Shown here piece by piece: positions 1-64,000 of a stretch of 64,000 nt of DNA. Both the position numbers and the translations under genes were made by a program. Location of the stretch: NCBI RefSeq assembly GCF_009712225.1, contig NZ_WASP01000006.1, positions 878,826 through 942,825 of the forward strand, written 5' to 3'. The DNA is from Desulfovibrio sp. GTDB lineage: Bacteria; Desulfobacterota; Desulfovibrionia; Desulfovibrionales; Desulfovibrionaceae. Within the stretch, counting starts at the first letter, position 1, and every line of letters starts with the position of its first letter. The notes under the pieces were generated by a model. The model made no database searches, was not told the DNA's origin, and was given only the letters and a program-made list of their open reading frames with translations.

Positions 1-1
1 A

Positions 2-2005
2 CACCGCTATTTACATAATAACATTTCAGAAACAAATCTGTCATACTCAAACACTCAATATGACATTATAACACAATTAAAATCGCATGCGTATCTCTCT
101 CAGCTCATCAACAAATCAGTAAATTACGAATCAATCGAGAGCCGCAATTATTACGTTTCGTGCCTCAAAACATTCTGGAAGGACATAGCAAAAAAGCTCA
201 CACAGAAAGACAATACACTTATTTCATTAAGAAACAGCATTGTCAGCTGGGACATATTTTGGAAAACAGCTGCGGAAGTTATGGATATTTCAACAATTCA
301 GGTTCAAGCAATACTTCCCATGCTCCACCAGGAAGATTCACTGGAGTTTTTTTATCGCCTCAACATGTGGCACAGCGTGTCGCCAGAGTCTTTTCAACCT
401 ACACAAGAAAAATACAATTACCTGTTAGCGTGGACAAGGCTGTCCGAAAGCGCCCATAAGTACGGCATTCCGTTATGCAAACCGCATGTACTCTGGAAAC
501 CTGGACACACAGACGCAGACGAGCAGTTTGTTGTGCAGTCAATTCTGCACAGTTGCGGGTTGTCCACACCTGAATCGATCGCGCAAGACAACACCACGCT
601 GAAATCTCATGACTGTTTGCGTTTTGCGGCCTTGACGTTGCCGCCACCCTTCCCTTTCGCCTTTCAGGTGTTAGGAGTGCAGACAAAATTTTGCGCCGAT
701 GCATGGCAATCTTCAATGCATCAGAGCGTGCTAGCCTCCTTGCGCCAAGGCGAAATGCAGGGTCTTTTTTCGCTGAAGCCTCTCAGTCCAGCCTCAATGC
801 GGAAAAAAGCATTGGAACTGGGGCAGGACGGCAATGACAAACTATGCCGTCTATATCCGGAAATCAGCGCGGCCATGCAGGCTGGCCCGGAAAATCCTGT
901 GGAAACTCCCAATGAACCAGTGCACACGCTATCTGCAGATAACATTGAAAAATGCATCCATCTTTTATCCGTAGAGCAAAAGCAGTGGATATCCCACTGC
1001 ATGGAAACAGAATTCAAATCATTAACTGACGAACAGATATGCATAAAACAGCATCTCAACCATAAACTTCAGACAAAAAAAGAGTATCAAGATACTCAAT
1101 ACGTTATCAGCGTACTAACGCTCGCATATAACGCAAAAGACTACATAGCCCAAAATATAGAAAGCATCATTGACCAGCAATGTTCTGTTCCCATCCAGCA
1201 TATAATTGTTGATGACGGTTCAGACGATGACACACAAAATATTATTGAGAGCTATGCCCGGCGCTTTGCGCATATCAAACCCGTTTTTATTCCGAGGTTT
1301 CCACGACATAACGGGGGCGACAACGTAAAAACACTGTTTGGTAGATGCCATACTAAATATGCTGCTATCTGTGATGGGGATGATTATTTTACAGATCCGC
1401 ACAAACTTCAAAAACAGTATGATTTTCTTGAAAAACACGCTGAGTGCGCGCTGTGTTTTCACCCTGTCAACGTAACCTATGAAGACGGTTCACCAACACG
1501 CACATATCCTCCGGAAAACATTTTGCGGGGGGGTGTTCGCCAGTTTTACTCAATTAAAGATCTGCTTTTTGCCAATTTCATGCAGACAAATTCTGTGATG
1601 TACCGCTGGCGCTTTACAGATGGCCTGCCTGACTGGTTTGACCCAACCCTTGTTCCCAGTGATTGGTACTGGCATCTGTTGCACGCCGAAACAGGCCTCA
1701 TTGGCTATCTCAAAGAGCATATGAGCGTTTATCGTCGCCATGCCGCATCGCTCTACGCCTCAGCCGAAGGTGACCACGTCGACCATAGAGCTGTTCATGG
1801 ACTTAATGAACTGCGCACCTACAACACCCTGAACAGGCACTTCAAAAATCGGCACTACGATGATTTTTGCCGCCTTGCCATGGGTGTTTTGGCTGACTTT
1901 GTACAAATTTATATGCAGACAGGCGATGATTCATTGATTCAGAAAGGCATATCCATCTGTCCGGAATTCGGACAGGATTTTTTGAAGAAGATACAGGGAT
2001 CATAG
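2..2005 (+). CDS. Family 2 glycosyltransferase with long N-terminal extension (5' end outside window)
   Basis: The frame is open without a stop from base 2 to the TAG at 2003-2005, so the gene enters from the left and the first ATG at 281 is internal. Of 667 visible residues, about 365-600 form a GT-A fold. It has the N-terminal beta strand ending LTLAYN, the DDGSDDDT nucleotide-binding segment, and ICDGDDYFTD as the metal-binding DxD region. Such enzymes move a sugar from a nucleotide-sugar to a lipid-linked or LPS acceptor in the cytoplasm. The first ~350 residues are unassigned and partly helical. It heads a plus-strand surface-glycan cluster. The glycosyltransferase call is firm; donor and acceptor are unknown. 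Confidence 0.85.
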   Translation, partial: HRYLHNNISETNLSYSNTQYDIITQLKSHAYLSQLINKSVNYESIESRNYYVSCLKTFWKDIAKKLTQKDNTLISLRNSIVSWDIFWKTAAEVMDISTIQVQAILPMLHQEDSLEFFYRLNMWHSVSPESFQPTQEKYNYLLAWTRLSESAHKYGIPLCKPHVLWKPGHTDADEQFVVQSILHSCGLSTPESIAQDNTTLKSHDCLRFAALTLPPPFPFAFQVLGVQTKFCADAWQSSMHQSVLASLRQGEMQGLFSLKPLSPASMRKKALELGQDGNDKLCRLYPEISAAMQAGPENPVETPNEPVHTLSADNIEKCIHLLSVEQKQWISHCMETEFKSLTDEQICIKQHLNHKLQTKKEYQDTQYVISVLTLAYNAKDYIAQNIESIIDQQCSVPIQHIIVDDGSDDDTQNIIESYARRFAHIKPVFIPRFPRHNGGDNVKTLFGRCHTKYAAICDGDDYFTDPHKLQKQYDFLEKHAECALCFHPVNVTYEDGSPTRTYPPENILRGGVRQFYSIKDLLFANFMQTNSVMYRWRFTDGLPDWFDPTLVPSDWYWHLLHAETGLIGYLKEHMSVYRRHAASLYASAEGDHVDHRAVHGLNELRTYNTLNRHFKNRHYDDFCRLAMGVLADFVQIYMQTGDDSLIQKGISICPEFGQDFLKKIQGS

Positions 2006-2625
2006 GATTCTAAGGCAAACGCTCCCCATAACGGTGTGAATGATGAAATGCTTCTGCACGGCCAAATTACTGTTTGTAGTGGAGTTGCGACCTGGCCTTA
2101 CTGGATTCATGAGGCAGCCTTTGCTGAAAAGCCAAACTACGCAGCCCGACCCGTTTCAAAAGCTGTTGAGTTGCAGCATCTCAAAAACGCATCGTGTCTG
2201 AGGCATCCCCCAGGAAATGCCTTTGCAGATGCCACGGCGACCAGCAACAATTCCTTGTCCCACATCTGGGGTTGCCCTCGATCCCCCTTAAGAATTTCGC
2301 ATTTAAGCCGTTGTATACAAAGGATAAGGGCATTATTTTTTGGCAAAGCAGTCAATACAGAGTTGGCACACGAAAGACAGGGACTGGCGGCAGGAGTATC
2401 GAACGTGCAGCTGATATCGCAAGGGCTCCGCACAAACAGAACCCATGTCAGCAGAACTCCCACCATATTAGCAGAGCAAGCCGTGGGGCAACACAAAAAA
2501 TAATAATTAAGCCATACTGTTAATATTTACTGTAAAACAGGATTATTCTCACTACACAAGCAAAATGCAGTAAAAAGCGATCAGCTGCATGCAGTTTTAT
2601 GTTACCCGTGCATTTGGGGGATAGT
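2006..2625. other. Intergenic stretch with no convincing gene
   Basis: About 620 bases separate the GT2 gene from the radical SAM gene. Open frames of 100-155 codons exist on both strands between 2036 and 2523, but none shows a recognisable domain, a plausible ribosome binding site or sensible composition. The last 100 bases are AT-rich and probably carry the promoter of the next gene. A decayed gene cannot be excluded. Confidence 0.5.
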
Positions 2626-4449
2626 ATGAGCAAAATGGTTTTTGTAAATGCCTTTGAATACTCTTATCTCGGCACACGAGTTTTGGCATCCTATCTTAAA
2701 AAATTCGGACATGAAACGCACAACATTTTGCTCGGGTGTGATTCCGGCCGGTATGTTTCAACGCTGCAAGAAAAACATCATGGATATCTGGCCCTGTGGA
2801 GAGGCAAACTCACGTCCAATATTGCCAATATATTTCCTCTGACTGACAAGGATTTTGCAGAACTTGAAAGAATTCTTCAAGAAGAACAGCCAGATATCAT
2901 AGGCTTTAGCGCCCGTTCCACAAACAACCATCTGATACCCCACCTTGTCCCGGTTTTTCGGCGTGCCGTCCCGAATGCATTGCTGGTAGCCGGAGGCTAC
3001 GGCCCGACACTTGAACCGGAGCTATACCTTGACGGTGGCTTTGACGTGGTTGTTCGAGGAGACGGAGAAGAAGCACTGCTTGAACTGGTCGACTGCCATG
3101 AAAAGAAAGATTGGGAGGCCGCGGCCAATATTTCCAATACTGTTTGGAGTAAAAACTTTGGCGGCAACTCCAATCCAATGAGAGATCAGGAAAAAGATCT
3201 TGAAAAATACCCCCCGCAACTTTATGGGCACGAGCATTTTACTGTCATAGCTGAAGGGACGGTAAAACGTAACTTCGACCCTGTTATTAAAGACATCACA
3301 TATACTACATATCTCGGTAGGGGATGCACAGGAAAGTGCACGTATTGCTCTGGCGGACAGTGGCGATCTTTATATAAAATGGACAATAAAAAGTCGTATC
3401 CTCGCCGCAACAGAAACTATCTTGATGTGATCAACGAATGTGCAACAATTCCAGAAAATATAAAATTCATATTTTTCATGGATGAATTCTGGTCCATGTC
3501 CAAAAAAAGCACTGCTGAATTCTTTTCTTTGTACAAAGATAAAGTAAATAAAAACTTTTTTGCATATCTTCACTACGAGCAGATGGTTGAAGATAAAAAA
3601 TTGTTTTCTTTGGCAATTGACGCAGGACTTTCTTATACAGGGATTGGCTTCCAGAGCGGATCAGAAAACATGCTGCGCAATTATTATGGCAGAAGGCCGC
3701 AGCATGAAATAATGCTGGAATACGCTCAAATGCTGTTTGACAACTTCATTGCATGCACAGCCCAGTTTATCTCAGGCAACTGCTATGAAACCTGGGAAGA
3801 TTTTTTGCAGACAGTGGACCTTGCGAGGCAGCTCCCCTTCAACCCGGAGCAGCCAGACCTCATGGACATATCCGTGTCGCGCCTGAGGCCGCACCCCAAA
3901 ACCCCCTTGACCATTATTGCGCCAAGGGTTGTGACCGACCCAATGCCGGCAAATGAGTGGCTTTATCGTGCAATGATCATATATCTTGCCAACAAGATGG
4001 ACCCAGAAGATTTAAATGAGATAATGTCAATGCGCATGTTTAAGCGCGATGCATTGCAACTTATCGATTTTTACCGTGGCTGGATATACCGCACACAGCG
4101 CCAGCATTTTGAAAAGCTAGTGGCTGAGGGCCAGGAACAGGATTGGATTTTTTATGGCGCTGGCGAAAACTATCTTCGCAACAAAAACTTTTTTGCAAGC
4201 CTCAGGCCGCGCGCCATTCTAGTTGACCGCGCCTACCTTCCCGCTGAAAAAGACATTCAAGGCACACCCGTTGTATGCACAGAAGATTTTTTTGCCGACA
4301 ATAATCACGACAAAGATAGTCACTTCCTCTCTTTTATTCTTCCAAAAAACTACGGATACCCCGTATCAAAGAACCTCATGCATTCCTACAACGTACCGCG
4401 AAATAACATACATTCATGTGAAATAGATGTTTTCATTAACGGTTATTAG
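2626..4449 (+). CDS. B12-binding-domain radical SAM protein
   Basis: This 607-residue protein has an N-terminal cobalamin-binding-type domain (about 1-150, including a GGYGPT turn). A radical SAM barrel follows, with the cluster motif CTGKCTYC (Cys234, Cys238, Cys241). The last ~100 residues start FYGAGENY and look like a small nucleotide-binding module. Enzymes of this architecture often methylate unactivated carbons or rearrange substrates using cobalamin and SAM. The start at 2626 is chosen over 2599 because GGGGGAT lies just upstream of ATGAGC. Its place in the glycan cluster suggests sugar or lipid modification, but the substrate cannot be read from sequence. The gene is AT-richer than the rest of the window. 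Confidence 0.85.
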   Translation: MSKMVFVNAFEYSYLGTRVLASYLKKFGHETHNILLGCDSGRYVSTLQEKHHGYLALWRGKLTSNIANIFPLTDKDFAELERILQEEQPDIIGFSARSTNNHLIPHLVPVFRRAVPNALLVAGGYGPTLEPELYLDGGFDVVVRGDGEEALLELVDCHEKKDWEAAANISNTVWSKNFGGNSNPMRDQEKDLEKYPPQLYGHEHFTVIAEGTVKRNFDPVIKDITYTTYLGRGCTGKCTYCSGGQWRSLYKMDNKKSYPRRNRNYLDVINECATIPENIKFIFFMDEFWSMSKKSTAEFFSLYKDKVNKNFFAYLHYEQMVEDKKLFSLAIDAGLSYTGIGFQSGSENMLRNYYGRRPQHEIMLEYAQMLFDNFIACTAQFISGNCYETWEDFLQTVDLARQLPFNPEQPDLMDISVSRLRPHPKTPLTIIAPRVVTDPMPANEWLYRAMIIYLANKMDPEDLNEIMSMRMFKRDALQLIDFYRGWIYRTQRQHFEKLVAEGQEQDWIFYGAGENYLRNKNFFASLRPRAILVDRAYLPAEKDIQGTPVVCTEDFFADNNHDKDSHFLSFILPKNYGYPVSKNLMHSYNVPRNNIHSCEIDVFINGY

Positions 4450-4622
4450 CAGCAACAGCACGGCGAAAACTCGACAGTAACAGCAAAAACAGGTGCGGTG
4501 TAGGGGGTAATGCCCGAGGCGCAAAACAAAGCGCGCTTGAAATCATTTCTGGCTATAATGCCAACCGTAACTTTCTTTTAAAACAGCATCGTACATTCAC
4601 ATCAAACGGAGTAGAGGCTGAT

Positions 4623-5375
4623 ATGGGCATAACCTTCGATATGATAGAAAAGATGTTTGAGCTGAATCTTCTCAAACCCAATTGCAAAATAATGGATATC
4701 GGGACATCAAATCTATATCAGGCCCCGGCCAAAAGCATTGTCAGCCTTTTGACAAAATTCATTCCTTACACGAGTGACCTGGATGACTACGCAGCGCGCC
4801 TTGAATACGGCGCGCACTACGATGCTATAACGGGCGGTCGAAATATTTCATGGGCTGGTGATTTTTTTGAAAAATGCGGTTTTTCATACAGCTCGATAGA
4901 CATTGCAAAAGGATACAAGACAACTGTATTTGATTTAAATACAGAGCAGGTACCGCAAAACTGGAAAGAAAATTTTGACCTTGTTTTAAATTTTGGCACA
5001 ACAGAACACGTTTTTAACCAGTCAAATGCGTTTAATACCATACACAACATGGCAAAAAAGAATGCATTTATCATGCACCAGCTTCCAATATCCGGGTATG
5101 CTGATCATGGATACTTTATCTATACAACAAGGTTTTTTGTGGACATGGCATATCGCAATAATTATAAAATTTGCCATGTAAACTACTCTAGCGGCGGCCC
5201 AATCTCTCTATTTGAATATCCCAAAAACGTAATCAAATACCATCCTGCATTCGAAATAGTTAACACATTGAAGGATATAACCATTGACAACTATGGCTTA
5301 ACGATTGTATTTCAAAAAACTACAGACGATGATTTTATTTTCAACAAAGACTTGTCAACAAGTGTTACATTGTAA
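4623..5375 (+). CDS. SAM-dependent methyltransferase-like protein
   Basis: This 250-residue protein resembles class I methyltransferases. IMDIGTSN near the N-terminus takes the place of motif I, and FDLVLNFGTTEHVFN is the usual motif IV region. Between them lies an acidic strand, SSIDIAKG. About 55 residues are inserted between motif I and motif II, and the glycine-rich loop is atypical, so SAM binding is inferred. It lies 173 bases after the radical SAM gene and 47 bases before another methyltransferase. The sequence before the start has GGAGTAGAGG. It probably acts on a sugar or on a polysaccharide terminus. Confidence 0.6.
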   Translation: MGITFDMIEKMFELNLLKPNCKIMDIGTSNLYQAPAKSIVSLLTKFIPYTSDLDDYAARLEYGAHYDAITGGRNISWAGDFFEKCGFSYSSIDIAKGYKTTVFDLNTEQVPQNWKENFDLVLNFGTTEHVFNQSNAFNTIHNMAKKNAFIMHQLPISGYADHGYFIYTTRFFVDMAYRNNYKICHVNYSSGGPISLFEYPKNVIKYHPAFEIVNTLKDITIDNYGLTIVFQKTTDDDFIFNKDLSTSVTL

Positions 5376-5422
5376 CATCAACAATACTTTCTATCTGCAA
5401 TATACAAAAATCAGGACATAAA

Positions 5423-6094
5423 ATGGCCTACATCGATTTTCTCTCGCCACTGCACAAGGCTACAACGCGCGACTACCTGGGCAGAGTCAACGCCCCGGAA
5501 TACCCCAAAGCCAAGGCCGCGGCCCTGGCAAAACAGTGGGGCTTTGACTACTGGGATGGCGACAGGCGCATTTGCTATGGAGGCTATCGCTACATGCCGG
5601 GCCGATGGGAACCTGTGGCAAGCGCCATGATTGCCCATTACGGACTTCGCCCTGGCGACAAGATTCTTGATATCGGCTGCGGAAAAGGATTCCAGCTGGC
5701 AGAATTGAAAAAAGTCATGCCAGAACTTGAAGTATATGGCCTGGACATATCAGACTACGCATTGTCCAACGCCCATGAAAGTGTCGCCGCAAACCTGCGC
5801 CAGGGCAGCGCAGTTTCCCTGCCGTGGCCCGACAACTATTTTGATTTTGTCTTTTCCATCACCACGCTGCACAACCTGATGTGTCACGAACTGGACAAAG
5901 CGTTGCGGGAAATGGAAAGAGTGGGAAAAAAGAACAAATACCTGTGTGTTGAATCGTACCGCAATGAAGAGGAAAAAGCCAACCTGCTCTACTGGCAGGT
6001 CACTTGCGAAAGTTTTTACACTCCAGAAGAATGGAACTGGTGGTTTGAGCACACAGGCTACTCTGGCGATCACTCATTTATCTATTTTGAATAA
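5423..6094 (+). CDS. Class I SAM-dependent methyltransferase
   Basis: This 223-residue protein has a clear motif I, ILDIGCGKGF, at about residues 80-90. The acidic strand VYGLDISDYA follows, then LPWPDNYFDFVFSITTLHN as the motif IV region, typical of the Methyltransf_11/25 group. AGGA precedes ATG 5423. Its TAA stop overlaps the nearest ATG of the next frame, so it is probably cotranscribed with the glycan genes on both sides. The C-terminus (about 185-223) is aromatic-rich and may form the substrate lid. The target is likely a nucleotide-sugar or glycan, by context only. Confidence 0.8.
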   Translation: MAYIDFLSPLHKATTRDYLGRVNAPEYPKAKAAALAKQWGFDYWDGDRRICYGGYRYMPGRWEPVASAMIAHYGLRPGDKILDIGCGKGFQLAELKKVMPELEVYGLDISDYALSNAHESVAANLRQGSAVSLPWPDNYFDFVFSITTLHNLMCHELDKALREMERVGKKNKYLCVESYRNEEEKANLLYWQVTCESFYTPEEWNWWFEHTGYSGDHSFIYFE

Positions 6095-6111
6095 TGTTTG
6101 GATGGCAATTC

Positions 6112-7965
6112 ATGAATGAGCGCAACACGAATATTCACATTCTGATTCCTGTTTGGGGTGAAGATTATCTTGCCGCATTCATGAATACAGCAATGGAAAC
6201 ATTGCTTTCGCCTGACAATGTACCATTTATTGCAAAAAAATGTAATGTCACTGCTGTCTTTTTAACAACAAAAGACAGCATAGAATACATTCCGAGGCAT
6301 GGTAATTTTAAAAGACTCAGTGAAGCGTGTAATGTTGCATATGAGCCTATTGATGATCTTCTTGCCGAAAGTTCCGACTATACAATGCCTCTAACCCTGG
6401 CCTATGTTCGTGGTATTACACGAACTGGCCAGGATATGACCAATACGTACTTCATCTTTTTCAATGCTGATTTTATTTTATCAAATGGAAGCCTGACACA
6501 TGTGCAAAAATTGATTCAGCAGGATAACGACATTATCCTTGCCACGAGCTTTAGAGCAAATTCTGGAGACATTTTACCAGAGTTGCATGAGCTTGTTGAT
6601 TCTCATCATGGAAATATTCCATCACGCGCACTTGCACGGCTTTCACTTAAACACAGGCACCACACTGTTATTTCACGAACAGTCAACCAAAACACCTACA
6701 CAAACACACACTGGAATCAGGTATACTGGAAAGTTGACAGTCAAACTATTCTGGCAAGATATTTTCTTACGACACTTTTTTGTTTTCGTCCTACAGTTTA
6801 TAGTGCAACAATAGACTCCTTTATAGACTACAACATGGTTGGAACCTTCTGCCCATCTGGAAAAATAGCTACTATTGCTGATTCCGATGATTTCTTTTTG
6901 CTTGAAATGCAAAATTTTCAGCAAGAACTGTATTTTTTAAAGATGGGCGTTCCCACCGTTCGTTGTGTTGCTGATTCCGTATCGGCATGGACAACAGAAT
7001 GGCACCGTCGCCAATCCCGCTACGAAACAGTCATCCATGGCGAAGATCTGCCTTCCAGTCTGGCGGAAGAGCGTCGTTGTTTCCAGAACTTCATGGCGGA
7101 AGTTGAGAAAGAGCTTGCACCCTGCCCGCTTCCCCCAAAGACGCACCATCACTGGATCGGCGCATTAAGACTATGGGCACCGCGCAAGATGCGCTATGAC
7201 CGAACGCATAGCGACATACAGCCCTGCACGGGCGTCTCCATGCCCCTTGCACGCATTGATGCCAGCATGGAGAAAAAAACACGTGGCCGCGTTGCCCAAG
7301 CCATGGCGCTCTTTCTTGGCGTACCGCCCAAAGCGTTCCCCTGGCACCCCTTGTGGGGAAACTACAGGGCCATAGACAAGACAATCAAATCCCATTGTTC
7401 CGAAAACAGGGACCTGCTGTTCATCACTGACAGCTTTGCTTATGACGGCATTGTCATGCAGCACGCAAAGGTTACCAAAATTTTTGCTGCGGATGCCCTC
7501 AACGGCCATCTGGACAAGCTGTGCCCGGGCAAAAAGTTTTCGGCGTGCCTTGTTGCCGTTGAATGCGACAATCTTGATGTTCAGCGCATTGTTGACAGCA
7601 TTGCCCCGCATCTAGATGGTCCGCAGACGGTCATGCTCTTTTTTGGCAGGACGATGAGCAAGCTTACCCGTAAAAACAAGCATTTCATGGATGTATATTA
7701 TCACGCCATGTCAGACCTTGCCCCCTATAGCCCACACTTGACCCATATTGGCAACTGGCTGGGGCTCACGCTTACAAAGTGGATGCTGGACGCTATCAAC
7801 AGGGTAAAGCTTAATCCTGCCTGGCATCTCCCACAGATGCTGGGGGTTTCTTTTGCCTGCCTGATTAACAATCTCTCCAGCGTATTTTTCGCACGCAGGC
7901 GTGGCACTCCCGGTGTTACCGGCGTACTTGCGGTATTCTCACTCAAAAGTGACAATGCATCATGA
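6112..7965 (+). CDS. Two-domain protein: unfamiliar glycosyltransferase-like N-terminus plus Rossmann-like C-terminus
   Basis: This protein has 617 residues from ATG 6112 (GGATGG upstream); ATG 6094, overlapping the previous stop, is the alternative. Residues ~1-320 begin with a strand and VWGEDY, then LLSPDNVPFIAKK, VFLTTKD and FIFFNADFI. This pattern recurs in the protein at 11828-13663 and resembles a GT-A fold, with NAD replacing a DxD. Residues ~410-600 look like a degenerate nucleotide-binding domain (DLLFITDSFAYDG, then strands and ML--FFGR). I do not recognise a named family. Base composition jumps from AT-rich to GC-rich near 6960, inside the gene. Likely role: glycan assembly, inferred from context. 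Confidence 0.6.
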   Translation: MNERNTNIHILIPVWGEDYLAAFMNTAMETLLSPDNVPFIAKKCNVTAVFLTTKDSIEYIPRHGNFKRLSEACNVAYEPIDDLLAESSDYTMPLTLAYVRGITRTGQDMTNTYFIFFNADFILSNGSLTHVQKLIQQDNDIILATSFRANSGDILPELHELVDSHHGNIPSRALARLSLKHRHHTVISRTVNQNTYTNTHWNQVYWKVDSQTILARYFLTTLFCFRPTVYSATIDSFIDYNMVGTFCPSGKIATIADSDDFFLLEMQNFQQELYFLKMGVPTVRCVADSVSAWTTEWHRRQSRYETVIHGEDLPSSLAEERRCFQNFMAEVEKELAPCPLPPKTHHHWIGALRLWAPRKMRYDRTHSDIQPCTGVSMPLARIDASMEKKTRGRVAQAMALFLGVPPKAFPWHPLWGNYRAIDKTIKSHCSENRDLLFITDSFAYDGIVMQHAKVTKIFAADALNGHLDKLCPGKKFSACLVAVECDNLDVQRIVDSIAPHLDGPQTVMLFFGRTMSKLTRKNKHFMDVYYHAMSDLAPYSPHLTHIGNWLGLTLTKWMLDAINRVKLNPAWHLPQMLGVSFACLINNLSSVFFARRRGTPGVTGVLAVFSLKSDNAS

Positions 7966-9098
7966 GCACGACAAATAGTGTTGATGTGCGCTGCCTCGGT
8001 TGCCATGCGCCGAAGGTTGAGTTGGTTCTTGATCTGGGCCCGCAACCTCCCAGCAATCTTTTTCTCGGCTGTGCAACGCAGCAGTACCCTACGCACCCTT
8101 TGCGCTTTGGCGTTTGTACCTCTTGCGGCCTTGCGCAGATCGTTGACCCCATGCCGGAAAACATGGTGCGCTGTACGCACGACTGGCTTCGCTATGATGA
8201 GCCGGAACAGCACCTCGATGATCTGGCCTCATACCTCTCATCCGCCGTTGGCAAGCAGAACCCCCATGTATGCGGCGTCAGCTACAAGGATTCGACGCTG
8301 TTGAATCGGCTGGAGAGCTACGGCTGGGCCGCGTCTTCACCCATGGCGACCTCTCATGCCCAGCCGCAGGCCGATGTGCTGATCGCCCGTCACGTTCTGG
8401 AGCATGCCCGTAATCCCCAGCAGTTTATCGCCTCCTGCTCCGCCATGATCCACCCGGATGGACTGCTGGTTTTTGAGGTGCCCGGTTTTGAAAGGATGCT
8501 ACAGCAGCACCAGCATTGTTTTTTGTGGGAGGAACATATCCTCTATTTTACCAGGGCCAACCTGAAAGACTTTTTGCTCTCCTGCAAACTTGAGGTGCTG
8601 GAGATACTGGAATACCCCCTGCCGCTGGAAAATTCGATTGTTGCAATAGCCCGCCCTGCTCAATCTGCCGCCCCTGCCGCATGCAGCGATAAAGACAGCC
8701 TGGATGAGCAGATTGGCATGGTGCGCTGCTTCGGATCATCCTTGCACAGTCAAGGAGCCAAAGCACAGCAGGTTCTTAAACGGGCATCCTGCGCAGGCAA
8801 GGGCATCAGCCTTTTCGGAGCCGGCCATCTGGGCATGAAGTATATACATTTCTATGGCCTGGAGCCTTTTCTGGAAACAGTTCTGGACGATCATCCCCAG
8901 AAAAGGGGCACATTTCTGCCTGGCTCATTTTTGCCGGTTAATGATTCCTCATGGCTGGCGCAGCATCCGGAAGGGTTTTGCCTTGTGGCCGTCAATCCTG
9001 AAAAGCACACCATATTGCAGCAGCGACACGCTTTCTTCTCCCCGGGTGGGGGCAAGTGGCAGTCCATTTTTTCCGGCATATCCGATTTTTGGGTGTAA
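7962..9098 (+). CDS. Sugar C-methyltransferase homologue with eroded SAM motif
   Basis: The 378-residue protein has three parts of the NovU/TylC3 C-methyltransferase family. First is an N-terminal zinc-binding domain (CLGC, later CTSC). The middle is a methyltransferase domain with VLEHARNPQQF and WEEHILYFT. The C-terminal C-methyltransf_14 domain begins SLFGAGHLGMKY and contains VLDDHPQKRG. Where its relatives have DIGSNDGTLL it reads GVSYKDSTLL, and the stretch to the next strand is shortened, so SAM binding is doubtful. It overlaps the upstream stop (ATGA). It may be a structural partner of the intact homologue at 10549-11808, or may have changed function. Confidence 0.75.
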   Translation: MSTTNSVDVRCLGCHAPKVELVLDLGPQPPSNLFLGCATQQYPTHPLRFGVCTSCGLAQIVDPMPENMVRCTHDWLRYDEPEQHLDDLASYLSSAVGKQNPHVCGVSYKDSTLLNRLESYGWAASSPMATSHAQPQADVLIARHVLEHARNPQQFIASCSAMIHPDGLLVFEVPGFERMLQQHQHCFLWEEHILYFTRANLKDFLLSCKLEVLEILEYPLPLENSIVAIARPAQSAAPAACSDKDSLDEQIGMVRCFGSSLHSQGAKAQQVLKRASCAGKGISLFGAGHLGMKYIHFYGLEPFLETVLDDHPQKRGTFLPGSFLPVNDSSWLAQHPEGFCLVAVNPEKHTILQQRHAFFSPGGGKWQSIFSGISDFWV

Positions 9099-9106
9099 GA
9101 GGAACC

Positions 9107-9637
9107 ATGGAACATATCTATCGCAAAAATCCCGGGGTGTTTATTGCTAATGGGCCGATTGCATGCGTAAACAGAAATGATCTGGACCGCATCAAGGAAG
9201 ATGCCTGTGCGGCCCCATTGCGAAGAAGCAGAATATGCGCCCATGCCAGTGCGAACGATCCGGTACAGGAAATGATTATTGCAATGTGCCACGATTCATA
9301 CATCGCGCCGCACAGGCATGTGGGCAAAACAGAATCTTTCCATATCATTGAAGGTCAGGCCGATATATATTTTTTTGAAGAATCCGGGGAGATCACAAGG
9401 ATTGTTTCTTTGAGTTCCGACAGCCCGGAAGGATTTTACTACCGTCTTTCCGCGCCGCTGTACCATACCGTGCTGCCGCACGGGCCCATGCTGGTTATAC
9501 ATGAAACAATCACCGGCCCATTTACCCCAGACGAATCAATAATTGCACCCTTTGCCCCGCATGCTGAAGATACCGTTGCCGTCCATAGTTATTTGAAGAT
9601 GTTGCGTGGACGCTACGACGCCTGTGCCGCACGATAA
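9107..9637 (+). CDS. WbuC-like cupin protein
   Basis: A 176-residue single-domain cupin. The metal-binding pattern is visible as HRHVGKTESFHIIEG, with a later LYHTVLPHG giving the last histidine. It matches what I know of the WbuC family found in O-antigen clusters, whose exact reaction is unsettled. The start at 9107 follows AAGAGGAACC nine bases after the previous stop. An upstream in-frame ATG at 9056 would run back into the methyltransferase gene and is rejected. The location between sugar-modifying genes agrees with a nucleotide-sugar isomerase or epimerase-like role. Confidence 0.75.
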   Translation: MEHIYRKNPGVFIANGPIACVNRNDLDRIKEDACAAPLRRSRICAHASANDPVQEMIIAMCHDSYIAPHRHVGKTESFHIIEGQADIYFFEESGEITRIVSLSSDSPEGFYYRLSAPLYHTVLPHGPMLVIHETITGPFTPDESIIAPFAPHAEDTVAVHSYLKMLRGRYDACAAR

Positions 9638-9649
9638 AGGATGACAGAT

Positions 9650-10537
9650 ATGAAAGAACAAGCCCATCTGGTAATCGGGGCGGACAGCCTGGTTGGAAGC
9701 AGCCTGATAGAAGCATTGCGGGAGCGCGGTCATCGGGTGTTTGGCACAACCAGACGCAAGGAAACATTGACTGCCGACCGTCTTTTTTTCGACTTTGAAG
9801 ACCCCACCCCACCCGAGTTTCCCGATGCGGTGGCGTATGTTCATGTGGTTGCAGCAGCTACGGACTATGCCCGTTGTGCCGCCCGCCCGGAATGCCACGC
9901 CATCAACACCGTGCATACGCCGCGCATGGTGGAAGCTCTTTTGCGTCGGGGGTTTTTTGTAAGCTTTATTTCAAGCAATTCTGTTTTCGGGGGCGACCGC
10001 CCCTGGCCGCATGAAGATGCCCCCCACGATGCCCGGTTTCCCTACGCAGTGCAGAAATCTCTGGCGGAAGAAGGCGTAAGACAGGCCGCACGCAATTGCC
10101 AAGCGGAACAGAGCCTGGCAATCATTCGGCTGACCAAGGTCATGGACGCCTCGTCCTCGCCTTTGCCAGCGTGGTTTGAGTCATGGCGTCAAGGGCAGCC
10201 CGTGCAACCTTTTGCCGACCTTACGTTTGCCCCGGTATCCAGACGCTTTGCCGCGAATTCTCTGGCTGCAATTGCCGAAAAAAAGGTAGCTGGCGCACTG
10301 CACGTTTCCGGCGCAGAAAACGTCACCTATGTTGATTTCGCCCATATTTTAGCCAAAACTCTGGGCGTTGACCCCAGGCTTATTGTTCCAACCACGGCTG
10401 TGGCCAAAGGGGTGGATATTCCTTTCAAGCCCCGTTTCAGCGGATTGGGCATGACCCGTACCACCGCCTGTACCGGCCTCCATCCGCAACCGGTTGATGA
10501 AGTTGTGAAAGATATTCTGTTGTCTGCCAGCTTATGA
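9650..10537 (+). CDS. NAD-dependent sugar epimerase/reductase (RfbD-like SDR)
   Basis: This 295-residue extended short-chain dehydrogenase starts with VIGADSLVGSSLIEAL as the Rossmann glycine region, has FISSNSVFGG as the catalytic Ser strand, and FPYAVQKSLAE as the YxxxK motif. It resembles dTDP-4-dehydrorhamnose reductases and NDP-4-ketosugar reductases. ATG 9650 is preferred because AAAGGA lies eight bases ahead, whereas ATG 9641 is only two bases from it. The gene probably finishes a deoxysugar after C-methylation by its neighbours. The last bases overlap a potential start of the next gene. Confidence 0.8.
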   Translation: MKEQAHLVIGADSLVGSSLIEALRERGHRVFGTTRRKETLTADRLFFDFEDPTPPEFPDAVAYVHVVAAATDYARCAARPECHAINTVHTPRMVEALLRRGFFVSFISSNSVFGGDRPWPHEDAPHDARFPYAVQKSLAEEGVRQAARNCQAEQSLAIIRLTKVMDASSSPLPAWFESWRQGQPVQPFADLTFAPVSRRFAANSLAAIAEKKVAGALHVSGAENVTYVDFAHILAKTLGVDPRLIVPTTAVAKGVDIPFKPRFSGLGMTRTTACTGLHPQPVDEVVKDILLSASL

Positions 10538-10548
10538 GGAGTTTATGC

Positions 10549-11808
10549 ATGCGAGTCTATCACCGTCCCACCTGCCGTCTGTGCAATTCTGATAATGTCA
10601 ATCTCGCTGTTAAACTCGAGCCTATCCCTTTGGCGGAAGCCTACAGTGCAACAGCCGAGGAAGGCAGGAACATCCCCCGTTTTCCCGTAGACTTGTATAT
10701 GTGCGGCGACTGCGGGCATGTTCAGCAACTGGATGTGGTTGATGCTGAAAGCCTGTGGAGCAAATATACCTATTTTTCCGGGTCGGCCAAGGGCATGCCC
10801 GAGCATTTTGCCGAAGTTGCCGCGCGCATCATGGCCGATTACCCCGCTCCAAACGGCTCACTTGTTGTTGATATCGGCAGTAATGACGGGTCGATGCTGC
10901 GCCCCTTCAAGGCCGCTGGCCTGCGCGTTCTGGGAGTGGACCCGGCTGAAACGGTTGCCGCCGAGGCCAACCGGCAGGGAATTCCAACCATTGTAGCACC
11001 CATGAGTCTGGAACTTGCCAAGCGCATCCGCAAGGAGCACGGGCCAGCCCATCTGGTTTTCATGTTCAATGCCTTTGCGCATATGGACAACCTGCAAGAA
11101 ATAGCCGATTGCGTCGCCGAGCTTCTTCATGAAGATGGCGTCTTTGTTTTTGAATCCCAATATGTTTCTGACATTATTGAAAAACGCCTGATCGCAACCA
11201 TCTTTCATGAACACATGAGCCACCATTCTGCCGTTGCGCTGGTGCCTTTCTTCAAACGGCACGGTCTGGAAATGATAGACATCCAGCGCGTACCCATCCA
11301 GCACGGCTCCATTATTGGCGTTGCCCAGCACCTGCATGGGCCGCATGCAATGTGCCCCTCGGTGGAGACCCTGCTCGACTTTGAACACAAGCAGGGGCTC
11401 GACCAGATTGCTGTTTTCCGCGCCTTTGCGGATGACATAGCAACAATGCGTGAGCGTATCCGCCTCTGGGCGCAGGCGCGCACAGCCGAAGGGGCATGCA
11501 TTGCAGGCTACGGGGCAGCGCGTAGCGGCCCCACCCTCATCGCGCAACTGGGCCTGGAAAACATGCTGCAGTACATTCTGGACGACCACCCGCAAAAGGT
11601 GGGGCTACACACATCAGGCGAAGGCACACTTATTGTGCCAACAAAAGAACTGTACGAGCGCATGCCGCCCTATACCGTCATTCTTGCCTGGGTACATGCG
11701 GCAAAGATCATTCAGGAACATCAGGAATACCTTGAACGCGGCGGCACCTTTGTGGTGCTTTGCCCCCAGCCGAGGCTTGTGAACCGTAACGGAGAAGCCC
11801 CTCTGTAA
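10549..11808 (+). CDS. Nucleotide-sugar C-methyltransferase (NovU/TylC3-like)
   Basis: This 419-residue protein contains the full architecture. The zinc-binding N-terminus has CRLC and CGDC pairs. The SAM domain has LVVDIGSNDGSML and VLGVDPAE. FHEHMSHHS is the catalytic His/Glu region. The C-methyltransf_14 domain has AGYGAARSG and ILDDHPQKVG. Family members methylate C-3 of NDP-4-keto-deoxysugars. ATG 10549 is chosen over 10534 because GAGGAG sits seven bases before it. Compared with the paralogue at 7962-9098, all key motifs are intact, so this is probably the active enzyme. It is cotranscribed with the reductase upstream. Confidence 0.85.
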   Translation: MRVYHRPTCRLCNSDNVNLAVKLEPIPLAEAYSATAEEGRNIPRFPVDLYMCGDCGHVQQLDVVDAESLWSKYTYFSGSAKGMPEHFAEVAARIMADYPAPNGSLVVDIGSNDGSMLRPFKAAGLRVLGVDPAETVAAEANRQGIPTIVAPMSLELAKRIRKEHGPAHLVFMFNAFAHMDNLQEIADCVAELLHEDGVFVFESQYVSDIIEKRLIATIFHEHMSHHSAVALVPFFKRHGLEMIDIQRVPIQHGSIIGVAQHLHGPHAMCPSVETLLDFEHKQGLDQIAVFRAFADDIATMRERIRLWAQARTAEGACIAGYGAARSGPTLIAQLGLENMLQYILDDHPQKVGLHTSGEGTLIVPTKELYERMPPYTVILAWVHAAKIIQEHQEYLERGGTFVVLCPQPRLVNRNGEAPL

Positions 11809-11827
11809 TGCATTCGGGAAAACCAGC

Positions 11828-13663
11828 ATGAACACGACTCCAAGCTCCGATCCCGGCTATCTCCTCCATGAGGATGAAGTGCGTCAATTTGCAGACCTGG
11901 CAGCATCCATGCTGGGGCAGCGGTTGGACAGCCTGAATGGTGAAGAACGCATTCGTGCATGCCACGCCCTTCTGGAACAGCACCCGTATGCGTATCCATT
12001 CGCCCTGGAGCTTTCACTTCGCTTGCCGCCAGCCATGGCCATCACATGGCTGCGCAAGCTTCGGGAGACATTTTATGCCCAGGAAGACGTGCAGAACGAG
12101 ATAGATCCTTTCCAGATTTGGCGAATGCCGCCAATACAGGCGCTGACGACAGCCCTGCGTCATTCGGAGAGAGCTGGTTTCTTTCTTCCCGGGGTAATGG
12201 CGTATTTGCAGGAGCACCGCCCTGCCCTGGCCAGATGCTTCCAAATGAAGCGAGGCAATAACAAGCCTGACGGCACATTTCAGACCTGCTGCGGCAGGCT
12301 GCTGCAAGGCATAGGCAGGCTCTTTTACCGAGCATGTGCAGCACCCGGCCAGATGTTGCCTGAGCCTCTGTTGCGCTTCTATATGCGCCACGACACAAAA
12401 GACAGATCCGGAAACCCGCCCCAGCGCATGGCAACATGGTTTTTGGCCTATATTCTGGCAAACCGGCAGGTGGAAACACAGAGAGAAAGGCTTCGCCGCG
12501 GAGCCGTTGCGCTTCCAGCGGAAGAAGAACCCAGCACGGGCGGTCAACAGGCCTCGGAGAAGAGCATTGATGTTGTCACTGTCATCTGGGGAAAAACCTA
12601 CGTGGAGCGCTGGGCAGAGATCAATGCTCCCACACTTCTGGCCCCCGGCAATATCCCCGCCATGGCTAAAAAAATGTCCGTATGTCTTGTCTTTTATACA
12701 ACGCATGAAGACAGAGACAGGATACGCAGCCTGCCCGTTTACCGCAGACTGAAACAGTTTGCGGCAATCCGCTTTGTAATAATGGACAGCATGTTGCGGG
12801 ATACAGCGCACGACTTGCTGGGATTGCGTTTTGCCGACAAGTATGCGCCCATGACCGCAGCCCATAACCATTGCATGCGCCATGCCGCCCAAAAAGGGCG
12901 TTATGTATTCTTCAACTTTCCAGACATCATATGGCAGAAAGATTTTTTTGAAAAAATCAGCGCACGCATCAAGAGTGGAAAAACTCACATATTTTATTAT
13001 TCAGGGCCATACACCGAGCTTGAAGCAGTTCAGAAAAACATCAAAAAATTCCTTGATGACGACGTATTGGCAATAAGCAATGAAGGTCTGCGTGAAATAT
13101 GCTCAAAATACAGGCACACATCATCACTGCTTAATTATGACAATTCACCATTGCGCTATTTTGGCGCCATCATGCGGATGTACAGGATCAAAACGCATGG
13201 CGACATTATCCACATGGCATGTTTTGTCCCCATAATCCTCAAACCGGATCCCAATATCTACACGCGAACAACCATTGATGCTGATCATCCGATAAGCCCT
13301 CTCCTGCCGCCACAGCAAATGGAGATCATTACAGACAACGTGTCACTGTGTGTTGCCAGCATGGACCCTCGTGCAGCTCAGGATAACGCAATGCGCTGGC
13401 CCCCCTATGACCTCGCCAGCTTTGCCAGGGATTTTCGGCTGGGAATGAACCTGTGGAACAGAATTTTTTTTTCCTTGCCCTGTCGTTTTTATTCGGGAGC
13501 AATAAGCAGCGAAGAAGAATGGGGCAAGGCACATCAAACTGCCTCGCGTGAAGTAAAAGAAATACTGCATTTCGGGAGCAAGGCACTGCCGGTACCTCCA
13601 GCAGAAATCTTCACTGCTGGGGCACGAAATTTCCTGCAAAATACCATGCAAGAATATATGTAG
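11828..13663 (+). CDS. Unfamiliar glycosyltransferase-like protein, paralogue of the 6112-7965 product
   Basis: In this 611-residue protein, residues ~1-240 are helical, leucine-rich and unassigned. At about 246 a domain starts IDVVTVIWGKTYVERW, followed by LLAPGNIPAMAKK, VFYTTHED and VFFNFPDIIW. This matches the N-terminal domain of the 6112-7965 protein strand for strand. The domain looks like a nucleotide-sugar-binding fold, but a classic DxD is absent. The domain is in reverse arrangement compared with its paralogue: C-terminal here, N-terminal there. AT-rich patches occur near 12900-13300. It probably transfers a sugar or modifies a glycan, by context only. Confidence 0.6.
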   Translation: MNTTPSSDPGYLLHEDEVRQFADLAASMLGQRLDSLNGEERIRACHALLEQHPYAYPFALELSLRLPPAMAITWLRKLRETFYAQEDVQNEIDPFQIWRMPPIQALTTALRHSERAGFFLPGVMAYLQEHRPALARCFQMKRGNNKPDGTFQTCCGRLLQGIGRLFYRACAAPGQMLPEPLLRFYMRHDTKDRSGNPPQRMATWFLAYILANRQVETQRERLRRGAVALPAEEEPSTGGQQASEKSIDVVTVIWGKTYVERWAEINAPTLLAPGNIPAMAKKMSVCLVFYTTHEDRDRIRSLPVYRRLKQFAAIRFVIMDSMLRDTAHDLLGLRFADKYAPMTAAHNHCMRHAAQKGRYVFFNFPDIIWQKDFFEKISARIKSGKTHIFYYSGPYTELEAVQKNIKKFLDDDVLAISNEGLREICSKYRHTSSLLNYDNSPLRYFGAIMRMYRIKTHGDIIHMACFVPIILKPDPNIYTRTTIDADHPISPLLPPQQMEIITDNVSLCVASMDPRAAQDNAMRWPPYDLASFARDFRLGMNLWNRIFFSLPCRFYSGAISSEEEWGKAHQTASREVKEILHFGSKALPVPPAEIFTAGARNFLQNTMQEYM

Positions 13664-13673
13664 AGAGGATACA

Positions 13674-14741
13674 ATGTACACTATAGAGCAAAAAACAGCT
13701 CGGGCAGCCATACTTGTTCAAAGTCGCTCTCCGCTGGTGATTGATACCATCTCACTGCCGGAAAAGCTTGATTATGGTCAGGTACTTGTCCAGGTTCTGT
13801 ATTCAGGAATTTGCGGCTCGCAGCTGGGAGAAATAGACGCCCGTAAAGGAGAAGACCACTATTTGCCGCACCTCCTCGGGCATGAGGCTGCCGCAAAAGT
13901 GGTTCAATGCGGCCCTGGTGTTCGGCATGTACACGCTGGTGACATGGTCGTTTTGCACTGGCGAAAAGGCCTGGGCATTGAGGCTGCTCCCCCAGCCTAC
14001 CTCTGGCAGGGGCGCAAACTCAATGCTGGCTGGGTGACCACATTCAACGATTATGCTGTCATTTCAGAAAACAGGATGACTCCTGTACCAGCCGGTACCC
14101 CACCCCACATCCTGCCCCTGTTCGGTTGTGCCCTGACCACCGGATTTGGCGCTGTTGTCAATGACGCAAAGGTCAAGCTTGGAGAGTCTGTTGTTGTTTT
14201 GGGCGCAGGCGGTGTAGGGCTCAACATTGTTCAGGCGGCGGCGCTGAGCGGAGCTTTCCCCATTATCGCCGTAGACCTGTACGACAACAGGCTGGAGCTG
14301 GCAAAACGTATGGGTGCAACCCATACAGTTAATGGAGCCGCAGCAGACACCCGCAAGGCCATCAAGGATATTTTGGCCTCAGTTCAGATGCCGCAGGGTG
14401 CGGATGTTTGCATCGACAACACAGGCCAGAGCCAATGCATTGCCATGGCCTATGAATTGACCCACTCGCGGGGCAGAACCGTTTGTGTGGGAGTCCCGGC
14501 CAAAAATGACGCCACAACCATTTATACGCTCCCGCTTCATTTTGGTAAAAGTATTACCGGTTCGCATGGCGGAGAAACCATCCCGCACGAAGACATTCCA
14601 CGATATCTGAGACTTGCCCAATCCAAGAATATTGATCTGGATATCTTGATCTCTGAAACGTATCCGCTGGAAGAAATCAATACCGCGATTGACAAAATGC
14701 GCTCTGGAGAAGTTGCCGGACGCTGCCTCATCACATTCTAG
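13674..14741 (+). CDS. Medium-chain (zinc-type) dehydrogenase
   Basis: This 355-residue MDR protein has catalytic-zinc ligands Cys47 (GICGSQ) and His70-Glu71 (LLGHEA). The cofactor loop is VLGAGGVGLN, near residue 178. The structural zinc lobe with four spaced cysteines seen in many alcohol dehydrogenases is missing; that region reads HWRKGLGIEAAPP. The start follows GAGAGGAT. As the last gene of the glycan cluster it may oxidise or reduce a sugar or an alcohol-type side chain. The substrate is not predictable, and NAD rather than NADP preference is a guess from the acidic VDLYDN after the second strand. Confidence 0.8.
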   Translation: MYTIEQKTARAAILVQSRSPLVIDTISLPEKLDYGQVLVQVLYSGICGSQLGEIDARKGEDHYLPHLLGHEAAAKVVQCGPGVRHVHAGDMVVLHWRKGLGIEAAPPAYLWQGRKLNAGWVTTFNDYAVISENRMTPVPAGTPPHILPLFGCALTTGFGAVVNDAKVKLGESVVVLGAGGVGLNIVQAAALSGAFPIIAVDLYDNRLELAKRMGATHTVNGAAADTRKAIKDILASVQMPQGADVCIDNTGQSQCIAMAYELTHSRGRTVCVGVPAKNDATTIYTLPLHFGKSITGSHGGETIPHEDIPRYLRLAQSKNIDLDILISETYPLEEINTAIDKMRSGEVAGRCLITF

Positions 14742-14796
14742 TTTATTATCTACTGGCGGCCCAACACGCCTGCCCACGATAGAGATGCCCAGTCAG

Positions 14797-14893
14797 GTTA
14801 GACAGCTAGGCGACAATGGTATCCAGGCGAAAGCCTGAGGGGGGCCCAATTCGGGCGCAAAGCCACCGATGATCCCAATCTCGGCAACGAACA
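14797..14893 (+). ncRNA. Possible structured RNA, weakly GEMM-like
   Basis: Between two convergent genes the plus strand has a GAAA-capped hairpin (CAGGCGAAAGCCTG, 14824-14837). About 17 bases on comes GGGCGCAAAGCCACCG (14853-14868), which resembles the GACGCAAAGCC segment of c-di-GMP-I (GEMM) riboswitches. A CCGA/TCGG stem follows. The 5' strand and spacing do not fit the canonical fold, and no gene follows on this strand, so it is only a candidate. Confidence 0.25.
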
Positions 14894-14895
14894 AC

Positions 14896-14938
14896 AGGCG
14901 GCCAGGTTCACCTTACGGAAAGCCTGGCCGTCTGATTT
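14896..14938 (+). terminator. Probable terminator after the glycan cluster
   Basis: GGCGGCCAGG at 14897 pairs with CCTGGCCGTC at 14923-14932 around a 16-base loop, followed by a short T-rich stretch. It ends the plus-strand glycan operon before the convergent gene. Confidence 0.6.
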
Positions 14939-14979
14939 TATACCATGCGCGGATGCAGTTGCGTGCGCCAGCTCAGCTT

Positions 14980-16119
14980 TTACAGCATTTCGATAAATGC
15001 CTCTATGCGCACCTTGAGTTGCTCCGTATCGGTCTCGGAGTAGTCTGTTTCAATCTGCATAAAGGGCAGCTGCAAGGAATCCTGCACAAATTTTTTCAGT
15101 GAAGAAGATTCCACCGCGTAGGTCTGGCAGCCCTGCCAGGTCAGATCAACCACGGCATCGACCGAAAAATCTGCCGCCAGTTCCCTGATGGCCTCGTAGC
15201 GACGCGGATTGGGCGACATGACGGCACAGGGCACATCAAGATAACGGCGGGCCATCTCCGTCAGCGGATCGCCCTGCTCTGCCATCATCACGCGGGTTTT
15301 CTTGTAGCCAGAGCAGTTGTCGAGGCACACCACGCTGCCGCCGCATTCTTCAATAAGTCGCACAACCTTGTGCGATCCCATGCCCACGGGCACACCCGTA
15401 AGCAGAATGCGCGGGGCGGTGGCGGCAACGCCTGCTTGGCCCGCGTCGGCCATCTTGCCCAGTTCGTCGGCCAGTTCCAGCATCATGGTGATGCCTTTTT
15501 CCTTGTCGGGGAAGAAGGACGTTTTGAACCCGATTTCCAGCAGCTCCATGCCCGTTATGGGCGAGGGCTTGCGCTTGGCAAGATCCATCACGGCCTTGAG
15601 GGCCATACGTTCGCGGTTCATGAGCTTGATGGCGTCGCGCAGTTTTTGCTCGGTAATGGACACGTTAAATTCTTTTTCAAGATAGGCGATGAGCAGCTCA
15701 AACTGGTGCCTCCAGTAGGCAAGGGCGTCATCGTTCTGTACCTGCGGCAGTTGCAGCAAAAATACGGGCTTGTAGGCGGCAAGCAGCTCGTACATTTTCT
15801 TTTTGCCGTCACAGGTGGTGTCGGCCACCACCACATCGGCGGCGCTGAGGTAAGGACAGCTGTCCTTGAGGGCAAAGCCAAAGCTGCTCTTGATGAGCGG
15901 GCAAATGGCGCGTGGCAGCACTTCTTCCGCAGCGGGAATGGAGTCGTTGCGCGTCCCGCACAACGAAACAGGAATGGCCCCGGCGGCCACTGCTATTTCA
16001 GAAGGGCTGTACAAACAGTATTGCCCCACAACCTTTTTGCCGTCTTTTTTGGCCTCCTGCACGGCCAGGGCATTCTTTTCAAAAGCGGTGACGATACGGT
16101 CAAAGCTGGCGCACTTCAT
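14980..16119 (-). CDS. Double-cubane-type 2-hydroxyacyl-CoA dehydratase family protein (YjiM-like)
   Basis: This 379-residue HgdB/BadD-like protein has cysteines in the usual iron-sulfur positions (CLYSP, RAICPLIKS, CPYL, DTTCDGKKK, DNCSG, WQGCQTY). With only one such subunit and an adjacent activator, it fits the double-cubane-cluster proteins rather than a two-subunit acyl-CoA dehydratase. These take very-low-potential electrons from the activator to reduce small molecules; the physiological substrate is unknown. ATG 16119 follows GAGGAAGG; the upstream in-frame ATG at 16212 lacks such a site. It lies 40 bases downstream of the activator gene and is surely cotranscribed with it. Confidence 0.8.
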   Translation of the reverse strand: MKCASFDRIVTAFEKNALAVQEAKKDGKKVVGQYCLYSPSEIAVAAGAIPVSLCGTRNDSIPAAEEVLPRAICPLIKSSFGFALKDSCPYLSAADVVVADTTCDGKKKMYELLAAYKPVFLLQLPQVQNDDALAYWRHQFELLIAYLEKEFNVSITEQKLRDAIKLMNRERMALKAVMDLAKRKPSPITGMELLEIGFKTSFFPDKEKGITMMLELADELGKMADAGQAGVAATAPRILLTGVPVGMGSHKVVRLIEECGGSVVCLDNCSGYKKTRVMMAEQGDPLTEMARRYLDVPCAVMSPNPRRYEAIRELAADFSVDAVVDLTWQGCQTYAVESSSLKKFVQDSLQLPFMQIETDYSETDTEQLKVRIEAFIEML

Positions 16120-16159
16120 GGGCTTCCTTCCTCTTGTTTTAGGCTTCTGGTTGATGGGG

Positions 16160-17023
16160 TTATATGGATGCAACAGCTGTGCGACTGTTCCTTTCAAGCC
16201 AGTCTGCCGCAATCAGCGCGGCCCCCAGCGCGCCCACGGTCTGCGGGTCGTCTGGCACATTCACGGTCAGGCCAAGTTCGTCTGAAAGAATGGCCGCAAA
16301 GGCTGGGCTTGTGGCCAACCCGCCGGTAAACACACACTGTCCCTGCATGGGAATGCGGCGGGCAAGGGCGCACATCCTGCGGGCAATGGCGCGAAACACC
16401 CCGGCGGCAATATCCTGCGGGGGCGTACTGCGGGCAAGCAGGCCCACAATTTCCGTTTCGGCGAACACGGCGCACATGCTTGAAATGGCAACGGGATTAC
16501 CCGTTGAGGCTGCTCGGCCCAGTTCATCCAGCGGCATGTTCAAAATGCCAGAGAGCACCTGCAAAAAACGGCCAGTACCTGCGGCGCATTTGTCATTCAT
16601 CAAAAAATCGCGCACCGCGCCCGGTTTTGTCCCGCCCGGCTTGCCGCCCCTGGCTTCACGAGGCATTTCAAGGCTGATGACCTTGCTGTCCTGCCCGCCA
16701 ATATCAAGCACAAGCCCGGCCTGTGGAAAAAGCTGAGCCGCACCGCGAGCGTGACAGCTGATTTCCGTAACGGCCTTGTCGGCAAACGGCAGGGCAATGC
16801 GGCCATAGCCCGTGGCCGTTACACGCTGAAGCGCCCCACGCTCAACTGCCGCCTGTGTGCAGGCTTTTTCCAGCGCATACTCACCGGCTTCGGCGGTGTT
16901 CCAGCCAGTGGGCAACACGGCACGCCCGACCACACGCGGGGGCATCTGCGCCTGCAGTGGCTGTACCTCAAGCACCACGGCCTTTGCCGCGACAGAACCA
17001 ACATCAATACCTGCTACATACAT
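16160..17023 (-). CDS. Acyl-CoA dehydratase activase-type ATPase (YjiL-like)
   Basis: This 287-residue ASKHA-fold ATPase of the BadF/BadG/BcrA group has GIDVGSVAAK as phosphate-1, LVLDIGGQDSK as phosphate-2 and FTGGLATS as the adenosine motif. Two cysteines (NDKCAAGTG and SSMCAVF) bridge a [4Fe-4S] cluster between the two halves of the homodimer. Family members couple ATP hydrolysis to injecting a low-potential electron into the partner iron-sulfur enzyme, here the downstream YjiM-like protein. GCAGGAGCAG precedes the ATG. A hairpin with T-tract lies 40 bases upstream. Confidence 0.88.
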   Translation of the reverse strand: MYVAGIDVGSVAAKAVVLEVQPLQAQMPPRVVGRAVLPTGWNTAEAGEYALEKACTQAAVERGALQRVTATGYGRIALPFADKAVTEISCHARGAAQLFPQAGLVLDIGGQDSKVISLEMPREARGGKPGGTKPGAVRDFLMNDKCAAGTGRFLQVLSGILNMPLDELGRAASTGNPVAISSMCAVFAETEIVGLLARSTPPQDIAAGVFRAIARRMCALARRIPMQGQCVFTGGLATSPAFAAILSDELGLTVNVPDDPQTVGALGAALIAADWLERNSRTAVASI

Positions 17024-17060
17024 TCAACTGCTCCTGCGGCTGCCCGCCTGGTAAAAACCG

Positions 17061-17102
17061 CAAAACAAAAACCCGCCGTGCAGCGCAAGGCTGCAAGACG
17101 GG
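17061..17102 (-). terminator. Intrinsic terminator or attenuator in the activator leader
   Basis: On the minus strand CCCGTCTTGCAGC pairs with GCTGCACGGCGGG, followed by TTTTTGTTTTG. It lies only about 40 bases before the activator start codon at 17023. It could end an upstream transcript or act as a conditional attenuator for the two-gene operon. Confidence 0.6.
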
Positions 17103-17709
17103 CTGTAAGCCAATAAATAATCGCGCTTGGCCCTTTGGGCCGCGAGGTTGACAAAACTGGTAAATATGAAGTCAGGGCTGACTGTGCCGCGAGACTGCCA
17201 CAATGGACAGGCCAGCCGCCCAGTAAATACCAAAACGGCTAAAAACGACCGGATAGAGATGAGTGAAGAAAAATGGAATGAGCCCCGCCGCTTGCGGCTC
17301 TGGGCCGAAGCGCCGGAACCTATGGGGCGGCGTTGCTTCGCTGCAAAAGAGGGCCTCCAACCTGGAGGCACAGATGCATTCATGCCCCCCCGCCTTTTTT
17401 GGCGGGCAGCACATGACAAATCCTGAAAATACTCACAAGGGCCCTTGAGGTTACAGATTCCGCATAAGCCGCTTCATCAGAAACTGGATATCAACCTACC
17501 TGAAGGGCAACATATTGTCGATAGGGCTGCATTATTTGCTCATGAAGGCTTGAGAGGAGTGCAGGCCTCGCCGCGGTTGCCGCAAAGCTTGGGCACAGCA
17601 TGTGGGCAACCGCAGGAGGTACGTATTCGCACGTTACAGCTGGTAGTCAGGCTGCTGCCCTCATGCCCGGTCTTGGTGATGGTGATACGGTGGTGATACA
17701 AAAAGACAC
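17103..17709. other. Gene-poor stretch, leader and debris
   Basis: About 600 bases hold no convincing gene. It contains several GC-rich inverted repeats, for example around 17270-17335 and CCCGCC/GGCGGG at 17388-17405. A minus-strand open frame shows no recognisable domain. Part is probably the untranslated leader of the minus-strand activator operon. The portion near 17445-17700 may be eroded phage-end sequence. Confidence 0.4.
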
Positions 17710-17760
17710 AAAAAAGAGTTAGGATCTCCTAACCCTCTGACTTGCTTTTATACCGGGCGC
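17710..17760 (-). repeat. Left attachment-like repeat (tRNA-Leu 3' end plus terminator remnant)
   Basis: Read on the minus strand it has CCCGGTA, then about 14 bases, then AGGGTTAGGAG and a matching stem half and T-run. The right copy at 24264-24317 has the same order next to the real tRNA-Leu. The two agree at roughly three quarters of positions. It looks like the tRNA 3' end and terminator displaced by integration. Confidence 0.5.
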
Positions 17761-17898
17761 AAGTGCCATTTATCATATGTAACTTTGTTAAATATAATGA
17801 TAAAAATAATTCAACAAAAAATATCCCTAACATTTCCCTCTTTTTTATTCGGCGCCCTACTGGCGGCAGTATGCAATCTGAGAGATAATGAGGAGGAA

Positions 17899-17955
17899 TT
17901 GAGCCTTAAAAAAACGGCGCAAACGCCATGCACCGAAGAGAAAATCAAAAACTAG
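17899..17955 (+). other. Tiny reading frame with strong ribosome binding site
   Basis: GAGGAGG at 17890-17896 precedes a TTG-initiated frame of 18 codons ending TAG. It may be the surviving start of a truncated phage gene rather than a functional peptide. Nothing in it is recognisable. Confidence 0.2.
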
Positions 17956-17980
17956 CTCACCGCTTTCCGCACGGGATAGG

Positions 17981-18011
17981 AGAAAAGAAAAGCCCCCGAG
18001 TCGCCGGGGGC
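17981..18011 (-). terminator. Terminator after the XRE regulator
   Basis: On the minus strand GCCCCCG pairs with CGGGGGC around six bases, followed by TTTTCTTTTC. It lies 38 bases beyond the stop of the XRE gene. Confidence 0.8.
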
Positions 18012-18048
18012 AAAGGTGGGTGCATTCAGACACAGCGACGGATGTGCA

Positions 18049-18288
18049 CTATCCGTTCCGCTGCGGCCCTGTCGACGAATCTTCACCAGGGAGACATTCC
18101 AGAATGTCCCCCGGCTGGCAGTCCAGAAAGCGGCAGATGGCTTCCAAGGTGGAAAACCTGATGGCCTTGGCCTTACCAGTTTTCAGAATAGAGAGATTCT
18201 GGGCGGTTATGCCCACAGCCTCGGCCAAGGCCTTGGAGGAGACTTTCCTCTTGGCCAACATCACATCGAGATTAACCAGTATGGCCAT
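18049..18288 (-). CDS. Small XRE-family transcriptional regulator (YozG-like)
   Basis: This 79-residue protein is essentially one helix-turn-helix domain. ALAEAVGITAQNLSILKTGK is the HTH core, followed by the FSTLEAICRFLDCQPGDIL helix pair typical of the YozG-type Cro/CI group. Such proteins are usually encoded right beside a DUF2975 membrane protein and probably control it; the same arrangement is seen here, with AGGTGAAACC before ATG 18288. Its partner upstream has lost its N-terminus, so the regulator may now be an orphan. Expression would need a surviving promoter inside the truncated partner. Confidence 0.85.
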   Translation of the reverse strand: MAILVNLDVMLAKRKVSSKALAEAVGITAQNLSILKTGKAKAIRFSTLEAICRFLDCQPGDILECLPGEDSSTGPQRNG

Positions 18289-18296
18289 GGTTTCAC

Positions 18297-18608
18297 CTAG
18301 ATGGTCAAGGTACGTTCTTCTTCGATTCCCCGGCCTTCATCCATGACCCAGGAAATAACCAGGGCCGTAGCTCCGGCGAAAAGGGCGACGATTTCCACGG
18401 AGCCGATGCCCACGGAGATGTGCCGCTGGCCCTGGGGCATACCAATAGAGGAAGCCAAGGAAAGCAACGGCGTGTGCAGGAATGCGGCTGCAGCCCAATA
18501 CAATAACGTTCGTCCAAGCCTGCGATAGCACGTCACGTTGCGCGGGCTGAACAGTTCTCCAGATGCGTAGAGGCCAAACAAGCCACTGAGCACCGAAAAA
18601 CCCCGCAC
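18297..18608 (-). pseudogene. DUF2975 membrane protein, N-terminally truncated
   Basis: About 100 codons remain of a DUF2975-like protein. They include the family segment LYASGELFSPRNV and two hydrophobic stretches (LYWAAAAFLHTPLLSLA and IVALFAGATALVISWVM). Full members have about 150-180 residues with four membrane helices, so the first one or two helices are missing. The frame runs into unrelated phage sequence near 18605, and the GTG there is probably a fortuitous start. It ends nine bases before the XRE start, as expected for this two-gene unit. Confidence 0.65.
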
Positions 18609-18690
18609 GCCGTCAGGCGCGGAACCAGCTCCCGGTTCGACCTATCAGGTCATATATACCTACATTGACAAAACCCTTACGCCGGAGGCC

Positions 18691-20787
18691 GTGGATTACG
18701 ACGGGTTCAGTGTTTCCGGGGCCGTTCAGGGCACGGGTATAATGGTGTCTTACAATCAGGCGCTGCCGCGTATTGATCGCCTGTGCATCACCAGCGACGG
18801 AACATTTACATGGGTGCAGGGCGTCCCTGCTGAATACAACCCCAAGGCTCCCAGAGTGCCGGAGACGTCACTGGCCATAGCCAGCGTATCCCAAACTTGG
18901 CGAGATGCCAGCGCCCGGACGGTAAAAAATGACGGTGTACGGGTTGTGGCGTTTTCAGAAATTGAGGCGCTTGCTGCACGGGTAGAATACGCCCTGCAGG
19001 AAGTAGCCCGGCAACGGTTGGAAGCAGACGTTTTTACGCGGGAATCTGGGGCGCGTGTGGGGCTTTTTGTGGACCCCCTGCTTGACGATTCCATGCGCGA
19101 CCAAGGACTTGCCCAAAGCGCCGCCGTTGTCGACGGGGTGTTGACCTTGCCACTGTCGGCCAAGGTGTATGCTCTTTCGGCTGATGTTGCCGTACCGGTG
19201 GCCCGCACGTCCACCCCTCGCGTCCTTATGACCCAGCCGTACCGCACAGGGACCATGAAGGTAAACCCCTATATGGCGTTTGACCCTTTGCCGGGCGTGA
19301 TGACTCTTGAACCGCCGTTGGACCGTTGGACCGAAACCGTGACGGATTGGACCAGCGAAGTTACCAAGGCGTTTAATCAGGATGCTCACCGTTGGGGCGG
19401 TACGGGCAATGGTGTTCTGTCTTCTGTGAACAAAAGTTCCACTGTTGAAAACGTCAACTCTACTACAGTTGCCCTAGAATTTTTGCGGCAGATTGATGTG
19501 AAGTTTGCCGTTTCCGGGTTTGGCCCCGGCGAAGTTCTGGACAATCTGACGTTTGACGGCATTGATGTAACACCCAAGACCGAGATTGTGGCCAACAACA
19601 AAGGTACGCTGGCGGGCATGTTTACTATCCCTGCAAGCGTCCCTGCCGGAGCCAAAACCGTTAAAGCGACTGGACGGGGCGGGAGCACAGCAAATGCAAC
19701 ATTTGTGGGGCAGGGAGCGCTCACAACACAAACGCTTCGTAAAGTGTCCACCGTGATTTATACTTACGTTGACCCGCTGGCGCAAACCTTCGTGTTGGAT
19801 GGGGATTCGCAAATATCTGGCGTTGACCTGTGGTTCACGGCCAAAGGTGCGCGAGGCGTGCGGGTGCAGATTCGTGAGGTAAGTAATGGTGTGCCTACTC
19901 GCACAGTGCTTTGCGAGGCCATTGTTCCGGCGGAACAAATCGTTGTTTCTGGCGGCGGGCATACGCGGATTCTTTTCCCCGCCCCCGTGTCGCTGGCAGC
20001 ATCCACGGAATACGCGGTGGTCGTGCTTTGCGACGATGCCGAGACCGAACTTTGTGTTGCAGAATTAGGCCAGTTTGACCAGTTCGCGCAGCAATGGGTT
20101 GCGTCACAGCCTTACACCGTGGGTGTTCTTCTTTCGTCTTCCAACGCATCGACGTGGACGGCTCACCAGTCGCGTGACCTTACGTTCCGACTTCTTGAAG
20201 CGGCGTTCGCTGACGGCACAAACGTGGTCGAGCTTGGTGACGCACAGATAACGGAACGGGCCACGGATATTATTCTGTTGGCGTTGGCTGAAACACCCAC
20301 AGCGCAAACAAGGGTGGAGTATGAACTGGGGCTTCCCAGCGGCGCTTCTGTGACCGTGGCAGACGGGCAGCCTGTACGCCTTTCGGAAACCCTGACCGGG
20401 GCGCTGTCTGTCAAGGCCAAGCTGGCCGGTGACTCTAAGGGCTCGCCGGTGCTGTGGCCGGGTTCGCAAGTGCTGGCAGGTACGGTGCAGGAATCGGCGG
20501 ACTACTATACGCGCAGCATAACCGCTGCCGGAGCCGTGAAGGCCGTCTTGATTTACGACGCTCTGATTCCTTCCGGCGCTGGTGTGACGCCTGAAATTCA
20601 GGTGGATTCCGGGACGTGGGAAAGAATGGAAGCTGACGGTGCAACGCAACAGGGCGACGGTCTTGTGGAATATAAGTTCAAGCACGTTTTGAACGGCGCG
20701 GACCTGATAAAGGTGCGCCTTACCCTGACTGGCACGCTGGCCGCTCGTCCCATGGTCCAGAATGTGCGGCTGATGGCCGTGGCGTAA
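18691..20787 (+). CDS. Phage tail-fibre/baseplate protein (DUF4815-like), 5'-truncated
   Basis: The frame is open from 18571, and phage-like sequence starts about 18604. GTG 18691 is merely the first usable start, giving 698 residues. It reads as a structural protein: many short beta strands, few cysteines, phrases such as YTYVDPLAQTFVLDG and VDLWFTAKGARGVRVQIREV. I associate it from memory with the DUF4815-type proteins of tailed phages, which begin with a domain absent here. The 5' end is replaced by the beheaded DUF2975 gene on the other strand. It probably formed part of the host-recognition fibre. It is followed nine bases later by the next fibre gene. Confidence 0.65.
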   Translation: MDYDGFSVSGAVQGTGIMVSYNQALPRIDRLCITSDGTFTWVQGVPAEYNPKAPRVPETSLAIASVSQTWRDASARTVKNDGVRVVAFSEIEALAARVEYALQEVARQRLEADVFTRESGARVGLFVDPLLDDSMRDQGLAQSAAVVDGVLTLPLSAKVYALSADVAVPVARTSTPRVLMTQPYRTGTMKVNPYMAFDPLPGVMTLEPPLDRWTETVTDWTSEVTKAFNQDAHRWGGTGNGVLSSVNKSSTVENVNSTTVALEFLRQIDVKFAVSGFGPGEVLDNLTFDGIDVTPKTEIVANNKGTLAGMFTIPASVPAGAKTVKATGRGGSTANATFVGQGALTTQTLRKVSTVIYTYVDPLAQTFVLDGDSQISGVDLWFTAKGARGVRVQIREVSNGVPTRTVLCEAIVPAEQIVVSGGGHTRILFPAPVSLAASTEYAVVVLCDDAETELCVAELGQFDQFAQQWVASQPYTVGVLLSSSNASTWTAHQSRDLTFRLLEAAFADGTNVVELGDAQITERATDIILLALAETPTAQTRVEYELGLPSGASVTVADGQPVRLSETLTGALSVKAKLAGDSKGSPVLWPGSQVLAGTVQESADYYTRSITAAGAVKAVLIYDALIPSGAGVTPEIQVDSGTWERMEADGATQQGDGLVEYKFKHVLNGADLIKVRLTLTGTLAARPMVQNVRLMAVA

Positions 20788-20796
20788 GGGGGCATC

Positions 20797-22287
20797 ATGG
20801 TTGATAATAAAACTAAATTCCTGAAATTGCCGCTTCCCAATGTTGACAACGAGCTTGAAGACGACGCCTTGCGGATTGAAGCAGCCCTTAAGGCTCTGGA
20901 CGTTAACGCCGCAGCTGAAGATGCCCGTTTTAGCGGTATTGAAACACGGGCGGGGGTGCTGGAACAGCGGGCGGCAAGCAGCGAGGAAACCGTGGGAGCC
21001 TTGGCGGGCCGAACGTCCGCAGTTGAAGTCCGGGCCTCGACACTAGAAGTTAGTATGGGGCAGGCGTCGGCCACGCTGCAAGCACATGATACGGCGTTGC
21101 AAGACTGCGATTATACGCTTCGTGCTCACGCGGAGGGTTTGGCTGCCCTTAACGTGGACAAGGCCAGCAAACTAGAGCTTGAAGCAGTAGAAGCCAATGT
21201 CACAGCCATAAGCACAACGCTGATCGGCAGCGAGGTAGCACACTATGCTTCAGCAAGCTATGTACCCTTGGGTTGCGTGCCCCAAGATGGTGCAGAATAT
21301 GCTGAAAGCCAGTTTCCCAGCCTGTACGCTGATTACCTCGTTGGTTGCAAGCTTAACACCTGCACATATGCAGAATACACGGCACAATTGGCCCTGACGG
21401 GCAACTGTGCAAAATTTGCGCTCGACAGAGAGAATAAAAAATTCCGGGTTCCATTTAAGAAAGACGGCGATTCAACGACGCAGGCCGCCAACGCTTCGGA
21501 GGTTGGCAAGAGTGTAAAGGCTGGGTTGCCGAATTTTACCGCTACCTTTGTCAGTAGAGGATTGATTCAAACAGCCTCTGGGGCTGCCAAAAAATCTGGC
21601 ACTGGTGGTTCAGACCTGAGCGGTAGTGGCTACAATGATACAGTTGTAATTGACCCCTCAACCGTTAATTCAATCTACGGCAACTCCACCACTGTCACAG
21701 ATGAGCAGGTTCGTCTACGCCATTTTGTGGTTGTTGCCAGCGCCCATAACAGTGCGAGTGTGTTCGACTGGTCGAATTACATGGCAGCGCTTGCTGGCAA
21801 GGCCAATACCGACCTGAGAAATGCTACGGGCAACGCCATATCAAAGTACTTCTACGCGCGCGATGAAAAGCCCTCTGGCACTAGTGGCGGGGCAACATCG
21901 TCAGGTACTTGGAACACGCGGGACATAAACACCATAATAAACAATTACATCGGTGCATCATTAAATAGCAACAGAGTGTCCCTGCCCGCAGGTCGATACT
22001 ATGTCAGGGCAAACGCGCCAAGCTTTGCGGCAGAAACAACCCGGCTGGCAATCTACAACGCCACATCCTCGGCCTACATGCTGCACGGCCCTACAGGGCG
22101 CACCAACCCCGGTTCTGCCCACATTGTTCAAACTACTGTAGAAGGAGAAATTGTTCTGGATACCCCTTCGCAGATTGAAGTTCGCATGTGGACGCAATCT
22201 GCCAACTCATATGGCATGGGCTACCCTGTGGCGGGCATATCTGGCGTTGCTGAAATATACTCGGAGTTGCGCATATGGGAAATGTAA
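20797..22287 (+). CDS. Phage tail fibre with collar-like domain
   Basis: This 496-residue protein has an N-terminal ~150-residue region rich in Ala, Glu and Leu with heptad character, likely a trimeric coiled coil (ALKALDVNAAAEDARFSGIE, then VGALAGRTSAVE). From ~150 there is a phage-collar-type domain (YVPLGCVPQDGAEYAESQFP, FRVPFKKDG, LRHFVVVASA). The C-terminal ~170 residues form a beta-rich tip. GGGGGCATCATG precedes it. Such proteins make up the distal fibre and contact the host surface. The gene appears intact although the prophage is not. Confidence 0.8.
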   Translation: MVDNKTKFLKLPLPNVDNELEDDALRIEAALKALDVNAAAEDARFSGIETRAGVLEQRAASSEETVGALAGRTSAVEVRASTLEVSMGQASATLQAHDTALQDCDYTLRAHAEGLAALNVDKASKLELEAVEANVTAISTTLIGSEVAHYASASYVPLGCVPQDGAEYAESQFPSLYADYLVGCKLNTCTYAEYTAQLALTGNCAKFALDRENKKFRVPFKKDGDSTTQAANASEVGKSVKAGLPNFTATFVSRGLIQTASGAAKKSGTGGSDLSGSGYNDTVVIDPSTVNSIYGNSTTVTDEQVRLRHFVVVASAHNSASVFDWSNYMAALAGKANTDLRNATGNAISKYFYARDEKPSGTSGGATSSGTWNTRDINTIINNYIGASLNSNRVSLPAGRYYVRANAPSFAAETTRLAIYNATSSAYMLHGPTGRTNPGSAHIVQTTVEGEIVLDTPSQIEVRMWTQSANSYGMGYPVAGISGVAEIYSELRIWEM

Positions 22288-22835
22288 TCAACATCCGCAT
22301 GGCACTTGAACAGCTTGGCACGGGCTGGAAATTTGGCGGTTCTGTAACGGACGGTACGCAGGAAGCATGGCAAGCTGTAACGTGGGAAGACAAGCGCGTA
22401 AAGCCCGCGTGGGCTGATCTGTGTGCTGCGCACATTGCTACTATTGCATCCAGAGTTTTAGCCGCCATCGATTCGGAAACATCGGCGGCAATCATAGCTG
22501 GCTTTGATTACGTTGTGGATGGCGTTTCTTATCACTTTTCATACGACGCTTTCGACCAGCAAAATTTTGCAGACACCGCTAATGTGGCGTTGCTTGCCCA
22601 GATGGGTGGCACGGGATTGCCTGAATCCGTCAACTGGAACGCATATAAAAACTGGCAAAACAGCAAGGGCGAACTCGTTCGCCTTACGTTCACTGCGGCC
22701 ACATTTCTTACCTTATACACGGCTGGGGCGGTTGCTCACAAGGCCGCCAGAATGGCCGAAGGTGGTGCGCGCAAGGCTGCTTTAGCCGAAGCAGTGGCAC
22801 GGGGCGCAACTGCCGAAGAGTTGGAGGCCATATGA
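22275..22835 (+). CDS. DUF4376-like phage protein
   Basis: The 186-residue product has a C-terminal half resembling DUF4376, seen in phage fibre-associated proteins: helices containing FDYVVDGVSYHFSYD, then NVALLAQMGG and KGELVRLTFTAATFLTLY. It may be a fibre-assembly chaperone or a minor tail component. The start overlaps the end of the fibre gene by 13 bases, with CGGAG eight bases upstream, implying translational coupling. The last residues are Ala-rich helix. The family call is from pattern recall and is moderate. Confidence 0.55.
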   Translation: MGNVINIRMALEQLGTGWKFGGSVTDGTQEAWQAVTWEDKRVKPAWADLCAAHIATIASRVLAAIDSETSAAIIAGFDYVVDGVSYHFSYDAFDQQNFADTANVALLAQMGGTGLPESVNWNAYKNWQNSKGELVRLTFTAATFLTLYTAGAVAHKAARMAEGGARKAALAEAVARGATAEELEAI

Positions 22836-23200
22836 CAGTGCCTCTATCGCGCACAAAGGTGCTTGCGCATAACGCCAAGCAACTGCTCATTGCTTTGGAC
22901 CAAACAGGTAACGCCGTTTTGGGCCTTTTAGTGGCTTTGGTGGCACTGTGCCCACGTTTGGGGCAAGCTGGTTTATGGTGGGCCGATGAAACGATTAGCG
23001 CACACTGCTGGCGTTGGCATATCAACGGTGTGCGTAGCTGGCCGTGCCGTGTTGTTGATAGCCTTGCACTGCTTTTTGGGGACAAAAATCACTGTGAAGA
23101 AAGTTTTTGGTCAGAATTCGAGGGGAGGCAGTTACCACCGGACTTGCGGAAGGGGGTTTTCCTCGCACAGAACGCGCAGTCTCCGCGCAAAAAAATATGA
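22832..23200 (+). CDS. Conserved phage protein of unknown function
   Basis: The 122-residue protein has one hydrophobic stretch (VLGLLVALVALCPRLG). After it comes a block I recall from small proteins in several proteobacterial prophages: WADETISAHCWRW, W-CRVVDSL and HCEESFWSEFEGRQLPPDL. No function is established to my knowledge. It overlaps the previous stop (ATGA) and ends about 190 bases before the DNA methylase. The hydrophobic segment appears inserted between the conserved N-terminal ALDQTGNAVL and the WADE block. Confidence 0.5.
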   Translation: MTVPLSRTKVLAHNAKQLLIALDQTGNAVLGLLVALVALCPRLGQAGLWWADETISAHCWRWHINGVRSWPCRVVDSLALLFGDKNHCEESFWSEFEGRQLPPDLRKGVFLAQNAQSPRKKI

Positions 23201-23391
23201 AAAGTAAGATGGTAAAGCCGTGGCAGTGGCGGGGGCGTAGCAGCGCCCCCACCGATGCGACGCCGGGAGTGTCGCACCACGGCCCCACATGAGGATTCCG
23301 GCCTCATGCAGAGTTTCCGCCTATTTCCTCTTACGCGAGGTCAAAAAGAGCTATCACGGAGATTCAGGGGGCGCAACCTTTGGAACTTTAA
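23201..23391. other. Noncoding phage gap with GC-rich hairpin
   Basis: GGGGGCG pairs with CGCCCCC around 23230-23249, without a T-run. No open frame here is credible. The sequence just before 23392 (GGAACTTTAA) serves as the leader of the methylase gene. Confidence 0.5.
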
Positions 23392-24120
23392 ATGGATTGC
23401 CTTAAAATTGGAAATGACACGGTTATTTATCAGGGGGAAGCTCTTTCAGTCCTGCACAGCCTGCCAACCGCCAGCGTGGATGCAGTAATAACGGACCCGC
23501 CGTATTCCACTGGGGGAATGACGCTGGCAAGTAAGCAGCAAGACCCGTGCAAGAAATACCAGAATAGCGGCACAAGAAAGGCGTATCCGGCCATGCTTGG
23601 AGATACGCGGGACCAGCGGTCCTATGCTTTTTGGGCAACGTGGTGGCTTTCAGAGTGCTGGCGCATAGCGCGAGATGGTTCTCCGTTACTGGTATTTACA
23701 GACTGGCGGCAGTTGCCCAGTGTTACGGACGCCATTCAGGCTGCGGGATGGCTTTGGCGAGGGGTTGTTGTTTGGCAGAAGCCCAGCGCCCGGCCAGCTA
23801 TAGGCGAGTTCAGGCGCGAGACAGAATTTGTCATTTATGGCAGCAAGGGTAAACCCAACTTGCATTCCCGCCGATGCTTTCCGGGGGTTTTTAAATACCC
23901 AGTAAATGCGAGTACGAAAGTTCATATTGCAGGTAAGCCATTGGAACTTTTGAAAGAACTTATGGGCGTTGTCGTGGAAGGCGGGACGGTTCTTGACCCC
24001 TTCTTGGGAGGCGGAACAACGGCCCATGCAGCCCAGCTCACTGGTCGAAAGTGTATCGGCGTGGAGCTGTCCCCAGAGTACGCAAAATTGAGCGCAGAAA
24101 GGCTACAAAAAATAGCCTAA
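23392..24120 (+). CDS. DNA methyltransferase (N4/N6 amino type)
   Basis: This 242-residue enzyme has the catalytic DPPYSTGG motif at about residues 36-43 and the SAM-binding DPFLGGGTTAHAA near 199, followed by GRKCIGVELSPEY. The order, catalytic motif first and SAM motif last, is that of beta-class amino methyltransferases (N6_N4_Mtase). It methylates adenine or cytosine amino groups in a short site; specificity cannot be read. No restriction enzyme is adjacent, so it is a solitary phage methylase, perhaps for evading host restriction. A strong hairpin terminator follows. Confidence 0.88.
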   Translation: MDCLKIGNDTVIYQGEALSVLHSLPTASVDAVITDPPYSTGGMTLASKQQDPCKKYQNSGTRKAYPAMLGDTRDQRSYAFWATWWLSECWRIARDGSPLLVFTDWRQLPSVTDAIQAAGWLWRGVVVWQKPSARPAIGEFRRETEFVIYGSKGKPNLHSRRCFPGVFKYPVNASTKVHIAGKPLELLKELMGVVVEGGTVLDPFLGGGTTAHAAQLTGRKCIGVELSPEYAKLSAERLQKIA

Positions 24121-24127
24121 AGCAAGG

Positions 24128-24170
24128 AACGTGCCGCAGTTAAAAAAGGCTGCGGCACGTTCTCATTTTC
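24128..24170 (+). terminator. Terminator after the phage methylase
   Basis: AACGTGCCGCA pairs perfectly with TGCGGCACGTT across a 12-base loop, then TCTCATTTTC follows. It starts seven bases after the methylase stop and could work in either direction. Confidence 0.8.
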
Positions 24171-24261
24171 CGTGAAAGCAATTCTCAAATTGCGCGACCT
24201 CTCACACCAGAGCAGCGGAATAATGCCCTCTCGATCTGGTGCAGTTTGGTGCAGAACAGAA

Positions 24262-24297
24262 ATAAAAAAGGGTTAGGAGATTACTCCTAACCCTTTG
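24262..24297 (-). terminator. Terminator of tRNA-Leu
   Basis: On the minus strand GGGTTAGGAG pairs with CTCCTAACCC around TAAT, followed by TTTTTTATT, starting about a dozen bases past the tRNA CCA end. Confidence 0.85.
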
Positions 24298-24317
24298 ATT
24301 TACTTGGTACCGGGAGC
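24264..24317 (-). repeat. Right attachment-like repeat at tRNA-Leu 3' end
   Basis: It contains the last bases of tRNA-Leu (CCCGGTACCA) plus the following terminator. The left copy at 17710-17760 shares CCCGGTA, the spacing and the AGGGTTAGGAG stem. It is the probable integration end of the prophage remnant. Confidence 0.5.
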
Positions 24318-24391
24318 GAGACTTGAACTCGCAAGAGGTTGCCCTCGGCGGATTTTGAGTCCGCTGCGTCTACCAATTCCACCATCCCGGC
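24305..24391 (-). tRNA. tRNA-Leu (anticodon CAA)
   Basis: The 87-base minus-strand gene starts GCCGGGATGG and has D-loop AATTGGTAGACGC and anticodon stem-loop GCGGACTCAAAATCCGC with anticodon CAA. It has the long leucine-type variable arm, a T-loop GTTCAAGTC and an encoded CCA end. The acceptor stem pairs fully, with one G-U at the first position. It reads UUG codons. Confidence 0.95.
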
Positions 24392-24679
24392 ATACAGGCC
24401 AACACCGTGCAAAACATGTTGCAAATGCGTGGCGTGAGTGGCTTTGTAGCCCAAGGCGGGGTAATTCGTCAAGTGCTGTGGTCGGTTGCCGGTCGGCCTT
24501 CACAGGTTGCCCCTTTTTAGCCGGCGATTTTTTGTTCAAATTTTGTCGGCAGGATGATCTCGCACCCAAGAATTCTAAAAATCTCCCGTCAGTTGCGGAT
24601 ATTCTGTCGCCCAATCCACCTTGTTTATGTCGGTAACCGCTTGCCGCAAAAAAGAATTATAAAAAAAATTTCATATACG

Positions 24680-24708
24680 CTTGACACTCAGCCCCCATTT
24701 GCGTAAAC
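24680..24708 (+). promoter_or_regulatory. Promoter of tRNA-Lys
   Basis: TTGACA at 24680 and TAAACA at 24703 are separated by 17 bases, and the tRNA begins 18 bases after the -10. The -35 is a perfect match to the sigma-70 consensus. Confidence 0.6.
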
Positions 24709-24725
24709 ACCTCTTCACGCAATGC

Positions 24726-24801
<76 letters not shown>

Positions 24802-24810
24802 GAAAATTCA

Positions 24811-24839
24811 GGTTCGCGGTTACACCGCGAACCTTTTTT
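24811..24839 (+). terminator. Terminator of tRNA-Lys
   Basis: GGTTCGCGGT pairs with ACCGCGAACC around a three-base loop, directly followed by TTTTTT. Confidence 0.92.
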
Positions 24840-24910
24840 CTTGCCCTTTTCTGCCCCCTGCCCTTTCCGCCGCTCTCAGGCCAATGGCGCAGCAACACAA
24901 CGCTCCAAAT

Positions 24911-24947
24911 CAAAAAGCCGACCTCGCGCACTGTCGAGGCCGGCTTT
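24911..24947 (-). terminator. Terminator downstream of hslU
   Basis: On the minus strand AAAGCCGGCCTCG pairs with CGAGGTCGGCTTT, followed by a T-run. It lies about 130 bases past the hslU stop. Confidence 0.8.
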
Positions 24948-25075
24948 ACTGGTACAAACGTTTTCGTAACCATCAGGCTTGCCGCATCAGACATTATCCG
25001 CACTCCCCACCCCAGGCTGGCAAACCGAGTGCAGGGGCACTACAGCCCTGATATGCTGGGCACAAGCCCTGCAGT

Positions 25076-26389
25076 TTACAAAATGTACTGGCTCAGATCC
25101 TGATCGTCGCGCACATCCTGCAAGTGGTCTTCCACATAGGTCCTGTTCACCACTATCTTCGCGCCGGGCATTTCTGGCGCGTCAAACGATATGTCGGCCA
25201 GAATTTTTTCCATAATGGTATAGAGCCGCCGCGCACCAATGTTCTCCGTGCGGGTATTGGTGTCTTCGGCAAAGGCCGCAATTTCTTCCAGCCCGTCATC
25301 GGTAAAGCTCAGGCGAATCTGCTCTGTGGCAAGCAGGGCTTCGTACTGTTTGGTCAGGGCGTTGTCCGGCTCTTTCAGAATGCGCAAAAATTCTTCCTTA
25401 CCCAAGGGCTGCAATTCCACCCGCAGGGGAAAACGCCCCTGAAGTTCGGGAATCATATCCGAGGGTTTGCTGAAGTGGAACGCACCCGCCGCAATAAACA
25501 GAATATGATCGGTACGGATCATGCCGTATTTGGTGTTGACAGCGCTGCCCTCCACAATGGGCAGAAGGTCGCGCTGCACGCCCTCACGCGAGATGTCCGA
25601 GGTGCGGTTTTGCGAAGAGCTGGCGATCTTGTCGATTTCGTCAATAAAGATGATGCCAGTCTGCTCGACGCGCTCGCGGGCCTTGTCCACCAAAGCTTCC
25701 TGATCCACAAGACGGCCCGATTCTTCCTGTACGAGCACGGCAAATGCGTTGCGCACCTTCATTTTACGACGGCTGTGCTTAGGGGGAAAGGCCTTGCTGA
25801 ACATGTCCTTTACCTGACCGCCCATCTGCTCCATGCCGGGGATGGCAAAAATATCGACACTGCCGCCGCCCTGCTCCGTAACTTCCACTTCCACTTCGCG
25901 GTCGTCCAGAAAGCCCAGGCGAAACTGCTGCAACAGCTTTTCACGCGTAGAGGCCCGTTCTTCCGATCCAAAAGAGCTGGGCAACAGCAGATCCATCAGG
26001 CGCGATTCTGCCGCTGCCTCAGCGGCCTTGCGCACACGGGCGTTTTCTTCGTCGCGCACAAGGTTGATGCCAATTTCCATGAGGTCGCGCACCATGGATT
26101 CCACATCGCGGCCCACATAGCCCACCTCAGTAAACTTGGTGGCCTCAACCTTTACAAAGGGAGCGCCGGAAAGTTTGGCCAGACGACGGGCAATCTCTGT
26201 CTTGCCCACACCGGTGGGGCCCATCATGATGATATTTTTGGGCGAAACCTCGTCGCGCAGTTCGGGGGAAAGGTGCTGACGTCGCCAGCGGTTGCGCACC
26301 GCCACCGCCACCATGCGTTTGGCCTGTTCCTGTCCCACAACAAATTTATCAAGTTCGGCAACTATGCCGCGTGGTGTCAAAGTGCTCAT
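25076..26389 (-). CDS. hslU: HslU, ATPase subunit of the HslUV protease
   Basis: This 437-residue AAA+ unfoldase (ClpY) has Walker [10 protein letters not shown] near residue 57 and the GYVGRD pore loop around 91. It also has Walker B IIFIDEID near 247, sensor sequences, and the C-terminal DLSQYIL tail that docks into HslV. The region between ~110 and 240 is the I domain. Start ATG 26389 is preceded by CAGGAGCA; an upstream ATG at 26413 has no such site. The partner peptidase gene hslV is usually next door but is not on either side here. It forms a hexameric ring and feeds unfolded substrates to HslV in the cytoplasm. Confidence 0.97.
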
Positions 26390-26564
26390 CAATTGCTCCT
26401 GCTGTAGACACATTCTTGTTTAAATATAGGCACTGCCGCGCATATGGCAATGGAAAGAGCGCCGATTTTATCCGCGCGCCTTGAGTCGCCCGGTCACTCT
26501 TGCGAAGAATGTGGCCCAAAGGTACAATGAAAAAGTATTGGCGAAAATTCTTCTGTGAATTTTC

Positions 26565-26583
26565 GTTAATAATAATCATTGAC
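26565..26583 (+). promoter_or_regulatory. Fur-like box upstream of tpx
   Basis: The 19-base sequence starting GTTAATAATAATC matches the classical Fur box at about 15 of 19 positions and overlaps the -35 of the tpx promoter. A Fur-family repressor (Fur or PerR) would block RNA polymerase here. The match is by eye. Confidence 0.4.
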
Positions 26584-26607
26584 AATAAAGCCTTGGTGCC
26601 ACACAAT
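26579..26607 (+). promoter_or_regulatory. Probable tpx promoter
   Basis: TTGACA at 26579 and CACAAT at 26602 are 17 bases apart, 32 bases before the tpx start. The -35 is perfect; the -10 matches four of six. Confidence 0.55.
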
Positions 26608-26638
26608 CCAAGAACCCTGAAACAATAAGGAGTTTCCT

Positions 26639-27142
26639 ATGGATACAGTTACGTTCAAAGGCAATGTCATGCATCTCGAAGGCTCCCAGCCTGCCGTAGG
26701 CGGCAAGGCTCCCGATTTTACGCTGACCGCCAACGACATGAGCCCCCGCAGCCTGAAAGACTACGCGGGCAAGGTGCTGGTGCTGGTATGCGTTCCTTCG
26801 CTCGATACCCCCGTATGCGACATGGAAGTGCGCCGCTTCAATACAGAAGCCGCCGCCCAGTCCGACAAGGTACGCATTGTGGCCGTAAGCCGTGACCTGC
26901 CCTTTGCCCAGGCCCGCTGGTGCGGCGCTGCTGGCGTAACCGCTGTTGAAACCCTTTCTGACTATCGCACCGCCTCGTTTGCCAAAACCTATGGCATTCT
27001 GATCAAGGAACTGGATCTGCTGGCCCGCAGCATCTTTGTGGTCGGCCCCGATGGCACTCTGGCCTACAGCCAGATGGTGACCGAAGTGACCCACGAACCG
27101 GACTACGCAGCCGCCCTTGAAGCCGTAAAAAAGCTGGTCTAG
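26639..27142 (+). CDS. tpx: Thiol peroxidase Tpx
   Basis: This 167-residue atypical 2-Cys peroxiredoxin has the peroxidatic cysteine in PSLDTPVCDMEVRRF (about residue 60) and the resolving cysteine in ARWCGAAG (about 94), the Tpx spacing. It reduces hydrogen peroxide and alkyl hydroperoxides using thioredoxin, in the cytoplasm or periplasm depending on the species; no signal peptide is seen here. AAGGAG lies six bases before the ATG. A promoter and a Fur-like box lie just upstream and a strong terminator just after, so it is a single-gene transcription unit. Such peroxidases help anaerobes survive oxygen exposure. Confidence 0.96.
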   Translation: MDTVTFKGNVMHLEGSQPAVGGKAPDFTLTANDMSPRSLKDYAGKVLVLVCVPSLDTPVCDMEVRRFNTEAAAQSDKVRIVAVSRDLPFAQARWCGAAGVTAVETLSDYRTASFAKTYGILIKELDLLARSIFVVGPDGTLAYSQMVTEVTHEPDYAAALEAVKKLV

Positions 27143-27162
27143 TGCATTAAAGCCCCGCACGC

Positions 27163-27203
27163 AAAACCGCCTTCCCCGAAAAAACGGAGAAGGCGGTTTT
27201 TTT
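27163..27203 (+). terminator. Terminator of tpx
   Basis: AAAACCGCCTTC pairs with GAAGGCGGTTTT around a 14-base loop and runs into seven T. It lies between convergent genes and may also serve the zinc-transporter operon from the other side. Confidence 0.9.
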
Positions 27204-27244
27204 ATTTTATTGCTGCCACGCTGGTGCAGCCTGCGGCTTTAGCG

Positions 27245-28108
27245 CTACCCGCGCCTGTGCTCCCGCGCCTGCACTGCCAGCAGGCTCAGTGCAAACCAGC
27301 AGCAGGCCACAAGAATGATAGTGGCCCCGCTGGCCGTGGCAAGCCATTCCTGAGCCGAAAGCGCAAGCCCCACAAAGGCGGAAGAAGTGCCCACCAAAAG
27401 TGCCCACCAGAACATGCCCCCGGCAGACCGCGCAAAATTGCGGGCCGTAGCGGCAGGCACGATCAGCATGGCAGTAACCAGCAGCACGCCCACCGCCCAG
27501 ACAGAAAACATCACCACCAGGGCCAGCAGGCCCGCAAAGGCGTACTGCCACAGGGCCACGCGCACGCCGTGCACCCGGGCCATCACAGGGTTGAGGGCAA
27601 TGTACATCAGTCTGTTGTAACCAACCACCTGAAACACCAGCAGGGCAACAAACAGCAGGGCCAAAAAGCCGATCTCGCCATCAGTTATGGTGAGAATATC
27701 ACCGTACAAAAAACGCTGCATGTCCCTGCCCACGCCCTCGGCGCGGCTCACCACCGCAAGCCCGAAAGCCACAACGGCAGAAAAAACAATGCCGATGACC
27801 GTATCGGACGAAAGATCACTTTTGCGTCGCACGGCCATGATGGCAAGCCCCACCAGTATGCCAAACAGGGGCATGGCAAGGCGCGGCGGCACGGCCAGTA
27901 TGAGCCCCAGAGCCACACCGGCGAAGGCCGAGTGCCCGATGGCGTCTGAAAAAAAGGCCATACGAAAGTTGATAACCTCAACACCCAGCACAGAGGCCAT
28001 GGGAGCCAGCAGCAGCAATCCCAGCAGGGCCTGCTGCATAAAGCGCATTTGCAGGCAGTCGAGCGGAATCAGGGAGATGAGCGCATACACGGGTGCGAGA
28101 TCAGGCAC
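27245..28108 (-). CDS. znuB: Zinc/manganese-type ABC transporter permease (ZnuB-like)
   Basis: This 287-residue inner-membrane protein has about eight hydrophobic helices. The family hallmark FFSDAIGHSAFAGVALG lies in the first third and matches ABC-3 permeases. The start is taken as GTG 28108, preceded by GGGAGG and overlapping the ATPase stop by eight bases; there is no better ATG nearby. It forms the channel for a divalent metal, probably zinc because the binding protein has a His-rich loop. The C-terminus (EHRRG) is short and basic. Manganese cannot be excluded. Confidence 0.9.
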   Translation of the reverse strand: MPDLAPVYALISLIPLDCLQMRFMQQALLGLLLLAPMASVLGVEVINFRMAFFSDAIGHSAFAGVALGLILAVPPRLAMPLFGILVGLAIMAVRRKSDLSSDTVIGIVFSAVVAFGLAVVSRAEGVGRDMQRFLYGDILTITDGEIGFLALLFVALLVFQVVGYNRLMYIALNPVMARVHGVRVALWQYAFAGLLALVVMFSVWAVGVLLVTAMLIVPAATARNFARSAGGMFWWALLVGTSSAFVGLALSAQEWLATASGATIILVACCWFALSLLAVQAREHRRG

Positions 28109-29027
28109 GGGAACCTCCCTGACCAGTTGCAGCGCCGTCGCTGCGGCCAGCCTGCTGACGAGCTTTACGCGCAGCACTGCGGGCAGCTTCGCGCCGTTCA
28201 ATGGATGCATAATTGGGGAGCAGCCCTTCCGCTTCGCTCACTACGCCGCACTGCGGGCAGCCGGGGTCTTCGGGGTCGCACTGGTCGGGGTACAGGTGAA
28301 TGGGCACGCCAAAAAGCTCCATGAGGGTGGACGAAATCAGGGTTGCGCGGGGCGCGCCCATGGCGCACACAGTCCTGTTGAGGCAGATCACATGGGTGGC
28401 GTAGTGCGCCACAAGAGGCAGGTTGTGGCTAACCATAATCTGCGTAAAGCCCCTCTCGCGGCGGGCTTCGTCCAGCAGTTCCCAAAACAGTCTCTCGCCG
28501 CGCACATCAACGCCAGCAGCGGGTTCGTCCAGCACCAGCAGCTCCGGGTTGCGGCCAAGGGCAGCAGCCAGCAGCACGCGCCGCAATTCGCCGCCAGAAA
28601 GGTCACCCATACGGCTCTGCTCCAGATGCTCTGCCTTGACCATCTCCAGCAGCTGCCGGCCCTCTACGCGCGCAAAGGGCCGCAATCCCAGCCACAAGGG
28701 CTGCCGCTGGCTGCTCAGGGCCATAAATTCGCCCACGCGCAGGGGCAGGCTGCGATCCATGCTCAGATGTTGCGGCACGTAGGCCACGCGTGGCTGATGC
28801 GCACTGCCGGTAAATTCGATGCGACCCGTAAACGGCAATTCGCCGATAAGGCACAGCAGCAGAGTGGTTTTGCCTGCACCGTTGGGGCCCACAATAACCG
28901 TGCTGCCGCCAGCCGGGGCAGTGGCGCAGATGCCTTCAAGAATACGGTTGCCCCCTCGGCTGAGGCAAACATTCTCAAAGCAGACCGAGGGGGCAGAAAG
29001 GGTATTATTTGGCAAAGTATTTCTCAA
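28101..29027 (-). CDS. znuC: Zinc/manganese-type ABC transporter ATPase (ZnuC-like)
   Basis: This 308-residue ABC ATPase has Walker A GPNGAGKTT, Q-loop YVPQHL, signature LSGGELRR, Walker B LLVLDEPAA and H-loop VSHNL. It energises metal import through the adjacent permease. Beyond residue ~240 it carries a tail with three cysteines (QCDPEDPGCPQCG) and a basic end, which could sense or bind the metal. The start is uncertain: TTG 29027 overlaps the preceding gene by 23 bases, and TTG 29015 is an alternative. The gene order is binding protein, ATPase, permease. Confidence 0.92.
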   Translation of the reverse strand: MRNTLPNNTLSAPSVCFENVCLSRGGNRILEGICATAPAGGSTVIVGPNGAGKTTLLLCLIGELPFTGRIEFTGSAHQPRVAYVPQHLSMDRSLPLRVGEFMALSSQRQPLWLGLRPFARVEGRQLLEMVKAEHLEQSRMGDLSGGELRRVLLAAALGRNPELLVLDEPAAGVDVRGERLFWELLDEARRERGFTQIMVSHNLPLVAHYATHVICLNRTVCAMGAPRATLISSTLMELFGVPIHLYPDQCDPEDPGCPQCGVVSEAEGLLPNYASIERREAARSAARKARQQAGRSDGAATGQGGSRA

Positions 29028-30054
29028 GAATATCGCAGTTTCTGGTCATGACGGTTTCGTAATGGTCGAGCGGCGCGCTGGCAGCCCCGGAGGCCAGCGA
29101 ATCAAGCTGCACTGCAGGCACCCCCGTTTCAGCCGAAAGGGCCCGCACGGGCTTGTCCGAGTATTGCGGTTCGCCAATGAGCACAACAGGCTTTGAATCC
29201 TTGATTTTTTTAACAAGATCGAGCAGCCGCGCGGCAGAGGGCTGGGCCTCTTCGTCTTCCTGAATCACATCCACAAGATTCAGACCGGCATCACGCACAA
29301 GGTAGGCCATGCCGTCGTGCAGGGCCACCACATTTTTGTTGGCGGCATTGGCCCCCACAGCGGCCAGACGCTTGCCCAGGGCTTCAAGCTTTGCGGCATA
29401 GGCTTCCGCAGTTTCGGGGCAATTTTTTGCAGCAAGAGGCTCGGCGGCGGCAAGTTCACGCCCAATGTTACGGGCCATTATGGCCGCCTGTATGGGGCTG
29501 GCAAAGGCGTGCGGGTTTACGCCGCCGTGGTCGTGCCCATGCTCATTACCATGTCCGTGGCCGTGTTCAGCTTCATGCCCCTTTGCCGCAGCAGCCGGGG
29601 CATGGTCGTCCTTGTGGGCAGCTTCGGCATTGCCGTGTGCGGCGTGCTGGCCTTCATCGTGATCTTCAGCAATGGCGTTTACGCCCTTGCTGCTGTCGAC
29701 AACCGTAATCTTGCCAGCGGCGGCAAGCGGTTTTTCCAGAAAAGCCTCAAGCCCCAGCCCGTTGATGACCACAATGCGGGCTTTGGCAAGTTTTTGCATG
29801 TCCTTGGGTGTAAGGGCGTAATCGTGAGGGCAGCCGGTCTGGGCGGGAATAAGCAGGTCTACCTGCACATCTGGGCTCGACTGTGTGACTGCGCGGGTTA
29901 TGAGATAAACCGGATAGGTCGTGGCAAGAACGCGCACCCTGGGCTCGGCGGCGGCAACATTTGCAACCGCAAAAAAGGTTGCCAGCAGGGTGCAGGCAAG
30001 CAGAAGGGCATACTGTTTGCCCTTGCAGAACAATGCAGAAATACAGTTGCTCAT
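29005..30054 (-). CDS. znuA: Zinc/manganese-type ABC transporter substrate-binding protein (ZnuA-like)
   Basis: This 349-residue periplasmic protein has a signal peptide (hydrophobic LLLACTLLATFFAVANVAAA followed by AEPRV). It has cluster A-I features: TTYPVYL, a ligand region GCPHDYALTP and later VNPHAF and HDGMAYL. Between about residues 120 and 170 lies a loop very rich in His, Asp and Glu (GHGHGNEHGHDHGG), the zinc-chaperoning loop of ZnuA-type proteins. ATG 30054 follows CAGGAGTC; the longer start at 30090 would extend past the signal peptide. A promoter with perfect TTGACA and a palindrome lie upstream, suggesting metal-dependent control. Confidence 0.93.
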   Translation of the reverse strand: MSNCISALFCKGKQYALLLACTLLATFFAVANVAAAEPRVRVLATTYPVYLITRAVTQSSPDVQVDLLIPAQTGCPHDYALTPKDMQKLAKARIVVINGLGLEAFLEKPLAAAGKITVVDSSKGVNAIAEDHDEGQHAAHGNAEAAHKDDHAPAAAAKGHEAEHGHGHGNEHGHDHGGVNPHAFASPIQAAIMARNIGRELAAAEPLAAKNCPETAEAYAAKLEALGKRLAAVGANAANKNVVALHDGMAYLVRDAGLNLVDVIQEDEEAQPSAARLLDLVKKIKDSKPVVLIGEPQYSDKPVRALSAETGVPAVQLDSLASGAASAPLDHYETVMTRNCDILEKYFAK

Positions 30055-30086
30055 AACATTGACTCCTGTTTCTGATGCAGCAGTCC

Positions 30087-30115
30087 CCAATAAGACCCGT
30101 TAGCAGGCGTGTCAA
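30087..30115 (-). promoter_or_regulatory. Promoter of the zinc-transporter operon
   Basis: On the minus strand TTGACA (30115-30110) and TATTGG (30092-30087) are 17 bases apart, about 33 bases before the znuA start. Confidence 0.5.
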
Positions 30116-30125
30116 GGCTGGCCGT

Positions 30126-30140
30126 TTTTGTCTGACAAAA
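30126..30140. promoter_or_regulatory. Perfect 7-1-7 inverted repeat, candidate operator
   Basis: TTTTGTC, one base, GACAAAA is a perfect palindrome ten bases upstream of the -35 of the zinc operon, immediately after the pirin stop. The 7-1-7 layout is that of Fur-family operators (Zur, Fur, PerR), though the sequence is not a classic Zur box. Confidence 0.4.
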
Positions 30141-30141
30141 G

Positions 30142-30999
30142 CTATTTGCGCGGTGAAACCCAGTTCTTGATGAATCTGCCCTCTTCAATATCAAAATATG
30201 CCTGCATGAGTTCTTCATCAGTATTCATGACAATGGGGCCGCCCCAGGCCACGGGCTCGTGCAATGGAGCACCGGAAACAAGCACAAAGCGGCATTCAGT
30301 ATCGCCGCCTTCAAAGGCCACGGAGTCTCCATCACCCAGCAGGTAGGCATGACGCAGCAGAATGGGCTCGCTGCTATCAGGCAGAACACAGTCGCCCTCA
30401 TACACATAGACAAAAACCGTGTGCGCGGGGTCTGTCTCTACCTGCCAGCGCGCGCCAGGCTTGAGGCGCACGTCGAGAAAACGCACATCCACATAATCGC
30501 CCTGGGCTGCGCCATTCACGCCATTGTACCTGCCCGCCACCACGGCCACAGAGGCGCCGTCTTCCGTCACATGCGGAATCATGGGAGCGGTGATATCACG
30601 ATATTTTGGATCGACCATCTTGTGTTTTGCAGGCAGATTGATCCACAGCTGCAAGCCCAGCATGCGCGGCGAGGCCAGCGGCATTTCCTGGTGCAGAATG
30701 CCGCCGCCGGCGGTCATCCACTGGCAGTCGCCATCGCCTATCACTCCCTGGTTGCCAAGGCTGTCCTTGTGCTCGATGGCCCCATTCACCAGATAGGTAA
30801 AGGTTTCAATGCCCCGGTGCGGATGCGTGGGAAAGCCCTTGGTGTAATCGTCGGGATTCAGCGAATCAAAGGCATCAAGCATGAGAAAGGGGTCAAAGGT
30901 CTTGACCGTGGGCGAACCCAGCACGCGCACAAGTCGCACGCCTGCGCCATCAACTGTTGGTCTGCCGGTAACGTCCTGAACGACGGTTCGCAAAGGCAT
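30142..30999 (-). CDS. Pirin-family bicupin protein
   Basis: This 285-residue protein has the pirin N-terminal cupin: FDPFLMLDAF, then the iron-binding GFPTHPHRGIETFTY with GAIEHKDS, and later TAGGGILHQEM. A C-terminal pirin domain follows (AHTVFVYVYEGDC, CRFVLVSGAPLHEPVAWGGP). Pirins are non-haem iron proteins. Some act as quercetinases, others as redox-dependent cofactors; no specific role can be assigned. GGGAGGT precedes ATG 30999; the upstream ATG at 31104 is not used because the family starts at this point. It is encoded upstream of the zinc importer on the same strand. Confidence 0.92.
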   Translation of the reverse strand: MPLRTVVQDVTGRPTVDGAGVRLVRVLGSPTVKTFDPFLMLDAFDSLNPDDYTKGFPTHPHRGIETFTYLVNGAIEHKDSLGNQGVIGDGDCQWMTAGGGILHQEMPLASPRMLGLQLWINLPAKHKMVDPKYRDITAPMIPHVTEDGASVAVVAGRYNGVNGAAQGDYVDVRFLDVRLKPGARWQVETDPAHTVFVYVYEGDCVLPDSSEPILLRHAYLLGDGDSVAFEGGDTECRFVLVSGAPLHEPVAWGGPIVMNTDEELMQAYFDIEEGRFIKNWVSPRK

Positions 31000-31127
31000 T
31001 GTGACCTCCCAAAAATGCGCTGCACTGCCTGAACCGCAGTGCAACCCGCTTGATTTTTTCGCAGTGCGTCGTATGCTGCCAACCTGTTGTACGCCAAGGC
31101 GCACACCCGAGCAGCACAGGAGAAAAC

Positions 31128-32012
31128 GTGCATAAAATACTTTTCAGCCTTGCGCTGCTTGCCCTTTGCGCCTGCCCCATCATCACGCCTGCCCTGGCTG
31201 ATACGCCATCAGACGCCAACCCCGGTGACCGGCAGCAGGCTGCTCAGCCGCAAAAAGAAGCCGGACAGCGCAACAATACAACACCAGATAATCAGCAAAC
31301 GGACAATGCGCAAGCGGTTGCCCCCGATGCAGACGTGCAGCAGCCAGCCCAGCAGCAGAATTCTGCCAGCAGTGACAACGGTTCTGCGTCAGAGGCCACA
31401 CCTGGCGACCCGCAAAACCAGCCCCCCGCAGAAGCCCTGCATACCCTGCCGCCCCTGCGCGAACTTGTTACCTCGCCTTTTGGCAACCGGCGCATGCCCG
31501 GCTGGCTCAGCAGGCGTGGTTTGGTCATGCGCGACCATGCGGGTGTTGATATCCGCGCCAGAATGGGCTGGCCCGTCACGGCTTTCAAACCCGGCAAGGT
31601 GGTTCGGGCAGGCGATAACGGAGCCATGGGCATTTCTGTTGATATCAAACAGGATGACGGCATGACAGCCCGCTACGGGCACATGTCGAAAACCCTTGCA
31701 AAAAGCGGTCAACGCGTTGAAGCTGGCGAACCCGTGGGTCTTGTGGGCTGCACCGGCAGAACAACCGGCGCGCATCTGCATTTTGGCCTGCTTGATGCCA
31801 CTGGCAAGGCCATTGACCCGCTGGCCTACCTGCATTCGGCAGACGAAGTACTGCAGCCCGATCCCGCTGATATTCCGCAGGTTCTTGAGGCACAATCGTG
31901 CGGGCCAGTGCAGCGCGGCCCCAATGGGCACCCTGTGCGCCTTGGCGAAATGCTGAAAAAAATGGATAGCTACACGCCGCCGCCCATTCCCACCTGGAAC
32001 GAGCGCCGCTAA
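31128..32012 (+). CDS. Secreted M23-family peptidase (LytM-like)
   Basis: The 294-residue protein begins at GTG 31128 behind AGGAG. It has a signal peptide (ILFSLALLALCACPIITPALA) and a low-complexity Gln/Pro/Asn/Ala linker to about residue 100. A LytM/M23 domain follows with the zinc ligands: HAGVD, the substrate-side GHM, and HLHFG. All ligands are present, so it should be an active peptidoglycan endopeptidase in the periplasm. The C-terminal ~60 residues (DPADIPQV to the end) are outside the domain. It is divergent from pirin, with 128 bases between starts. Confidence 0.9.
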   Translation: MHKILFSLALLALCACPIITPALADTPSDANPGDRQQAAQPQKEAGQRNNTTPDNQQTDNAQAVAPDADVQQPAQQQNSASSDNGSASEATPGDPQNQPPAEALHTLPPLRELVTSPFGNRRMPGWLSRRGLVMRDHAGVDIRARMGWPVTAFKPGKVVRAGDNGAMGISVDIKQDDGMTARYGHMSKTLAKSGQRVEAGEPVGLVGCTGRTTGAHLHFGLLDATGKAIDPLAYLHSADEVLQPDPADIPQVLEAQSCGPVQRGPNGHPVRLGEMLKKMDSYTPPPIPTWNERR

Positions 32013-32019
32013 CACGGGG

Positions 32020-32361
32020 CTAGCGTATTTTCTGGTTCTTTTGCGCCGCACCTGAGCCAGATCCAGCAAACTTTTTTGCCGCCGCTGGCCACAGGGCCGC
32101 AACCAGTACAATCTGCCCCACCACAAGCACTGGGTCACGGTCAAAAAGCCCCGCACCCACAACCATGACCGCCCCCAGCAGGGCCCAGAGCCCATGCGGG
32201 CCTGCACGGTAAACACCCAGTGCCTGCAGGGCCACACCCAGCCCCAGCAGCACGGCAAAAATCAGGGCCGAAGCCCCCTGCCCTTCAAGATATATGAGCG
32301 TGCCGGGCGACGCGGGCAGGGTATCTGCCTGCGCCGCCACGGCAAGAGCAAATAGCGTCAA
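32020..32361 (-). CDS. Small membrane protein of unknown function
   Basis: A 113-residue protein if the TTG at 32361 is used, seven bases past the prmA stop; no better start fits. It starts with a hydrophobic, possibly signal-like segment ending AVAAQADT. Three more hydrophobic stretches follow (ALIFAVLLGLGVALQALGVY, LWALLGAVMVVGAGL, VLVVGQIVLVAALW) and a Lys/Gln-rich tail. No family is recognised. Placement right behind prmA implies cotranscription. Start and even the reality of the gene are moderately certain. Confidence 0.5.
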   Translation of the reverse strand: MTLFALAVAAQADTLPASPGTLIYLEGQGASALIFAVLLGLGVALQALGVYRAGPHGLWALLGAVMVVGAGLFDRDPVLVVGQIVLVAALWPAAAKKFAGSGSGAAQKNQKIR

Positions 32362-32368
32362 GCAGCAC

Positions 32369-33217
32369 CTATTCCCAGACCAGCGCGCACCACTCGCCGT
32401 CGATAACGCGGCGGGGCTTGGGCAGGCACTGGGCCATGTAGGCTTCCTCAACACTGTCGGCCTGAATTTCAAGCAGACCAGAGAGCACAAGGCACGCGCC
32501 GGGCTTGCAGGCCCACACAATGCGCTGTGAAAGGTCGATAAGCGGGCGGGCCAGAATATTTGCCAGCACCAGATCATAGGTACGGCCTTCAAGGGCATCT
32601 ATGCTGCCAAGACCGACCTCAAAGCCCTCAATGCCGTTGATGCCACGGTTTTCAATGGCATTTTCAACGGCCAGCATGTCGATGTCATAGCCCTCGCCAG
32701 TGAGGCCGCTCTTGCAGCAGGCAATGCCCAGCACGCCAGAGCCCGTACCAAGATCGAGAAAATGCTGACCAGCCTTGACGCGGCCCTTTTCCACAAGCTC
32801 GCTCAGCACGGTCAGGCACAGGGCGGTGGTGGCGTGGTGACCCGTGCCAAAGGCACTTTTGGGCTCGATAACAATCTTTTCCCGCCCGGGAAAGTCAGGG
32901 CTGTCGGCCAGCCACGGGGGCAGCACCACAAAGCGGTTGCCGCAGGAAACGGGCGTAAAAAACTGCCGCCACGCCGCCAGCCAGTCCTGGTCCTCAAGGG
33001 TGGTCAGCGTGTATTCCGCAGCGGGAATATGCGCCTGCAGATCGCTTTGCAGGTTGTTGATAAATTCGGGGTTTTCGCAATGCACGCGAAAGCGGGTTTC
33101 GCCCGTGGGCAGGGTTTCTTCTTCCCAGCCAAAGGGCACGCCCAGGGTCAACAGGCCGGTGGCGCGGTCTGCGTCTTCTTCGGCCACAACCAGTTCAAGA
33201 CGAAAAATATTCTTCAT
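32369..33217 (-). CDS. prmA: Ribosomal protein L11 methyltransferase PrmA
   Basis: This 282-residue enzyme has a divergent N-terminal substrate-binding domain and a SAM domain. Motifs are FGTGHHATT, FLDLGTGSGVLGIA, GYDIDMLAVENA and the NILARPL motif that stands for the catalytic NxxxxPL region. It trimethylates L11 at several lysines in the cytoplasm. GAGAGGATT precedes ATG 33217. The N-terminal domain is shorter and less conserved than in E. coli, as is common in this group. A small membrane protein gene follows on the same strand. Confidence 0.93.
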   Translation of the reverse strand: MKNIFRLELVVAEEDADRATGLLTLGVPFGWEEETLPTGETRFRVHCENPEFINNLQSDLQAHIPAAEYTLTTLEDQDWLAAWRQFFTPVSCGNRFVVLPPWLADSPDFPGREKIVIEPKSAFGTGHHATTALCLTVLSELVEKGRVKAGQHFLDLGTGSGVLGIACCKSGLTGEGYDIDMLAVENAIENRGINGIEGFEVGLGSIDALEGRTYDLVLANILARPLIDLSQRIVWACKPGACLVLSGLLEIQADSVEEAYMAQCLPKPRRVIDGEWCALVWE

Positions 33218-33429
33218 AATCCTCTCGCTCAGTGTTTGCGGTGGGGCCACAGGCACGCCAACCGACCTGCGAAGCATGCCAGACTTCGCTGGCTGGGTCG
33301 AGTCCCCCACGCTCTGGCTGTAAGGGCGCTTGAAACATATCAATTTAATAAGGATTGCCATATACCTTAAATGCGGGTATAGTGACAAACTTATCAATGC
33401 CTTTGTATTCCCCATTGCAAGGAACATCC

Positions 33430-34206
33430 ATGTCTGACCTTCAAAGCCCGCCCCAGGCCGCCCCGGAATCCGGGCCGCAACTTTCCGCTGCGCACGCCGC
33501 AGAACTTGAAAGCCTGCTTGAACGCATCCGCGCCGATTTTGAGGTGGATTTCGAACCGCTGCATGTGGACGAAAATCCCCTTGAGGTGCTCTCCATACAG
33601 AACATGAGCGCGCATCTGGACAAACTGCTGCAACGCAAGGCCATCCACGATCCGCTCAAAGACCTGCCCCTGTGGGCAAAGCTGTGGCCCGGCTCGTTTG
33701 TGCTTGGCCGCCTGCTGCGCAAATATGAGCCGCAGGGCAAAACCCTGCTGGAACTTGGCGCGGGCTGCGGCGCACTCAGCCTTGTGGCCGCGCGTTACGG
33801 CTTTGAGCGCGTGGTGCTGAGTGATGTGGTTGAGCAGGCCCTGCGCTTTGCCCGGGCCAACGTGCTGCGCAACGGTCTGGGTGACCAGATCGAGGTTACC
33901 CATGTGGACGTGACCGCGCCGGGTCGCGACCCCCGCTTTGCCAGCGGCTTTGACATTATCGCCGCCTCTGAAATTCTGTATCTCGACGACCTGCACCGCC
34001 CCCTGGTCAAGTTTGTGGATCGCCACATGGCCCCCGGCGGCAAGGCATTTTTCTGCACCGATGTGGCCCGCGCCAAACCCCATTTTGGCAAGCTTGCAGC
34101 CAAGACCTTCAAGATTACCGAAGGCCGCATCGGTGTAAAATCGCAGGACGAAAACGGCGAGGAACAACGCCGTCTGTACAGCATTCTGATTCTGGAGCGG
34201 CCATGA
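33430..34206 (+). CDS. Class I methyltransferase (Methyltransf_16-like)
   Basis: This 258-residue protein has an N-terminal ~100-residue region of helices and strands. It includes FEVDFEPLHVDENPLEVL and WAKLWPGSFVLGRLL, the latter typical of the Nnt1/METTL21-like group. The SAM motif LLELGAGCGALSLVAA and VVLSDVVEQALR follow, then IIAASEILYLDD. It may methylate a protein lysine. Its ATGA overlap with the YcaO gene implies the two act in one pathway, perhaps in modifying the same protein. AAGGAACATCC precedes the ATG. Confidence 0.75.
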   Translation: MSDLQSPPQAAPESGPQLSAAHAAELESLLERIRADFEVDFEPLHVDENPLEVLSIQNMSAHLDKLLQRKAIHDPLKDLPLWAKLWPGSFVLGRLLRKYEPQGKTLLELGAGCGALSLVAARYGFERVVLSDVVEQALRFARANVLRNGLGDQIEVTHVDVTAPGRDPRFASGFDIIAASEILYLDDLHRPLVKFVDRHMAPGGKAFFCTDVARAKPHFGKLAAKTFKITEGRIGVKSQDENGEEQRRLYSILILERP

Positions 34207-35942
34207 GCGAGCAGTTGCCCATCATAACACTTGCCCCCTGCCCCAAGGGCTACACCCGCGACCTCGACAAAACCATGAGCCCCGCGCAGACCATTGCGCG
34301 CGTGCGTGAAAAGCTTGAATCGTCGCGCCTTGATATTCTTTCAAAAACGCGCCGCGTGGACGTGGGCCGCCTGGGCATACCTGTATTTCTGAGCGTGTGC
34401 GGGGCCGATGCCCGGCGCATCATGCCCACCCGCAAACAGATGGGCAAAGGGTCCTCTGCCGAGCAGGCCGAAGCCTCGGCCTTGATGGAGCTGATGGAAC
34501 GCTTTGCGTTTTTCAGCTTTTGGGAGGAACTCCCCCACATGGTCAGCGCCACATGGAGCGAGGCCGAGGCCCGCTTTGGCAGCGACCTGCTGCCCCTTGA
34601 GGACATGCTGCGCTCTGTGGACGACAAGCTTGCGCCAGCAGACGCCCGCCGCGTGCTTGACCTTACAAGCTGGCAGTTTTACCCCGCCACCCGCCTGCTG
34701 GACGGCAAAACCGTGTGGTTGCCGCTCGACTGGTTCAAGCTGCTTGGCGAATTTAACGGCACCTCTGCCGGCAACAGCCGCGAAGAATCGCTGTTGCAGG
34801 GCCTGAGCGAACTGATCGAACGCCACGTGTGCTGCCGCGTTGACCGCAACCTGCCCACCACGCCCACCATTGACCCGGCATCCTGCGCCTTTGACCCCGT
34901 GCTGGCCGAACTGCTGGCCGCCTTTGAGCGCGAGGGCGTGCACATTGTGCTTAAAGACTTTTCGCTGGGCATGCCCCTGCCCACGGTTGCCGCCGTGGCA
35001 TGGGACCCCAAAACATTCCCCGATACGTCTGAAATCGTCTACACCGCTGGTACGGCGGCTTCCCCCGCCAAGGCGGCCATCCGCGCCGTGACCGAAGTGG
35101 CCCAGCTTGCGGGCGATTTTTGCACCCGCGCCTGCTACGAGGCTTCGGGCCTTTCCAAGTACACGGCACTTGAACAGATCAACTGGCTGATCGAAGGCCC
35201 CACTGTTGATCTGAAAAGCCTGCCCAGCGTGGAAAATGCCGACATACGCGAAGAGCTGCTCACGGCCCTGCGCGGCCTTGCCCCGCTGGAACTCTATGCG
35301 GTTGAAACCACACACCCGCGCCTGGGCATTCCCACGCATTACAGCATTGTGCCGGGTCTGCAGTTTCGCGAACGTGACCGCAACCAGAGCCTGGGGCTTT
35401 TTGTAGGCCGCAAGCTGGTGGAAGAAGCCGATGCCGATACCGTGCTGCACGGCCTGAAAGTGCTGGGAAGCTGCTACCCCGGTGCGCATTTTCTGCCTTT
35501 TTTTGAGGGCATGCTGGCCCTGCGGGCAGAAGACTTTGACACGGCCCGCTGCGCATTTGCCGCTGCCGTGCCCCTGCAACCCGATACAGATTCCAGAGCG
35601 CTGGCCGCCTTTTATCTTGGCTATGCCGATACCCTGCAATGCCGCTGGCAGGAGGCCCTGCCAGCTCTGGCCGCAGCTGCAGAACTGTGCCCGGACATGA
35701 AGGAATACGGCAATCTTCTTGGCGTGGCGCACTTTAAAACCGGCAACTACGCCAAGGCGGCAGAGGCCTTCAGGGCGGTGCTGCGCGTGGACAAAGGTTC
35801 TGCCATGGATCTGGCCAATCTGGGCCTGTGTGAAAAATTCATGGGTAATGCCGAACAGGCGCGTGAATACCTGAGCGCCGCATTGGAGCTGGACGCGAGC
35901 CTTGATTTTGCCCGCAAACATCTGGCCGAACTCGCAGTCTAA
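34203..35942 (+). CDS. YcaO-domain protein with C-terminal TPR region
   Basis: In this 579-residue protein, residues ~60-400 form a YcaO domain with the ATP-binding pieces KGSSAEQAEASALMELMER, AGNSREESLLQGLSELIERH and AAIRAVTEVAQ. These match the conserved glutamates and the Ser/Arg of the ATP site. Residues ~430-579 are tetratricopeptide-like helices (AFYLGYADTLQCRWQEALP, LGVAHFKTGNYAKAAEAFRA). YcaO enzymes activate backbone amides with ATP in azoline, thioamide or amidine formation. No RiPP precursor, TfuA or dehydrogenase is nearby, so a housekeeping role like that of E. coli YcaO is likelier. It is coupled to the upstream methyltransferase. Confidence 0.88.
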   Translation: MSEQLPIITLAPCPKGYTRDLDKTMSPAQTIARVREKLESSRLDILSKTRRVDVGRLGIPVFLSVCGADARRIMPTRKQMGKGSSAEQAEASALMELMERFAFFSFWEELPHMVSATWSEAEARFGSDLLPLEDMLRSVDDKLAPADARRVLDLTSWQFYPATRLLDGKTVWLPLDWFKLLGEFNGTSAGNSREESLLQGLSELIERHVCCRVDRNLPTTPTIDPASCAFDPVLAELLAAFEREGVHIVLKDFSLGMPLPTVAAVAWDPKTFPDTSEIVYTAGTAASPAKAAIRAVTEVAQLAGDFCTRACYEASGLSKYTALEQINWLIEGPTVDLKSLPSVENADIREELLTALRGLAPLELYAVETTHPRLGIPTHYSIVPGLQFRERDRNQSLGLFVGRKLVEEADADTVLHGLKVLGSCYPGAHFLPFFEGMLALRAEDFDTARCAFAAAVPLQPDTDSRALAAFYLGYADTLQCRWQEALPALAAAAELCPDMKEYGNLLGVAHFKTGNYAKAAEAFRAVLRVDKGSAMDLANLGLCEKFMGNAEQAREYLSAALELDASLDFARKHLAELAV

Positions 35943-36045
35943 CGATACTGGCCCTGCCTCCCTCACCGAAGGCGAGCCTTGATGGGTGGCAAACCAGCTG
36001 CGCTGCGCCCTGCAAACCCGGAATTTGTGTTTTAAAGGTTACAGT

Positions 36046-36097
36046 GCCGGAATTTTGATGCTTTCGTACCTCGGTACGGCGCACTCGAAATTCCGGC
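36046..36097. repeat. Intergenic palindrome, copy 1
   Basis: GCCGGAATTT and AAATTCCGGC enclose a core that reads TTTTGATGCTTTCGTAC, four bases, GTACGGCGCACTCGAAA. The outer arms and the central CGTAC/GTACG pair; six bases on each side between them form a symmetric internal loop. It lies 100 bases after the YcaO gene. Two more copies are at 37410 and 54066. Confidence 0.85.
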
Positions 36098-36293
36098 GCT
36101 TTCTGTTCCGGCCCAAAGGGACACCCCAATATTGCAGTCAATAACATTCTAACATATTTAATGAAATAAGGCATTTTGCCACCGCATGGCTCTCGGGTTA
36201 TGGTGCTGAACGCCCCAGATGAAAAACATTCGCTCGGCTGCCAGTGCTTGCAGACAGCACATGGCAGCAGGCTGGTCAAACGGGAGAAATATC

Positions 36294-36932
36294 GTGAGCT
36301 TTGCAGTAAAAGAAATTTTTTATACGTTGCAGGGAGAGGGCTTTCACGCTGGCCGCCCCGCCGTATTTTGCCGTTTTGCCGGGTGCAACCTGTGGTCGGG
36401 ACGCGAAGAAGACCGCGAATTTGCCAAATGCCGTTTTTGCGATACTGCTTTTCTCGGCGCCGACCAGTCGGGCGGAACATTTGAAAACGCCACACAGCTG
36501 GCCCGCACCATCTGTTCCCACTTCCCCAGCTATGTGCATTCCGGTTACCGGCCATACGTTGTCCTCACCGGTGGCGAGCCTGCCCTGCAGGTTACGGACG
36601 AGCTGGTGTGGGAGCTGACCCGCCACGGCGCGCAGGTAGGCATGGAAACCAACGGTACTCTGGCACTGCCAGACGGGCTGGACTGGATTACCGTAAGCCC
36701 CAAGGCAGGAACAGAACTGGTCGTCACTCGCGGCAACGAGCTGAAGCTTGTGTGGCCGCAAGAAGGCATTGAGCTGCAGGATTTTGAGCAGATGGACTTT
36801 GAACATTTTTTTCTGCAACCGCGTGACTATTCGGGTCAGACGCAGGCGACCCAGGAGGCTGTGCAAACCTGCCTCAGGCGGCCCCTGTGGAAACTGAGCC
36901 TTCAGACACATAAGTTTATCGGGATTCGTTAG
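36294..36932 (+). CDS. queE: 7-carboxy-7-deazaguanine synthase QueE
   Basis: This 212-residue radical SAM enzyme has the cluster in the spaced form C-x14-C-x2-C (CNLWSG then KCRFCDT) known for QueE. LTGGEPALQ is the SAM glycine motif. IFYTLQGEG near the N-terminus is the family signature, and METNG, VSPK and LQP complete it. It ring-contracts 6-carboxytetrahydropterin to CDG in queuosine precursor synthesis. GTG 36294 is preceded by GGGAGAAA; the ATG at 36219 lacks a site and adds an unrelated stretch. queD follows after eight bases, so the genes for two consecutive steps are cotranscribed. Confidence 0.95.
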   Translation: MSFAVKEIFYTLQGEGFHAGRPAVFCRFAGCNLWSGREEDREFAKCRFCDTAFLGADQSGGTFENATQLARTICSHFPSYVHSGYRPYVVLTGGEPALQVTDELVWELTRHGAQVGMETNGTLALPDGLDWITVSPKAGTELVVTRGNELKLVWPQEGIELQDFEQMDFEHFFLQPRDYSGQTQATQEAVQTCLRRPLWKLSLQTHKFIGIR

Positions 36933-36940
36933 GAGCTATC

Positions 36941-37297
36941 ATGGATATTTACGTTTCTTTGTCGTTTGACGCAGCGCACCGCTTGCCTGCTGTGCCCGCT
37001 GGGCACAAGTGCGGCAATCTGCACGGGCATACCTTTGTTGCTGAAGTGTATGTGCAGGGTGAAGTGTCTGAAACCAGTGGCTGGGTTGTGGATTTTGGCG
37101 ACCTCAAAAGCATTGCCAAATCATATATCGATCAGCTGGATCATACGTATCTGAATGATATTGAAGGGCTGGAAAATCCCACCAGCGAAAATATCGCCAT
37201 CTGGATATGGCGCAAGCTTGAGCCGCATATCAAAGGGCTTTCGAAGATTGTGGTCAAGGAAAGCCCCACTTCTGGCGCAGTGTACACTGGCAGATAG
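36941..37297 (+). CDS. queD: 6-carboxytetrahydropterin synthase QueD
   Basis: This 118-residue protein of the PTPS fold has zinc ligands from FDAAHRL and NLHGHTF, and the catalytic cysteine just before (HKCGN). VVDFGDLK and a late PTSENIA are family signatures. It converts dihydroneopterin triphosphate to 6-carboxytetrahydropterin, the QueE substrate. AGGAGCTATC precedes the ATG. No queC or queF is visible in the window. The stop is followed by a palindrome of the intergenic family at 37410 that could end the transcript. Confidence 0.95.
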   Translation: MDIYVSLSFDAAHRLPAVPAGHKCGNLHGHTFVAEVYVQGEVSETSGWVVDFGDLKSIAKSYIDQLDHTYLNDIEGLENPTSENIAIWIWRKLEPHIKGLSKIVVKESPTSGAVYTGR

Positions 37298-37409
37298 GTT
37301 CAGGACATGCTTTGTCTGGCGGGCAAAACCCGCTGTCACAATATGAATTGGGGTGAAGCTGTCAGGCTGATCTGCGCAAACCTGACTTTTACGGCCTGAA
37401 TGCTTCAAC

Positions 37410-37461
37410 GCCGGAATTTTGCTGCCCACGTACACGGGTACGTTGCACGCAAAATTCCGGC
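37410..37461. repeat. Intergenic palindrome, copy 2, with T-run
   Basis: GCCGGAATTTTG and CAAAATTCCGGC enclose TGCCCACGTAC, ACGG, GTACGTTGCACG. GCTTTTTTC follows directly, so on the plus strand it looks like an intrinsic terminator. It lies between the convergent queD and HlyD-like genes. Confidence 0.88.
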
Positions 37462-37558
37462 GCTTTTTTCAAACCGCAAAGCGGGGTCTGGCATCAGCAT
37501 GGTTGGCGTTGCCCAATAACCAGCCCATCGTGTCGCACTCCGCGCTCGCAAGCAGCCC

Positions 37559-38758
37559 CTAATCCCAGAACACCCTCGTCATAACTTCACACTTTCCCAC
37601 CATTCCCGGCTCAAACTGCTTGCCCTCGCCATCACTGATGGTAATGCGCACAGGCACATAAAGCTGCGGGCTGGCTACGGCTTCCTTGCTGGCCGCAACC
37701 TCCTTGCTGTTCACACTGGCACCTGCGGGCAGGGACTGCGGTTCGAGCCGGTCATAAATCCGGCCTTCAAGCTTTACATTGTTTTGCAGGCTGACGGCGC
37801 ACTTTTGCCCGGGCTTGAGGGCATTGGCCGCATCCTGCGTAAAGTAGGCAATGATCCAGAAAGATTTTTGTGCTTCCTTGCCCTCTGGCAGCAACAAGGC
37901 CACGGGATCGCCCCGCTGCACGGTCTGCCCCGGCACGGCCAGGCCACGCAGGATGCGCCCGTCCTGCGGCGCGTAGAGGTTGCCGTCCACCACCTGCTGG
38001 GGGGCGGCATTCATGGCAGCACCAAGAGCGCCGGTGACATACTGGGGCGCATAGCGGTTGCGCGAGGCCATCTGCTTGTAGCGCAGGGTTTCATCGCGCA
38101 CGCGGGCCAGTTCCTGATCCATGGCCGCACGCACCAGACTTACCTGCTCAAATTCCACCACGGCCCTTTCCTTGGCCAGCCGGGTCTGCATTTCCGCCTG
38201 TTTGGCGGCGGCATAGCGTGATGTCCCCACAGCGTGTTCACCGCCCTGGCTGTCAAGGGTGCGCAGGGCAAGCTGCGCGCGCACGTGCTCTGCCACCCGT
38301 TCTTCACGATTTTTTTGTTTGAGGTCTTCTTCGTGCCGCGCCTGGGCTATGCGCTGCGTTATTTCACGCTCGGCTGCCTGCGCCTGTCTGAGCCGTGAAG
38401 CCGTTTCTTCCATGCCGGGAGGCCCCGCCATTACCCGCATGCCTGCCACATCCTTTCCGGCCTCAGCCATACGTTTGGCGTATCCGCTGACATCAAGACG
38501 GGCAATTACCTGGCCTTTTTTGACGCGGTCGCCCTCGCGCACTGCGACGGCGTCCACCCTGGCGGGAAATTCGGATGAAACGGCGTAAACCATGCCGTCC
38601 AGCATGGCCCAGGTGCTTGTAACGCGGCCAGCCTCAATCCACCACCAGGCTCCGGCTGCCAGAAAAACAAGTACCCAAATGGGCAGCAGGCGCAAAAACT
38701 GGCGCCCGTGCTTTTTCAGCGGGGCCTCTGGCAAGTGTAAATAAATCGGTTCAGGCAT
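37559..38758 (-). CDS. HlyD-family membrane-fusion/efflux adaptor protein
   Basis: This 399-residue protein has one N-terminal membrane anchor (about residues 22-42, LRLLPIWVLVFLAAGAWWW). A biotinyl-lipoyl half-motif follows (ARVDAVAVREGDRVKKGQVIARLD), then a long coiled-coil region from about 85 to 230 rich in Ala, Glu and Arg. The second lipoyl half is DGRILRGLAVPGQTVQRGDPV, and a beta-barrel domain follows. Such adaptors bridge an inner-membrane pump and an outer-membrane channel. No pump or TolC gene is adjacent, so its partner is unknown. The N-terminal phrase is typical of EmrA/VexE-like or PilZ-linked exporters, but no closer call is possible. Confidence 0.85.
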   Translation of the reverse strand: MPEPIYLHLPEAPLKKHGRQFLRLLPIWVLVFLAAGAWWWIEAGRVTSTWAMLDGMVYAVSSEFPARVDAVAVREGDRVKKGQVIARLDVSGYAKRMAEAGKDVAGMRVMAGPPGMEETASRLRQAQAAEREITQRIAQARHEEDLKQKNREERVAEHVRAQLALRTLDSQGGEHAVGTSRYAAAKQAEMQTRLAKERAVVEFEQVSLVRAAMDQELARVRDETLRYKQMASRNRYAPQYVTGALGAAMNAAPQQVVDGNLYAPQDGRILRGLAVPGQTVQRGDPVALLLPEGKEAQKSFWIIAYFTQDAANALKPGQKCAVSLQNNVKLEGRIYDRLEPQSLPAGASVNSKEVAASKEAVASPQLYVPVRITISDGEGKQFEPGMVGKCEVMTRVFWD

Positions 38759-38934
38759 GGCTTGTCCTGTGGTGGAGGTGCATTTTCATGACATTATCAT
38801 AAAAACATGCAGATACCGTACCATCGTGGCCGCAATGCTCTTTACAAGGCGCACGCAGACGCTTACAAAGTCTGCATTCACGGAGAAAGCGGCTCCCTGC
38901 CGTCAAAACTCCGCCAGGGGAGTTGACACACACC

Positions 38935-39654
38935 ATGTTCTTATCGCGAATCTGCGCCCTGCTCTGTCTGGGCTGCCTGCTTGCCGGATGCGGCACTACC
39001 CGCCCGGTGGTTGTGGTAGAAAAAGACGAATTCATAAAAATGGCGCATAACATGCCCAAGGAACTGAAGGCACGCAATCTGCTGGACGCGGATGGCTCGT
39101 ACACGGCCCCCATGTCCTTCAAGGGCCTGAAGGACTACGGCGAGATTTTGTACAACCGTTTGTCGCCCTCGTTTATGCTGCAAAATGACGCTGCGCACGA
39201 TGTGTATCTTGGCGCTACCTTTGCTGCCACCAAACTGCCCGACAGCCGCGTAAAGCATTTTCCCAACGGTTTCAGCATAGATCATGCCACCCAGAGGCTT
39301 AAAGTCAATATGGTTGGTATTGCAGACTGGAACGGGGACGGTCAGGACGAATGGATTGTGTCGTGCTTTGTTGAGCCCAAGCGCGGCGGCCGCACCCGTA
39401 TCTACTATGTGCTGGTTCCCCCGCCGCTCAATGATGAAGAAAAGCTCAAGGGCACGGTTGCCGCCGTGTACGAATGCTTTGGCCTCTCCTGCACGCTCTA
39501 TGTGCGCGACAGCAAGGTGATTCAGCGCGATGCGGCCGACCCCCTTGTGCCGCCCACTGAAATCCACGACGTGGTTCCCGGCCTGCAACCCGTGACCACA
39601 CCGCCCAACAAAAGCGCACCCAAGGGCAGCGGGCTGGAAGAACGCAGCCTGTAA
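38935..39654 (+). CDS. Lipoprotein of unknown function
   Basis: In this 239-residue protein the signal sequence ends LLAGC, a lipobox, so it is likely lipidated at Cys18 and exported. A short DWNGDGQDEW motif near residue 138 looks like a calcium-binding or FG-GAP-type repeat element. The C-terminal ~30 residues are Pro/Ser-rich and disordered. No family is recognised. ATG 38935 is preferred to the TTG at 38923, which touches the GGGGAG site. It lies divergent from the HlyD-like gene, and a terminator follows at 39698. Confidence 0.7.
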   Translation: MFLSRICALLCLGCLLAGCGTTRPVVVVEKDEFIKMAHNMPKELKARNLLDADGSYTAPMSFKGLKDYGEILYNRLSPSFMLQNDAAHDVYLGATFAATKLPDSRVKHFPNGFSIDHATQRLKVNMVGIADWNGDGQDEWIVSCFVEPKRGGRTRIYYVLVPPPLNDEEKLKGTVAAVYECFGLSCTLYVRDSKVIQRDAADPLVPPTEIHDVVPGLQPVTTPPNKSAPKGSGLEERSL

Positions 39655-39697
39655 GGGCTGACGCACGCCGCCATCAATCGCATACTATCGCTCAATG

Positions 39698-39730
39698 GGC
39701 CGTCGGTTTCATGAACCGGCGGCCTTTTTT
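39698..39730 (+). terminator. Terminator of the lipoprotein gene
   Basis: GGCCGTCGGTT pairs with AACCGGCGGCC around five bases, then TTTTTT. It starts 43 bases past the stop. Confidence 0.9.
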
Positions 39731-40041
39731 GTATGCCGCTCAAACCAGTTTAAAACGGCAACCCGCAACACGGCCTTCTGGCACATCTATCCAGAGCGTC
39801 TGGTGCAAACATTGCCGCCTCGCACCCAGCAGGTGCAGCAGAGTACACAGTCCTATCTACAGCAATGGGGAATTGCCGCAGTGATGTGGAGGCGCTGGCG
39901 GTCAGAACAGTTTGCCACGGCTACCCCCTCGCGGGGTGAACATGTTGGCAGCATGCTGCGCAACACCATGCCGTCAGCGCAGGCAACGCAAAAGCTGGCG
40001 ATACCCCGGCAACCGATTGCATGTCGCACAACGTCCCCGCG
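39731..40041. other. No gene seen
   Basis: Open frames on both strands span this stretch but have no recognisable domain, no ribosome binding site and no upstream promoter-like sequence. It is the gap between the convergent lipoprotein and ppaC terminators. Confidence 0.5.
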
Positions 40042-40106
40042 CAAAAAAGAACCCCGCCGGGGCAGGGGTTCAGCTCACAAGAGCCTGCTTCCCTGCCCCG
40101 GCGGGG
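40042..40106 (-). terminator. Strong terminator of ppaC
   Basis: On the minus strand CCCCGCCGGGGCAGGG pairs perfectly with CCCTGCCCCGGCGGGG around 23 bases, then TTCTTTTTT. It starts about 30 bases after the ppaC stop. Confidence 0.92.
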
Positions 40107-40137
40107 CAAAATCACATCAAGCTAAGCTTGTAAAAGC

Positions 40138-41055
40138 TTACTTGAAGGCCTTTTCAAAGTTGGGCACAACCTGCTTTTTGCGGCTCATGACGCCGGGCAG
40201 CCACACGGACTCGCCTTCGGCCTTCACGCCAAAAGCCTTTTCCACCACGGAAGGATCGTCGGAAACGATCAGCATTTCAGAGCCTTCCTTCATGATGTCG
40301 GTCAGCAGCAGGAACACGCTGTGACGGCCTTCGCCCTTCACGCGGGCGATTTCGGCCTGCAGGCCAGCCTTGACGGGTTCCAGGATGGAAAGGTCAACCA
40401 CTTCGAGCTGGCCGATGCCGACCTTGTTGCCGCCCATGTCGAAATCCTTGTAGTCACGGAAGACCAGATCCTTCATGGAGGTGCCTTCAACGGCGCTCTT
40501 GACCTTGAACATTTCCATGCCCAGAGCCATCACGTCGCTCACGCCAGCAATCTTGGCCAGTTCTTCAACGGCCTTCTTGTCGGCGGGGGTGCAGGTGGGC
40601 GACTTGAAGATAACGGTGTCGGAGAGGATGGCGCACAGCATGCCGCCAGCGATGCCCTTGGAGATTTCCACGCCGTAGAAGTCAAACATGTTCTTCAGCA
40701 CGGTGCAGGTGCAGCCCACGGGCCAGATCCAGGCTTCGAGGGGAGCAGAGGTGGTCACATCACCAAGCTTGTGGTGATCAGCGATGCCGAGCACACACGC
40801 GGAATCCATACCCTTGGGGGCCTGAGCGATGTCAGAGTAGTCCACCAGGTACAGATTCTTGCCAGCCACGTCGGCAACAACCTGAGGAGCGGTAAGGCCG
40901 AACTTCTTGAGCACGAATTCGGTTTCAGGCGTGGGCGCGCCCTGAGCGGCAGGGGTAACGTCCAGACCGCGCTTGCTGTACAGGTCGGCGGCGGCAATGG
41001 CAGAAATGATGCTGTCGGTATCGGGATTCATGTGACCAATAACTAATGCGGACAT
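40138..41055 (-). CDS. ppaC: Manganese-dependent inorganic pyrophosphatase
   Basis: This 305-residue DHH-family (class II) pyrophosphatase has GHMNPDTDSI near the N-terminus, DYSD, the DHH motif in GIADHHKLGD, and the DHHA2 domain signature SRKKQVVPN at the end. It hydrolyses pyrophosphate to phosphate with Mn2+ or Co2+ in the cytoplasm. That pulls biosynthesis and, in sulfate reducers, the ATP sulfurylase step. AAGGAGAG precedes ATG 41055, so the longer ATG at 41097 is rejected. No CBS domain insertion is present. Codon use is strongly biased, consistent with a highly expressed gene. Confidence 0.96.
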   Translation of the reverse strand: MSALVIGHMNPDTDSIISAIAAADLYSKRGLDVTPAAQGAPTPETEFVLKKFGLTAPQVVADVAGKNLYLVDYSDIAQAPKGMDSACVLGIADHHKLGDVTTSAPLEAWIWPVGCTCTVLKNMFDFYGVEISKGIAGGMLCAILSDTVIFKSPTCTPADKKAVEELAKIAGVSDVMALGMEMFKVKSAVEGTSMKDLVFRDYKDFDMGGNKVGIGQLEVVDLSILEPVKAGLQAEIARVKGEGRHSVFLLLTDIMKEGSEMLIVSDDPSVVEKAFGVKAEGESVWLPGVMSRKKQVVPNFEKAFK

Positions 41056-41240
41056 GACAGTCTCTCCTTCCGGGATTTGTTCGGGTATGCGGTTCAATCT
41101 GACCGCTTTGTTCTCTTTAGCACAAAGTCCTGCTCATGCCAAGGTCTTAGCGCAAAAAAACCCGGCACAGATTGATGAGCTTTTTGCTATGAAAATATAA
41201 CTTACTTGAATAAAACAATATTTTTAACTTCGTGATTTTT

Positions 41241-42215
41241 TTATTTTTTGGACGCCTTGGGATGGGCCTTGTCGTAGGCCTCCATAAGGTGCTCAAGACT
41301 CACCTGCGTGTATCGCTGGGTGGTGGTCAGCCTGCTGTGACCAAGCAGTTCCTGCACGCTGCGCAGGTCTGCGCCAGCAGTGAGCAGGTGGGTGGCAAAC
41401 GAATGGCGCAGGCTGTGGGGCGATACCGTAAAATCAAGCCCTGCCCTGCGGCACAGGCGCTCAACAATGCGCGCGGCTTCCCTGCGGTTCAGGCGAGAAC
41501 CGCGCGAGCCTACAAACAGGGCCGGTTCGTCGGACAAGGCCATGAGGGGGCGTTCGTCGAGCCAGCTTTTGAGTCTCTCGCACGAAGTGTCGGAAAGCGG
41601 CGCAAGGCGCTCGCGCGACCCCTTGCCCATGACCCGCAGCACGCGCGATGAAAGCTGCACATCATCTATATTGAGGCCCAGCGCTTCAGATATGCGCAGG
41701 CCAGAACCGTACAGCAGCTCGGCCAGCGCCAGATCGCGGCAAAGCAGCCGCTCTGCCTCGGCGCTTTCCACCCCGGTCTGCCCCGGCTTCTGTTCCGTGT
41801 CCAGCAGGGCAAAGGTTTCATCCACATTGAGTGCGCGAGGATGGCGCTTTTCCTGCCGGGGGTTGCGCACCTGCGCGGCCACATTCTCTGCCACAGCGCC
41901 AGTGCGCTGCTGAAAACGAAAATACGAGCGGGCTGCCGCCAGTTTTCTGGCCATGGAACTTTTGGCGTCGCCAAGGCGGAACAGCCACGCCAGATAGGCC
42001 TGAATGTGGCGCTTGGTGACGGTTTCGGGCCTGCCGAGGTCAGCATCCTGCCCACGCAGAAATTCGGCCAGCTGCGCAAGGTCGCTGCCGTAGGCCTTGA
42101 GAGTGGCTGACGATGCGCCCTTCTGCACTTCCATCCATACCAGAAAGGCATCGACAAACAGCCTGGCGCGGTCAGGCGCAGGCTGCTTCTGCTGCTGATT
42201 CTGCCGCTTGTTCAC
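41241..42215 (-). CDS. xerC: Tyrosine recombinase XerC/XerD
   Basis: This 324-residue recombinase has an N-terminal SAM-like core-binding domain (about 15-110) and a catalytic domain with the full set: Arg in LLYGSGLRISEAL, Lys in GKGSRER, HSLRHSFATHLL, LGHSRLTTTQRYTQ with the nucleophilic Tyr. Its length and motifs fit the Xer recombinases that resolve chromosome dimers at dif. The GTG start overlaps the dprA stop (GTGA), so the two are translationally coupled. Whether it is XerC or XerD cannot be told from this window. It is far from the phage remnant and is not its integrase. Confidence 0.9.
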   Translation of the reverse strand: MNKRQNQQQKQPAPDRARLFVDAFLVWMEVQKGASSATLKAYGSDLAQLAEFLRGQDADLGRPETVTKRHIQAYLAWLFRLGDAKSSMARKLAAARSYFRFQQRTGAVAENVAAQVRNPRQEKRHPRALNVDETFALLDTEQKPGQTGVESAEAERLLCRDLALAELLYGSGLRISEALGLNIDDVQLSSRVLRVMGKGSRERLAPLSDTSCERLKSWLDERPLMALSDEPALFVGSRGSRLNRREAARIVERLCRRAGLDFTVSPHSLRHSFATHLLTAGADLRSVQELLGHSRLTTTQRYTQVSLEHLMEAYDKAHPKASKK

Positions 42216-43558
42216 GACACGGCCTCGTAGCGCGCACCGGGCAGACGCCTCACCTTGCCGAGCATCTCAAGCCCCACAAGGGCGGCGTTGGCCGCAGCGG
42301 CACTGATCCCCGCGGCATCGGCCAGAACATCTGCATGGGTGGGGCCGTGCTGGCGCAGATACGCAACCAGATCCGGGCTTTCGCCCGTGCTGGCGGCGTG
42401 CTCCGCAGCCGCGCGTTCGCCATCATTGAGCGGCGGCGCTTCTGACGCTGTCGCAGAGGGCGCGGACTCTGTCGAAACAGCCGGAGCAGGATTGGTGATC
42501 GCTTGCGGCGCAGAGGGTTTTGCAGCCTGCATTTCTGCGGAAGTTGCTGAGGGGACATCCTCCTGCAAGCCCTGCTCCTGTTCGGGAACGCTCTGCTCGT
42601 CTATGCCGAAGGGGCGCAGCTGTTCGGCCAGATCGCGCAGCACATCCTCTGCGCAAAAAACGGCGCGCGCGCCCTGCCGCACAAGATCCTGACATCCCAG
42701 GCAATGCGCATCCAGAGCGGGCCCTGGCACGGCGTAGACCTCACGGTTTTGCTCCAGCGCCAGCCGCGCAGTTATGAGGCTGCCCGATCGCTGGGCGGCC
42801 TCCACAACCAGCACCCCCAGCGAAAGCCCGCTGATAATGCGGTTGCGGATGGGGAAGTTGCCCGCGTGCGGCACAGTGCCGGGGGCAAATTCAGAAATCA
42901 GCAGGCCACGGCGCTCCATGGCGTCAAATGCCACCATGTTATCCGGTGGGTACAGCACGTCAATGCCTGTACCCAGTACGCCGATGCTGCGCCCCACCCG
43001 TGCGAGTGCGGCCTCGTGGGCAACCCTGTCGATGCCAAGGGCCATTCCCGAAACAATGGCAATGCCGCAGGCCGAAAGGCAGCGGGCCATGTATTCGGCC
43101 ACAGATCTGCCATGCCGGGTGGCCTTGCGGGAACCCACCACGGCAAAACCCGGAGACTGCAACAGAGAAAGATCACCCCGGCAATAGAGCACAAGGGGCG
43201 CATCAATAATGGAGCGTAAAAGCGCGGGATATTCAGGGTCTGTCCACAGAACTATGGATGCGGAAAGATCGCGGGAGCGGTCCCATTCTTCGCGGGCGGT
43301 TACCCGCCACGAACCTGTGGCAAATTCAGCCGCCTGCCCCTTGTTGACGCCCGCCTCGCCCCACTGCCCGCGAGCCTGAACAGCGGCGTAAGCCGAGCCA
43401 AAGTGCCGCGCAAGGCGTGCGGCAGAACGCGCGCCCAAACCACGGCAGTGCCGCAGGGCAAGGCTGGCCCAGTATTCCTTGCGGGCGGCTTCGTCCATGC
43501 ATGCCCAGTTTCTGCCCTGCCGGGTCATGCCGCCCCCGCTGTCGGGGTCAGCACACAT
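42212..43558 (-). CDS. dprA: DNA-processing protein DprA
   Basis: This 448-residue protein has an N-terminal helix-hairpin region (about 20-70) and a Rossmann core. The core contains VVGSRKATRHG, SGMALGIDRVAHEAAL, GVLGTGIDVLYPPDN, SEFAPGT, FPIRNRIISGLS and GSLITARLALEQNREVYAVPG, all signatures of DprA/Smf. A long Ala/Pro/Ser-rich linker (about 330-375) precedes a C-terminal winged-helix domain. DprA loads RecA on incoming single strands in transformation. ATG 43558 is the first candidate, and ATG 43528 or 43498 are possible. It lies 12 bases after the YbgF-like gene and is coupled to xerC. Confidence 0.95.
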   Translation of the reverse strand: MCADPDSGGGMTRQGRNWACMDEAARKEYWASLALRHCRGLGARSAARLARHFGSAYAAVQARGQWGEAGVNKGQAAEFATGSWRVTAREEWDRSRDLSASIVLWTDPEYPALLRSIIDAPLVLYCRGDLSLLQSPGFAVVGSRKATRHGRSVAEYMARCLSACGIAIVSGMALGIDRVAHEAALARVGRSIGVLGTGIDVLYPPDNMVAFDAMERRGLLISEFAPGTVPHAGNFPIRNRIISGLSLGVLVVEAAQRSGSLITARLALEQNREVYAVPGPALDAHCLGCQDLVRQGARAVFCAEDVLRDLAEQLRPFGIDEQSVPEQEQGLQEDVPSATSAEMQAAKPSAPQAITNPAPAVSTESAPSATASEAPPLNDGERAAAEHAASTGESPDLVAYLRQHGPTHADVLADAAGISAAAANAALVGLEMLGKVRRLPGARYEAVS

Positions 43559-43570
43559 GCTCCGTCCATA

Positions 43571-45019
43571 CTATCGGGCCAATCCGCGCGAACGGGCAAC
43601 GCCCGCAGCCTCAGAGTTGGGAAACTGCGACAGAAGCTTCTTGTACGCCTGCGCCGCACCTTCCTTGTCGCCCATGCGGCTCAGGGTCATGCCGGTTTTC
43701 AGCAGGGCATCGGCATTCTTGTGGTGGCTGGGCCACTGGCTGTTGACCTTTTGGAACTGCGCCAGCGCTTCATTATATTTACCCTGAGCGTACAGACCCT
43801 CGCCTATCCAGTATTCCGCATTGGCGGCAAAACGGCCATGCGGGTACTCCTGCAAAAATGTCTGGAACCGGCTGATGCTCTCAGCGGCGCGGCCAGCCAT
43901 GGCTGGCTGAAGGGCGGTCTTGTAGGCAGCCTCTTCACCCTTGCCGCTCTTGGGCAGCGAGGCGGGTTGCACTTCTGCCGGGGCTGCCGGAGTGGCGGCG
44001 AGAACTGGCGCTGCAGGCACAGCTGTGGGTGCTTTGGCAGCGGCCTTGCCTTTTGCCCCATTTTTTGCAGAGGTAGCGGGGGCTTCGCCGGGCAAGGGCG
44101 GCACAAGGCCAGGAATTTCTGGCGGCAGGGCCAGATCTGCCTGCGGCACTGCAGGCACGGGAACATCGGCATTGCCGCCAGCTGCCGCAACAGGCGGCAG
44201 CATGGGCTGAACCGGCGTGGCAGGCTTGGAGGGAGAGGCAGCCTCTGGCGGCAGGGCAAACGACGCTGCAGCAGTGGCACCGCCTGCGGAAGTTGCGGCG
44301 GGCGCTGTTTTGGCGGCCTTGGCGGCAGCAGCCTCTGCCTTGGCAGCCTCGGCGGCAGCCTTGGCCTCGGCTTTGGCCGCAGCTCTGGCTTCTGCCTTGG
44401 TAAGCGGTTTTTCTGCCGGAGCAGCCTGCACAGGCACAGCCTTGGGCGCAGGCTGGGCAGATTCAACGGCGGGGCTTGCAGCTTCGCGCTGGGGCGCGGC
44501 GGGAATGGGCCGTATGGTGGCCGCCGGATCATTCCAATTGATTGCCTGATTGCTGGCGGGCGTGCTGCCCGAACTGCTGGCAGGCGTGCTCGTCGAAGCT
44601 ACTGCGATGGAAGGTCTGGCGCTCGCCTGCGCGGCATTCTGGCTGGTGGCGGCCTGCTGGCTGGCGGCAGACTCTTCAGTCGGCACAGCCACAGGACCAT
44701 GCTTGGTCAGCTGGGCATCGGGCTGCGCGGGGGTAGCCACGGCGCTTTTGTATGGTTGCGGAGGAATGATGGGCACAACAGTCATGCCGGTCTTTTGCCC
44801 GCCACGGGTGCGCACCTCGTAAACCCTGTTGTTGAGCTGGGCAACCTGCGTATCAAGCGTGTTGACGCTCTGCTCCAGTGTGCGCAGGCGGTGATCTGTC
44901 TCGCGCAGCAGTTTCTGGTTGGTTTCGCTGTTCGATTCAGCCTGACGCACCTTGCCTGAAGAAGCGCACCCCGCAGCCAGCGCAAGGCAAGTCAGCGGTA
45001 CAACGATCAGTTTTTTCAT
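43571..45019 (-). CDS. YbgF/CpoB-like lipoprotein with TPR domain
   Basis: In this 482-residue protein the signal sequence ends ALAAGC, a lipobox, so it is a probable lipoprotein. Next comes a short coiled coil (about 30-75, heptads around ETDHRLRTLEQSVNTLDTQV). A ~270-residue Ala/Pro-rich linker follows, with lysine-alanine repeats (KAEARAAAKAEAKAA). The final ~125 residues are TPR repeats (AESISRFQTFLQEYPHGRFA, YNEALAQFQKVNSQWPSH, FPNSEAA) as in CpoB/YbgF. CpoB coordinates Tol-Pal and peptidoglycan synthesis. There is no tol-pal gene next door, so the link is by similarity. GGAGACAGGG precedes ATG 45019. Confidence 0.8.
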   Translation of the reverse strand: MKKLIVVPLTCLALAAGCASSGKVRQAESNSETNQKLLRETDHRLRTLEQSVNTLDTQVAQLNNRVYEVRTRGGQKTGMTVVPIIPPQPYKSAVATPAQPDAQLTKHGPVAVPTEESAASQQAATSQNAAQASARPSIAVASTSTPASSSGSTPASNQAINWNDPAATIRPIPAAPQREAASPAVESAQPAPKAVPVQAAPAEKPLTKAEARAAAKAEAKAAAEAAKAEAAAAKAAKTAPAATSAGGATAAASFALPPEAASPSKPATPVQPMLPPVAAAGGNADVPVPAVPQADLALPPEIPGLVPPLPGEAPATSAKNGAKGKAAAKAPTAVPAAPVLAATPAAPAEVQPASLPKSGKGEEAAYKTALQPAMAGRAAESISRFQTFLQEYPHGRFAANAEYWIGEGLYAQGKYNEALAQFQKVNSQWPSHHKNADALLKTGMTLSRMGDKEGAAQAYKKLLSQFPNSEAAGVARSRGLAR

Positions 45020-45458
45020 CCCTGTCTCCAGCACAAGAGTATTCGTGCGTTGAAATATCTTTCAATGCGTCAAAAACCCGCAACAGACGCTCATCATACT
45101 TTTTGGCAATGTCGCCGGGGCCTTTGCAGCGATGGGTGAAGGCATGCAAGGCGCGTAAGCGGCCAAGCTTTCTTGTGCCTCAACCCCGACCATATTTCAA
45201 GAACTCTTGCAGCGGCAGCGTTTTTCAGGCAAGAACAGGCTTGCTCACGCTATTACAGAACAACAGTTACGGACAAACAGGGCATTACGGCGCGGAAAAA
45301 GCTGCTACACAGCCTGCCGAATGCGTCTTGCAGCCTGGTATGACGCCGATCTGGCAACAGGGCTTATGCAACGCGTTTGCCCTGTGCTGCGGCCAACTCA
45401 GCGAGAACATTATGAACCGTTCCTATCCGGCATCAAGCCATACCGGAGGCGAAGCCTG
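45020..45458. other. Intergenic region between divergent genes
   Basis: This stretch of about 440 bases holds the leaders of the YbgF-like gene (minus) and the membrane protein (plus). No gene, tRNA or clear repeat is seen; the frames crossing it lack domain features. Confidence 0.5.
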
Positions 45459-46478
45459 ATGAATTTTTTCCAGGAAATGGCGGCGACCCTTACCACATGG
45501 ATGGACGCGTTGCGGCATCTTGGACAGTCCTTTCCCCTGGCGCGCATGGGCCTTGATGCCCTGAGCGTGGCCCTGCCGCTGGCCGCCCTGCTGGCCTTTG
45601 TGGGTCTTAACTTCATGTCGGCCACCGCGAGGGCGCTGGCTGTCACGCGCAAGCGCGCCTCATACGAAAAATGCGCCCGCCAGCTGGCCCTGCTGGCCCT
45701 GTTGATGGGCTGGCTGCTGCTGATCTGTGGCCGCGTATGGCTCTTTTTTACCCAAGGTTCCTACACACCCGATTCACTTTCTGACTTTATGGTCGAAATG
45801 AGCTGGGTCATGCTGGGCCTGGCGGTGCTGTTCAACAGCCTGTACTTTGCCCTGTGGAAGTTTCTGGTCAAGCTGCCCATGCTGCACGTGGGCCTCGGCG
45901 TTGTAAGCGGCATTCAGGCGTGCATTGCCACGGCAGCCTCCCTGGCCGCCGCACGCATGCTTATGGCGCTGGCGCGCCCCGATGCGGACATGCTGACCCT
46001 CGGGCACATCTATGTGCCGGGTTTCGGCACGCCCTTCTGGTGCGCCCTTTTCTGGTCGCTGCCGCTCACGCTGGCAGTGGCTGGCGGCATGGGCGCCTTC
46101 TGGCTTGTGCTGCGCCGCAAATACGACGACTTTGGCCGCGACCATTACAACACCATGCTTCCCTGGTGCTCCATGTGGGCGCGCAACGCCTGGGCGGTCT
46201 TTTGGGTGATTTTGCTGGCATCGTCAGTATTTGACGTGCAACGCGAATGGCAGAGCGAAGCCTTTACTGCCATGGACGCCGTGCTGGAAAGCGCCGAGCT
46301 GCTGCTCTGGCTGGTGCCCGCCCTGCTGTGGACCCTCGTGGCCCGCAGCGCAACGCCCATGCGCCACAAGCTCACCCTGCTGGCAGCCCTAGTGCTGGCC
46401 GTGGCCGTTATGCTGCCCTTTTACGCCAGCATGACAGAAATCACCATGCCAGCGGTTCTTACCGAGGGTATTGAATAA
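45459..46478 (+). CDS. Multi-spanning membrane protein of unknown function
   Basis: This 339-residue protein has about eight hydrophobic helices (for example ALSVALPLAALLAFVGLNF, LALLALLMGWLLLICGRVW, LLLWLVPALLWTLV). There are few charged residues in the helices and short basic loops. Start ATG 45459 follows CCGGAGGCG; upstream open sequence in the same frame is not used. I do not recognise the family. It is a single-gene unit with a terminator 30 bases downstream, facing a convergent glycosyltransferase pair. Confidence 0.6.
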   Translation: MNFFQEMAATLTTWMDALRHLGQSFPLARMGLDALSVALPLAALLAFVGLNFMSATARALAVTRKRASYEKCARQLALLALLMGWLLLICGRVWLFFTQGSYTPDSLSDFMVEMSWVMLGLAVLFNSLYFALWKFLVKLPMLHVGLGVVSGIQACIATAASLAAARMLMALARPDADMLTLGHIYVPGFGTPFWCALFWSLPLTLAVAGGMGAFWLVLRRKYDDFGRDHYNTMLPWCSMWARNAWAVFWVILLASSVFDVQREWQSEAFTAMDAVLESAELLLWLVPALLWTLVARSATPMRHKLTLLAALVLAVAVMLPFYASMTEITMPAVLTEGIE

Positions 46479-46507
46479 CGTTGGCCGCACAGTTTGCGAT
46501 ACAACTA

Positions 46508-46533
46508 AACCCCGCCTCACGGCGGGGTTTTTC
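46508..46533 (+). terminator. Terminator
   Basis: CCCCGCC pairs with GGCGGGG around TCAC, followed by TTTTTCG. It ends the membrane-protein gene, 30 bases after its stop. Confidence 0.92.
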
Positions 46534-46569
46534 GTTTTCATGCGGCATGGTAGCAGATTGCGTCAGCGG

Positions 46570-47856
46570 CTATTTTTTGCCGTACTGTTTGCGCCATTCG
46601 TCGAGAAACAGCAGGGCGGTCTCTGTTTCTGTCAACGCGCCGCTACGGGCGCGCAAGGCGCTTATAACGTCGTCAAAGCCCGCATTGGGCCCAAGGCCAA
46701 GACCCTGCACCACGCCTGCAAGCTCGGCGCGTATTTCTGGCGTAAGCACAGCATCCACATCAGGCGGCAGGGCCTGTACTGCATCCTCCGCCTGGGGCCA
46801 CGCCCCAAGCTTCTGCTCCATAAAATCAAGCAGGGCCTTCATGCGCTGCTCATAGGTATGGTCGCGCAGCACACGGGCGCGGGCGCGGGCGGCAAAAGCC
46901 TGGCGTTCTTCGGGGTGCGCAATAAAGTGCTCTATGGCCGCATAGAATTCTTCCAGCGTACCAAAGGTTGCCAGTTCGTCCTGCGCAAACAGCTCTGGCA
47001 TAAGCGCCCGCCGATCCACAAGCTGAAAAGCCCCCATGGCCGCCAGCTCAAACGTGCGCGGATTGACAAAATCGCCCCTGCTCACAAGCTCAGCAGTGCC
47101 GAGGCTTGAGTGCAGGTTCAGGTTTACCCGCGTGGCATTGTAAATCTTTACGCATTCATCGGCTTCAATACGCGCGCCACCGCGCTGCACGTGGGCGGCA
47201 AGCAGGGTTTCGCCGTCCCAGTCCGAACCCCATATCTTGAAATCGCGCCCGATCAGCTGACGGAAGGCCAGCCTGCGGTTTGGGTAGCCAGCGCCCAGAA
47301 AGCCAATATCCGCGCCGTACTCGCGCCGTTCCTGATCGTTGAGTTGCAGCGGCTTGTGAAAGTCTGGCTGGGCCGCCAGCGGCAGATAAAGGGCGTTGCC
47401 CTGCCCTATGCCCGCCAGCATGGACAAAAACGGCTCTTTCTGGATGACGGCAAAAACATCGTACAGGGGGGCGTAGCCTTTCCAGTAGTCAAAAATTTCG
47501 TGGTCTTCCACAAACCACATGGCCGTGCGGATGCCCGCCCTGCGCAGACGCTGCAACAGGCTGCGCCCAAGCGGAGCCTGCGCCATGGCAAGCACCAGAT
47601 GCGGTTCCTGCGCCTGAACCTGCGCCCACACTGCCTGTGAAACCACCTGCAAAAATGAATTCTCCAGCTGGGCGGTCTGCGCCGGTGCCAGCCCAAGACC
47701 TCGCAGGCCCGTAAAGCCCGCATGCAGCAACGGAGCCTCGAACACGCGCACGCTGTGCCCCAGGGCGCTGAGAGCGCTGGCGCAATATCTGCCAATGGGC
47801 AGCGAGCCGCCGTACATGGGCAGCACCACAAGAATTCGCAGAGGAACGGCGGGCAT
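46570..47856 (-). CDS. Glycosyltransferase (CgeB/GT4-like, Glyco_trans_1_2)
   Basis: This 428-residue GT-B fold protein has an N-terminal domain with ILVVLPMYGGSLPIGRYCA and AMWFVEDHEIFDYW. The C-terminal donor domain has GADIGFLGAGYPNRRL, FKIWGSDWDG, and NLHSSLGTAELVSRGDFVNPRTFELAAMG, in which the final NxRxFE segment is the usual UDP-sugar-binding glutamate region. This arrangement matches the CgeB/YkvP-like transferases. It is encoded immediately downstream of a heptosyltransferase-type gene with its start at that gene's stop. Together they may add core LPS or flagellin sugars. The substrate is unknown. Confidence 0.8.
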   Translation of the reverse strand: MPAVPLRILVVLPMYGGSLPIGRYCASALSALGHSVRVFEAPLLHAGFTGLRGLGLAPAQTAQLENSFLQVVSQAVWAQVQAQEPHLVLAMAQAPLGRSLLQRLRRAGIRTAMWFVEDHEIFDYWKGYAPLYDVFAVIQKEPFLSMLAGIGQGNALYLPLAAQPDFHKPLQLNDQERREYGADIGFLGAGYPNRRLAFRQLIGRDFKIWGSDWDGETLLAAHVQRGGARIEADECVKIYNATRVNLNLHSSLGTAELVSRGDFVNPRTFELAAMGAFQLVDRRALMPELFAQDELATFGTLEEFYAAIEHFIAHPEERQAFAARARARVLRDHTYEQRMKALLDFMEQKLGAWPQAEDAVQALPPDVDAVLTPEIRAELAGVVQGLGLGPNAGFDDVISALRARSGALTETETALLFLDEWRKQYGKK

Positions 47857-49139
47857 CAGTAGTATCTCCCTGGCGGCAACATCCAGTCCGCATCATTACA
47901 GAGCCATTGTTCAAGGTCGGCGGGGGGCGGGGGCGTCATGGCGCGGCCAGCGGGATCGAGCGACACATGCAGGCGGCCTGCCAGAAATTTGCGCACATAT
48001 CGACGTTCGGCCTCGTGCGGGTCGTGCCCGGCCAGTAACCGGGGCAGCGCCCCAAGGGCATCAAAGCCTGTGCGCCAGAGCTGCAAACCCTCCACAAGTG
48101 CCGGCCATGGCTTTTCATCTGCCGCCGCCGCTGGCAGAGCATTCTTTATACCGCCAAGCACGGCCACCAGCGAGCGTAGCAGTTCCACCTGCGTAAACGG
48201 CTGGCCACAGACAACATTGTAGGGGCAAGGTGCGGTTTCAAGGCAGGGGGCACATGCGCGGCAGGTTTGCCACACGTAGTGGCCCTCGCCGTAGGGGCCT
48301 GTTTCGTGCTGCCAGGCAGAGGACAGAAAAAACGCCAGCACAGGCACGCCAAGGTGCGCGCCAAGGTGCATGATGCCCGTATCGGGCGTGATCAGGGCAT
48401 CCAGCTCGTCTACGGCTTCCACAAGCGCGGGCCAGTCTGTTTTGCCGCTGAGGTCTTCAATCGACGACAGCATCCTGGCGGGCAGATGCCGCATGAGCTG
48501 GCGAGCTGCGGGTTTCTCTGCCGCAGAACCTAGCAGAAACACACGCGGGCCGCCCATGGCCCCAAAGGCCGTGCGCACAACTTCGGCCAGCACGGGTACG
48601 GGCAAAGAGCGGCGCGATTCGCGCCCGGCAAGCACCACGCCCAGACCGCGCCCACCGGGGCTCGCCACAGGGTTGATGCTATGTGGCTCCACCGGTTCAG
48701 AAGCAAAATGCGCCCAAAAATCCACCAGATTAAGTGGGGCCAGAGCCCGACGCTCGCTTGTTCTGAAGGCAAGCCGTGCCCAGGGCGAGCGCGAGATTCC
48801 CCCTGCCTCTGGCCGGTAACCGTGCACCAGCCCTTCATCAAAAACACGGCACAGGGCCGCCGTAGTGCCGGAAAAATTGCAGTTGTACACGGCCTCAAAG
48901 TGCAAGCCCTGCCACCGCAGCAGCACGGCAGTATTGCGCGCCAGCGCCTCGGCCTCTGGCCTGCCGTGCACCGACAGGGCATGCGGCTCAACAAAGGGAT
49001 AGAGCACCCTGACCAGCGGAACCAGGCCGGCATCCACAGCAAGGTGCACCTCGCCGCGCCCGGCCAGGCTCAGCAACAGGCGTTTGGTCTGCACCAGATC
49101 GCCAAAGCGTGCCGCCTGTATGACCAGAAATTTGGGCAT
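47856..49139 (-). CDS. Family 9 glycosyltransferase (heptosyltransferase-like)
   Basis: This 427-residue GT-B protein starts MPKFLVIQAARFGDLVQT, the GT9 first strand. It has the donor domain with VFLLGSAAEKPAAR, DALITPDTGIMHLGAHLGVPVLAFF and CPYNVVCG. The family includes ADP-heptose:LPS heptosyltransferases. The usual DTGxMHLA is here DTGIMHLG. ACGGAATGAT precedes ATG 49139. It overlaps the next glycosyltransferase start by one base, so both are made together. An acceptor in the LPS core, or a flagellar protein, is possible. Confidence 0.85.
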   Translation of the reverse strand: MPKFLVIQAARFGDLVQTKRLLLSLAGRGEVHLAVDAGLVPLVRVLYPFVEPHALSVHGRPEAEALARNTAVLLRWQGLHFEAVYNCNFSGTTAALCRVFDEGLVHGYRPEAGGISRSPWARLAFRTSERRALAPLNLVDFWAHFASEPVEPHSINPVASPGGRGLGVVLAGRESRRSLPVPVLAEVVRTAFGAMGGPRVFLLGSAAEKPAARQLMRHLPARMLSSIEDLSGKTDWPALVEAVDELDALITPDTGIMHLGAHLGVPVLAFFLSSAWQHETGPYGEGHYVWQTCRACAPCLETAPCPYNVVCGQPFTQVELLRSLVAVLGGIKNALPAAAADEKPWPALVEGLQLWRTGFDALGALPRLLAGHDPHEAERRYVRKFLAGRLHVSLDPAGRAMTPPPPADLEQWLCNDADWMLPPGRYY

Positions 49140-49356
49140 ATCATTCCGTAAGTATGTTGATGGCCGCAAGTATCCGCAAAACTGCCAATTGCCCACAATC
49201 TAAGGCAATCAGGCCACCTAGGCAAGCAAGGTTCGCCGCAGCGGCGCCCACGCAACTATTGCTGCTTTGCAAATACGGCGGCGCGCTGGCCCTTTGCAAA
49301 ATATTTCGCGCTGCTGTATGCTCGCTCTCAAGCTTCTTTCACCCTTTGGATCACAC

Positions 49357-50049
49357 ATGCGCACACAGCCCACCGCACCGCTCTACCCCATATTTATTTC
49401 GCTCTCGGGCATTCGCTGTCTGGTTGTCGGCCTTGGTCAGGTGGGGCAACGCAAGCTTTCGGGCCTGCTGGCCTGCGACCCGGCCTCTGTGCTGGTGCTT
49501 GATCTCGCAGAGCCCATGGCTGAAGCCGCAGCCCTGCTGAATGATTCGCGCGTATGCTTTGAGCGCCGCAGCTGCACACAGGCCGACCTGCAAGGCTGCG
49601 CCCTCGTTTTTGCTGCCACAGGCAGTGCGGCAGAAAACAGCCGCATTGCCGCCCTGTGCGCCGAGGCGGGCATATTGTGCAATAGCGCCAGTAATCCCGA
49701 GGAAGGCTGCTTTCAGGTGCCCGCCATTGCGCGTCGTACACCGCTGGCTGCGGCCCTCTCTACCGGTGGGGCAAGCCCTGCCCTTGCGCGACGCTGGAAG
49801 GGCGAGCTTGAGCACTGGCTGGAGCCCCGCGCGCGCATGGCTGCCCTGATGGGTCGGTTACGGCCTCTGGTTCTTGCCTTGGGCGAAGATACAGGGCAGA
49901 ATACACGATTGTTCCGAAAGCTTGCGGATTCTTCTCTGCAACAATGGCTGGAAGAAAACGACCTTGAAAACTGTCGACGCTGTTTGCAGGCGGAGCTGCC
50001 GCCCGCATTGCACGCTGATATAGCGGAGTTACTCCATGATCTCCCCTGA
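49357..50049 (+). CDS. Precorrin-2 dehydrogenase / siroheme ferrochelatase-type protein
   Basis: In this 230-residue protein an N-terminal Rossmann domain (GIRCLVVGLGQVGQRKLSGLL) precedes the catalytic region (NSASNPEEGCFQVPAIARR, LAAALSTGGASPALAR). This is the hallmark of the CysG N-terminal/Met8p family. It oxidises precorrin-2 to sirohydrochlorin, on the way to siroheme needed by sulfite reductase. In sulfate reducers sirohydrochlorin can also feed haem synthesis. Start ATG 49357 follows TTTGGATCAC. It overlaps the next gene by 14 bases and belongs to the hemA cluster. Confidence 0.9.
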   Translation: MRTQPTAPLYPIFISLSGIRCLVVGLGQVGQRKLSGLLACDPASVLVLDLAEPMAEAAALLNDSRVCFERRSCTQADLQGCALVFAATGSAAENSRIAALCAEAGILCNSASNPEEGCFQVPAIARRTPLAAALSTGGASPALARRWKGELEHWLEPRARMAALMGRLRPLVLALGEDTGQNTRLFRKLADSSLQQWLEENDLENCRRCLQAELPPALHADIAELLHDLP

Positions 50050-50863
50050 ATTTTCCACCGCCGTGACCCTGCTGCTCTATGGCTCGGCCAGCGTTGCGGG
50101 GCTTGCGGGCATAGTTGCCCGTGCGCCTCTGTGGCGCAAAATCGGTTGCACACTGGCCGTGGTGGGCTTTGCCTGCCAGACCTTCATGCTGTTTATGGGC
50201 TTTCATAAAGCCCTGCCCGGCGGCCTGAGCGCTGGCGCGTATTTTCAGCTGATGGCCTGGTTTGTGGTGCTGTGCGGCATTGCCGCATGGGCCAAGCTAC
50301 GACAGGAAATACCGCTGGTATTTGCCACGCCTCTGGGCCTTATGCTGTTTGCCATGTCGGCTCCGTATTTGGCCTCTGTGGTGCAGGTTCCGCCTTCTCT
50401 CACCACCTCGTTTTACGCCCTGCACATAGGTTCGCTCTTTTTGAGTCTGGCCCTGTTGGCGCTGGCCTTTGCCGCCGGGGCGCTGTTTCTGTTCATTGAA
50501 GGGCGCATCAAGAGCAAGCTGACCATGAAGGGCTTCTGGCTCGACATGCCCGCCCTTTCCATGCTCGACAAGATCAATGCCATCGCCACCATGGTGGGCT
50601 TTCCCCTGTACACCCTGGGCATAGTTTCGGGGCTTATCTGGGCCAAACCTGTTTTTGGCGGTACGGTTACGGGCGACCCCAAGGAAGTTATCAGCATTGT
50701 GATCTGGCTGTTTTATTCGGTGCTGTTCCACAACCGGATCACTCAGGGCTGGAAAGGCCGCAAGCCAGCACAACTTGCTGTTTTTGTTTTTATTCTGTGC
50801 CTCTTTTCAATCATTGTGGTGAATACCTTTATGGAAACCCACCACGCATTCATCCGGCGCTGA
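50036..50863 (+). CDS. HemX/CcsA-like cytochrome c assembly-type membrane protein
   Basis: This 275-residue protein has about eight transmembrane helices. The family core is GAYFQLMAWFVVLCG, TTSFYALHIGSLFLSLALLALAFAAGALFLFIEGR and GFPLYTLGIVSGLIWAK, with His in ALHIG and a WxxD-less loop. It resembles the HemX/CcsA (ResC/CcmC) superfamily, which bind or handle haem. A HemX protein beside hemA is a recurring arrangement and is thought to tune glutamyl-tRNA reductase level. The start overlaps the upstream gene, implying coupling. Confidence 0.8.
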   Translation: MISPEFSTAVTLLLYGSASVAGLAGIVARAPLWRKIGCTLAVVGFACQTFMLFMGFHKALPGGLSAGAYFQLMAWFVVLCGIAAWAKLRQEIPLVFATPLGLMLFAMSAPYLASVVQVPPSLTTSFYALHIGSLFLSLALLALAFAAGALFLFIEGRIKSKLTMKGFWLDMPALSMLDKINAIATMVGFPLYTLGIVSGLIWAKPVFGGTVTGDPKEVISIVIWLFYSVLFHNRITQGWKGRKPAQLAVFVFILCLFSIIVVNTFMETHHAFIRR

Positions 50864-50876
50864 CCGGGCTATAGCC

Positions 50877-52172
50877 ATGGACTGTGATATCTTTCTTGTC
50901 GGCCTGAATCATCGCACTGCCAGCGTGGACGTGCGCGAGCGCTTTGCCCTGGTCAACCACTGCGATGAAGAGCATTGGGCCGTGCCATGTATTGGCGCGG
51001 TGAGTGAAAGCGTTATCCTTTCCACCTGTAACCGCGTGGAACTGCTGGCTGCGGGCAACGGCGACGTTGCCGGGCAGGTGCTTGAAAACTGGGCGACGGC
51101 GCGCGGGGCCAAGGCCGATGAGCTGCGGCCCTATGTGTACGTGCACAAAAATCTTGAAGCCGTGCGTCACCTGTTTTCGGTGGCGTCCAGCCTGGATTCC
51201 ATGGTGCTGGGCGAACCGCAGATTCTGGGCCAGCTCAAAAGCGCCTACCGCAAGGCGGTTCAGTGTCATGCCACGGGCGTTATCCTTAACAGGCTGATTC
51301 ACAAGGCTTTTTCTGTAGCCAAGCGCGTACGCACCGAAACAGCCGTGGCCTCGAGCGCGGTTTCCATCAGTTATGCAGCAGTGGAGCTCGCCAAGCGCAT
51401 TTTTGGCGACATGAAAAGCCACAAGGCCATGCTGGTGGGCGCTGGCGAAATGGCCGAGCTGGCCGCCATGCACCTGCTGCAATCGGGCATTGATGAAATT
51501 CTGGTGGCCAACCGCACGCTGGCACGCGGGCAGGAGCTGGCGCAGCAGTTCAAAGGCCGCGCCATTGCCTTTGAAGACATGGCCGAGCACCTCACCGAGG
51601 TGGACATCATCATCACCTCCACCGGTTCGCAGGAGCCCATCATCCGCGCGCGCGACATACGCGCCGTGCTCAAAGCCCGCAAAAACCGCCCCATGTTCTT
51701 TATTGACATTGCCGTACCGCGCGACATCGACCCCGATGTCAACGGCCTCGACAACGTCTATCTGTACGACATCGACGACCTCAAGGAAGTGGTGGAAGAA
51801 AACCTTGCCACCCGCCGCGACGAGGCCGCCAAGGCCGCAGATATCGTAAACGAGGAAGTGCTGCTTTTCTCGCGCTGGCTCTCAAGCCTTGATGTACAAC
51901 CCACCATTGTTGACCTTATCCAGCGCGGCGAACGCATGGGACAGGAAGAACTGGCCAAGACCCTCAAAAGGCTTGGCCCGGTGAACGACGAAACCCGCGA
52001 TGCGCTTGAAGCGCTGGTGGGCTCGCTGGTGCGCAAGTTCAACCACGACCCCATCATGTTTCTGAAACGCGGCAGCATGTCCCAGGAGGGCAACGGCCCT
52101 CGCATAAGCATAACGCGCCGTATTTTCAATCTGGATAAAACTGGCTGTCCCTATTCCTCGGAGGAGAACTGA
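50877..52172 (+). CDS. hemA: Glutamyl-tRNA reductase HemA
   Basis: This 431-residue enzyme has the N-terminal catalytic domain GLNHRTASVDVRERFAL, the nucleophilic cysteine in STCNRVEL (Cys near 50) and LDSMVLGEPQILGQLK. The NADPH domain has AMLVGAGEMAELAA, and ITSTGSQEPII and FIDIAVPRDIDP follow. The C-terminal dimerisation helix has FLKRGSM. It commits glutamate to tetrapyrrole synthesis. The gene lies 13 bases after the HemX-like gene and its stop overlaps the next start. The position next to precorrin-2 dehydrogenase suits high siroheme and haem demand. Confidence 0.97.
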   Translation: MDCDIFLVGLNHRTASVDVRERFALVNHCDEEHWAVPCIGAVSESVILSTCNRVELLAAGNGDVAGQVLENWATARGAKADELRPYVYVHKNLEAVRHLFSVASSLDSMVLGEPQILGQLKSAYRKAVQCHATGVILNRLIHKAFSVAKRVRTETAVASSAVSISYAAVELAKRIFGDMKSHKAMLVGAGEMAELAAMHLLQSGIDEILVANRTLARGQELAQQFKGRAIAFEDMAEHLTEVDIIITSTGSQEPIIRARDIRAVLKARKNRPMFFIDIAVPRDIDPDVNGLDNVYLYDIDDLKEVVEENLATRRDEAAKAADIVNEEVLLFSRWLSSLDVQPTIVDLIQRGERMGQEELAKTLKRLGPVNDETRDALEALVGSLVRKFNHDPIMFLKRGSMSQEGNGPRISITRRIFNLDKTGCPYSSEEN

Positions 52173-52510
52173 TGCGCTGGTACGGAATTGACGACATTAC
52201 CGAAGAAGATACCGCAAAACTGGTTGCCACGCTCACCGAGATGGAGCTGACATCGGGCATGGACGGCCTTTTCTGGCTGCCTGTTCCCGCCGAGATGCTC
52301 TCGCCCGTGCAGCAGGAACATGTGGAAAGCTGCGGTCCCCACGTTATGGGGCTGGAAATTGAAGAAAATTTTGTGCGCCTCGAACTGCTGGTGCGTGCCC
52401 GTGGCCGCATGCGTTGCGAATGCGTACACTACGCCTCGCCCGAACTGCGCGACCGCATGATCGTTTGGCTTGAAAATCTGCTGGCCGAGCTGGGCATCAA
52501 CCCGGCCTAG
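52172..52510 (+). CDS. Small acidic protein of unknown function, coupled to hemA
   Basis: A 112-residue, acidic protein with no membrane segment. It has four or five short beta strands and helices (MRWYGIDDITEEDTAKLV, FWLPVPAEMLSPVQQEH, NFVRLELLVRARGRMRCEC). Two clustered cysteines (MRCECVHYA) and one upstream (VESCGPHV) could bind metal. No family is recognised. It starts inside the hemA stop (TGATG), with GGAGGAG upstream. That coupling suggests a role in tetrapyrrole regulation or HemA stability, which is inference only. Confidence 0.7.
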   Translation: MRWYGIDDITEEDTAKLVATLTEMELTSGMDGLFWLPVPAEMLSPVQQEHVESCGPHVMGLEIEENFVRLELLVRARGRMRCECVHYASPELRDRMIVWLENLLAELGINPA

Positions 52511-52657
52511 GCACTGATAGTAAATATTTCTATGGCCTTGGGGCGATGCGCAACGCCAAAACCCCAGGGCCGTTTTCAACTGCCCTTTCCTGTTTCCACA
52601 ATCTCCAGTTTTTCCGGGTCCATCTTTTGCCCACACCTTCGCTGCCACAGACATGCC

Positions 52658-53764
52658 ATGATGGAATCACCGCCTACGCTGCAAACCCTCCCGCCCGCTG
52701 CGGCCCATCTTTGCCTTGAGGTTGAGCGATTCTGCCTTTTGCGGCTGGGTCTCGCGCGTGGTTCACATCTGTTATTGGCGCTCTCTGGCGGAGCTGATTC
52801 CACCGCGCTGGTCCTTGTGCTGCATCTGCTGGCCCCACGCCTTGGGCTGACACTGCACGCCCTGAGCGTTGATCACGGCCTGCGGGAAGAATCCGCGCAA
52901 GAAGCTGAATTTGTACTGCAACTATGCAATATGTTGGGCATTGGCTGTACTGTGCGACAGGCCGATGTGCACGGACTGGCGACCAGCGACAGGATTGGCA
53001 TTGAAGATGCGGCCCGCAAACTGCGCTATGCCATGCTGGAACATGAACGCGCTGCCGTGGGGGCCGACTTTATCGCCCTGGGGCACCATGCGGCAGACGT
53101 GAGCGAAGACGTGCTGCTACGCCTTGTGCGCGGCACAGGCTGGCCCGCCCTTGGCGGTATGGCAGCCCGCGATGATGATCGCCGTCTGCTGCGTCCCCTG
53201 CTGGCAACGGACGCGCAAGCCCTGAAAGATTTGCTGAGAGTGTGCGGCATCAGCTGGTGCGAAGATGCCAGCAACCAGAGCCGCCAGTACAAGCGTAACC
53301 GCCTGCGCCTTGATGTGCTGCCCCTGCTGCGGCAGGAGAACCCCTCGCTGGACCGCACCGTGCACGATCTGTGGCAAATGGCCCGCCTGGACGAAGATTA
53401 CTGGAATACAACACTGGATGCGGCCTTGGCAGTAACCCCTTGGCTGGAACAGCCTGTGGTCAGTGCAAGCGGCCCAAGCCTTACCCTGCCCGCCAAACTG
53501 CTGGCGGGTTTGCACCCTGCGGCCCGTTTGCGCCTGTACGTGCGGGCGGTACGGTATTTGTGCCGCTCAGTGGGGGGAAATGCTCGCGAGGATTCTGACA
53601 GTACGGGGCAACTGCGGGGTCAGGCCCGCGCCCGGACCCTGCTGGCGCTTGATGAAGCGCTTGCCAGCGGGCGGGGGAATACGCGGTTTCAGTTGCCTGG
53701 TGGGTTGGAGGCGTATTTGAAGGGTGGGAATATTGTTTTTGGGGTGCCTGCGGCGGGCAAATAA
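52658..53764 (+). CDS. tilS: tRNA(Ile)-lysidine synthetase TilS
   Basis: This 368-residue PP-loop ATPase has LALSGGADSTALVLVL at about residue 40. Next are SVDHGLREES, ALGHHAADVSEDVLLRLVRGTG, LLRPLL and DASNQSRQYKRNRLR, all classical TilS motifs. The C-terminal ~110 residues are a reduced specificity region. It converts C34 of tRNA-Ile(CAU) to lysidine so it reads AUA. The HHAADVSED segment has D where many relatives have Q, a small departure. ATG 52658 has no strong ribosome binding site; ATG 52661 is next to it. The gene ends before a GC-rich inverted repeat. Confidence 0.92.
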   Translation: MMESPPTLQTLPPAAAHLCLEVERFCLLRLGLARGSHLLLALSGGADSTALVLVLHLLAPRLGLTLHALSVDHGLREESAQEAEFVLQLCNMLGIGCTVRQADVHGLATSDRIGIEDAARKLRYAMLEHERAAVGADFIALGHHAADVSEDVLLRLVRGTGWPALGGMAARDDDRRLLRPLLATDAQALKDLLRVCGISWCEDASNQSRQYKRNRLRLDVLPLLRQENPSLDRTVHDLWQMARLDEDYWNTTLDAALAVTPWLEQPVVSASGPSLTLPAKLLAGLHPAARLRLYVRAVRYLCRSVGGNAREDSDSTGQLRGQARARTLLALDEALASGRGNTRFQLPGGLEAYLKGGNIVFGVPAAGK

Positions 53765-53800
53765 CTCAATTTTCTAGTTTGTGCTGCCCTGTGGGCACTG

Positions 53801-53900
53801 ACTTTCGCCGTCCGGCGAAGTTTGGGATGCCTGCGCGGCGCGCGGCAAGGCGGGGCCGGTTATGGGGCTTCGCCCCCGCCGCGCCGCGTAAATGCCAAAG
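53801..53900. repeat. GC-rich nested inverted repeat
   Basis: CTTTCGCC/GGCGAAG forms a small hairpin at 53802-53820. A larger imperfect palindrome follows to 53900: the arms around TTTGG-ATGC--GCGGCGC and its complement enclose GGCGGGG/CCCCGCC. It lies between convergent tilS and polA, 37 bases after the tilS stop, and may act as a bidirectional terminator or be a mobile intergenic element. Confidence 0.5.
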
Positions 53901-54065
53901 TGCGCTCTCGCTTCGGGAGTGGTTCCGCTTCAGCCAACTACAACAGAAAAATGAGATAGTCATATTTGTGCCTTGCCCTTTTTTAAACTCGCCGGAGCGG
54001 AGGCGGAGGCGATGGGATGTGTTGGGCGAATTTGCAAAATACACATTTTTCTGGCCTGACAAGGA

Positions 54066-54123
54066 AAAATCCTGTTTTTGAGCGCAGCGTACTCAAGTAC
54101 GTGAGCATCAAAAACAGGATTTT
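54066..54123. repeat. Intergenic palindrome, copy 3
   Basis: AAAATCCTGTTTTTGA pairs with TCAAAAACAGGATTTT. Inside, read on the minus strand, is TTTTGATGCTCACGTAC, TTGA, GTACGCTGCGCTCAAAA, the same core as copies 1 and 2, but the outer arms are a different sequence. It lies between convergent tilS and polA, 58 bases beyond the polA stop. Confidence 0.85.
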
Positions 54124-54181
54124 AACGCCGTCAGGCCAAGAAAGTCGGGGTTGCGAAATCAGTCCGACATGCCGCGCATGT

Positions 54182-56968
54182 TTAGTGGGCAGAGCCCCAG
54201 TCGAGGCCACTCCCCCAGTCAACGACAAGCGGCACAGACAAAGCCGCACCACCAGGCATAACCCCGCTCATAAGCGCCGCAACCCTCTCGCCCGCGGCAG
54301 CCGCAGCATCGGTGGGTACTTCCAGCAGCAGTTCGTCATGCACCTGCAAAAGCAGTCGGGCTTCCATGCGCTTCAACTCCGCATCATGGGCCACAGCCAG
54401 CATGGCAAGCTTGATGATATCTGCCGCCGAGCCCTGAATAACCGTGTTGATGGCCTGCCGCCGCGCCAGCGCATAATTTTGCCCGTTGGCGGAATGGATG
54501 TCGGGCAGCAGCCGCCGCCGCCCACCAAGGGTCGTCACATAGCCCTGCCGCTTGGCAACAGCCTCCACTTCTTCATAAAATTCTTTCAGGCCCGTGAGAC
54601 GTTCAAAATAACGGGCGATGAATTCCTTGGCCTCGTTGGAGCTGATTTTCAGCTCCTGCGCCAGCTTTTGCGCGCCCATGCCGTAGATAAGCCCAAAATT
54701 GATGGTCTTGGCATTGCGCCGCTGATCGGGGCTCACCTGATCGGGCGTCAGGTCGTATACCAGGGCCGCAGTACGGGCGTGAATGTCTTCGCCATTGCGG
54801 AAAGCCTCAATCAGGGCGGCGTCCTGCGACATATGCGCCAGCACACGCAGCTCAACCTGCGAATAGTCGGCAGAAACCAGCAGATTATCAGTCCCGGCGA
54901 TGAAGCACGAACGCATGCGCTTGCCCAGCGGCCCGCGCACGGGGATGTTCTGGAGGTTGGGATTGCTGGACGAAAGCCGCCCCGTGGCCGTGGCCTTCTG
55001 GTTGAAGGTAGTGTGGATGCGCCCGCGCGAATCCACAAGGCGCGGCAATGGATCAAGATAGGTGGAGCGCATTTTTTCCAGCTTGCGGAACTGAAGAATG
55101 CTCTCGACCACCGGGTGCTGACCTGCCAGTTTTTCCAGTGTTTCCTGACTGGTGGATGCCTGACCGCCACGGGTTTTGCGCGGCGAGGGCAGCTTGAGCG
55201 TGTTGAAAAGCATGTCACCAAGCTGCTGGGCCGAGCGGATGTTGAAGGTGGTTCCCGCTGCGGCAAAAACCTCTTGCGTAAGGCGGTCTATTTCGCCCTG
55301 CACGTCTGAGAGAAAAGCCTGAAAAGCAGCCGCATCAATGGCAACGCCACGCGCTTCCATCTGGGCAAGCACCGGGGTGAGCGGCAATTCAAGCGAACGG
55401 TAAAGCTCAAGAAGGCCGTCGGCCTCAAGACGTTGCTCCATAACAGCGGCCATGCGCAGGGCCATACCGGCAGGTCCGTTGCCGCCCTGTCCTTCGCGCA
55501 GGGGCGCACCCCAGCGCACCGCCAGCCGGGGCCAGCCGTAGTCGCTTTCTTCGGGGTTGATAAGGTAGGCGGCCAGCCCAAGATCAAAGAAAAACGGCGG
55601 CGTGGCCGCAACCGGCAGCTTGCGCCAGCAGGCAGCAGCAACAAGCAGGGCCTTGAGGTCGGCGGTCACCAGCCTGCGCGCACCGGCAAGCCAGACACAC
55701 AGGTCTTCCTGTGAGCCACCCCAGCGAAAATCATCAAGCCCTTCCACGCCCACATGCGGGGCCTTGCCCATACCGCCGGGCCAGACAACCGCAACCTCAA
55801 GCCCCGCGCAGGGGGGCAACTGATCAAGTGCGCTCACAAGGGGTGCTTCCGGCTCATCGGCCACATCCAGCAGGCTCATCTGCGGGCCGGCACCTGCTGC
55901 GGGCCGGGACTTTGATGAAGCCTTTTCGGCAGGGGCCATGAGAGAACCCTGTGCCGCGGGGCGCAGCGCACCAGAATCTGATACAGGCATGGTGGTTGTG
56001 GTGGCAGAACTGACAGCCTGCGCAGGGCCCGAGCCACCGCCAGATGCACCGCCAGTTGCACCAATGGGCGCGCTGTGCTGCAAACGGGCCAGAGTAGCCA
56101 TGTCGCGGCGCAGGGCGTGCAGTTCAAATTCGTCGGCCATGGCAGCGCACTGGGCTTCATCCAGCGGGCCAACGGTCATGTCCTCAAGGGTCAGTTCCTT
56201 GCACATGTCCAGCGAAAGAGACGTAAGCTGACGCCACAAAAACATGTTGTCGAGATGGTCGCGCAGCTTGTCCTGAATCTTGGGCCCAAGCAGGGCAAAA
56301 TGGTCGCGTATGTCTTCGAGCGAGGGGCAGATTTCAAATATCTTTTGCGCGGTCTTGGGGCCGATGCCCGGCACGCCGGGAATATTATCGCTCGTGTCAC
56401 CCACAAGAGCCTGCACGTCGGCCCACTGGTCGGGCCGCAGGCCGCTCTCTGCCGTAAAATCTGCAGCGGAGAGCAGCTTTTCTTCCTTTGAGGCGGGGTC
56501 CCACATGTACACGTTGGGGCCAAGGCACTGCTTGAGGTCTTTATCGCCGCTCACGATTATTACGGGCCGCTCGGCAGAAAACCGCGCCGCCAGCGAGGCA
56601 ATGCAGTCGTCGGCCTCGCAGCCGTCAGAAATTTCTACTGGAATGCCAAGAGCCTTGACCATGCGCACAATGGGTTCCATCTGCCGCACCAGATCTTCTG
56701 GAGTGGCGTCGCGGTTGGCCTTGTACAGCGGAAACAGGTCGTGCCTGAAATTCTTGCCCTTGCCGTCTTTTACAAACAGAAAATGTCCGGGCCTTTCATC
56801 ACGCAGAATACGCATCAGCACGCGGGTAACCACAACCAGCGCGTTGGTAGGAAAGCCGTCGGAACGCTGCATGTTCTTGTTGGCAAAAAAACCGCGATAG
56901 ATAAAGGCAGAGCCGTCCATGAGAAAGAGCGGTTCGGCAGGGAGATTGAGACGTTGTTTCAGCGACAT
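54182..56968 (-). CDS. polA: DNA polymerase I
   Basis: This 928-residue polymerase has an N-terminal 5'-3' exonuclease domain (about 1-300) with FLMDGSAFIYRGFF, DGCEADDCIASLAA, SGDKDLKQCL and GVPGIGPKTA. A Gly/Ala/Ser-rich linker spans about 300-380. The 3'-5' exonuclease-like domain (about 380-550) lacks the usual DxE and YxxxD acidic residues. The polymerase domain has motif A DYSQVELRVLAH (about 700), motif B KTINFGLIYG (about 755) and motif C QVHDELLLEVP (about 877). It fills gaps and removes RNA primers. Loss of exonuclease residues suggests no proofreading. It is a single-gene unit divergent from the lipid transporter. Confidence 0.96.
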   Translation of the reverse strand: MSLKQRLNLPAEPLFLMDGSAFIYRGFFANKNMQRSDGFPTNALVVVTRVLMRILRDERPGHFLFVKDGKGKNFRHDLFPLYKANRDATPEDLVRQMEPIVRMVKALGIPVEISDGCEADDCIASLAARFSAERPVIIVSGDKDLKQCLGPNVYMWDPASKEEKLLSAADFTAESGLRPDQWADVQALVGDTSDNIPGVPGIGPKTAQKIFEICPSLEDIRDHFALLGPKIQDKLRDHLDNMFLWRQLTSLSLDMCKELTLEDMTVGPLDEAQCAAMADEFELHALRRDMATLARLQHSAPIGATGGASGGGSGPAQAVSSATTTTMPVSDSGALRPAAQGSLMAPAEKASSKSRPAAGAGPQMSLLDVADEPEAPLVSALDQLPPCAGLEVAVVWPGGMGKAPHVGVEGLDDFRWGGSQEDLCVWLAGARRLVTADLKALLVAAACWRKLPVAATPPFFFDLGLAAYLINPEESDYGWPRLAVRWGAPLREGQGGNGPAGMALRMAAVMEQRLEADGLLELYRSLELPLTPVLAQMEARGVAIDAAAFQAFLSDVQGEIDRLTQEVFAAAGTTFNIRSAQQLGDMLFNTLKLPSPRKTRGGQASTSQETLEKLAGQHPVVESILQFRKLEKMRSTYLDPLPRLVDSRGRIHTTFNQKATATGRLSSSNPNLQNIPVRGPLGKRMRSCFIAGTDNLLVSADYSQVELRVLAHMSQDAALIEAFRNGEDIHARTAALVYDLTPDQVSPDQRRNAKTINFGLIYGMGAQKLAQELKISSNEAKEFIARYFERLTGLKEFYEEVEAVAKRQGYVTTLGGRRRLLPDIHSANGQNYALARRQAINTVIQGSAADIIKLAMLAVAHDAELKRMEARLLLQVHDELLLEVPTDAAAAAGERVAALMSGVMPGGAALSVPLVVDWGSGLDWGSAH

Positions 56969-57059
56969 GATTGCCCGGTGGTTTTCGGTTTCTGAAAGGG
57001 TGCAGGGAGGTTCGCAGGCCTGGATGCTTGCGAAGATGTAGTGCTACGCGTATAGTATA

Positions 57060-58190
57060 GTGATGGAAACAAGTCCGCAAGTGACCGTATCTGTTCAGGG
57101 GCCGCTGCTGCGCGTGAGCGTCGGCGGACGCTGGAATTTTGATGAACCTTGGCCCAGCGAGGCGGCAACCGCCCTGGCCAGCGTCGCCGACCAGCGTATC
57201 CGCGAGGTGAGCCTTGAAAGCGATAATCTGGGCCAGTGGGACAGCACCCTGCTTGTTTTTCTGGTGCAGATGGTCAAGGCGGCGCGCGCCCGCCAGCTGC
57301 CCCTGCGCACTATGCTGCCCGAGGGGCTCGAACGCCTCATCAAGCTGGCCTTTGCTGTTCCGGCCAAGGAAGGCTCGGCGCGCAGCAAGGAATCCGTTGG
57401 CTTTGTAACCAGCGTGGGCGAAAGCGTACTGGCGCTGCGGCCCAAGATTGAGGATTTTCTCAACTTTCTTGGCGAGGTTGTGCTCTCCATCTGGCGGCTG
57501 TTTCTTGGCCGGGCCAAGATGCGCCCCATGGATCTTTTTGCCGCCATGCACGAATGCGGCGTGGCTGCCCTGCCCATCATTTCGCTCACCAGCCTGCTTT
57601 TTGGCCTTATTCTCGCCTTTGTGGGAGCTGTGCAGCTTACCCAGTTTGGCGCGCAGATATACGTTGCGGGCCTTGTGGGCATAGGTATGCTGCGGGTTAT
57701 GGGAGCCATCATGGTGGGGGTTGTCATGGCGGGCCGGGTGGGTGCTGCCTACGCGGCCCTTATTGGTACAATGCAGGTGAATGAAGAGGTGGACGCCCTG
57801 TCTACCCTTGGCATTTCACCCCACGACTTTCTTGTACTGCCACGGGTGCTGGCGCTGATGGCCATGATTCCCCTGCTGACCCTGTACGCCGACCTTATGG
57901 GCATAATCGGCGGTTTTCTTGTGGGCACGGCCATGCTGAACCTCAACCCGCTTGAATACATCAACGCCACCATCCAGATGGTTCCGTTCAAGCACCTGAT
58001 TATCGGTCTGGTGTACGGCACGGTATTTGGAGCCATTGTGGCCGTGGCCGGATGCTATCAGGGCATCCGTTGCGGGCGCAGCGCCCAGGCCGTTGGGCAG
58101 GCCACCACCACGGCGGTGGTGCAGGCCATTGTGGGTATTATTGTGGCAACCGCCATAATCACTGTTATCTGCAACGTGCTGGGAGTGTAG
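57060..58190 (+). CDS. mlaE: Mla-type ABC lipid-transport permease with N-terminal STAS domain
   Basis: The 376-residue protein has an N-terminal ~105-residue STAS domain (VGGRWNFDEPWPSEAA, LESDNLGQWDSTLLVFLVQM). An MlaE permease domain follows with an elbow helix and about five membrane helices, including GMLRVMGAIMVGVVMAGRVGAAYAA, EVDALSTLGISPHDFL and LVYGTVFGAIVA. In E. coli the STAS subunit is the separate MlaB; here it is fused. It moves phospholipids across the periplasm with the MlaF/MlaD products downstream. GTG 57060 is the first start; ATG 57063 is directly next and likely equally used. Confidence 0.92.
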   Translation: MMETSPQVTVSVQGPLLRVSVGGRWNFDEPWPSEAATALASVADQRIREVSLESDNLGQWDSTLLVFLVQMVKAARARQLPLRTMLPEGLERLIKLAFAVPAKEGSARSKESVGFVTSVGESVLALRPKIEDFLNFLGEVVLSIWRLFLGRAKMRPMDLFAAMHECGVAALPIISLTSLLFGLILAFVGAVQLTQFGAQIYVAGLVGIGMLRVMGAIMVGVVMAGRVGAAYAALIGTMQVNEEVDALSTLGISPHDFLVLPRVLALMAMIPLLTLYADLMGIIGGFLVGTAMLNLNPLEYINATIQMVPFKHLIIGLVYGTVFGAIVAVAGCYQGIRCGRSAQAVGQATTTAVVQAIVGIIVATAIITVICNVLGV

Positions 58191-58191
58191 C

Positions 58192-59073
58192 ATGCCCGAC
58201 GCAGTGCAAACTTCCATCGTCCTTCCCAACGTAGGCACCCCCAATGCGGCCGCTGGCGACGATGTACGCATCAGCGTGCGCGATCTTACGGTGGCCTTTG
58301 GCTCATTCGTGCTCATGCGCAACGTGTCGTTTGACGTGCGCGTGGGCGATATTTTTATGGTCATGGGCGGTTCCGGCTGCGGCAAAAGTACCCTGCTGCG
58401 CGTGCTCATGGGCCTGAAAGAGCCACAGCAGGGGCAGATATGCTATAACGGCGAAAATTTCTGGGCAGGCACGGAAGAAAGCCGCAGCCGCATCATGCGC
58501 AACACCGGCGTGCTGTTTCAGGGCGGCGCGCTGTGGAGCTCCATGACGCTGGCAGAAAATGTGGGCCTGCCCCTGCAACAGTACACCGATCTTTCCGATG
58601 AGGAGATCAGGGAACAGGCTTCGCTCAAGCTGGCTCTGGCAGGGCTTGCCGGATTTGAGGACTACTATCCCTCGGAAATCAGCGGCGGCATGCGCAAACG
58701 CGCGGGTCTGGCGCGGGCGCTTGCCCTCGACCCCCAGATACTCTTTCTGGATGAACCCTCGGCCGGACTCGACCCCGTAAGCTCGCGCCTGCTTGACGAC
58801 CTGATACTTGAACTGCGCGACAGCCTTGGCACAACGTTTGTCATTGTTTCGCACGAATTGGCGAGCATTTTTACCATTGCCCGCAACGGCATATTTCTCG
58901 ACGCGCAAAGCAGAACCGTCACCGCCAGGGGCAACCCCAGCGAGATGGTCAAGGACCCCACCACAGACCAGAGCGCCATGCTCTTTCTGACCAGAGGCGG
59001 CAAGCGCGAAAACACTGAAGAAGGGGCCGAAGGCGCACAGGCGGCAACGTCACACAAGGAACAAAGCCGATGA
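58192..59073 (+). CDS. mlaF: Mla-type ABC ATPase
   Basis: This 293-residue ABC ATPase has Walker A GGSGCGKSTLLR, Q-loop VLFQGGALWSS (the MlaF-type Q loop), signature ISGGMRKRAGLARALA, Walker B ILFLDEPSAGLDP and VSHELAS. It pairs with the MlaE permease one base upstream. The last ~40 residues (KRENTEEGAEGAQAA) are charged and probably disordered. It energises lipid movement between membranes. The gene overlaps the MCE gene by four bases. Confidence 0.95.
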   Translation: MPDAVQTSIVLPNVGTPNAAAGDDVRISVRDLTVAFGSFVLMRNVSFDVRVGDIFMVMGGSGCGKSTLLRVLMGLKEPQQGQICYNGENFWAGTEESRSRIMRNTGVLFQGGALWSSMTLAENVGLPLQQYTDLSDEEIREQASLKLALAGLAGFEDYYPSEISGGMRKRAGLARALALDPQILFLDEPSAGLDPVSSRLLDDLILELRDSLGTTFVIVSHELASIFTIARNGIFLDAQSRTVTARGNPSEMVKDPTTDQSAMLFLTRGGKRENTEEGAEGAQAATSHKEQSR

Positions 59074-60038
59074 ACTCGCAATCATACAAGACAACTGTTG
59101 GCGCTTTTGTGCTGGGGGGCCTGGCCCTGCTGGTTCTGGGCATCATTCTGCTGGGCGGCGGCCGTCTGTTCAGCAACGACCTTGAATACGTGCTCTACTT
59201 CGATGGCTCGGTAAGCGGCCTCACCACCGGCGCACCTGTGGTGTTCAGGGGCGTGCCCATGGGCAGCGTTACCCGCATCAATCTGGTTGCCAACGCGCGC
59301 GATTCAAACGTGACAATTCCCGTTTATGTGCGCATCGACGAACGCAGCTTTGTACGCGCCAGCGGCGCGACCTCGCCCTCGGAATCTTTCCAGCAGGAAA
59401 TAATACGCCGCATGGTGCAGCGCGGCCTGCGCGCGCGCCTGCAACTGCAAAGCCTGATTACGGGCCAGTACCGCGTGGAGCTCGATTTTTACCCCGCCAC
59501 TGCGGCCAACTTCCGCTCTGCCACGCCAGACATGGAAATTCCCACCATCCCCTCGCCCATAGACACGCTGCAAAGCACGCTTTCGCAGATGCCGCTCGAG
59601 CAGATGGTCAACTCGCTGAGCGCCGTGCTGCAAAATCTGGCACTGGGCCTCAGCGACGACAAACTGGGCAAGGCGCTTACGGCATTTACCAACACCTTTG
59701 ACGAGGTCCACGGCATTCTGCACACGGGCTCCATACGCACCAATACCGAGCAGGTGCTCAAAAACCTGAGCTCTGCCAGCGCCTCGGTTGAAAAAGAACT
59801 GCCAGCCACCATGACGGCCTTCCGCGAGGGCATGCAGAGCATGGCCGTTGCCGCAGACCAGCTGCGCGCGGCCACGGCCTCCGCACAGGGCATTCTGGGG
59901 CGCGATTCGCCAACCATGAACGACCTGCGCCGTCTGCTTAAGGAAAGCACCGATGCCATGCGCTCGATGCGCGCCCTGGCCGAAACGCTTGAACGCAACC
60001 CCGAAGCCCTGCTGCGGGGCAAGCAAGGAGCACGCTGA
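59070..60038 (+). CDS. mlaD: MCE-domain lipid-binding protein (MlaD-like)
   Basis: The 322-residue protein has one N-terminal membrane helix (about 11-31, VGAFVLGGLALLVLGIILL). One MCE domain follows (about 38-125: YFDGSVSGLTTGAPVVFRGVPMG, SLITGQYRVELDFYP). The C-terminal ~190 residues are helical, longer than in E. coli MlaD, and may form a tunnel as in MCE ring proteins. It is anchored in the inner membrane and binds lipids in the periplasm. Its ATGA start overlaps the ATPase stop. Confidence 0.93.
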   Translation: MNSQSYKTTVGAFVLGGLALLVLGIILLGGGRLFSNDLEYVLYFDGSVSGLTTGAPVVFRGVPMGSVTRINLVANARDSNVTIPVYVRIDERSFVRASGATSPSESFQQEIIRRMVQRGLRARLQLQSLITGQYRVELDFYPATAANFRSATPDMEIPTIPSPIDTLQSTLSQMPLEQMVNSLSAVLQNLALGLSDDKLGKALTAFTNTFDEVHGILHTGSIRTNTEQVLKNLSSASASVEKELPATMTAFREGMQSMAVAADQLRAATASAQGILGRDSPTMNDLRRLLKESTDAMRSMRALAETLERNPEALLRGKQGAR

Positions 60039-60634
60039 TGCCACGTAATATTCTTTTATTCTCGCTTGCACTGCTTGTGCTTTTGTGCGGCTGCGGACGC
60101 AGCACCCCCACGCGCTACTACCTGCTTGAAAGCGCCCTTGGCCCGGTCAAGGCCGACAGCCTGCCCAGCAAAACCCTGCGTGTGGCGCAGGTTACCGTGC
60201 CGGACTATCTTGACCGCAACAGCATTGTGAGCCGCGTAAACGGTCAGACAGAGCTGATCGTATCGCAGTTTCATGCCTGGGCGGAACCTGTGGGCCACGG
60301 CGTAAGACGTGTGGTGCAGGAAGTGCTCACCGCGCCCATGCTGGCAGCGGGCTTCAACGTGCTGGCGGCGGGCGACGACACAAGGGCCGACTATGTGCTG
60401 CTGGTTGACGTGCAGCGGCTCGATGGCAACTTTGAAGCCAACGCCGTGCTTGAAGCGCGCTGGACGATCAAGAACCGGCACGACGATGTCCTTGCCCGTG
60501 GCATTTATGCCGACGTGGAACAGGTCAATGGCAAAACCTACGACACCCTCACCGCGGCAGAAAGCGCCATGGTGCGTCGCCTGGCGGAGCATCTGGCAAC
60601 CCGCCTGCCCGCACTCATACGGGGCAAGTCATGA
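60038..60634 (+). CDS. ABC-transport auxiliary lipoprotein (PqiC/MlaC-role family)
   Basis: This 198-residue protein has a signal ending LLCGC, a lipobox. It then has the family phrase RYYLLESALG and VAQVTVPDYLDRNSIVSRV, followed by SQFHAWAEPV, which match the ABC_trans_aux (PqiC-like) lipoproteins. It is likely anchored in the outer membrane, facing the periplasm. In this operon it stands where a soluble carrier would be and may bring the MCE ring into contact with the outer membrane. It overlaps the MCE stop by one base (TGATG). Confidence 0.88.
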   Translation: MPRNILLFSLALLVLLCGCGRSTPTRYYLLESALGPVKADSLPSKTLRVAQVTVPDYLDRNSIVSRVNGQTELIVSQFHAWAEPVGHGVRRVVQEVLTAPMLAAGFNVLAAGDDTRADYVLLVDVQRLDGNFEANAVLEARWTIKNRHDDVLARGIYADVEQVNGKTYDTLTAAESAMVRRLAEHLATRLPALIRGKS

Positions 60635-61728
60635 TACTGGCCGAGGATGCCGCCGATTCCGGGCTTGAGCTCAAGCGCAACAAGATTCTGCTTGTGGATG
60701 ATGCGCCGGAAAACCTGCGCATTCTCAGCGAGTGCCTGCGCGACAGGTACACCATCATGTTTGCCAAAAACGGGCCGGACGCCCTGCGTCTTGCCATGCG
60801 TCAGCCCCCGCCCGACCTGATACTGCTCGACGTCATCATGCCGGGTATGGACGGCTACGAAGTGTGCCGCCGCCTGCGCGACGACACGCAGACCCGCGAC
60901 ATCCCCATCATGTTCATCACCGCGCAGAATGAAGAAACCGACGAGGCCAAAGGGCTCTCGCTTGGCGCGCAGGACTACATAACAAAGCCCTTCCGCTCTT
61001 CTCTGGTGCGCAACCGAGTTGCCAACCAGCTCAAGTACAAGCGCTACCGTGATCACCTCAACGACATGGTGCACGAGCGCACGCGCCAGCTGGCCCTTAC
61101 GCAGGAAGCCACCATTCACGCCATGGCAAGCCTTGCAGAATGGCGCGATACGGAAACAGGCGCGCACATCAAGCGTACGCAGAACTATGTGAAGGCTCTG
61201 GCCGTCTACATTGCCCAGCTGCCCAACTACCGGGAGGAACTGGATAAAGACGCCATCGCATGGCTTTACCTTTCCGCGCCTCTGCACGATGTGGGCAAGG
61301 TTGCCATTGCCGATACGGTGCTGCACAAGCCCGGCCCTCTCACAGACGAGGAATACGAGGCCATGAAGGAGCACACCACGCATGGTCGCGCGGTGCTTGC
61401 CTCGGCAGACAAGTTTCTGGGTGAAAATTCCTTTTTGCGCATCGCCAGCGACATCGCTTACTGCCACCACGAACGCTGGGACGGCAAGGGCTATCCGCGC
61501 GGTCTGACGGGCAAGGAGATTCCGCTTTCGGCCCGGCTCATGAGCGTGGCCGACGTGTACGACGCCCTGCGCAGCAAGCGCGTGTACAAACCGGCCATGC
61601 CGCACGAAACAGCCGCGCGCATTATTGTAGACGGCAAGGGTACGCAGTTTGACCCCGAAGTGGTGGATGCCTTTGTGGCCTTGCAGGAACAGTTCCGCTC
61701 CATTGCAGAAAAGTATTCAGATGTGTAG
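60631..61728 (+). CDS. Response regulator with HD-GYP-type phosphodiesterase domain
   Basis: This 365-residue protein has a receiver domain (about 15-130) with LLVDDAPENL, phospho-accepting Asp in ILLDVIMPG and Lys in ITKPF. An HD-GYP domain (about 150-365) has HIKRTQNYV, LSAPLHDVGKVAI, EHTTHGRAVL, CHHERWDGKGYPRGLTG and SVADVYDAL. The GYP triad is thus present as GYPRGL. It should hydrolyse c-di-GMP when phosphorylated. Its ATGA start overlaps the end of the Mla-type operon, so it is made along with the lipid transporter. No sensor kinase lies nearby. Confidence 0.93.
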   Translation: MILAEDAADSGLELKRNKILLVDDAPENLRILSECLRDRYTIMFAKNGPDALRLAMRQPPPDLILLDVIMPGMDGYEVCRRLRDDTQTRDIPIMFITAQNEETDEAKGLSLGAQDYITKPFRSSLVRNRVANQLKYKRYRDHLNDMVHERTRQLALTQEATIHAMASLAEWRDTETGAHIKRTQNYVKALAVYIAQLPNYREELDKDAIAWLYLSAPLHDVGKVAIADTVLHKPGPLTDEEYEAMKEHTTHGRAVLASADKFLGENSFLRIASDIAYCHHERWDGKGYPRGLTGKEIPLSARLMSVADVYDALRSKRVYKPAMPHETAARIIVDGKGTQFDPEVVDAFVALQEQFRSIAEKYSDV

Positions 61729-61830
61729 GCCTCGCTGGCTGGCATGACAGTCTGAGGGTGCAGCGGCTGCCGGGCAGAAACATGGGCAGGACCTTACAGC
61801 CAGAGGCCAGCCGCCGCACCGGCCGTGCCG

Positions 61831-62208
61831 TTAGGCATCGTGCCCGGCAAACACATCCCTGGCGGCAAAGAGGCCGTTGAGCGCGGCGGGAAAACCCGCG
61901 TACACGGCCATCTGCATGATGACCTCCAGTATTTCCTGCCGGGTGCAGCCCACATGCAGGGCCGCGCCAATGTGCACACGCAGCTGGGGCGCTGCATTGC
62001 CCATGGCCGTAAGCGCTGCCACCACCGCTATTTCGCGGCTTTTCAGATCAAGCCCGTCACGCGAATAAATGTCGCCGAAGGGAAACTCCACGAGATAGCG
62101 CGCAAAGTCGGGGCTGATGGCCCGCACACTCTCCAGCACTTCCTCACCGCCTCTTCCGTCCACCTTTTCCAGCATGGCAAGCCCTGTGGCATAACGATCG
62201 CTTTGCAT
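61831..62208 (-). CDS. Carboxymuconolactone-decarboxylase-like (AhpD-fold) protein
   Basis: This 125-residue all-helical protein has the CMD signature SREIAVVAALTAMGNAAPQL with HIGAALHVGCTRQEILEVIMQ. It has only one cysteine at the usual CxxC place, so it is closer to gamma-carboxymuconolactone decarboxylase than to AhpD peroxidase. In anaerobes such proteins have varied, mostly unknown roles. AGGAG precedes ATG 62208. It is divergent from a LysR-type regulator with 105 bases between starts, so that regulator probably controls it. Confidence 0.9.
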   Translation of the reverse strand: MQSDRYATGLAMLEKVDGRGGEEVLESVRAISPDFARYLVEFPFGDIYSRDGLDLKSREIAVVAALTAMGNAAPQLRVHIGAALHVGCTRQEILEVIMQMAVYAGFPAALNGLFAARDVFAGHDA

Positions 62209-62313
62209 GGCAATTCTCCTGTTTCCGGCCGCCGCAGCATGCAGCGACCACAGCCCCTTTGTAGGCGTGGGCCCGGTCTTTGCCTCTTGCCATTTTGGTG
62301 ATACCTTTAAGGC

Positions 62314-63285
62314 ATGGCAAACGATCTGTTTGAAAACCCGGACTGGCGGCTGCTGCGCTATTTTTCGATCATTGCCGAAGAAGGCAGCATGCGCCGCGCC
62401 GCGGAGCGGCTGTACATGACCCAGCCGCCCCTGAGCAGACACATGAAGCGTCTGGAAGAAATGTTGGGGGTCACACTGTTTACGCGGCACAGCAAGGGTC
62501 TGACCCTCACCAGACAAGGGCAGGAAGTGCTGCACATTGCCCGCCCGGTGCTGGCAGCGCAGGATGCTGCCAGCAAAACCCTGCGGGCCATGGGGCAGCG
62601 GGCAGCAAGGGCGGGTGCGGCACTCGCACTTGGCCTCAGCACCGCTTTTGAGCAGGGTGTATTTGCTGGCTTTGTGCGGCACATGGAAGAACACTGGCAT
62701 GGCCCGGTGCGGTTTGTGCGGCAGTCATCCCCGCAGCTGGCGCGCGCGGTTCGCCGGGGCAGGCTGAACGCAGCCCTTGTTGCCCTGCCTCTCGAAACCC
62801 CGGGCCTGCGCGTGAGCCCGCTGCCTCATGCGGAATCCCTGCTGGCGGCCCTGCCTGCGGCGTGGGCAAAGCCTGAAACAGGGCACATGCACTTGCAGGA
62901 TATGAACGGCAGGGCTCTCTTCTGGTTCCGGCGCGAGGTTAACCCCGCTTTTTTCGACCACATGCGCGGTCTGTTTGCGCATGTTGGCTTTGCGCCACTA
63001 TATATTGAAGAACCGGAAGAATACGATGTTTTGCTGGCCCGCATAGCGCAGGGCGAAGGCATGGGGTTGCTGCCGCATTCGTTTTCGGCCATCGGACGGC
63101 AGGGCGTGTTTTTTCAGCCGATTGAAGAAGCCAGCCTGATGCAGATGCGCCTTGGTCTGATACTGCCCGCTAGTGGTGCAGGGCAGGATGCTTGCCGGGA
63201 TGATGCCACCGGATCAGCCGCAAACCATCTGGAGGAGCTGCTGAACGCAGCAGCCCAGCACCTTGGCGGCAAGCCCGTGCCATAA
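62314..63285 (+). CDS. LysR-family transcriptional regulator
   Basis: This 323-residue protein has an N-terminal winged helix (about 10-70) with RYFSIIAEEGSMRRAAERL and MTQPPLSRHMKRLEEMLG. A linker helix and a co-inducer domain (about 95-300) follow, with the effector pocket region ALALGLSTAFEQGVFAGF. The C-terminal ~25 residues are Ala/Gly-rich. It probably activates the divergent CMD-family gene in response to a small metabolite; the ligand is unknown. No obvious T-N11-A box stands out in the 105-base gap. Confidence 0.9.
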   Translation: MANDLFENPDWRLLRYFSIIAEEGSMRRAAERLYMTQPPLSRHMKRLEEMLGVTLFTRHSKGLTLTRQGQEVLHIARPVLAAQDAASKTLRAMGQRAARAGAALALGLSTAFEQGVFAGFVRHMEEHWHGPVRFVRQSSPQLARAVRRGRLNAALVALPLETPGLRVSPLPHAESLLAALPAAWAKPETGHMHLQDMNGRALFWFRREVNPAFFDHMRGLFAHVGFAPLYIEEPEEYDVLLARIAQGEGMGLLPHSFSAIGRQGVFFQPIEEASLMQMRLGLILPASGAGQDACRDDATGSAANHLEELLNAAAQHLGGKPVP

Positions 63286-63315
63286 AAAAAGCCCGGCCAC
63301 CAAAGCAGCCGGGCT
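63284..63315 (-). terminator. Terminator of grpE
   Basis: On the minus strand AGCCCGGC pairs with GCCGGGCT around a 10-base loop, then seven T. It lies between convergent grpE and the LysR gene and may serve both. Confidence 0.9.
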
Positions 63316-63337
63316 GAGTGCGCAGCATTCAAAAAAA

Positions 63338-63994
63338 TTACTGTTTTACCATAACCTTGGCGGGGCGCAGCAGACGATCACCAAGCTTGAAGCCGCGTTG
63401 CAGCACGCGCGCCACTGAATTGGGCGCAAAGTCTGGCCGGTCTTCAAAGCCCACGGCTTCGTGCACATTGGGGTCGAATTCTTCGCCTTCTTCACCAAGC
63501 GGTTTAAGCCCGTGCTTTTCCACAGCTTCAAGCAACAGCTTGTGGGTCATGGCCACACCTTGCAGCATGTCCTTGCAGGCTTCACTCTTGCTGCCGTAGC
63601 GCAGGGCCAGATCAAGGTTGTCGAGCGTGGGCAGCAGGTCGCCCAGAACCTTTTCAGCCGCATAGCGCATCTGTTCCTCATGCTCGCGGGTGAGGCGCTT
63701 TTTGAAATTGTCCATCTCGGCGGCGTTGCGCAGGCGCAGTTCGGTGAGCTCGGCTTTACAGCGCTCTTCAATGATGCTCTCGGCAGAGGCTGCATGTTCG
63801 GCAGCTGGTGCGGTCTCGTCCTGCTCTGCAGCGGAAGTTGCATTTTTGCCCGTGGTTTGCCCAAACAAAATGCCGTCCTGTTCAAGAAAACCATCTTCCG
63901 ACCGGGTGCAATGGCAATCTGCCTCGTTCTCGCCGTGGCCGCCCTGTTGACCGCCCTGCTGCCCGAATGAATGGTTCATTTTATGACGCTGCAT
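63338..63994 (-). CDS. grpE: Heat-shock nucleotide-exchange factor GrpE
   Basis: In this 218-residue protein the first ~80 residues are disordered, with Gly/Gln/His stretches. A long coiled coil (about 80-130) follows. The beta-wing domain comes next, with MLQGVAMTHKLLLEAVEKHG, FDPNVHEAVG and VARVLQRGFKLGDRLLRPAKVMV, the GrpE signature. It releases ADP from DnaK. The start ATG 63994 is preceded by GGAAGC at the window edge; the ATG at 63979 is an alternative. dnaK is expected downstream but is not on this side, and a convergent gene follows instead. Confidence 0.95.
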   Translation of the reverse strand: MQRHKMNHSFGQQGGQQGGHGENEADCHCTRSEDGFLEQDGILFGQTTGKNATSAAEQDETAPAAEHAASAESIIEERCKAELTELRLRNAAEMDNFKKRLTREHEEQMRYAAEKVLGDLLPTLDNLDLALRYGSKSEACKDMLQGVAMTHKLLLEAVEKHGLKPLGEEGEEFDPNVHEAVGFEDRPDFAPNSVARVLQRGFKLGDRLLRPAKVMVKQ

Positions 63995-64000
63995 GCTTCC

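Follow-up and report, generated by a model that had tools for sequence, protein, structure and literature searches.

Here we describe two proteins, A and B, encoded on the plus strand of a 64,000-nucleotide stretch of Desulfovibrio sp. DNA (the window), which, judged from their sequences, each contain a copy of the same domain, from an unnamed family that we call the WG family. The domain has a predicted GT-A fold, and the family has no name in Pfam, NCBIfam or PHROGs. Most likely A and B are inverting glycosyltransferases of this unnamed GT-A family that build a surface glycan; homology, predicted fold, conserved residues and genomic linkage are the observations from which we infer activity, metal, base, donor, acceptor and target. 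The two proteins and their parts are as follows, with conservation counted over a family alignment of 79 rows for A and of 43 rows for B.

6112..7965, plus strand: protein A, 617 aa, N-terminal WG-type GT-A domain and C-terminal methyltransferase-like domain
6112..7152, plus strand: GT-A-like domain of A, residues 1-347 (AlphaFold2 model, fold search)
6154..6159, plus strand: W15-G16, first signature motif (W and G in 75/79 rows, gaps in the other 4)
6202..6219, plus strand: L31-L-S-P-D-N36, A's variant of the LLAPGN motif
6463..6471, plus strand: N118-A119-D120, where GT2 enzymes have DxD, the second Asp alone retained (D in 76/79 rows)
6658..6660, plus strand: H183, conserved (H in 74/79 rows)
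6826..6828, plus strand: D239, conserved, candidate catalytic base (D in 77/79 rows)
6880..6891, plus strand: D257-S258-D259-D260, the DSD motif (D257 in 63/79, S258 in 61/79, D259 in 57/79 rows)
7294..7950, plus strand: class I methyltransferase-like domain of A, residues 395-613 (VIA-align and 15-member alignment)
11828..13663, plus strand: protein B, 611 aa, helical N-terminal part and C-terminal WG-type GT-A domain
11828..12502, plus strand: helical N-terminal part of B, residues 1-225 (low-confidence model)
12551..13492, plus strand: GT-A-like domain of B, residues 242-555 (VIA-align)
12923..12925, plus strand: D366 of B, equivalent of D120 (invariant)
13115..13117, plus strand: H430 of B, equivalent of H183 (invariant)
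13277..13279, plus strand: D484 of B, equivalent of D239 (nearly invariant)

Both open reading frames are present as a preliminary description had given them; the longest frame of A begins at 6094, and the ATG at 6112 agrees with the start region of the orthologue in another genome, G041. The same description had proposed that the two products share a domain of about 250 residues, and the domain proved real but longer, at ~330-350 residues. BLASTP matches A to B at E=1e-10 with 26% identity across 121 aa, a score of 50.8 bits as against 24.6 for the best of 500 shuffles of B's C-terminal part, and the profile of A's clade aligns with that of B's clade over 333 columns at E=4.7e-31. The motif pairs picked out earlier do line up in the given order, the FFN-AD/FFNFPD pair needing one gap, and the domain does sit in swapped positions, at the N-terminus of A and the C-terminus of B. 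Its partner in A, which had been called Rossmann-like, has a predicted class I methyltransferase fold; its partner in B is helical, as had been suggested, in a low-confidence model, and this helical part has significant matches only in G041 and G056 among the relatives' loci compared.

Structure models and fold searches predict the GT-A fold in both copies, in agreement with the earlier guess. The AlphaFold2 model of A has an overall pLDDT of 86.3, and VIA-align superposes its domain on K4CP (2z86_B; Z 12.8, rmsd 4.1, 227 aligned) and AvpGT (9jn3_B; Z 12.6, rmsd 3.0, 185 aligned), while the domain of B is placed on AvpGT, the top of its list (Z 13.1, rmsd 5.8, 227 aligned), and SpsA (1h7l; Z 11.9, rmsd 4.1, 199 aligned). 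All of the VIA matches listed over the domain, among them K4CP, AvpGT, WrtF, CgT, SpsA, TarP/TarS and LH3, are glycosyltransferase chains or enzymes containing such a domain. The top Foldseek match of A is the fucosyltransferase WrtF, at E 4.6e-06 with a TM of 0.46 of the target and an rmsd of 11.4, and WrtF is also in the VIA lists of both proteins; B has just 3 Foldseek matches at E 0.001 or better. The likeness to WrtF and AvpGT seen here is one of fold, with ~9-14% identity to A and B and Z scores tied with those of many other GT-A enzymes. No PDB sequence matches the glycosyltransferase domain at E 0.001: the PDB sequence search with A gave nothing, and the six matches of B, none better than E 0.07, are probably noise. 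A full-length structural match to A's domain is A0A6J5PWU5, an uncharacterized protein of an uncultured Caudovirales phage (341 columns, 20% identity, rmsd 2.4, TM 0.86 of the target); it is a stand-alone viral protein of 342 residues with no given function, and its likeness to A is one of structure. Sugar nucleotidyltransferases, whose fold is related, do occur among the lower Foldseek matches of A and B, and the domain could on that account be a sugar-1-phosphate nucleotidyltransferase; we give this very little chance, as the top-ranked matches over the domain are glycosyltransferases, a separate NTP_transferase gene lies in the same cluster, and the several WG copies frequently found per cluster fit transferases better.

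The absence of a familiar family noted in the preliminary description was borne out in three profile libraries: nothing in Pfam or NCBIfam lies above cut-off, and nothing in PHROGs is convincing, with weak matches to four families by one member each among 43. Among the closest named families is GT2 (PF00535), of which we take SpsA, K4CP, TarP/TarS and CgT to be members. PF00535 touches A below its gathering cut-off (E=0.01, 16.2 bits against 23.3), does not match B at E 0.1, and touches 3 of 42 relatives, at best with E 0.0005. The two families have the same GT-A fold, with a strand and then an Asp in the DxD position, and the base would be in a like position. The WG family has motifs of its own (WG-x2-Y, LLAPGN, H183 and DSD) and lacks the first Asp of the DxD, which is present in just 1 of the 79 rows; as had been remarked, a normal DxD is absent, A having NAD and B having FPD. 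Both A and B show a whole-domain profile match together with the WG, the LLAPGN-type motif (LLSPDN in A), the lone Asp, the His and the Asp that define the family, and the DSD motif is present in A and missing in B. The profile link to GT2 is marginal: in hhalign, the whole WG family matches a GT2 set at E=0.0071 and a probability of 5.5%, with the DxD weakly aligned over D120 in A's NAD, a register that may be favoured by the trimming of the GT2 set on its own DxD motif (14 of its 16 proteins had one). A's clade alone gives E=0.07, and methyltransferase and epimerase control profiles gave 0.46 and 0.39. A's C-terminal part scores E=0.013 against the same GT2 set, near the score of the WG domain, and we hold our best explanation slightly less firmly for that reason.

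In the mechanism that we propose, A would most likely be an inverting, nucleotide-sugar-dependent glycosyltransferase. The donor would lie at the ends of strand 1 (the WG motif) and strand 4, D120, the lone Asp at the GT2 DxD position, would hold a divalent metal, and D239 would serve as the base on the acceptor, the putative metal site and base being placed from the alignment and secondary structure. A holds the conserved acidic residues of the family, the DSD motif included. B would be a second transferase whose site is altered, or else an acceptor-binding partner without catalysis; it may be altered or non-catalytic because the DSD motif is missing. Sequential transfers by the two copies, as suggested earlier, are at this point a conjecture: B is without conserved residues that A keeps, and two equal catalytic steps are not to be assumed. 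It is possible, though the less probable outcome, that B is a degenerate copy that binds the growing glycan or A while A alone transfers sugar. The DSD motif and the DG that follows the lone Asp are missing in all 3 of the B-type rows, as this would predict, but D366, H430 and D484 are still present, incomplete sets are common in the family (D120, D239, D257 and D259 occur together in 50 of 79 rows), and G056 has B and the sugar-module genes described below with no match to A, an odd arrangement if B were there to help A.

The C-terminal domain of A probably is a structural or binding module without a recognisable SAM loop. Class I methyltransferases are expected to have a glycine-rich SAM-binding motif, and none was seen after the first Rossmann strand in the 15 aligned members, among which the domain is poorly conserved. 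Its fold nonetheless resembles that of class I SAM-dependent methyltransferases (3vse_C in VIA-align; Z 12.0, rmsd 3.3, 145 aligned), and a profile of A-type proteins matches a solved tRNA methyltransferase at E=0.00096, so that A might be bifunctional, a glycosyltransferase joined to an active methyltransferase. We think this very unlikely: besides the missing motif and low conservation, the domain has no Pfam methyltransferase match, profile comparison gives no link to the neighbouring methyltransferases (E 0.17), and the cluster already has separate methyltransferases.

The neighbours of A and B are sugar-nucleotide, methyltransferase and glycosyltransferase genes, in keeping with the glycan cluster first described. 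An NTP_transferase gene also lies in this cluster.

281..2005, plus strand: ordinary GT2 glycosyltransferase (PF00535, E=1.3e-18)
5423..6094, plus strand: SAM-dependent methyltransferase adjoining A, with homologues near some relatives
7962..9098, plus strand: Methyltransf_13/14-type C-methyltransferase
9056..9637, plus strand: WbuC-type cupin (TIGR04366, 129.3 bits against a cut-off of 42)
9641..10537, plus strand: RmlD-like sugar-nucleotide reductase (PF04321, E=3.3e-20)
10534..11808, plus strand: second Methyltransf_13/14-type C-methyltransferase
13674..14741, plus strand: zinc alcohol dehydrogenase, the last plus-strand cluster gene on that side

The WG family is encoded at 63 of 74 loci retrieved with one DNA pattern; the other 11, without a profile match, were taken as chance, and L081, one of these, is on the same contig as a match, leaving 10 controls. 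Judged by record titles, the members found are mostly from Proteobacteria; others are from Desulfobacterota and Nitrospirota, and from one MAG each labelled Acidimicrobiia and Sericytochromatia. The domain occurs in 25 of 385 genomes in a sample of Alphaproteobacteria and in 14 of 288 genomes of Desulfovibrionaceae. The pair of A and B, which the preliminary description had proposed to look for in other Desulfovibrionaceae, recurs in G041; 2 of the 288 genomes have it, and of the 12 others with the domain 9 have a single match and 3 have two or three matches of other types. Viral contigs gave 16 stretches with alignment-derived patterns, none confirmed, and no match with the DNA pattern, and phage records gave no match with two relatives as queries. 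In a tree of 79 rows, from which rows below 200 residues and contained duplicates were dropped, A falls in a 35-row clade (SH-aLRT 100; 33 of 35 rows from Pseudomonadota) and B in its own 3-row clade apart from it. A local duplication as the source of A and B, with the partner domains then swapped, is thus disfavoured by the sequences and in our view quite unlikely: members of A's clade have its C-terminal domain in common with it, and the best tree with A and B rows forced together is 44 log units worse. The two do lie in the same cluster with the same domain, and a single clade of A and B survives the AU test at 0.05 (p=0.059).

WG genes often lie near a module of split transketolase, SIS isomerase, HldE-like kinase/nucleotidyltransferase, HAD, APH-like kinase and radical SAM genes. 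At least one core gene of this module is found on 25 of 56 WG contigs and at least two on 19 of 56, as against 0 of 10 chance-match contigs, with no core gene within the available stretch on 31 of the 56. In a comparison of regions, the module is near WG genes in 11 of 20 as against 3 of 20 controls (two genes or more in 9/20 and 1/20). The linkage is strong in one Desulfovibrionaceae genus (7 of 8 regions); of the remaining 12 regions 4 show it, and 2 of these 12 have more than one of the genes. Across Desulfovibrionaceae, the HAD gene occurs in 12 of 14 WG genomes as against 32 of 274 others. Among 91 scanned of 263 neighbouring ORFs of the relatives, which are longest-ORF guesses, the matches were Methyltransf_23 (12), Epimerase (10), SIS_2 (5) and GT2 (4). 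An MptE-like gene lies ~5 kb from a WG gene on a Solidesulfovibrio carbinolicus plasmid (G1069) and ~2 kb from one in G1008. Among the paper titles listed for the module, for WrtF, for flagellin glycosylation in Desulfovibrio and for new families of glycosyltransferases, none names the WG family.

Together, A and B would take part in assembling a methylated glycan of the cell surface. This is probably lipopolysaccharide or some other polysaccharide, and the neighbouring transketolase/HAD/kinase/heptose-type genes would supply its unusual sugar. Flagellin is not favoured as the target here, because no MptE-like/Maf match was found in the window's genome, G041 or G056, and the four flagellin matches in the window's genome are on other contigs or ~570 kb off; the MptE-like genes close to WG genes in G1069 and G1008 speak the other way. 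Taken as a whole, this explanation (A a transferase, B an altered transferase or partner, a methylated surface glycan and a module-made sugar) we consider probably right. A bolder version, in which the WG family would be a new CAZy-level family with a one-Asp metal site, transferring a new higher-carbon surface sugar that is made by the module and shared across phyla, seems doubtful to us. The family now has a search handle, WG-x2-Y-x11-LLAPGN with the lone Asp, His, Asp and DSD, and poses the problem of how a GT-A enzyme would work with one Asp where a DxD is usual. Since it is tied to a sugar-making module that is conserved but little studied and without an assigned function, its donor, product and glycan can be tested in named strains, among them Solidesulfovibrio carbinolicus, Nitrospirillum iridis and Pacificispira spongiicola.

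The window contains two reading frames, at the positions that the preliminary description gave them, whose products have a domain in common:

Window 6112–7965, plus strand: protein A, 617 amino acids counted from the ATG at 6112, common domain N-terminal
Window 11828–13663, plus strand: protein B, 611 amino acids, common domain C-terminal

A second in-frame ATG for A lies at 6094, and the start region of the orthologue in G041, one of the genomes compared, agrees better with 6112. The domain had originally been put at about 250 residues. Its existence is confirmed and its size is larger than that figure, since BLASTP aligns A with B at E=1e-10, their score of 50.8 bits stands against a maximum of 24.6 in 500 shuffles, and a profile–profile alignment of the A clade with the B clade, relatives added, runs over 333 columns (E=4.7e-31). 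That this domain, here the WG domain, belongs to no named family holds for the libraries searched: neither A nor B had a match above cut-off in Pfam or NCBIfam, and the single PHROGs match (E 0.09) fell outside the WG domain. A Pfam scan of 42 relatives gave three that touch GT2 (best E 0.0005), and an NCBIfam scan of relatives gave one weak, unrelated match.

The predicted structures suggest that the WG domain is likely a GT-A glycosyltransferase family, unnamed in Pfam, NCBIfam and PHROGs. The model of A has a mean pLDDT of 86.3 and a pTM of 0.83; that of B has a pLDDT of 75.2 and a pTM of 0.67; most of its glycosyltransferase part exceeds 85, and the N-terminal part is poorly modelled. For both models the VIA matches across the WG domain are glycosyltransferases, or enzymes containing such a domain. 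The A domain resembles K4CP (Z 12.8, rmsd 4.1, 227 aligned) and AvpGT (Z 12.6, rmsd 3.0, 185 aligned), while the B domain resembles AvpGT (Z 13.1, rmsd 5.8, 227 aligned), WrtF (Z 12.1, rmsd 5.1, 188 aligned) and SpsA (Z 11.9, rmsd 4.1, 199 aligned). Matches at most one Z unit apart were counted as tied, so no structural relative is singled out. With Foldseek, only three matches for B reached E 0.001. The GT-A fold proposed from the sequence is thus supported for A and B by models and fold search. Among predicted virus structures, the phage protein A0A6J5PWU5 (BFVD) covers the glycosyltransferase domain of A almost exactly (TM 0.86, E 1.3e-24; the next virus match has E 2.8e-09), a match that points to a discrete family. 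A0A6J5PWU5 was found through structure, as a phage-encoded, stand-alone protein with the same predicted fold as the WG domain; two queries of phage records by sequence gave no match.

Conservation was counted in a 79-row alignment, numbered by A. The pair W15 and G16 has no exception in the 75 rows with letters there; D120 is kept in 76 rows, H183 in 74 and D239 in 77, and the DSD motif in 63 (D257), 61 (S258) and 57 (D259). The first aspartate of a DxD is found in one row of 79, which bears out the earlier remark that a normal DxD is missing. With GT2 enzymes as the model for a metal-ligand and a base aspartate, D120 would be the metal ligand and D239 the base. An hhalign comparison of the family with a GT2 set (14 of the 16 GT2 proteins of the same genome, the other two being without the trimming motif) was weak (E=0.0071, probability 5.5%, 51 columns), its register placing the second DxD aspartate on D120. 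Since the A clade alone gave E 0.07, and the C-terminal part of A scored E 0.013 with these GT2 proteins, the link counts for little on its own. A keeps the NAD motif, D239 and DSDD, with LLSPDN standing for LLAPGN, and is a good candidate for an enzyme. B, an uncertain candidate, keeps D366, H430 and D484 (equivalent to D120, H183 and D239); the DSD position reads TDN in B and in G041, and QGN in G056. The sequential transfers that the preliminary description suggested for the two copies are a hypothesis.

With A as query, the window's own genome yielded these two copies only. Counting that genome, B was matched in three of 101 genomes and A in two; the pair, which the preliminary description proposed to seek elsewhere, is present in G041, and G056 has B only. 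A phylum sample gave matches in two of 395 genomes, one being the window's own. On a plasmid of Solidesulfovibrio carbinolicus, two WG proteins annotated as hypothetical lie in a sugar cluster and a third copy at another place. A DNA pattern for WG-x2-Y-x11-LLAPGN returned 74 stretches from the species genome collection, 63 of them with a profile match, spread over 56 contigs; 16 of these contigs carry at least two copies within the stretches examined. An improved profile found the domain in 14 of 288 genomes of the Desulfovibrionaceae and in 25 of 385 of the class of Pacificispira spongiicola, the Alphaproteobacteria. All copies lay on a single contig in each of nine genomes or records searched whole, and were split over two contigs in some genomes of the alphaproteobacterial sample.

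The WG domain is mobile between architectures. Among 53 ORFs not truncated by a stretch end (stop-to-stop lengths), it is N-terminal to another part of at least 150 residues in 23, C-terminal to such a part in nine, nearly stand-alone in 19 and present twice in two. Two WG domains lie within one frame at L033 893–7262 and L070 997–3318, and two adjoining ORFs of L033 together carry three. A Nitrospirales genome (G492, contig C9, 407–424 kb, L144) has five WG ORFs with six matches in 17 kb; in L024, ABC exporter genes adjoin the Nitrospirales WG ORFs.

The model of A ends in a part similar to class I methyltransferases (3vse_C, Z 12.0, rmsd 3.3, 145 aligned), which also has a profile match to 8k5l (E=0.00096); no glycine-rich loop was seen in 15 aligned members, so this part is unlikely to be a SAM enzyme. 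The N-terminal part of B had significant matches in G041 and G056 only, among the loci then collected. In the tree, A falls within a 35-row clade (SH-aLRT 100; 33 rows from Pseudomonadota), several members of which have its C-terminal domain, and B elsewhere in a three-row clade (SH-aLRT 100). Origin by local duplication is disfavoured, yet unrejected, by an AU test forcing A and B into one clade (p=0.059), a test weakened by several long branches.

The window's cluster also encodes GT2, B12/radical SAM, methyltransferase, cupin, reductase and dehydrogenase proteins. Its G+C content per 2-kb window is 42–45% over the first 7 kb and 51–56% between about 7 and 15 kb, so it may be a mosaic whose border falls at A. 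Beyond it lie a 2-hydroxyglutaryl-CoA dehydratase D-component and BadF/BcrA-type ATPase (14980–17023, minus strand), then a DUF4815 protein (18691–20787) and a DNA methylase-like ORF (23392–24117), which may mark the start of a prophage. Directly upstream of the window are genes for an NTP transferase, dehydratase/epimerase, GmhA-like SIS protein, HldE-like kinase, radical SAM/SPASM protein, split transketolase and APH-like kinase, with a HAD-like gene as a weak match below cut-off. Among them, the genes for the SIS isomerase, HldE-like kinase, radical SAM/SPASM protein, both transketolase halves, HAD protein and APH-like kinase form a module at 11916–18554 of L092 (G000:C6:860001-879500). A KAS III-like ketoacyl synthase (L092 6304–7494; best 4efi_A, E=1.2e-57) precedes the sugar genes by a few kb.

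Seven genes (dehydratase, SIS, HldE, HAD, two transketolase halves and APH) were taken as a core set. At least one occurs on 25 of the 56 WG contigs, that of G041 included, and at least two on 19, against none of ten chance contigs. In regions of at most 20 kb, 11 of 20 around WG genes had at least one core gene against three of 20 controls (Fisher p 0.019), and nine against one had at least two (p 0.008), the controls being arbitrary places in seven WG-carrying genomes. One genus supplies eight of the 20 WG regions; elsewhere the counts are four and two of 12. Within the Desulfovibrionaceae, 12 of the 14 WG genomes have the HAD gene, at most about 13 kb from a WG gene in all 12, against 32 of the 274 others (p=2.8e-9, uncorrected for relatedness). 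Since 32 of the 44 genomes with the HAD gene, out of 288, have no WG match, the module extends beyond the WG family, whose genes are one of the things attached to it.
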